Of a DNA stretch of 21,039 nt, positions 1 through 21,039 are shown in pieces. Both the position numbers and the translations under genes were made by a program. Under the pieces are notes generated by a model. It had not been told where the DNA came from. It worked only from the letters and a program-made list of their open reading frames with translations, and did not search any database. Numbering within the stretch: position 1 is the stretch's first letter; each line of letters starts with the position of its first letter. Source of the stretch: a virus; IMG/VR virus record IMGVR_UViG_3300025101_000239, positions 1 through 21,039 of that record; one strand, given 5' to 3'.

Positions 1-1093
1 TTAGCGGAATATCGTAGTATGTTGCTACTCTAAATCCTACTTCTTGACCCTTTGTTCCACGAACACCGTTTACTGTTGGAACAATTTCCTTTCTATCCAT
101 AAATCTCTCTTGGCTTTGCAATAGGTCTGCAATTGCTTGAATGGTATCATATCCGGTTAGAATAACCTTTGGTGAACCACCAGCAAGTCTTAGATTGCGA
201 ACCATGTTATTTAGCAAAGTTAGAGTTAGTGACCTAACTCCTGTTGCCGCATAAGTTGTACCTTCATCAACTTCGGCATCAAGGAATGAAGCACTATCAC
301 GGTTTGTACCGTAAATGTGGCTTACATTTGTTGCAGTAGCACCATCTGTCATTAGAGAAGATTGTGCATCCATTAGGTCTAATTCAGACTTTGAAGTAAT
401 AACCTTCAACAGAGAAGTATAGTTGTTACCAATGTTAGGCAATAGTGTTGCTTCACCATAAAACTCTAGTGGCATAACAAGCATCTTGTTCTGTACTTCT
501 GCATGGTGCTTACCCATATCTTCACGCATTTGCGCTCTAATATCGCCAATTCCATCGTCAATCTGTGCCATTTCCATAGCCAACTCACTGAAATCAAATT
601 GATGAGCAACTACTTTAGGACTCATGTTCAATTGAGCATAAGTTGGTGCAATTGGCCCCAATCCATCTTGTGCAGTTGAAAGACCAGCATTTTCAGGAAC
701 ACCACCAATAGAATCTGCTCTTGGTGTGTCTGAACCCAATTCTCCCAATGTTAGGGAAACATCTGCTTTATCAACTGTAAAGAGATTACCAGAGCCACCC
801 GCAGGTCTGCTCTTTAATACTCTCCAACCGCTTGAAGTGTATGGCCTCTTTGAAATCATTGAAAGTGCATTTACTTCACGGTTTAGCATAGACCAAACCT
901 TTTGTCCATAAACGACATTGTATAGTGCTGATACATCAGAAACGGCTGAACCGCTAAATGACGGAGAACCGTCATGTCCTGTGTGTATTCCACCAACCAT
1001 ACCGGCTTGCTTTAGCAAAGCATTACCAGCAGGTAGATTCATTCCGTATGTTTGTGCTTCTAAATCTGCAATTGTGTTAATATATCCTACCAT
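1..1093 (-). CDS. Major capsid protein, HK97 fold (3' end outside the window)
   Basis: The frame starts with ATG at 1093 and stays open to the left edge, so about 364 residues are visible and the C-terminus is missing. It is read as the major capsid protein that forms the icosahedral shell. The call rests on position, directly after a prohead protease-scaffold and in the same operon as portal and terminase, and on composition: an Ala/Gly/Ser/Thr-rich protein of balanced charge without long coiled coils, unlike its lysine-rich neighbours. The N-terminus is MVGYINTIADLEAQTYGMN. A segment VWSMLNREVNALSMISKRPY near residue 65-85 resembles the N-arm/E-loop start of HK97-type capsid proteins. The start follows a strong Shine-Dalgarno site (AAGGTGAT) and lies 10 bases after the protease stop. 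No terminal W-motif tag is seen at its N-terminus. Not verified by structure comparison. Confidence 0.82.
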   Translation of the reverse strand, partial: MVGYINTIADLEAQTYGMNLPAGNALLKQAGMVGGIHTGHDGSPSFSGSAVSDVSALYNVVYGQKVWSMLNREVNALSMISKRPYTSSGWRVLKSRPAGGSGNLFTVDKADVSLTLGELGSDTPRADSIGGVPENAGLSTAQDGLGPIAPTYAQLNMSPKVVAHQFDFSELAMEMAQIDDGIGDIRAQMREDMGKHHAEVQNKMLVMPLEFYGEATLLPNIGNNYTSLLKVITSKSELDLMDAQSSLMTDGATATNVSHIYGTNRDSASFLDAEVDEGTTYAATGVRSLTLTLLNNMVRNLRLAGGSPKVILTGYDTIQAIADLLQSQERFMDRKEIVPTVNGVRGTKGQEVGFRVATYYDIPL

Positions 1094-1097
1094 CTTA

Positions 1098-1105
1098 ATC
1101 ACCTT
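1098..1105 (-). promoter_or_regulatory. Shine-Dalgarno site of the capsid protein gene
   Basis: The minus strand reads AAGGTGAT, four bases before the capsid ATG. It overlaps the stop codon of the protease-scaffold gene. It matches the GGAGGTGAT complement of the 16S rRNA 3' end and is among the best sites in the window, as expected for a highly made protein. Confidence 0.75.
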
Positions 1106-1811
1106 AAATATTGTTCACCATTTTGTGAATATCAGACCAATCCATTGATGCAATATCATCAATACTTGGCATCTTAATTACTGACTCTTCTTGTGCCTTT
1201 AGGATAGTTTCCTTTTCAGCAGTAAGAGATTTTCTCAATTCGCTAAACTCTTCCTTCATGGAAGCAATTTCAGCCTGTGCGTCATAGTTAGCCTTTGCTA
1301 GAACATTCTCACGGTTTGCCACTTCTGACTCAAAACGAGTTTCAAAGGACTTTCGTAGGTTATCGTATGCAAGTGCTTCAAGTTGTTCTTGACGGAATGC
1401 TTCGTAAGCCTTCTCAATGTTTGCATTTGATAGGTTTAGTGTATCAAATTCATTGTTTCCAAATGCCTTTACTACCGGCATATCGGAAGAAGTTGGCTTT
1501 CCGTTGTTAATAACGATTCTATCTGCTGGTTCACCAATTTGGTTTCCAGCACCATCAAGAGTACGAAGGTATGCCTTATCAGAAGTCATTTCCCTATCAT
1601 AGTCACCTGCTTCTTTATCTTTATCACCTTCATCATCATCGGCTCTTTCCATCATTTCATCTGCTTGTTCCATCATGTCATCTGCTTGTTCCATATCAGA
1701 ACCCTCATCGGCGTATTCAGCCGATTCAACTTCCTCGCCCTCTCTTAACATCTCAACTTCTTTCAAAAGAACATCAAGTTCGTCAAGTGCTTTTTCAAGT
1801 TTATCACTCAT
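1104..1811 (-). CDS. Nested scaffold protein from an internal start
   Basis: An in-frame ATG at 1811 (residue 178 of the protease-scaffold protein) is preceded by GGAGATGA on the minus strand with five bases between. That is a better ribosome site than the one before the full-length start. The predicted 235-residue product starts MSDKLEKALDELDVLLKEVE exactly where the protease domain ends. It contains the acidic heptapeptide repeat, the coiled coil, and the C-terminal DWSDIHKMV motif. The arrangement matches lambda C/Nu3, in which the scaffold is made from an internal start in the protease gene so that scaffold outnumbers protease. The internal start is seen in the sequence; its use is an inference. 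Confidence 0.6.
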   Translation of the reverse strand: MSDKLEKALDELDVLLKEVEMLREGEEVESAEYADEGSDMEQADDMMEQADEMMERADDDEGDKDKEAGDYDREMTSDKAYLRTLDGAGNQIGEPADRIVINNGKPTSSDMPVVKAFGNNEFDTLNLSNANIEKAYEAFRQEQLEALAYDNLRKSFETRFESEVANRENVLAKANYDAQAEIASMKEEFSELRKSLTAEKETILKAQEESVIKMPSIDDIASMDWSDIHKMVNNI

Positions 1812-2342
1812 TTTTTCATCTCCAATATCTTGTTTCAGAATATCAAACTTCGCTTCGGGATTAATGCCTTTTTCACATATTGTTACTTCATGGAGTTCTA
1901 ATTTGCTTATCTCGTTATACTCCCCTAATTCACCGTGGCTTTTCTTTACTTTTTGTAATGCTTGTCCACCTATGCTAAAAGACCTTAATGTGCCTTTGCG
2001 AATACCTCTTCCAACCTCTTTGGCTTTTTCTATGTCATCTCTTAATTTAATTACTACAAAGAACCCTACATCATCTACTTCTGATTTCCATAGTTTTCCA
2101 CTTTTATCTCTATAAGAGTCTACAACTTCTCCGACTTGAACATTTGAATGATTTGTCATTACATTTCTGAACTTTTTATCTTCCATGAATTTTTTAACGG
2201 CGGTTTGTAATGCTTTTAGTGTAATTAAATCGTTTTGTTTATCCACGACTTCAATACTTGCATATCCCCCTATCATCAAATCGTCTTGGCTTTTTAGAAT
2301 ATGAAAATCATCATTCCTTGTTGCCATGACACTTATGCTCAT
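1104..2342 (-). CDS. Prohead protease (HK97 S78 / XkdF-like) fused to a scaffold domain
   Basis: This is a 412-residue capsid maturation protease with a C-terminal scaffold. Residues 1-170 look like the HK97/XkdF serine protease family: a GGYASIEVVDKQND strand region (25-38), candidate catalytic His65 in TNHSN, Ser123 in SFSIGG, and Glu152 in LHEVT followed by the typical INPEA tail. Residues 178-412 are acidic and helical, with a heptapeptide repeat near 220-240 and coiled coil near 330-395, as expected of a scaffold. The C-terminus is DWSDIHKMVNNI, the terminal motif shared with other proteins here. I place the start at the ATG at 2342: the longer frame back to 2522 overlaps the end of the ligase gene by 134 bases and its extra 60 residues look unlike the family. 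MATRN at 2327 is an alternative start. The protease would self-cleave and degrade the scaffold during expansion. Confidence 0.88.
   Translation of the reverse strand: MSISVMATRNDDFHILKSQDDLMIGGYASIEVVDKQNDLITLKALQTAVKKFMEDKKFRNVMTNHSNVQVGEVVDSYRDKSGKLWKSEVDDVGFFVVIKLRDDIEKAKEVGRGIRKGTLRSFSIGGQALQKVKKSHGELGEYNEISKLELHEVTICEKGINPEAKFDILKQDIGDEKMSDKLEKALDELDVLLKEVEMLREGEEVESAEYADEGSDMEQADDMMEQADEMMERADDDEGDKDKEAGDYDREMTSDKAYLRTLDGAGNQIGEPADRIVINNGKPTSSDMPVVKAFGNNEFDTLNLSNANIEKAYEAFRQEQLEALAYDNLRKSFETRFESEVANRENVLAKANYDAQAEIASMKEEFSELRKSLTAEKETILKAQEESVIKMPSIDDIASMDWSDIHKMVNNI
1650..1691 (-). repeat. 21-bp tandem repeat coding a heptapeptide in the scaffold
   Basis: Two 21-base units, 1650-1670 and 1671-1691, differ at one base. 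They encode the repeated peptide EQADDMM / EQADEMM; a third, diverged unit (ERADDDE) follows in the protein. The repeat lies in the acidic scaffold region and could change length by slippage. Confidence 0.8.
1816..1823 (-). promoter_or_regulatory. Internal Shine-Dalgarno site for the nested scaffold
   Basis: The minus strand reads GGAGATGA, differing from GGAGGTGA at one base, five bases before the in-frame ATG at 1811. It sits at the protease/scaffold domain border, which argues against chance. Confidence 0.6.
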
Positions 2343-2372
2343 GTCTTTCAACCTTCCTTGTACTTCTTTAAC

Positions 2373-2380
2373 TATATAAT
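2373..2380 (-). promoter_or_regulatory. Possible archaeal TATA-like element before the protease gene
   Basis: The 46-base gap 2343-2388 is the only intergenic space in the window above about a dozen bases. Its minus strand contains ATTATATA, centred about 34 bases before the protease ATG. That spacing would suit an archaeal TATA box with a short leader and would give the protease-scaffold and capsid genes their own promoter. In AT-rich DNA such a match can easily be chance, and no BRE-like element is clear. Confidence 0.25.
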
Positions 2381-2388
2381 AAAATCGG

Positions 2389-4926
2389 TTATTTCTTCGG
2401 CAATGATAGTTTTGAGTACCTATCTTCGCTGATATTCCATAAACCGGAATCACCTTCTTTATCAGCAGGTTTCTGTTTATAGCCCGTCCATGCCAACCAC
2501 ATTGTCTTATCATCCGTTTCAATTACTCGGAAGTGCATCTTAGTTTCAAACTTATTACCCTCTAAGAAGTATTCATGGTAGCCTGTTTTCTGAACACCTA
2601 ATCTGATTTTACCGGAATCAATAACTTTTTTCTTGGATATGTTCTGTGCTACTTGGGCAGGATATTTGTTAGCCTTTCCAAATAATCTAAATATATCGTC
2701 GTCTTTTTCTAAATCAATAAGCCAATTGATAGTTTCATCTTCTAACTTAATTACTAAATTTAAGTTTTCATCATCTCTTAAATATATCTTAAAGTTACCT
2801 TCTTGATATTTTTTAGGAGTTTTGTATGCTTTCAGTATTTCTGGCTCTTTTTGTACTTTAGAGGGGTCACGGAACAGTTCTTTCGTTTTAGGATTATATT
2901 CTATACCATCTCTATTTTTAGCCCAATCTTTTAAGTTTTTATTTTTATCTAAAATTATATCTTCATATTCAGACTTAACTTCTTTTAATAAATGCTCATG
3001 TAATTTTTTAATTGGTTTAGGGCCGTCATCTAAAAAATTTAATATTTCATTTGCTAATATACTTTGTTTAGTTTTCATTATACTTTCTGCCTGTTGCTTC
3101 CAATCATCTAAATTAGCAAGGGCATTCTTAAACATTAGATTGTTTTCTTCAGAACCGTAAATAGTAAACCCATCCATATCAGATTTAATAATAATATTGG
3201 CTTCTCCATGAATATAATCAGTAATAGATACTCCTTTCTCTAATGCTTTTACATCATAGTTAAGAGATTTCTTTGTATCTTTTGATAACATCTCTAATGT
3301 AACTAATTTATCCGGCATTTCAACCTCCGGTACTTCTATTACTTTGGCTGAATAAAGGGAATATACTTCTCCTTTCTTCTTTACTTCATCTACTTTAACT
3401 CTAATAATATCTCCGACATCAACGGCAATTTTAGTATTAAGTGCCTTTCCGACATTCATGTACTTTTTACCGTCTAATTCTTTGATATGTTTAGCCTCTT
3501 CTTCAGTTGGGCCAATGTCAATACCAAGAGTATAAGAGTAAAGATTACTTTTTGTTCTCTTCTTATCTAATACAATAACATCTAAATCAACAAACTTTTT
3601 CCACTTAATCCATTTAGGATTCTTTCGTGTTCCTATATAATAAGTAGAAGTAGCATCTTTAATTACTACACCTTCAGAAGTCGGCATATCCATAATTTCT
3701 TTTGAATAGTTTTCTATGTCCTTAATTGAATCGGCCATACGAGTATCTTTCTTTGAAGGGAAGTTTAGGTATTCGGTAGAATGCACTGAATAATTATTAA
3801 ACATAATATTCATTCTATCACTTAATGGTTCATCAGCAACAGACTTCTCATTGTGTCGCATAATGTCAAACATATGTGCTTTTAGTTTAGCATCAGGATA
3901 TTTGCCCTTAAACACATGAGCGATTGTATCTGCTCTATGTAGTGCATCTTCACCATCAAACAGTATCAATTCGCCATCTAATATACAATCACCAAAATGC
4001 TTCTTCTTTAGAGCATCTACTATGTCTTTACATTTATCGGTAATGTCTTTTTCGTTGTAAGAATATACCTTAATGTTATTATCTATTTTATGAAGTTGTA
4101 TTCTCATACCATCATACTTTTCTTGAACAACCCATTCTCCACTAAAACCTTTCAATTCACTAATATCATCAATATCAAATATTCTATACATAGGTTTGTT
4201 AGGTGTTATGAAATCAGTTTTACCCTTCTGTGTTTCAGACTTCTGTATCATCTTTTTGGGTGTTTCTACTTCCATATCAATATCTTCTAACTCTTCCCAT
4301 TCTTCTTCGCTATGCTTGGAAAAGAAGAGTAACTCCAACATATTAAGTGCGGCCTTTACTTTCTTTTCTACCTTCTTTGAGTCTTTTCCATCCCCATAGT
4401 GTTCGATAATATACAGGGGTATATCCTCCACTTCTAGGTCAAGACCCATAAGACCGTCTGTAATGGTGTCAGGTTCCATGTCTTTAACGCTGTAAATGGA
4501 TGGATTAAGTGCCTTATTATCATTCCTCATAGCATAATGCACGAATTTAACCATTGTTTCGGGTGATTCTAATAATGCTTCAAGAACATTATCCTTGAAG
4601 TTTTTAGAGAAAGGGTCAGAAACTTGTTCAGAAGCATATCTCATTCTTTTTACTGATTCATACACTTTTTCAGCAATAGTGGTAGTAACATCTAAAGCAT
4701 CCTCATTTTCTAAATCTTTGGAATCAATGTACTTTTTCAACTCTTCTCCAAACTCATCTGAATCATCATAGTTATCTCTAAGATATTCAACGGCACTTCT
4801 CCATTTTGAACCGTACTCTTTAGGGTCGGTTCTTGCAGAAAGATAAGCGACCCTTACTCTTTCAAAACATTGAAGGATTTCATTAGAGGCTTTACCCTTC
4901 TCAAATAGAAGGCCGGATTTAGGCAT
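2389..4926 (-). CDS. ATP-dependent DNA ligase with long N- and C-terminal extensions
   Basis: This 845-residue protein has a clear nucleotidyltransferase core. Motif I is EKYDGMR (269-275), with Lys270 as the AMP-accepting lysine. Motif III is DGELILFD (317-324), IIIa is FDIMR (353-357), IV is EGVVIKD (418-424) and V is KWIKWKKF (438-445). An OB-fold region follows to about 535. It should seal nicks in duplex DNA using ATP. The N-terminal 240 residues are helical, as in archaeal/eukaryotic ligases, but I do not see a standard DNA-binding domain by eye. The last about 310 residues are extra: a possible winged-helix-like part (645-710) and a region near 740-830 with FHEYFLEG-like spacing (YHEYFLEGNKF) and MHFRVIE...WLAW. 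That region distantly recalls LigD-type phosphoesterase domains, which is tentative. Typical ligases have about 550-600 residues. The gene follows AGGTGATG and sits inside the head module rather than a replication module. Confidence 0.93.
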   Translation of the reverse strand: MPKSGLLFEKGKASNEILQCFERVRVAYLSARTDPKEYGSKWRSAVEYLRDNYDDSDEFGEELKKYIDSKDLENEDALDVTTTIAEKVYESVKRMRYASEQVSDPFSKNFKDNVLEALLESPETMVKFVHYAMRNDNKALNPSIYSVKDMEPDTITDGLMGLDLEVEDIPLYIIEHYGDGKDSKKVEKKVKAALNMLELLFFSKHSEEEWEELEDIDMEVETPKKMIQKSETQKGKTDFITPNKPMYRIFDIDDISELKGFSGEWVVQEKYDGMRIQLHKIDNNIKVYSYNEKDITDKCKDIVDALKKKHFGDCILDGELILFDGEDALHRADTIAHVFKGKYPDAKLKAHMFDIMRHNEKSVADEPLSDRMNIMFNNYSVHSTEYLNFPSKKDTRMADSIKDIENYSKEIMDMPTSEGVVIKDATSTYYIGTRKNPKWIKWKKFVDLDVIVLDKKRTKSNLYSYTLGIDIGPTEEEAKHIKELDGKKYMNVGKALNTKIAVDVGDIIRVKVDEVKKKGEVYSLYSAKVIEVPEVEMPDKLVTLEMLSKDTKKSLNYDVKALEKGVSITDYIHGEANIIIKSDMDGFTIYGSEENNLMFKNALANLDDWKQQAESIMKTKQSILANEILNFLDDGPKPIKKLHEHLLKEVKSEYEDIILDKNKNLKDWAKNRDGIEYNPKTKELFRDPSKVQKEPEILKAYKTPKKYQEGNFKIYLRDDENLNLVIKLEDETINWLIDLEKDDDIFRLFGKANKYPAQVAQNISKKKVIDSGKIRLGVQKTGYHEYFLEGNKFETKMHFRVIETDDKTMWLAWTGYKQKPADKEGDSGLWNISEDRYSKLSLPKK

Positions 4927-4932
4927 AGAACA

Positions 4933-5169
4933 TCACCTATGTTCAGTAGTTTCTCCACCAAGACCATATCCTTCTTTCTTTTGTGTTTGGTTTTTTGGTT
5001 TTACATTAACTGCTTTAGGTCTTTTTATCTTTACAGGTTCGGGGTCTGTTTCTATAACCCTAACTTGAGTAGGTTCTACATTTCTAGCGTTCAATTCTTG
5101 CTTTACCTTTCTTGCTTTTTCGATAGCAAGGCTAACAAGCCTTTCCTCTTTAGTTACTCTTTCTGGCAT
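4933..5169 (-). CDS. Small basic protein, unknown function (78 aa)
   Basis: I do not recognise this protein. It starts with an amphipathic, probably helical stretch (residues 5-30, ERLVSLAIEKARKVKQEL) and continues into a Pro/Lys-rich, probably disordered tail (VKIKRPKAVNVKPKNQ). It has no terminal W-motif. The start ATG overlaps the previous stop by one base (TAATG) and follows AGGTGG, so translation is probably coupled. The ligase gene begins six bases after its end. A minor head protein or assembly factor is possible from position only. Confidence 0.75.
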   Translation of the reverse strand: MPERVTKEERLVSLAIEKARKVKQELNARNVEPTQVRVIETDPEPVKIKRPKAVNVKPKNQTQKKEGYGLGGETTEHR

Positions 5170-5408
5170 TATTGTCCACCTATCTTTTCAACCATCTTAT
5201 GAATATCAGACCATTCCATATTAGAAACATCTCCGATTCCTGTTGATGCACCTATTGTATTATTCATTTTTGGACTTGGACTTGTTGCTACAACAAGACC
5301 GGACTTCATCAATAGATTATCATTATTATAAACAGTTTGTTCCAACTGCTCTATTTTTTCTGTTAGGGCTTTTAGTATAGCCAATACATCTTCATTTACT
5401 TCTGTCAT
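5169..5408 (-). CDS. 79-residue coiled-coil protein ending in the scaffold's C-terminal motif
   Basis: Residues 1-35 form a predicted short coiled coil (ILKALTEKIEQLEQTVYNND); the middle is Ser/Gly/Pro-rich and flexible. The end is MEWSDIHKMVEKIGGQ. This matches the end of the protease-scaffold (MDWSDIHKMVNNI) in nine of the ten residues from MDW to KMV. The rest of the protein is not similar to the scaffold, so the shared tail is a discrete module. The start at 5408 (MTEVNEDV) lies one base after the stop of the gene before it and follows GGGAAGGA. The longer frame to 5456 would overlap that gene by 47 bases and is disfavoured. It could be a second, minor scaffold or a factor that competes for the same site on the capsid protein; that role is an inference. 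Confidence 0.82.
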   Translation of the reverse strand: MTEVNEDVLAILKALTEKIEQLEQTVYNNDNLLMKSGLVVATSPSPKMNNTIGASTGIGDVSNMEWSDIHKMVEKIGGQ

Positions 5409-5409
5409 T

Positions 5410-5634
5410 TTAATCCTTCCCAAACTTCTTTTGAATCTTTTTCTTTTCACGAACATACTGATTAACAGTCATTTTACCTTTGGAATATTCTAATGATAGA
5501 TTATTCATAGCCGCTTCATAAGTACCGCCCTGTATGGTTCTACCGCCTTTTTTCTTAGATGGCTTTCTCGGTGGTGGCTTTTTTCCGCCACCACTGCTTA
5601 TTCCTCTTGATTTGATTATGTTCCACCAAGTCAT
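5410..5634 (-). CDS. Tagged small basic protein with SHOCT-like end (74 aa)
   Basis: The protein begins MTWWNIIKSRG, one of the N-terminal W-motif tags of this window. A Gly/Pro/Lys-rich linker follows (residues 12-37). A C-terminal part (about 38-70, NNLSLEYSKGKMTVNQYVRE) has the pattern of SHOCT-type short helical-hairpin domains (a helix, then kG-(I/M)-T-x-x-(E/Q)-Y). The SHOCT resemblance is by eye. The start codon overlaps the upstream stop as ATGA and follows GGGTGATT. By the tag it is inferred to be packaged in, or bound to, the procapsid. Confidence 0.82.
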   Translation of the reverse strand: MTWWNIIKSRGISSGGGKKPPPRKPSKKKGGRTIQGGTYEAAMNNLSLEYSKGKMTVNQYVREKKKIQKKFGKD

Positions 5635-5993
5635 TTTGAATCACCCTTTTTCTTTGGATATACCATTTCCCGAAGTTGTCGATACAAGGTTTCGTAGTCC
5701 TTACGAAGTTTGGTAGCGGTGGCTATAATATCAAGGTTGCGCTCATCCATACTCTTCATACGCTTATTTAGTTTTTTATCTGATTTAGTAAGGTCTAAGT
5801 CTTTGAGGACATCAATCAAGTCACCCATCTTTGTAAAGTCTTGGCCGAAAAACTCCGTTGGTTCAGCCGCCTGTAATGTCTTTTTGAGTTTTTTTGTCTG
5901 CTTTTTATCTAAACTATTTAGAATAGTTTTTGGTTCTTCTTTTTTGGCTTTTAGAATAAACTCTTCGCCATTATCATAAAAATCCCATGTCAT
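5631..5993 (-). CDS. Unknown helical lysine-rich protein, possibly tagged (120 aa)
   Basis: I do not recognise a family. It starts MTWDFYDNGEEFILKAKK. The first three residues match the tag, but the I-L-K part comes only after an insertion, so it is a doubtful member of the tagged set. The rest is rich in Lys, Asp and Leu and probably all helical, with a long helix near residues 75-112 (ATKLRKDYETLYRQLREMV). The gene follows GGAGGAAGA and overlaps the stop of the 1186-residue protein gene (ATGA). Confidence 0.8.
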   Translation of the reverse strand: MTWDFYDNGEEFILKAKKEEPKTILNSLDKKQTKKLKKTLQAAEPTEFFGQDFTKMGDLIDVLKDLDLTKSDKKLNKRMKSMDERNLDIIATATKLRKDYETLYRQLREMVYPKKKGDSK

Positions 5994-8900
5994 TCATCTT
6001 CCTCCTTTGCAGGTACTTTGATTCCTCTTTTAGTTCTTTTTCCTTCACCGCTTTCCATAGCCTCTATTAGACGCTTATTTTCGGCTATTTCTTTAGTTAT
6101 ATCTTCACGGACTTTAATTATTTTGTCCATTAATATTTGTTCTTCTTTGCTTCGGGAATCAGTATATTCTTTTCTTTCTTCATTTATTCTATCAGCAAAA
6201 TCTTTCATTATGCCAATAACTTTTTCGATAGCCTTTCCTTTAGGACTATCAATATCTTCCATTTGTGATAATGACTCTATCTTTTCGTTCATCCTTCGTT
6301 CATAATCCGACAATGTTTTTGATTTAGCATCTAATTTTGCGTCAGTATTTTCCCAAAAGTTCTTCAAAGCATTAAGTAATCTTTTTAACTGTGCATTTTT
6401 CTTTGCATAAAGAGAACCTGCGTAAGTCATTTCCCCTGCTCTTGTATCAATATCTTTTTCTTTAGGTTCTACTTTAGCCGTACTATTTATTTTTTCATAA
6501 ACATCAAATATTATTTCTTGCAATTTTTCGGCACCCAAAAAGATTCTATTATCAATTTCAACTAAAGACTTATATTCTCTAGTGATTGCATTGTAGTCTG
6601 ATGCGTATTTACCTTTAAGCGGTAGGAATATTTTCATTAAGTCATTTCTAAACACTTTAGTATCTTCTTTAACTCTTGATTTGAAAAACTTTGGTATTCT
6701 GAATTGCTCGGATTTTTTCATCTTAACATTCTTAATTGCTTCTTCAACAAGTTTTCCAAACTGTTCTCTTACCGCATCCTTCGTGTCAGAATCTACTCTA
6801 CCGGCTTTGTATTTGAAAGTGTTTCTTGATATTCTATTAATTACTTCAAGTATTGTCATTTCCTGTCCTTCAAAGGTAACTTCTTTCTCTAAGTTTTTGA
6901 GAATACTGTCTGCGGCCTTTTCTATTTCATTGTAGCCTTTATCTCCTTTTTTGTAGGAAAATCCTCTAACAACTACTTCGGCCTTGCTATTTACATCAAC
7001 GAAGGCGAAGAATCTATTCTTATCTTCTTTACCCTTTTCTTTTGTAAAGAAGGTATGTAGTCTTTTGTTACTTGTATCGAAATCATCAGAATCTTTAGCG
7101 GCCTTAATGTCATTTGCTAATTTAACTGCATCTTCTAATTTTAATTTGCCCCACTTTATAGAATCTATCACTTTCTCATCAGACTCTTTTTCGGATTTTA
7201 ACATAGATTCTTTTTCTGGGAATCGTGGGTCTTTTGGTTCATACCTCTTATCCGGCTCATACTTCTTAGGTATCTTCTTCTCCTGTTTCCCTTCTCTTTT
7301 CTGTCTTGCAATTTTTTGCTCAAGAGTTTCTTTTTTGTATCGAGTAGGTGCTTCTTTCTTAGCCCTTGTCAAATCCTGATAAAGTTTGTTGCTTTGTATA
7401 GAAGTAAGTATATCACTTCTAATTTTATTATTTCTCTTAGTTCCCATTAAGTTAAGAATATCTATTACATGCAGATTATTTTTACCAATGAAAGATTGTA
7501 TTGCTTTTACAAAGTCATCTTCATTTTGATAGTTTGACGACGCTTTAGAAAACGCATCCATGTTTGAAGATAAGTCATTCCAAAACTTTCTTGTTTGGGC
7601 ACCAACATCACTTGTTAGTAGTGCTTCTTGCTTTTTTGCACTATCAACCCTTGCTCTTTCAAAGAAGTAGCCATATAGCATTTTTTCTTCTGCGGCTAAT
7701 TGCTCTTTAACAACCTGCTTTATACCGGCTTTGCTTTTACCTTCAAAGTCAGCAGTTTTTTGTGCGCCATATCTAAGAGGTGACTTTTTACGCTTTTCCC
7801 TTTCCTCTTTAGTCATTTTGAATCTGCTTTGTAACTTAGCCATTAGTTTTTTGATTTTTGTAATCTTTTTATCTTCAGTAGGTGTCTTTGCCTCTAAATC
7901 ATCTAATACCCTCATTAGCCTAGTGTAGTATTCCTTAAACTTAGGCATGTTATCAAGAATAAAATTATTCTTTTGTTTAGCGGTCATTTTTTTGTAGGCA
8001 CCTATCTTTTCTCCCTCTATTACTATTTTCTTATCTAATACACTAAGATACTGCTTAAATCCTTCTTCATTAAGTAATTCTTTAATAGTTTTCAAAGAAG
8101 TTTTTCCTTCTATTTCACCAAATATTTCAGAGAAAGCAACACTTTCTTTTGCCTGTGGTCTTTCTTCTTTACCTGTGGCTATTAATTTATCTTTTTCTTT
8201 TTGACTAAATATATTTTCTATTCTTACTTTTACTAATTCAGTAGTTTCATCAAAGGACTCCAATGCACTCTTTTTATCTGAGGCAATTATTTTTAATTTT
8301 GAATCTCTTATTTTTCTATTTAGTTCATCTTTGGAAAGGTTTTGTACTTCTTTAATAGTGTCCTTTACTGCTGACTTACCATAATCTTCAAGAGATTCAA
8401 ATATATCCCTAAACTCTTCTTTATCCGTTTCAACGGATGCCATTCTAAGAAGGCTATTGAGTTTGTCTTTAGCGACTTCTTCTTTAGAAGATAATCCTTG
8501 TTTTTTTCTCTTGAGAGATTTTAATTCATTTTTGAATCCTTTTTCATTTTGAATAGTTTCTAATTTCATACTTTTTTGTGATTCTAACTTCAAAGAATTT
8601 AATTCTTTTTTATCTTTTTCTATTTCATCTGCTTTAATTTCTTTTAATTCTTTATCTAATCTATTCGATTCTTTAGTTAATATGGCTTTCTTTTTTTCTG
8701 CTTCCTTTTTATTTTTAGGCAGAGCATAATATCCAGCCTCTTTTCCTTTAGCCTTCATTGATTCTTCCAATGATTTAAGTTCTTCTTTATTTCGTTTTAT
8801 TTCTAATTTAATAGATTTTAGTCTATTTTCTCTTCTTTGAATATCGTCTTGTAGTTTTCTTCTTTGTTCTAAAGAAACATTTCTTGTTCTCATAGGTAAT

Positions 8901-9550
8901 TCTAATACTTCAGCGACTTCGCTCAATCTTACCTTTTTACCACCTAATACAGACTCCATAAACTTTATTTGTTTATCTAATTTTTTACCTTCTTCTTTAG
9001 CATTATCACGCGCATTTTTATACTCGACTTCTCTTTCTTTTATTTTTTGTTCATAATCAACTTCTTTAGGTTCAATTAAACCTAAAGAGGACTCTATCTG
9101 CCCTTCAATAAAATCCCGTACTGCTTGCCGCCCATAATTAGCAAGTATTTCTTTATCTTTATCACTTACATCAATATTAGTTTCATATTTCTTTGTGTCC
9201 ATTACATTTTTAATGCTTTCATAAATCTCTTTATCGAATTGAGTAAAGCCCTCTTTTGAAACAAATAACTCTTTTATATATTCAGAAGCATCCTTACTAT
9301 CATTTTCCTTTATGGCCTTTTCTGATAATTCAAATGCTCTTTCTATTTTTTCTCTTTGCTCGACCCTACCTTTAGAAAAGTCTTTGAGTCTTTCTTTAAG
9401 ACTACGCTCATCCTCTTGTTTTTTATTCGGGCCAGATACTCCTTTGAAATCACCAATAGCCTTCGCTATTTCTCTATCTTCTACTAATTCCTTTAGTAGA
9501 AAATAGACATCGTTTTCACGACCTGCTATAATGGACTTCCAAGATGACAT
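5990..9550 (-). CDS. Very large charged coiled-coil protein with N-terminal tag (1186 aa)
   Basis: This is the largest gene in the window, and the function is not recognised. The protein starts MSSWKSIIAGREND, a variant of the W-motif tag with one extra Ser. It is extremely rich in Lys and Glu. Strong coiled coil is predicted by eye from about residue 165 to 400, and more helical segments run to the end; the last residues are acidic (PAKEEDE). I see no signal peptide, membrane segment or enzyme motif. It lies between portal and scaffold genes, where tail tape-measure proteins are not usually found, and its tag suggests an internal head protein or core/scaffold component. A tape measure remains an alternative, given the length and coiled coil. 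The start follows AGGTGATATA; codon use looks like that of its neighbours. Confidence 0.88.
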   Translation of the reverse strand: MSSWKSIIAGRENDVYFLLKELVEDREIAKAIGDFKGVSGPNKKQEDERSLKERLKDFSKGRVEQREKIERAFELSEKAIKENDSKDASEYIKELFVSKEGFTQFDKEIYESIKNVMDTKKYETNIDVSDKDKEILANYGRQAVRDFIEGQIESSLGLIEPKEVDYEQKIKEREVEYKNARDNAKEEGKKLDKQIKFMESVLGGKKVRLSEVAEVLELPMRTRNVSLEQRRKLQDDIQRRENRLKSIKLEIKRNKEELKSLEESMKAKGKEAGYYALPKNKKEAEKKKAILTKESNRLDKELKEIKADEIEKDKKELNSLKLESQKSMKLETIQNEKGFKNELKSLKRKKQGLSSKEEVAKDKLNSLLRMASVETDKEEFRDIFESLEDYGKSAVKDTIKEVQNLSKDELNRKIRDSKLKIIASDKKSALESFDETTELVKVRIENIFSQKEKDKLIATGKEERPQAKESVAFSEIFGEIEGKTSLKTIKELLNEEGFKQYLSVLDKKIVIEGEKIGAYKKMTAKQKNNFILDNMPKFKEYYTRLMRVLDDLEAKTPTEDKKITKIKKLMAKLQSRFKMTKEEREKRKKSPLRYGAQKTADFEGKSKAGIKQVVKEQLAAEEKMLYGYFFERARVDSAKKQEALLTSDVGAQTRKFWNDLSSNMDAFSKASSNYQNEDDFVKAIQSFIGKNNLHVIDILNLMGTKRNNKIRSDILTSIQSNKLYQDLTRAKKEAPTRYKKETLEQKIARQKREGKQEKKIPKKYEPDKRYEPKDPRFPEKESMLKSEKESDEKVIDSIKWGKLKLEDAVKLANDIKAAKDSDDFDTSNKRLHTFFTKEKGKEDKNRFFAFVDVNSKAEVVVRGFSYKKGDKGYNEIEKAADSILKNLEKEVTFEGQEMTILEVINRISRNTFKYKAGRVDSDTKDAVREQFGKLVEEAIKNVKMKKSEQFRIPKFFKSRVKEDTKVFRNDLMKIFLPLKGKYASDYNAITREYKSLVEIDNRIFLGAEKLQEIIFDVYEKINSTAKVEPKEKDIDTRAGEMTYAGSLYAKKNAQLKRLLNALKNFWENTDAKLDAKSKTLSDYERRMNEKIESLSQMEDIDSPKGKAIEKVIGIMKDFADRINEERKEYTDSRSKEEQILMDKIIKVREDITKEIAENKRLIEAMESGEGKRTKRGIKVPAKEEDE

Positions 9551-9560
9551 TATATCACCT

Positions 9561-9788
9561 TCAGAACGGAATGTTTTCCCTCTTTCCTCTTTTCTTAGAA
9601 GGTAGCAAAACTACATCGGGAACATCATTAGACGCATTAATTGATTTATGCGTAGTGTCCGGTGGTAGTCCACCAATAGAGTAATCTCTACTAACTGTTG
9701 CTTTTCGGTTATCAGCCGCATTTTGACTTCTAACCTTTGCTAGTTCTTTTTTCAATCTCATTTCTTTTTGTTTCAAATCTTCTGTCAT
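9561..9788 (-). CDS. Small coiled-coil protein downstream of the portal (75 aa)
   Basis: Not recognised. Residues 1-22 (MTEDLKQKEMRLKKELAKVR) form a short charged helix; the rest is polar and probably disordered, ending in a basic stretch (PSKKRGKREN). I choose the ATG at 9788, one base after the portal stop. A TTG three codons upstream (9797), directly behind a GGAGAG site, is possible and would add MVD. There is no W-motif. Position between portal and a large internal protein suggests a minor head component. Confidence 0.72.
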   Translation of the reverse strand: MTEDLKQKEMRLKKELAKVRSQNAADNRKATVSRDYSIGGLPPDTTHKSINASNDVPDVVLLPSKKRGKRENIPF

Positions 9789-9789
9789 A

Positions 9790-11427
9790 TCAACCAACTC
9801 TCCTTTCAGTTCTTGAATCTACATTTTGATTACCTGCTTCTGCTGGTAATCCTGTCATACGCTTATCCGGCCCTACTTCGTTTCGGGCTTTATTCCTTGT
9901 GGCTGGTGGGTTTTCCTGTGGTTTTCCTCCACCTTGAGCAAATTGTCTTGCTTGTTCATCTAAATCCCTTTGGTCTAAATTAGAACCTGCTAATGGGTCA
10001 TTCTCTACTTGGCCTTCTTCTGCTGGCTGTTCTTCTTCAACCGGTTCCGGTTTTTCAAAGGTAAAGTTACCATCTTCATCCATTTCTACTTCAAAGCCTA
10101 AGTTTTTGATTGAAGCCGCAATATTGACTTCTATCTCTCTTTTTCTCAACTCAGCGATTTCATCTTCTTCTTCGGATGGCGGTAATTTAAGAACCCAATC
10201 TGTGATTCCAAATTGTTTAACTAAGTAAGGGAATACATAATTATTATACACATTCTGAGCCATTTGCACTGCACGATTAGTAACTAAGATTTGCATACCT
10301 TCATTATTCAAACCGCCACTTGTAGTATTATCGGCCATGAATACTTTACTCACACCATAGAATGCTGAAATCCTATCTCTCAAATCATCCTTTACGGAAA
10401 TGTAATCCATTTCCTTTAGACTATCCATAAACTTAATCCACTCTACGGCACCTTTACCGCCTTCTGCTTCAATACCCATAACAGGAATAAAGTGTGGGTC
10501 TGATTCCATCTTCTCTTTTACACCACGCCAAAATGCTCTCATTGAGTCCATGTTGCGTGTTTGTACTGCCAGCAATCCTCTTGGCATTCTACTCTTAGTA
10601 TATGCTGAATTGACATAATTCTCCATAGCAATAAGAGTCATAATGTGATTGTATAGTGTGATAACAGGAGAGAAACCATAGAGTCTACTTGGACTATACT
10701 TACTGAAATGTAATACTTCTCCCTCTAAGAAGTATTGGTCGTCACCATTTGCTCTATTGACATAATGAACGGGATAAGTATTTCCTCCACAGTGTTCACA
10801 AGTATGATGCGGTTCTGTATGTAGAACATCTCTATGATTAATACAAGTAAATCCTTTGGTTCCTTTTACACCATCTTCATCTGCATAGATGAACATAGTT
10901 ACAGGGTCGCCTCTGAATATTTCTTTGATACGGTGCATTCTTATTTGTCCGTTACCATCAATAAAGTATTCCTTAACAAGAACAATATACGCATCATCCA
11001 TAGTATTCAAATCATCTTCTAATTCCTTTAGCACATCAATGAATAACTGTTCTGATGGATTAACATACCCTTCCAAAAACTTCTCAGCATATTCTAATTG
11101 CTTTACATCGGGCAGTTTCAAATTTTCTGAACCACATCTTGAACATGCGGCAACAGGTCTTTGGTGTTTTTTTCCACAACTATTACAAATAGACTCAAAG
11201 GCCTTTTCCCAAGTATATCCTCTTCGATATACTTCTTGTTTTAATTGAGTAATACAGGTTCTAACAATAACTGATTGTTGAACCATAGAATAAATGATAG
11301 GTGCTGTCATCATGTAGTTATTCTGTCTTTCTTGAATACCCATGTTGAATATCTGCCTATCAGCAGGTTTAGGAGTAGAACGCCTAAACAAATTAGTAAA
11401 AGAAAATCTGCGCTTTTTTTCAGCCAT
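9790..11427 (-). CDS. Portal protein with two zinc-ribbon-like insertions
   Basis: This 545-residue protein forms the dodecameric ring at one capsid vertex through which terminase drives DNA. The portal signature is visible as GEVLHFSKYSPSRLYGFSPV (236-255), followed by helical stem and clip regions and a typical late segment DRISAFYGVSKVFMA. The C-terminal 80 residues are polar, Gln/Pro/Gly-rich and likely disordered. Unusually, two cysteine clusters are present. One is Cys81-Cys84 and Cys95-Cys98 (CNSCGKK...CSRCGSE), a standard zinc-ribbon spacing. The other is Cys195, His198, His203, His207/208, Cys210 and Cys213. They lie in the N-terminal half, probably in the wing. The gene starts 11 bases after the 44-residue zinc-finger gene. 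Confidence 0.93.
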   Translation of the reverse strand: MAEKKRRFSFTNLFRRSTPKPADRQIFNMGIQERQNNYMMTAPIIYSMVQQSVIVRTCITQLKQEVYRRGYTWEKAFESICNSCGKKHQRPVAACSRCGSENLKLPDVKQLEYAEKFLEGYVNPSEQLFIDVLKELEDDLNTMDDAYIVLVKEYFIDGNGQIRMHRIKEIFRGDPVTMFIYADEDGVKGTKGFTCINHRDVLHTEPHHTCEHCGGNTYPVHYVNRANGDDQYFLEGEVLHFSKYSPSRLYGFSPVITLYNHIMTLIAMENYVNSAYTKSRMPRGLLAVQTRNMDSMRAFWRGVKEKMESDPHFIPVMGIEAEGGKGAVEWIKFMDSLKEMDYISVKDDLRDRISAFYGVSKVFMADNTTSGGLNNEGMQILVTNRAVQMAQNVYNNYVFPYLVKQFGITDWVLKLPPSEEEDEIAELRKREIEVNIAASIKNLGFEVEMDEDGNFTFEKPEPVEEEQPAEEGQVENDPLAGSNLDQRDLDEQARQFAQGGGKPQENPPATRNKARNEVGPDKRMTGLPAEAGNQNVDSRTERRVG

Positions 11428-11438
11428 ATATGAACCCC

Positions 11439-11573
11439 CTACTGCTTCTTACGATTGCCTTCTCTTATGAATGCTTTCATAGGCTTCGGGCAACCGTATT
11501 TTACCCAACATTTCTCACAGAAACCAAAGGGTCGAGGGTTGGGTGTAGTATAGCATATTCCACAATAATTCAT
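11439..11573 (-). CDS. 44-residue zinc-finger protein
   Basis: This short gene runs from ATG at 11573 to TAG at 11439. The protein has two CxxC pairs (Cys4-Cys7 and Cys19-Cys22) and a fifth cysteine at 28: MNYCGICYTT ... GFCEKCW ... GCPK. This is a compact treble-clef or zinc-ribbon pattern, followed by a basic tail (REGNRKKQ). The start overlaps the upstream stop as ATGA and follows a very strong site, GGAGGGGATGAG. It ends 11 bases before the portal gene. The role is unknown. A zinc-binding partner for the portal's own zinc ribbons or a DNA-binding packaging factor is conceivable. Coding potential is supported by the ribosome site, tight packing and cysteine pattern. Confidence 0.8.
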   Translation of the reverse strand: MNYCGICYTTPNPRPFGFCEKCWVKYGCPKPMKAFIREGNRKKQ

Positions 11574-12040
11574 CTCATCCCCTCCATTTTTTCTAAGAAC
11601 CTTTTAATTTCTCGACCTTCTCTAATTAGAGAGTTACTTGACATAAGCAATTGACTAATTAATTTAGAGTCTTTTAACCATTTATCATACATCTTTTCTA
11701 TTTTATCTGATGTAACATCTTTGTAATCTGCTTTATCTTCAAAAGATTGTAGTATCTTCTTAACATCGTCTGTTCTGATATGTTGTAAATTAAGAGTACC
11801 ATAAGAATGTGTTTGCCAATATCCTTTTCTAAACAATCTCGCCAATTGTGCATATACATATTCTTTATTCATTCCTTCCGGCACTTTAATTCCTATGTTG
11901 TATTTTCCTTGAACCTCACTAAATTTTCTCATGGGTTTTCCAACATTCTGTTCAGAGCCTCTTTTTTGTAGCCAAAAATCCGCTTCGGGGTAATTTGTTT
12001 TAACAACAAAATCAGCCTTTAGCAAATCAATCCACGACAC
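11570..12040 (-). CDS. Tagged protein of unknown function (156 aa)
   Basis: It starts MSWIDLLKADF, a clear N-terminal tag. GTG is the start codon, and the Trp at position 3 falls exactly as in the other tagged proteins. The body has a compact domain (residues 20-100) with ADFWLQKRGSEQNVGKP and YVYAQLARLFRKGYW, followed by GTLNLQHIRTDDVKKIL, then a helical tail ending KRFLEKMEGMR. I have an impression of relatives in other marine viruses but no named family. The upstream site is GGAAGTTGAT. The next gene's ATG overlaps its stop. Confidence 0.82.
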   Translation of the reverse strand: MSWIDLLKADFVVKTNYPEADFWLQKRGSEQNVGKPMRKFSEVQGKYNIGIKVPEGMNKEYVYAQLARLFRKGYWQTHSYGTLNLQHIRTDDVKKILQSFEDKADYKDVTSDKIEKMYDKWLKDSKLISQLLMSSNSLIREGREIKRFLEKMEGMR

Positions 12041-12044
12041 AATA

Positions 12045-12398
12045 TCAACTTCCTTTGCGCCATTTCTTGTTCTTTTTTTCTTTGGTTTTACTTGGACTCC
12101 ACTTTACTTTATCAGCCCAATAAGCGGCAGACATTTTACCACGCTTGATATTTTTCTTATGCCTACTTTTGAATGCTTTTCTTTGTCCAGCAGTTTGATT
12201 TGTTTTAACTCCCTTTTGTCCAAACTTGATATACTTGGCCTTTTTACCTTCAAAAGCCATAACATGATGAGATTTGTCTGAATCATCACTTAATCTCTGA
12301 GGCTTGTTTAGGCCTTTAAGTCCTTTCTTTTTGGCTCTTTCTAAGGCTCTTGACTTTGCACTCTTGGGTTTCTTTTTCAGAATATCTTCCCAAGTCAC
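12045..12398 (-). CDS. Tagged, highly basic marine-virus protein (117 aa)
   Basis: The start is MTWEDILKKK with a GTG start codon, a near-ideal tag. The following 25 residues are Lys/Arg-rich. A conserved-looking core follows: KYIKFGQKGVKTNQTAG (about residues 55-71), then FKSRHKKNIKRGKMSAAYWA and DKVKW (77-101). I recall very similar cores (FGQKGV...RH.KNI..GK.SAAYWA..VKW) in small proteins of marine tailed phages and some giant viruses, usually without a known role. The charge fits nucleic-acid binding. The tag would place this DNA-binding protein inside the capsid. The site before it is GGGGAG; GTG overlaps the upstream TGA. Confidence 0.85.
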   Translation of the reverse strand: MTWEDILKKKPKSAKSRALERAKKKGLKGLNKPQRLSDDSDKSHHVMAFEGKKAKYIKFGQKGVKTNQTAGQRKAFKSRHKKNIKRGKMSAAYWADKVKWSPSKTKEKKNKKWRKGS

Positions 12399-12796
12399 TT
12401 TTCTCCCCTCATCTGATTTTCTTTAGAAGTTTTATCATCATCAATTGGGCCACCCTTAGCCCAAGTGTAACAAGACCTTGCTGAATGGCATTTGAAGTGG
12501 TGCATCCAACAATAGCCCAAACGCCCATCTTCATCAGTAGTTAAAGGCATACATTCATCCATTCTTGGAGATATGTCAAATGCAATACAATTACTGCAAT
12601 TAGATTCCTTTGCTACATCAGCAGTAGTATTCCACCTTTTAGCATATTCTTCCCAATACTTTTCATCTTCAAGATTAAGTGGCCCATATCTAATATTTGG
12701 ATTTTTTACTGCGGCATCTCTATTTTTAGTGTTGAGCATCAAATCCTGTGTTGCTCTAGGACAAACCAATTGTTTCAAAATTATTTCCCAACTCAT
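12395..12796 (-). CDS. Tagged cysteine-rich protein, HiPIP-like family of marine phages (133 aa)
   Basis: The N-terminus is MSWEIILKQL, the tag. The body has Cys67-x2-Cys70, Cys82, Cys96, Cys103 and Cys109, with His99, His100 and His104 nearby, in NCSNCIAFD, MDECMP and GYCWMHHFKCHSARSC. IRYGPLNLEDEKYWEE (35-50) precedes them. This pattern is familiar to me from proteins in marine phages annotated as high-potential iron-sulfur-like; I cannot confirm an iron-sulfur cluster rather than zinc. It could be a structural metal-binding virion protein. ATG overlaps the previous stop. Confidence 0.82.
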   Translation of the reverse strand: MSWEIILKQLVCPRATQDLMLNTKNRDAAVKNPNIRYGPLNLEDEKYWEEYAKRWNTTADVAKESNCSNCIAFDISPRMDECMPLTTDEDGRLGYCWMHHFKCHSARSCYTWAKGGPIDDDKTSKENQMRGEK

Positions 12797-13188
12797 GCAG
12801 TAAATCCTCTCCCCTTACTTGGTTTTTTAATAGAAATAATATCTCCATCTCCGTGAATGTATGCTTTTCCATCCTCGACTAAAGCCATTACTTCGCCTTT
12901 TATTTGAGAAGGGTTAAGTTGTTTGAATTTTTTATTTAGGTGACTATAACCCAAAGCACCGCCTTCTTTCTGTATTTCTCTTAGAATAAGTCCTCTGATT
13001 CCTCCGGCTTTAGCCTTCTTGACTTTATTTCCTTTCTTGTCATATACGCCTCTACCGATTAAAACATCTTTTTGAGTTACTTTACCATCACCGGATAAGT
13101 CCGGTATTTTTTCAATGATAGGTTCTTCATCTGTTTTTTCTGAACTGCAATGGGCTTTTTCTGTCTTTAGAATATCTTTCCAACTCAT
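12793..13188 (-). CDS. Tagged EF-hand / winged-helix-like protein (131 aa)
   Basis: It starts MSWKDILKTEK, the tag. Residues 30-41 (DLSGDGKVTQKD) fit a calcium-binding EF-hand loop with ligands at positions 1, 3, 5, 9 and 12 and Gly at 6; a single loop of this type is dockerin-like. Residues 62-120 (GGIRGLILREIQKEGGALGY ... VEDGKAYIHGDGDIISIKK) have the helix-helix-hairpin pattern of a winged-helix domain. The end is basic. Function is unknown; a calcium-stabilised internal virion protein is possible. The stop overlaps the next ATG. Confidence 0.82.
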   Translation of the reverse strand: MSWKDILKTEKAHCSSEKTDEEPIIEKIPDLSGDGKVTQKDVLIGRGVYDKKGNKVKKAKAGGIRGLILREIQKEGGALGYSHLNKKFKQLNPSQIKGEVMALVEDGKAYIHGDGDIISIKKPSKGRGFTA

Positions 13189-13523
13189 GCTTTCATCCTC
13201 TTTGTTTTTCTTTTACTTGATTCTTTTCTTGCTAAAGCAACTTTGTGTGCAGCGTTTAATCTCTTTTTTGTTTCTGGATTTTTTGCTCTTTTAGCCGCTA
13301 CTCTTGCTCTTTGCTCAACTAAATTGATTATTTGTGATTGTCTTTTATGTGGCTTAGATTTGAATGCTGAACTACTGAATGTTTCTCTCACATCACCTGC
13401 GGTCTTAAACTTAACGGAAACAGTGTCTTTTGGGTTTTCATCAGTGTATAATCTTCTATCAGAACCTTTTGGCTTTTTACCCGTACCTTTCTTCGGGTCT
13501 TTTTTTAGAATATTTTGCCACAT
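13185..13523 (-). CDS. Tagged basic protein (112 aa)
   Basis: I place the start at the ATG giving MWQNILKKDPKK, because this puts the tag (here without Ser/Thr) at the N-terminus and gives a one-base TAATG overlap with the upstream stop. The longer frame starts at a GTG (13541, MGEKEL) and overlaps more. The protein is strongly basic throughout; a helical part (about 65-112) contains VEQRARVAAKRAKNPETKKR and a KRKTKRMKA end. VSVKFKTAGDVRETF (35-50) may be a small folded part. Nucleic-acid binding is likely from charge only. Confidence 0.8.
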   Translation of the reverse strand: MWQNILKKDPKKGTGKKPKGSDRRLYTDENPKDTVSVKFKTAGDVRETFSSSAFKSKPHKRQSQIINLVEQRARVAAKRAKNPETKKRLNAAHKVALARKESSKRKTKRMKA

Positions 13524-13798
13524 TAACTCTTTTTCCCCCACGATTTACCTTTACCTTTTTGCCCGCAAGCAGAAGGTGTAGGTCTACAAGAAGGATATTT
13601 AGAACGCTTTTCCCTACTACCACGACCACAGGCACTACATTTTTTTCTACCTGTTTTTTTATCTTTACGGCAAGTATTACAATCAACCCAACCGCCTTTA
13701 CTTCCTTTAGCACCTTTACGGCCAAACCAATCTCTAAGGCTTGTTTCAGAAGAAGGCTTCGCAGTTAATTTGCGTTTCAATACTTCTTGCCATGTCAT
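13523..13798 (-). CDS. Tagged basic, cysteine-containing marine-virus protein (91 aa)
   Basis: The start at 13798 gives MTWQEVLKRKL, with AGTGATT three bases upstream; the GTG at 13807 (MIN) is disfavoured. SLRDWFGRKG (20-29) is followed by Cys40-x2-Cys43 and Cys54-x2-Cys57 (WVDCNTCRKD, KKCSACGRGS), a zinc-ribbon spacing. Then comes KYPSCRPTPSAC (67-78) and a Lys/Gly-rich tail. Small proteins with the SLRDWF...CG..S..K..YP.CRPTPSAC pattern are known to me from marine phages and large DNA viruses, without a firm function. Here it has the local tag added in front. Confidence 0.83.
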   Translation of the reverse strand: MTWQEVLKRKLTAKPSSETSLRDWFGRKGAKGSKGGWVDCNTCRKDKKTGRKKCSACGRGSREKRSKYPSCRPTPSACGQKGKGKSWGKKS

Positions 13799-13803
13799 AT
13801 TAA

Positions 13804-14016
13804 TCACTTCTTAGATTTATTGCCCCAATTAGCGGCACCAACTTTACGACATCTAACTAAAGCACCCGAAGCATAAGCCGAAGGCCAAACATCATATCTG
13901 CTTCTAACCTTTGAATAACAAGCATCTTTTCGCTTTGCTTTCTTTTTCTTATAACGCTTAGAACCCTTTTTTCTTCGGGCTTTTCCTTTCTTGTGAATAA
14001 TATCTTCCCATGTCAT
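13804..14016 (-). CDS. Tagged, very basic marine-virus protein (70 aa)
   Basis: MTWEDIIHKKGK is the tag, close to both the N-terminal form (WEDI) and the C-terminal form (DIHK). A run of about 20 mostly Lys/Arg residues follows, then DACYSKVRSRYDVWPSAYAS and GALVRCRKVGAANWGNKSKK. The second half is a compact pattern I recognise from many marine phages (CY.KV..RY.VWPSAYASGALV.CRKVG), of unknown role. Two cysteines (33 and 56) may bind metal or pair. Its ATG overlaps the upstream stop. Confidence 0.87.
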   Translation of the reverse strand: MTWEDIIHKKGKARRKKGSKRYKKKKAKRKDACYSKVRSRYDVWPSAYASGALVRCRKVGAANWGNKSKK

Positions 14017-15374
14017 ACTATCATGCCCCCAATACCTTCTAATTCATCCATAACGGACATCTTACAGTTACCTTGTAACTTAGCAATATCATCAACATAT
14101 ATACCTTCTTTTAGGAAATCAAACCCAACATGGTCTTTGTGATTTTCCCACTTCATTAATTTGAATATCTCTTCACATCTACCTTTGTACCAATCAGCCT
14201 TCTTGTATGACTTCTTCATACGGATTAATTCTAACAACAATTCAGCATTACCTTTTTTCATTCTAAAATGAGGCAAACATTTTGTCAATAGATTATGCAC
14301 ATCATCTTGTGAATAGAAATTAAGACGATTTACCGGCCTTGTATCTTGTGGAGATTTTTGGTCTAAATGTAACTTACCAAACCCAATAGACTTGTGCATT
14401 TCATTCATGAATACCTTCCCTCTTTCTCCTGTTGCTACTAAACCTACTCTTGGATTATGGTTTCTATCCATAGTAATGTAACCATCTGAATCAATAAATG
14501 CCGCAGTATAAGCCCAAACATTTTTCTTTAATTCGTTGGGTAATTTATAATAACCGCCATTAGAACTTCCTATTTCCAACTTATTAATCATTTTAGAAAT
14601 AGTGCTGGTTGAGTTTATTTTGTGTAAATTAGTTGGCATTGAATCATGTATCTGACCTAATCCAATTCCCGGATTTTCGCATACTGCCTTCATAATAAAG
14701 TCTAATGACTTTTCTTTCTTTGATTTAATTAGAGATTGGTCGGTAATACTTTTTATTTCTTGCCTAAACTCTTTCTTAGCAATTCTTGAATCTTTTTCTA
14801 ATTTAGCATATTCTTTACTATATGCCATATTTTCTTTCTTCAAATCAATTTCCCATAATTTACAAAGAGAATCAACAACAACTCTTCTTTTCTTAACATC
14901 TGTAATCTTATTGAGTTTTGATAAATCCTTTTCTGTAAATCTCATTTTAAGTAATGGAACTTTGTATGGGCTAATCCAATAAATAGAATTAATACACTTG
15001 TGAATGTGTTCACCATATCCTTCAATAACAGTATCAATTGATTTAGACATTCTTGTTCTTGATTCTCCCTTTAGACTTCTTCTTGCTTTACGCATTTTTT
15101 TTACCAAGTCGGGAATAGTCTGTCCATCAACTATGTATTCTGAAGGGAATGTATCAAGACGCTTTCTCGCATCAGTAGCATTAATGTTTAGATTCTTAGA
15201 TAGAGTAGTAATGGCTTCATAGTCGGACATGACATAATCATTAATACTTTTTAATCTAGTACCTAAAGCCTGTTCAGCCTTAGTCTGTTCTTCTTTTTGT
15301 TTCCTTCCTAACTCTGCTAATTGACCCATTGCTTCTTCGGCATCTTCATATTCTTCAGGAGTAGGAGTAGTCAT
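14013..15374 (-). CDS. LAGLIDADG-type endonuclease-like protein with wHTH and long N-terminal domain (453 aa)
   Basis: Residues 286-300 (VWAYTAAFIDSDGYI) match a single LAGLIDADG helix with its acidic residue. The next 90 residues fit the fold of such nucleases: PRVGLVATGERGKVFMNEMH, GFGKLHLDQK, NRLNFYSQDDVHNLLTKCLP, LLLELIRMKKS. A winged-helix region precedes it (about 224-278, SLDFIMKAV...STISKMINKLE). The first 220 residues are helical and unrecognised. A single-motif protein would act as a dimer. It may be a homing nuclease inserted next to terL, or a domesticated one serving packaging; the N-terminal part could even hold a small-terminase role (speculative). The start follows AGGTGATTAA nine bases after terL. 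No intron or intein is visible in terL. Confidence 0.8.
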   Translation of the reverse strand: MTTPTPEEYEDAEEAMGQLAELGRKQKEEQTKAEQALGTRLKSINDYVMSDYEAITTLSKNLNINATDARKRLDTFPSEYIVDGQTIPDLVKKMRKARRSLKGESRTRMSKSIDTVIEGYGEHIHKCINSIYWISPYKVPLLKMRFTEKDLSKLNKITDVKKRRVVVDSLCKLWEIDLKKENMAYSKEYAKLEKDSRIAKKEFRQEIKSITDQSLIKSKKEKSLDFIMKAVCENPGIGLGQIHDSMPTNLHKINSTSTISKMINKLEIGSSNGGYYKLPNELKKNVWAYTAAFIDSDGYITMDRNHNPRVGLVATGERGKVFMNEMHKSIGFGKLHLDQKSPQDTRPVNRLNFYSQDDVHNLLTKCLPHFRMKKGNAELLLELIRMKKSYKKADWYKGRCEEIFKLMKWENHKDHVGFDFLKEGIYVDDIAKLQGNCKMSVMDELEGIGGMIV

Positions 15375-15383
15375 TTAATCACC

Positions 15384-16814
15384 TCAGAAGTTCATACCAA
15401 TAAAACCGTTCTGCCTTGCATACTTGTTAGTTTGCACCGGCTCAAATATTCCCATATCGTCTAAGAGTATGAATGTTTCACTCATAGTATGTGTTGCCGC
15501 ATTTGCTAATGCAAGGCTCATCACCATATCGTCATGTGCGCCAATACCCTCAAACTTGCCTCTTTCAGTAATAGCAAACATTGACAATTCTTCTATCAGT
15601 GTACCTGTAACTCTTCGGCTTTCTTCATTACCATAAGGCAAACGAATCTTTTCGTTTTCAAAGTTCATTTGCAAACTAAGAATAATCTCTTCCTTCTTCT
15701 TTCTCGTTGTATTAAAATCATGCACATTCAAATCAGACACATTCCTTAACTCCTGTGTAAATGATTTAGCAAAGGTGTTTGTTTCAAAGAGGACTACTTC
15801 GGGATGGAACATTTTTCCTATTAGCCGAACCTTTTCTATATTCTCTCTAAACTCAACATTCTTACAACGGTCTACAAATACTACTGTCTTATTGTCATGT
15901 TCGTCTACTTCTAATACAGTAATTACATTATAATCTCCATCAGTAGAAATAGCAGGGTCTACTCCAACATAATACTTGAAGCCCTCACGCCTTTGTGGTT
16001 TCAAAACATAATCTTTATTCTTAGCCTTGTCTAAGTATTCAGGATTGAATAGAGAAGTACCCGTCGATATCGGAACACACATATATTCCCTTGTGAACAT
16101 TAGTGAACCAACTTCAGCCTTTCTCGCCATTAGTGCTTCATAATTCCATCTGTCCGGCCATAAGGGTTCATTCAAAGAATTAAGGCATGGATATGTTCTA
16201 ACAGTATATGCGTCATTTTCCGATAACTGTTGGTAAATATCTGTATAACTGAATGGAGTACCAATAACCCTAAGTGATGCAGTGTGATGTAAAGTAGGAA
16301 TCATATCTCCATAAAACCAATCTGTAACCTTTTGAATCCCTGTCATACTAAACTCTTTCAAAGGGTCATCAATTACTATTTCTTGAGGGTGTAATCCACG
16401 AATCTGTGAACCAACTGAACGCTCTAAGATTTGATTACCGTTAGTTAATGTAATGTTACCAATAGCCCAACCCCTTGCAGGTTTGAACCTTTTAAGCATA
16501 GGATGGGTGAACATCTTATCAATATCTCTCATGTGAACCAATGTCTGCTTTTGGTTAGAAGATATGTATAGCATTTGATATGGAGGCTTTTCAAAAATTA
16601 ACTTCCACACTACCCAACTGTGCATAAATACGGATTTACCGTGGTCACGACTACAAATGATTACTGTTCTTTGAGTTTCATTCATCAACTCATGCCACTC
16701 TTGAATATAAGACGGAAAATCGAAACCTAATACATTCTGAAAGAAGTATGGAAAGGAGTTACGGGATAACTCCATATCCATCTGATGTTCAAAATTGAAG
16801 GTTTCTATTTCCAT
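15384..16814 (-). CDS. terL: Terminase large subunit
   Basis: This is the DNA-packaging motor ATPase and nuclease, 476 residues. Walker A is CSRDHGKSV (54-62, Lys60). Walker B is IVIDD (146-150), with Asp-Asp in place of Asp-Glu, followed by PLKE. A coupling motif IGTPF is at 184-188. The RNase H-like nuclease part has Asp286 in YVGVDPAIS, Glu344 in LFETN and Asp428/429 in GAHDDMVMS, in the order expected. It should pump DNA into the procapsid through the portal and cut the concatemer. No intein or frameshift is visible. The start is preceded by GGTGATAAT, and it lies four bases after the acetyltransferase gene. No small terminase is recognised nearby. Confidence 0.96.
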   Translation of the reverse strand: MEIETFNFEHQMDMELSRNSFPYFFQNVLGFDFPSYIQEWHELMNETQRTVIICSRDHGKSVFMHSWVVWKLIFEKPPYQMLYISSNQKQTLVHMRDIDKMFTHPMLKRFKPARGWAIGNITLTNGNQILERSVGSQIRGLHPQEIVIDDPLKEFSMTGIQKVTDWFYGDMIPTLHHTASLRVIGTPFSYTDIYQQLSENDAYTVRTYPCLNSLNEPLWPDRWNYEALMARKAEVGSLMFTREYMCVPISTGTSLFNPEYLDKAKNKDYVLKPQRREGFKYYVGVDPAISTDGDYNVITVLEVDEHDNKTVVFVDRCKNVEFRENIEKVRLIGKMFHPEVVLFETNTFAKSFTQELRNVSDLNVHDFNTTRKKKEEIILSLQMNFENEKIRLPYGNEESRRVTGTLIEELSMFAITERGKFEGIGAHDDMVMSLALANAATHTMSETFILLDDMGIFEPVQTNKYARQNGFIGMNF

Positions 16815-16818
16815 ATTA

Positions 16819-17334
16819 TCACCGTTTCTTTAACAACATAAACCAAGTCATTTCGTGTTTGACCCATTTTTGTAGTTGTTCGGGATAATTGACTCCTTCA
16901 AGTTCTTCTTGTATATCTTTAGGTAGACTCTCTATTACCATATCTTTGAATCCATATTTTTTTAATGTGTTAGCAAATCTTTCCGAAACTGGATTAGCAT
17001 ACAATGTTTTAGTTCCTTTTTCTTCTAATAACTTTTCTAATAAAATACTAGATAAGCCTCTTCCCCTATATTCATCTCTAACATGAGTTCCTGCCATTAA
17101 AAGTGCGCCTTTGTGTTCAGCAAAACCAATAACCCCTACAGGTTTATTCTCATAAAAAGCAACAAACATGGTAGCGGGGGCAGTAGCCCATATAGAATCT
17201 CTAGGTAAGAATTTACCATATCTCATTTGTCTTTTTACATAATTAAAATAGCCGTCATCTTGAAAGGCTTTAATGGCCTTTTTTTCAGACATCTCTTCAA
17301 AAGAAAGTTCTTCGGGGGGAATTTTTTCTGCCAT
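16819..17334 (-). CDS. GNAT-family N-acetyltransferase with C-terminal tag
   Basis: This 171-residue protein has the acetyl-CoA-binding motif A (HVRDEYRGRGLSSILLEKLL, residues 84-103, with the R-G-x-G turn). The preceding strands are MFVAFYENKPVGVIGFAEH. ANPVSERFANTLKKYGF (113-129) is the typical motif B and KYGF end. The acceptor substrate is unknown. The protein ends MTWFMLLKKR, matching the tag found at the N-terminus of other proteins here. I use the ATG at 17334 (MAEKIP), which follows AGGTGAG; the GTG at 17343 lies inside that site. Being tagged, it may be carried in the virion and act early on a host or virion protein; this is inference. Confidence 0.9.
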   Translation of the reverse strand: MAEKIPPEELSFEEMSEKKAIKAFQDDGYFNYVKRQMRYGKFLPRDSIWATAPATMFVAFYENKPVGVIGFAEHKGALLMAGTHVRDEYRGRGLSSILLEKLLEEKGTKTLYANPVSERFANTLKKYGFKDMVIESLPKDIQEELEGVNYPEQLQKWVKHEMTWFMLLKKR

Positions 17335-17338
17335 ATTT

Positions 17339-17345
17339 CTCACCT
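17339..17345 (-). promoter_or_regulatory. Shine-Dalgarno site that fixes the acetyltransferase start
   Basis: The minus strand reads AGGTGAG four bases before the ATG at 17334. It contains the GTG at 17343 that would be the alternative start, so the ATG is preferred. Confidence 0.65.
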
Positions 17346-19877
17346 AAAGTTAGCCTTAATCACATACACATGCTCTGAACTAATTCCGTATGCTTTGCTG
17401 ATACTATCAAATGAATTGATTGTATTGACAATACCGGTTATTTCGCTGGCTGAAATATCCAAGTTGTAGTCCTTTTCCATCTTAGAAATCATAGAATCCA
17501 AGTGGTCTACATCATCCAGCCTCTTGAATGAATGGTAAATAGGTTGCTTCTTTAGTAGCCTAATACTATCATGTACCGCCAATAGTTTATCATTAATTTC
17601 GCTCTTTGCTAAGGTTCTAAAGTCGGCCACTAACTTTTCTCCAATGTCACTATCTATGATAGCCTCTCCTTTACTGCTTCCTATCAATTGTGATAAAGAC
17701 CTAATAGCAGTAATTTCACCAACTCTATCTACACCTAAGTTTGAGTATTCTTCAAGTGGCTTAATCGTTTTCTTGTAGTTAGCCCCGACAAGGAACGGCC
17801 TATCCTCTTTATCATCAGAAAGTATTTTTATTGAACCTATTAGCGAAGCGACTTCTCTATGGATTCTGTCTTTAAGTGCATTATTAGCCGTCTTGCTTTT
17901 AGTTTCTTCATCTATATCTTTGAATATTCTATATACTCCCTTGACAAAGTTTGCACCTTTTTCCTCTAATGTATTTAGATTCTGTATAGTATCTCCCTTC
18001 GCCAAAAGATTAGTGAACTCCAACAGTCTTTTTGCTTCTCTATCAGTAATTAACGATTCTCCATATTTAGCGAACTTTTTATTTAGTGCTTGGTAATTAA
18101 TATACTTAGCATCCAAGTCCTTGTATGATGAAATAATTCTCATAGCGGCATTGTCTGTAAATGGTAAATCCATACCTGCTGAATGAATAGTAAATTGTGG
18201 CCCTAAGTAAATCTCAACCATCGGCTTGATAAGAACATCAATTTGTTCCGCTATCTTATTATCAAGTTTTGTACTGAGTGAGAAGTTCTCTCTTAGACTA
18301 CCCTTTGCACCAATAACAGTATTTAGGTATCTAAACTGTCTTTTAGGACTTGGCTTCTTTCCGCTTTTACCCGCAGGTAGTTTCAACTGTTCGCTTAATG
18401 GCCCCGAACCTGCGCCAGCCATTTGTAATCCTACATCTTGCGGGAATAGAGTCTTGTCATTTTCTATTAGATTTACAAATAATTCCAAGAACCTGTCTAT
18501 GTTTTGTGTTCTTACATTTATTTCCGAACCTACTTTTTTGTAGTGTATTCTAAGAGCCGGAAGATTTGCGGCAAAGATAGGTAGTGGGAATGTTTTTTCT
18601 CTGAACACTGATTCATCTACATACTGTTCAACTGCTTCAATCTTATCAACAAAGGTTTCAAAGACGGCTTCTTCATCGTCTTGGTCTAAAATAAATCGTT
18701 CTTTTTTATCCCTAACAAAAGATTTCAATTCCTCTACTTCACCATATATTGCGGCAAAGGCACCTAAATCTTCTTTCAAAACCAATAGTCCAAGAGGGTC
18801 AAACTCCTGTTCATCTGATAGGTTTTGTTCAAGTTCCGCTATTGACTCTTTGGCTTGAGGATTAATTGTATCTCCTTCACCCGCACTTGTGGGCTTTTCC
18901 TCATCTTCATCATCAGAAGGTTCATCATCTTCATATTGAGTTTGTAGTCCTTCTTCTTGACCTGTCATACTCATATTAATACCGTAGACTTCAGCAAAGT
19001 CTTTCAGTATTTTTACTGCTCTCACTTCTATATCTTCTAAAGAATCAGACACCGGCTCAAACATCTCAATATAAGTTAGTTTGTCAATATTCTTTTCAAC
19101 AAAATTAACAAACTCACTAATGGCTTTATGTTCTTTTTCTCCCTTAGTTTTTACTTCTTTTAGTGTAGTTAAGAGTTCTTTTAGACTTTTAATCATCTTA
19201 TCTTCTTCATCTTTAATTTCAGACCAATATTGATAAGTAGCCTCTCTTTCTTTTAAGTCTTTGAATTTCCCTGTTTCAGTTCCAAATATCTTATCTAAGT
19301 GTAATTCAAACTTAGACACCTTATATTCTCTTGTGCCTTCTTTCATCACTGTACGGATTCTTTTTGTCATATTCCTTAGATTAGTGAATACATGAGTTTG
19401 AATAGGTTTGGCACCCATTGTTTCTTCAAGGGACTTCATATCCTTTTTTGTTTCTTTGATGTTGGTTTCTAACCTGTCTATCTTTACAGTTCTTCCTTCT
19501 TTAACAGAAATAGCATTTGCATTAAATCCTTTTGTTAAAAGGATATTCTTTTGTCCAGCAATGGGCGTTCCTTCATACAATATGTTGCTTAGTGGTAGCC
19601 TTTGTAAAAACTCGGCGGCTTGTTCTCCAACGCCGGAAACCTTTTCCGTAGGTTTCAAACCCATAAGATATTCTTCTAATTCTTCTACAATATCATCAAC
19701 GATGCTATCATCTAAATCTTTAGTATTATCTTCAACAAGGTCAAAAATAAAGTCCTCCATATTTTCAATAGCCTGTTTTCTTTTGGCTTGGTTATTACCA
19801 ACATTATATTCTTTGAATTTATTTTCAAGTGCTTCTAACACTTTCTTAGAATCTTTTGTATGATTGTCTAAAATCAT
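17340..19877 (-). CDS. Large acidic/helical protein upstream of terL, unknown (845 aa)
   Basis: I do not recognise a family. The N-terminal 300 residues are helical and charged with coiled-coil character (KFELHLDKIFGTETGKFKDL region). A strongly acidic, low-complexity linker lies near residue 310-340 (YEDDEPSDDEDEEKPTSAGE). More helical domains follow to the end, which lacks the W-motif (KANFR). There is a Gly/Lys-rich loop near 515-530 (KLPAGKSGKKPSPKRQFR). No enzyme motif, signal peptide or membrane segment is seen. The start ATG overlaps the stop of the previous gene (ATGA) and follows AGGTGG. Position before terL and the similar style to the preceding gene suggest a structural or assembly role, but this is weak. 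Confidence 0.85.
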   Translation of the reverse strand: MILDNHTKDSKKVLEALENKFKEYNVGNNQAKRKQAIENMEDFIFDLVEDNTKDLDDSIVDDIVEELEEYLMGLKPTEKVSGVGEQAAEFLQRLPLSNILYEGTPIAGQKNILLTKGFNANAISVKEGRTVKIDRLETNIKETKKDMKSLEETMGAKPIQTHVFTNLRNMTKRIRTVMKEGTREYKVSKFELHLDKIFGTETGKFKDLKEREATYQYWSEIKDEEDKMIKSLKELLTTLKEVKTKGEKEHKAISEFVNFVEKNIDKLTYIEMFEPVSDSLEDIEVRAVKILKDFAEVYGINMSMTGQEEGLQTQYEDDEPSDDEDEEKPTSAGEGDTINPQAKESIAELEQNLSDEQEFDPLGLLVLKEDLGAFAAIYGEVEELKSFVRDKKERFILDQDDEEAVFETFVDKIEAVEQYVDESVFREKTFPLPIFAANLPALRIHYKKVGSEINVRTQNIDRFLELFVNLIENDKTLFPQDVGLQMAGAGSGPLSEQLKLPAGKSGKKPSPKRQFRYLNTVIGAKGSLRENFSLSTKLDNKIAEQIDVLIKPMVEIYLGPQFTIHSAGMDLPFTDNAAMRIISSYKDLDAKYINYQALNKKFAKYGESLITDREAKRLLEFTNLLAKGDTIQNLNTLEEKGANFVKGVYRIFKDIDEETKSKTANNALKDRIHREVASLIGSIKILSDDKEDRPFLVGANYKKTIKPLEEYSNLGVDRVGEITAIRSLSQLIGSSKGEAIIDSDIGEKLVADFRTLAKSEINDKLLAVHDSIRLLKKQPIYHSFKRLDDVDHLDSMISKMEKDYNLDISASEITGIVNTINSFDSISKAYGISSEHVYVIKANFR

Positions 19878-21039
19878 TCTTCAACCACCTTTTCATTCAT
19901 TAAATTAGAAGCAACTAATAGTTTTTTAATATCATCATTCTTATGTATAACAAGATAATTTTTAGGTTCTTCCTCTATATCCTTCAATCTTTGCTTTAAC
20001 GCTTCTGTAAAAGACTTCTTAAATTCGGCTAGGCCCGTGTTGAGTTTGTCAGCAAGAGCCTTAACCGATGCAAGAAGGGAGGAATTATTATCTAATGAAG
20101 GTTTCTCCCCCTCCTTTCTATCTACCATTGAGTCTATCTTTTGTACTTCGGACTTCAAATCTACATTAGTCATAAGACTAATAATGTGATAATATACCTT
20201 CAGTCCATTGTTTATGTTAAATGCTCTAAACATATTTTTAAGTTCGGTTCTTGAACCAAAGAAGGCTAACAAAGGTTCCTTCATTAGAATAGAATAAATA
20301 GCCGCCACCGCTTTTGACTCCTTGCTGAAATCAATTCCTTCAACATTTACATCTTTTCTAAACCTGTCTAATTTGCCTTGACGATTATCAGTTAGATTAT
20401 TACTTTCTAACCATTTTGCGTATCTTCTTTGGAATGACCTACCTTCACTATCCTTGAAGATTTTACTTACTTTTGCTTTTCCAATATTTTTCATTACTAA
20501 CAATTGGTGACTTGGTTTAGAGTCCTTATTTACTATATCGAAGCCATCTCTTTCTTCTTCTGTTATGACATTTCTTGTTACCAAAAAGTCAGCAAGATGT
20601 TTGCTAATCACTCCCGCAGTACCGCCTTCGATTAATTTATTATATTCATCAAAGTAGTTTTTACCTGCCGCAGTATCTTTTCCTAATTGGTCGGGTGTTC
20701 TTTGACCCTTGTATGATTCTCTCCAACCATCTCTTTGTGATACATATTCTCTAAATGTTCTTTCGGGCAGTACGCTTTCTTTAGCATTATTATCCATAGC
20801 CTCATCAAAAGGATTGTCACTTGAACCTGTTAATACTTTAGCCAAGTATGGTGACATATTATGGTTCTTTTTTGCAGAATTGCCATCAAAGACTTTTTCA
20901 TATAATGAAGTTCCATTTAACTCAAAATCAGTCAATGCCTTTGTAGCAGTGGGCTTCAAAAGTCCACGCTTAATCAATTTGATATAATCTTCAAGCCTAT
21001 CTTCATCAATAGTTTCTTCCGCTACTAATGTGCTTCCCT
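19874..21039 (-). CDS. C-terminal part of an unknown large protein (5' end outside the window)
   Basis: The frame is open through the right edge; 387 residues are visible. An internal TTG at 20977 could be taken for a start, but the 20 upstream codons are open and coding-like (VAEETIDEDRLEDYIK), so the gene is partial. The visible part has a polar N-terminal region and a segment about 110-200 with GFDIVNKDSKPSHQLLVMKN and SFQRRYAKWLESNN. A helical region SILMKEPLLAFFGSRTELKN follows, and the protein ends in a coiled-coil part (LADKLNTGLAEFKKSFTEAL). I do not recognise a family. No terminal W-motif is present at its C-terminus (MNEKVVEE). Confidence 0.82.
   Translation of the reverse strand, partial: GSTLVAEETIDEDRLEDYIKLIKRGLLKPTATKALTDFELNGTSLYEKVFDGNSAKKNHNMSPYLAKVLTGSSDNPFDEAMDNNAKESVLPERTFREYVSQRDGWRESYKGQRTPDQLGKDTAAGKNYFDEYNKLIEGGTAGVISKHLADFLVTRNVITEEERDGFDIVNKDSKPSHQLLVMKNIGKAKVSKIFKDSEGRSFQRRYAKWLESNNLTDNRQGKLDRFRKDVNVEGIDFSKESKAVAAIYSILMKEPLLAFFGSRTELKNMFRAFNINNGLKVYYHIISLMTNVDLKSEVQKIDSMVDRKEGEKPSLDNNSSLLASVKALADKLNTGLAEFKKSFTEALKQRLKDIEEEPKNYLVIHKNDDIKKLLVASNLMNEKVVEE

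Follow-up and report, generated by a model that had tools for sequence, protein, structure and literature searches.

Known capsid-loading peptides

Capsid targeting peptides are known from T4-like phages and from P1, where they mark a handful of anti-restriction and host-takeover proteins. In encapsulins, whose shell has the HK97 fold, diverse cargo is likewise taken in by means of a short terminal peptide. The capsid targeting sequence (CTS) of T4 lies at the N-terminus of otherwise unrelated small proteins (IPI-III, Alt); IPII and IPIII begin MKTYQEFIAEA, and their targeting depends on residues 4 and 7 (PMC9026906). In P1, the N-terminal signal of DarB suffices for the entry of a reporter into the head, and the cargo is anti-restriction (PMC9024508). 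At the other end of the chain, the C-terminus of herpesvirus protease-scaffolds binds the major capsid protein (MCP) (PMC12474303), and the P22 scaffold is bound to coat protein through the same, C-terminal, end. In a limited literature search we found no earlier description of a tag of the kind reported here in magroviruses or archaeal tailed viruses.

A magrovirus head gene module

The window analyzed here is the whole of IMG/VR record IMGVR_UViG_3300025101_000239 (21,039 nucleotides). Poseidoniales are very abundant ocean archaea. ICTV profiles name them as the hosts of magroviruses, which are described as marine tailed viruses with a halovirus-related portal and protease and an ATP-dependent DNA ligase (PMC12999244). 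Judging from its gene content, the window is a fragment of such a tailed virus (order Magrovirales): the best matches of its portal and protease are to HVTV-1/HCTV (~30% identity), 80 relatives were found in IMG/VR (up to ~96 kb, the one exception being a 185-kb record), and a ligase-like ORF (2389-4926) can be read from the sequence. The host of this record is taken over from the group. By portal and protease the closest cultured relatives are the Druskaviridae (HVTV-1, HCTV), and the head gene order is the same, from which we assign the gene truncated by the contig end as a putative MCP gene (Table 1). A search of the protease profile and the MCP sequence against PDB sequences found no useful relative. 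HVTV-1 differs in that, among its head proteins examined, the head genes lack the tag and the protease C-terminus has no match to the magrovirus tail.

A shared peptide on unrelated late proteins

The sequence-only reading of this window had described a common N-terminal peptide on nine or ten proteins. The heads are real: those starting at 5634, 9550, 12040, 12398, 12796, 13188, 13523, 13798 and 14016 are all present on the minus strand. The count fell far short: the fetched loci contain, in total, 811 different tagged ORFs with bodies from ~424 families, and ~6-25 tagged, mostly small, different proteins per virus. That reading had also staked itself on conservation of the N-terminus in related genomes, and the result is strongly favourable. 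Among the gene calls of 11 long related records, 159 of 824 on the late strand begin [S/N/T]-W-x-[D/N/E]-I-[L/I]-K, compared with none of 805 on the other strand. Chance as the source of these N-termini is excluded; the per-start probability from composition is ~1.1e-4, giving ~3e-27 for at least 8 of 20, and an internal Met is followed by the motif in only 10 of 18,003 cases. Upstream of the MCP gene 130 of 418 late genes are tagged, and in the downstream tail module 5 of 251; the presence of even a few tagged genes downstream of MCP counts against our best explanation. In 257 Gb of cellular genomes, the pattern matched at 16 isolated sites, chance-like and for the most part internal, and no tag cluster appeared, which leaves a cellular origin of the tag unsupported.

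Table 1. Head genes and tag copies in the window
Feature	Position	Strand	Remarks
Putative MCP gene	2..1102	-	Cut by contig end; 3' of protease gene; order as in HVTV-1
Tag relative MDWSDIHKMVNNI, C-terminal, prohead protease-scaffold	1107..1145	-	ORF 1104-2522, probable start 2342; Peptidase_S78 (Pfam)
Tag relative MEWSDIHKMVEKIGGQ, C-terminal, 95-aa coiled-coil protein	5172..5219	-	Gene 5169-5456; conserved in ~60 relatives
Tag MTWWNIIKS, N-terminal	5608..5634	-	74-aa SHOCT-like protein, gene 5410-5634
Stretched tag variant MTWDFYDNGEEFILKAK	5943..5993	-	120-aa protein, gene 5631-5993; start reads MTWDFYDNGEEFILK
Tag variant MSSWKSIIAG, N-terminal	9521..9550	-	1186-aa coiled-coil protein, gene 5990-9550, behind portal gene
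Portal protein, untagged	9790..11427	-	PF04860, phrog_18178; 30% identity to HVTV-1 portal
Tag MSWIDLLKA, N-terminal, GTG start	12014..12040	-	156-aa protein, gene 11570-12040; weak DUF6943 similarity
Tag MTWEDILKK, N-terminal, GTG start	12372..12398	-	117-aa basic protein, gene 12045-12398; body is phrog_7595
Tag MSWEIILKQ, N-terminal	12770..12796	-	133-aa Cys-rich protein, gene 12395-12796
Tag MSWKDILKT, N-terminal	13162..13188	-	131-aa protein, EF-hand-like loop, gene 12793-13188
Tag MWQNILKK, N-terminal	13500..13523	-	112-aa basic protein, gene 13185-13523
Tag MTWQEVLKR, N-terminal	13772..13798	-	91-aa Cys-rich basic protein, gene 13523-13798
Tag MTWEDIIHK, N-terminal	13990..14016	-	70-aa basic protein, gene 13804-14016
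Terminase large subunit, untagged	15384..16814	-	
Tag MTWFMLLKKR, C-terminal, GNAT acetyltransferase	16822..16851	-	Gene 16819-17343; GNAT by Pfam; PSSM score 15.3

Homologues of the window proteins carry recognizable heads. The 14016 body is headed in relatives by MSWQDILR or MSWQDILQ, homologues of the 13798 protein begin MSWKEVLKGG and the like, and those of 13523 begin MWQQILKK, MGWRKVLKK or MSWKNVLKT, or carry SWKNILKK internally behind another domain. For these last two proteins an in-frame GTG lies further upstream (3 codons for 13798, 6 for 13523). The 12796 protein, whose phage homologues are annotated as high-potential iron-sulfur protein (HiPIP), has W3, I5, I6 and K8 invariant across 27 homologues; its AlphaFold model (mean pLDDT 41) was left out of the analysis. 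Further heads are MWEDILKA and MWRDLLKA for 12040, and MTWWNIIKA and MSWKTILKA for 5634. Homologues of 9550 begin MSWKAVLAG, MSWKAVLSG or MLWEAVLVG, with Ala, Ser or Val in place of Lys, and the absence of the tag Lys from this largest tagged head protein also counts against our best explanation. The 5993 protein had been set apart as diverging after MTW, as its start does; relatives reveal a stretched variant (W...ILK), since most of 77 homologues carry MTW-D-[FY]-Y...[IF][IL]K and one (G019) has the plain tag MWELILKEEK.

As originally proposed, the peptide is kept at the protein level. All six Leu codons are in use at W+4, the Ile and Lys codons are near background, and information falls to background directly behind the tag Lys, with at most 0.42 bits and no conserved position beyond W+5. 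It is highly improbable that the tag reflects translation or an N-terminus effect (initiation region, N-degron or N-terminal stabiliser). The start codon adjoins most copies and the tag Ser is mostly AGT, partly an effect of the search pattern, as such an effect would have it; against this, Ile, Leu and Lys are conserved as residues and not as codons, and the DNA upstream of tagged genes shows no conservation other than the Shine-Dalgarno. Functional-looking C-terminal and inter-domain copies, described below, largely refute this explanation.

The bodies behind the tag are unrelated by blastp, also in agreement with the sequence-only reading. Some tagged genes are tandem paralogues (L164), as expected if all of them were a single family diverged behind a kept N-terminus. 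We give this idea almost no credence, as the bodies have different folds and either separate untagged bacterial-phage homologues (phrog_7595, HiPIP-like) or cellular families (GNAT, CCA enzyme), and for the identified families it is refuted.

The parallel drawn earlier with T4 internal proteins is close. Both tags are short N-terminal peptides on unrelated small proteins with cargo that varies between relatives, and both pair an aromatic with a hydrophobic residue at i+3, W3/I6 in the magrovirus being spaced like Y4/F7 in MKTYQEFIAEA (spacing alone was compared). The magrovirus tag differs in using Trp where T4 has Tyr or Phe, in marking ~6-25 proteins and not about four, in occurring also at C-termini and internally, in being common to the scaffold C-terminus, and in belonging to an archaeal virus. 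In T4 the prohead protease recognizes a consensus site and cuts off the CTS, whereas the information profile of tagged ORFs shows no conserved cleavage site behind the magrovirus tag, a point that counts against our best explanation. P1 is like the magrovirus in its N-terminal head-entry signal, and differs in that Dar proteins have no common consensus, the signal spans more than 9 but no more than 30 residues, and there is no scaffold counterpart.

The scaffold ends in a relative of the tag

The tag had been described as N-terminal, which is true of most copies; the C-terminal copies on the protease-scaffold, the small coiled-coil protein and the GNAT were missed. The protease-scaffold tail is MDWSDIHKMV (MSWGDIHN, MSWDEINE and MTWDDVHS in divergent clades). 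M400 and W402 are invariant in 58 homologues, and [DEST]W.[DETQ][IVL] is found in 64 of 64 distinct protease C-termini examined. An AF2 model (mean pLDDT 60) has a long helix (306-387) followed by a separate short helix (402-410). The structure of the protease domain is closest to T4 gp21, so that a gp21-fold protease is encoded here as in T4, with herpesvirus proteases next. One chain thus combines the protease with a coiled-coil scaffold and a short conserved helix at the C-terminus, the layout of herpesvirus UL26/UL26.5, in which the scaffold tail binds MCP and an additional shorter protein carries the scaffold end (PMC12474303); binding by the magrovirus tail is a prediction. The shorter protein also has a counterpart in the window. 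Small coiled-coil proteins match the protease profile at the scaffold end (positions 320-399, E 4e-6 to 1e-3), suggesting that the 95-aa protein is probably a stand-alone paralogue of the scaffold part. In herpesviruses the tail is on the scaffold only and an overlapping gene encodes the shorter protein, whereas the magrovirus has a separate gene.

The scaffold's own tail is the likely origin of the tag. The tail has His or Asn at W+4 instead of Leu or Ile, and W+5 often differs too; these differences count against our best explanation, in which a docking site common to tail and tag is proposed as likely. The tag may instead target the scaffold core (the protease-scaffold or the small coiled-coil protein) through helix-helix packing, and not MCP, which would still place cargo in the head. 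The T4 CTS has been described as working by core affinity (PMC9026906, PMC7411985), and like helices could pair scaffold with cargo. However, the tag relative in the scaffold proteins occupies the terminus by which herpesvirus and P22 scaffolds bind coat, and a common ligand helix on scaffold and cargo suggests a common third partner. We therefore consider docking on the core possible but rather unlikely.

A portable label

Judged by its placements, the tag behaves like a movable label, found at either terminus or between domains in one copy per chain. Exactly one scoring tag is present in 372 of 393 tagged proteins, and two in 2. Among 123 single-domain homologues of window cargo, 118 have one tag; the remainder are cut off at a contig edge or read MDWHIILK. 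In each of ten fusions of two domains there is a single head and never a second; for instance, other viruses join the 13798 body to the end of the 14016 body, and the product has one head. Related GNATs also have W..[VL]L[KR] at the C-terminus, either directly or behind an extra linker of ~40 aa. Homologues in bacterial phages lack the tag (CRP-13 gp69, CRP-13 gp66, P12053L_37, MW202879). The Roseobacter phage protein CRP-13 gp69 is 64% identical to the 12398 body and starts MSVPDRVKATM, and bodies of the 12796 type are untagged in OQ999401, where one adjoins the capsid maturation protease, and in MW202879.

The cellular-type enzymes among the tagged folds (GNAT, CCA tRNA nucleotidyltransferase) would suit a handle for an intracellular hub, such as a host factor or a replication or transcription compartment, with cargo acting in the infected cell and not in the virion. 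The restriction to the head-side late module, the complete lack of tagged genes on the other strand and the tag relative on the protease-scaffold are all unexpected for such a handle, which we regard as improbable.

A model for cargo loading

Capsid-interior targeting, the interpretation first offered for the peptide, is the best supported, by the head-side module, the single copy per chain, the untagged phage homologues and the invariant scaffold C-terminus. We propose with good confidence that magroviruses use [S/T/N]-W-x-[D/N/E]-I-[L/I]-K as a portable signal that directs proteins to the capsid interior, with docking at the scaffold site probable. Being common to dozens of unrelated proteins, with a version on the scaffold end, the tag is most likely an address label for cargo. 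The peptide is probably a short amphipathic helix with an N-cap, and its Trp and Ile/Leu side would bind a site inside the procapsid during assembly. Since both the protease-scaffold and its small paralogue terminate in a close tag relative, the likeliest dock is the scaffold-docking site on MCP, our proposed partner, with the scaffold core less likely. Any late protein with one copy would then be co-assembled into the prohead, and the proteins so loaded would probably be condensed or delivered with the DNA, like T4 internal proteins. Docking partner, virion packaging and ejection into the host are inferred steps. The likeness to encapsulins is one of function and nothing beyond: a magrovirus packages DNA, its peptide is mostly N-terminal and scaffold-tail-like, its binding to the shell is predicted, and the window encodes a portal, terminase and prohead protease, not an encapsulin-type shell devoid of portal and terminase.

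We lean slightly towards a broader proposal, that the dock of the protease-scaffold tail is a general cargo port, such that a seven-residue helix at either end of an ORF yields a fast-changing delivered set of ~6-25 proteins. If so, sequence alone could list hundreds of cargo families. On our main explanation already, the targeting-peptide principle is a virus-order-wide code in uncultured viruses of surface-ocean archaea, carried by hundreds of orphan families, and it gives a large set of hypothetical proteins a predicted place in the virion and on the list of proteins delivered. Some of these are possibly counter-defence factors, in hosts about whose antiviral biology almost nothing is known. 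As a compact loading peptide, the tag is suited to trials with recombinant capsid protein. Pfam, NCBIfam and PADLOC named almost none of 74 large tagged proteins, the exceptions being a CCA-type nucleotidyltransferase, a PAP2 protein, one GNAT and weak single matches. Under the general-port reading, the cargo set, drawn from hundreds of families, includes enzymes such as the GNAT and the CCA tRNA nucleotidyltransferase.

Gene order and identity of the virus

All genes of the window, a 21-kb linear virus fragment, lie on the minus strand. Read in transcription order, they encode first two unknown proteins, then a GNAT acetyltransferase, the large subunit of the terminase and another unknown protein. 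Next come seven small proteins that carry the tag, one of 44 aa, the portal and a small protein. The series closes with a coiled-coil protein of 1186 aa, four more small proteins, one that resembles a ligase, the prohead protease and the major capsid protein (MCP), of which the fragment includes the start. The portal and protease are nearest to their counterparts in HVTV-1 and HCTV, tailed viruses of haloarchaea (~30% identity), and the portal is common to 80 IMG/VR relatives at 79-99% identity. Based on these sequence relationships and the ICTV descriptions of magroviruses, whose host is Poseidoniales, we identify the virus as a magrovirus. A limited literature search found no experiments on magroviruses. 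Individual features are collected in the table; for the 453-aa protein of the window, a Pfam search at 0.1 gave no match.

Coordinates of features in the window, fetched loci (L) and related records (G)
Source	Position	Strand	Feature
Window	2389-4926	-	845-aa ATP-dependent DNA ligase-like protein, untagged, amid head genes
Window	5169-5456	-	95-aa coiled-coil protein, C-terminal end MEWSDIHKMVEKIGGQ
Window	14013-15374	-	453-aa protein with LAGLIDADG-like stretch (AAFIDSDGYITMDRN), immediately before tagged genes
L101 (HVTV-1)	19230-28018		genes 113, 115 and 116, in the same post-portal place
L164	2201-7966		island of many tandem tagged paralogues (MGWFNLLK, MKWQEILKNI, MWRDILKNIQ and others)
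L189	6432-7679	-	CCA tRNA nucleotidyltransferase
L189	8100-8927	-	276-aa HMG-CoA lyase-like protein, start MTPISIYEVGPRDGLQNWEG, adjoins tagged genes
G005	31265-32389		374-aa protein, C-terminal end with two overlapping tag-like copies, DTWKDIKKSWQDILRW
G004	82846-83970		374-aa protein, same C-terminal end
G016	67849 and 159679		repeated tagged gene (MWFSILKNYVSI)

Abundance and anatomy of the tag

The sequence-only reading had claimed a shared N-terminal peptide, M-(S/T)-W-x-x-I-(L/I)-K, and each tagged peptide that it named is present at its position in the window. Eight such starts in ~20 genes have a chance probability of ~3e-27, and the motif follows an internal Met in only 10 of 18,003 cases. 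In 11 long relatives with mechanically called genes, 159 of 824 late-strand calls are tagged, starting with [S/N/T]-W-x-[D/N/E]-I-[L/I]-K, versus 0 of 805 on the other strand. Scanning the DNA of 20 whole records gave 76 matches, on a single strand within each record, and one match for the reversed control pattern. A search of viral contigs with the tag pattern alone found at least 119 stretches; among the matches listed, ~72 of 80 stretches have at least one called tagged gene, most have several and the densest, L164, has 19 of 25 genes tagged, densities that are overstated because the loci were picked by the pattern (the whole-record counts are free of this bias). By comparison, 257 Gb of cellular genomes yielded only 16 isolated matches, mostly internal. 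All loci together hold 811 distinct tagged ORFs, which fall into ~424 families; their products have a median length of 112 aa and range from strongly acidic to strongly basic. These counts are subject to mechanical gene calls, redundant contigs and start codons that are sometimes ambiguous by a few codons. One 184.7-kb record (G016), about twice the usual length, probably represents two genomes joined during assembly.

A consensus over 148 body families, each represented by a single member (a body being the protein behind its tag), has S/N/T before the Trp (W-1), K/E/F/Q at W+1, D/N/E at W+2, I at W+3 (83%), L (73%) or I (20%) at W+4 and K at W+5 (99%), with information at background level from W+6 onward. 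Since the W-1 to W+2 pattern resembles a helix capping box, the tag likely folds into a short amphipathic helix that presents Trp and Ile/Leu on the same face. Its Ile, Leu and Lys codons are mixed and only the Shine-Dalgarno is conserved upstream, so selection acts on the peptide.

A portable label

Comparison of homologs indicates that the tag is a portable label. Exactly one scoring copy is found in 372 of 393 tagged proteins, and two copies in two. Single-domain homologs of the window cargo carry one tag in 118 of 123 cases; the other five either are truncated at a contig end or have MDWHIILK. The bodies of 14016 and 13798 (proteins named by start coordinate), separate and individually tagged in the window, are fused in ten loci, always with one head (MWQEILK, internal SWQEILK or diverged LWFEELK) and never two. 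Bodies also occur tagless. In Roseobacter phage CRP-13, gp69 shares 64% identity with the 12398 body and begins with MSVPDRVKATM, and gp66, likewise untagged, matches a different tagged family; HiPIP-like homologs of 12796 in other phages, one adjoining a capsid maturation protease, lack the tag as well.

The label can also occupy the other end. The window GNAT ends in MTWFMLLKKR and homologous GNATs in SKWMEVLKWN or PKWMGVLKWN, and four with a ~40-aa additional linker still end in NFPEWKKILRGD. The CCA tRNA nucleotidyltransferase (PolyA_pol head, RNA-binding and C-terminal domains) starts (V/M)GWMQILK and ends KLWKSILKKQYNIK; tagged at both ends, it is a candidate for a delivered enzyme of tRNA repair.

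Relationship to capsid assembly

Among late genes, the tag is present on 130 of 418 upstream of the MCP gene, versus 5 of 251 downstream, in the tail module; it is missing from the terminase, the portal, the capsid protein and those tail genes that were read in G005. The prohead protease itself ends in ...MDWSDIHKMVNNI, and [DEST]W.[DETQ][IVL] is kept in 64 of 64 distinct protease C-termini from close and distant relatives. In divergent clades these ends (MSWGDIHN, MSWDEINE, MTWDDVHS) are versions of the cargo motif in which W+4 is His or Asn. Met400 and Trp402 do not vary across 58 sequences. In an AlphaFold model (mean pLDDT 60), the protease domain is followed by a disordered stretch, a long helix (306-387, pLDDT mostly 78-91) and a separate helix (402-410) beginning at the tag's Trp. 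The protease domain best matches T4 gp21, with herpesvirus proteases second. Small coiled-coil proteins like that of the window, whose C-terminal end is kept in ~60 relatives, match the scaffold end of the protease profile. The pair of protease-scaffold and coiled-coil protein is arranged like herpesvirus UL26 and UL26.5, in which the scaffold tails bind MCP (PMC12474303); the P22 scaffold has an essential C-terminal helix-turn-helix (PMC9962691). Because the tag resembles the scaffold tail, a likeness of about five residues of sequence, and is carried by dozens of proteins from the head module, it is most simply read as a means to dock cargo at the scaffold's docking place.

We propose that tagged proteins are synthesized late and that the tag helix would bind the MCP inner face (or core) as the prohead assembles, enclosing the cargo. 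The protease would then remove the scaffold, DNA would enter, and at infection the cargo, whose roles we infer, may exit with the DNA.

The T4 capsid targeting sequence (CTS) is a close parallel in residue spacing and in the function inferred for the tag. IPII and IPIII start MKTYQEFIAEA and IPI starts MKTFKEFT, with targeting decided by residues 4 and 7 (PMC9026906). We keep the tag apart from the T4 CTS, since it is not followed by a cleavage motif and the likeness falls short of shown homology. Lastly, HVTV-1 genes 113, 115 and 116 have their own repeated segment in common (EAPE...GG...YY), perhaps the equivalent, in haloviruses, of a shared head-protein module.
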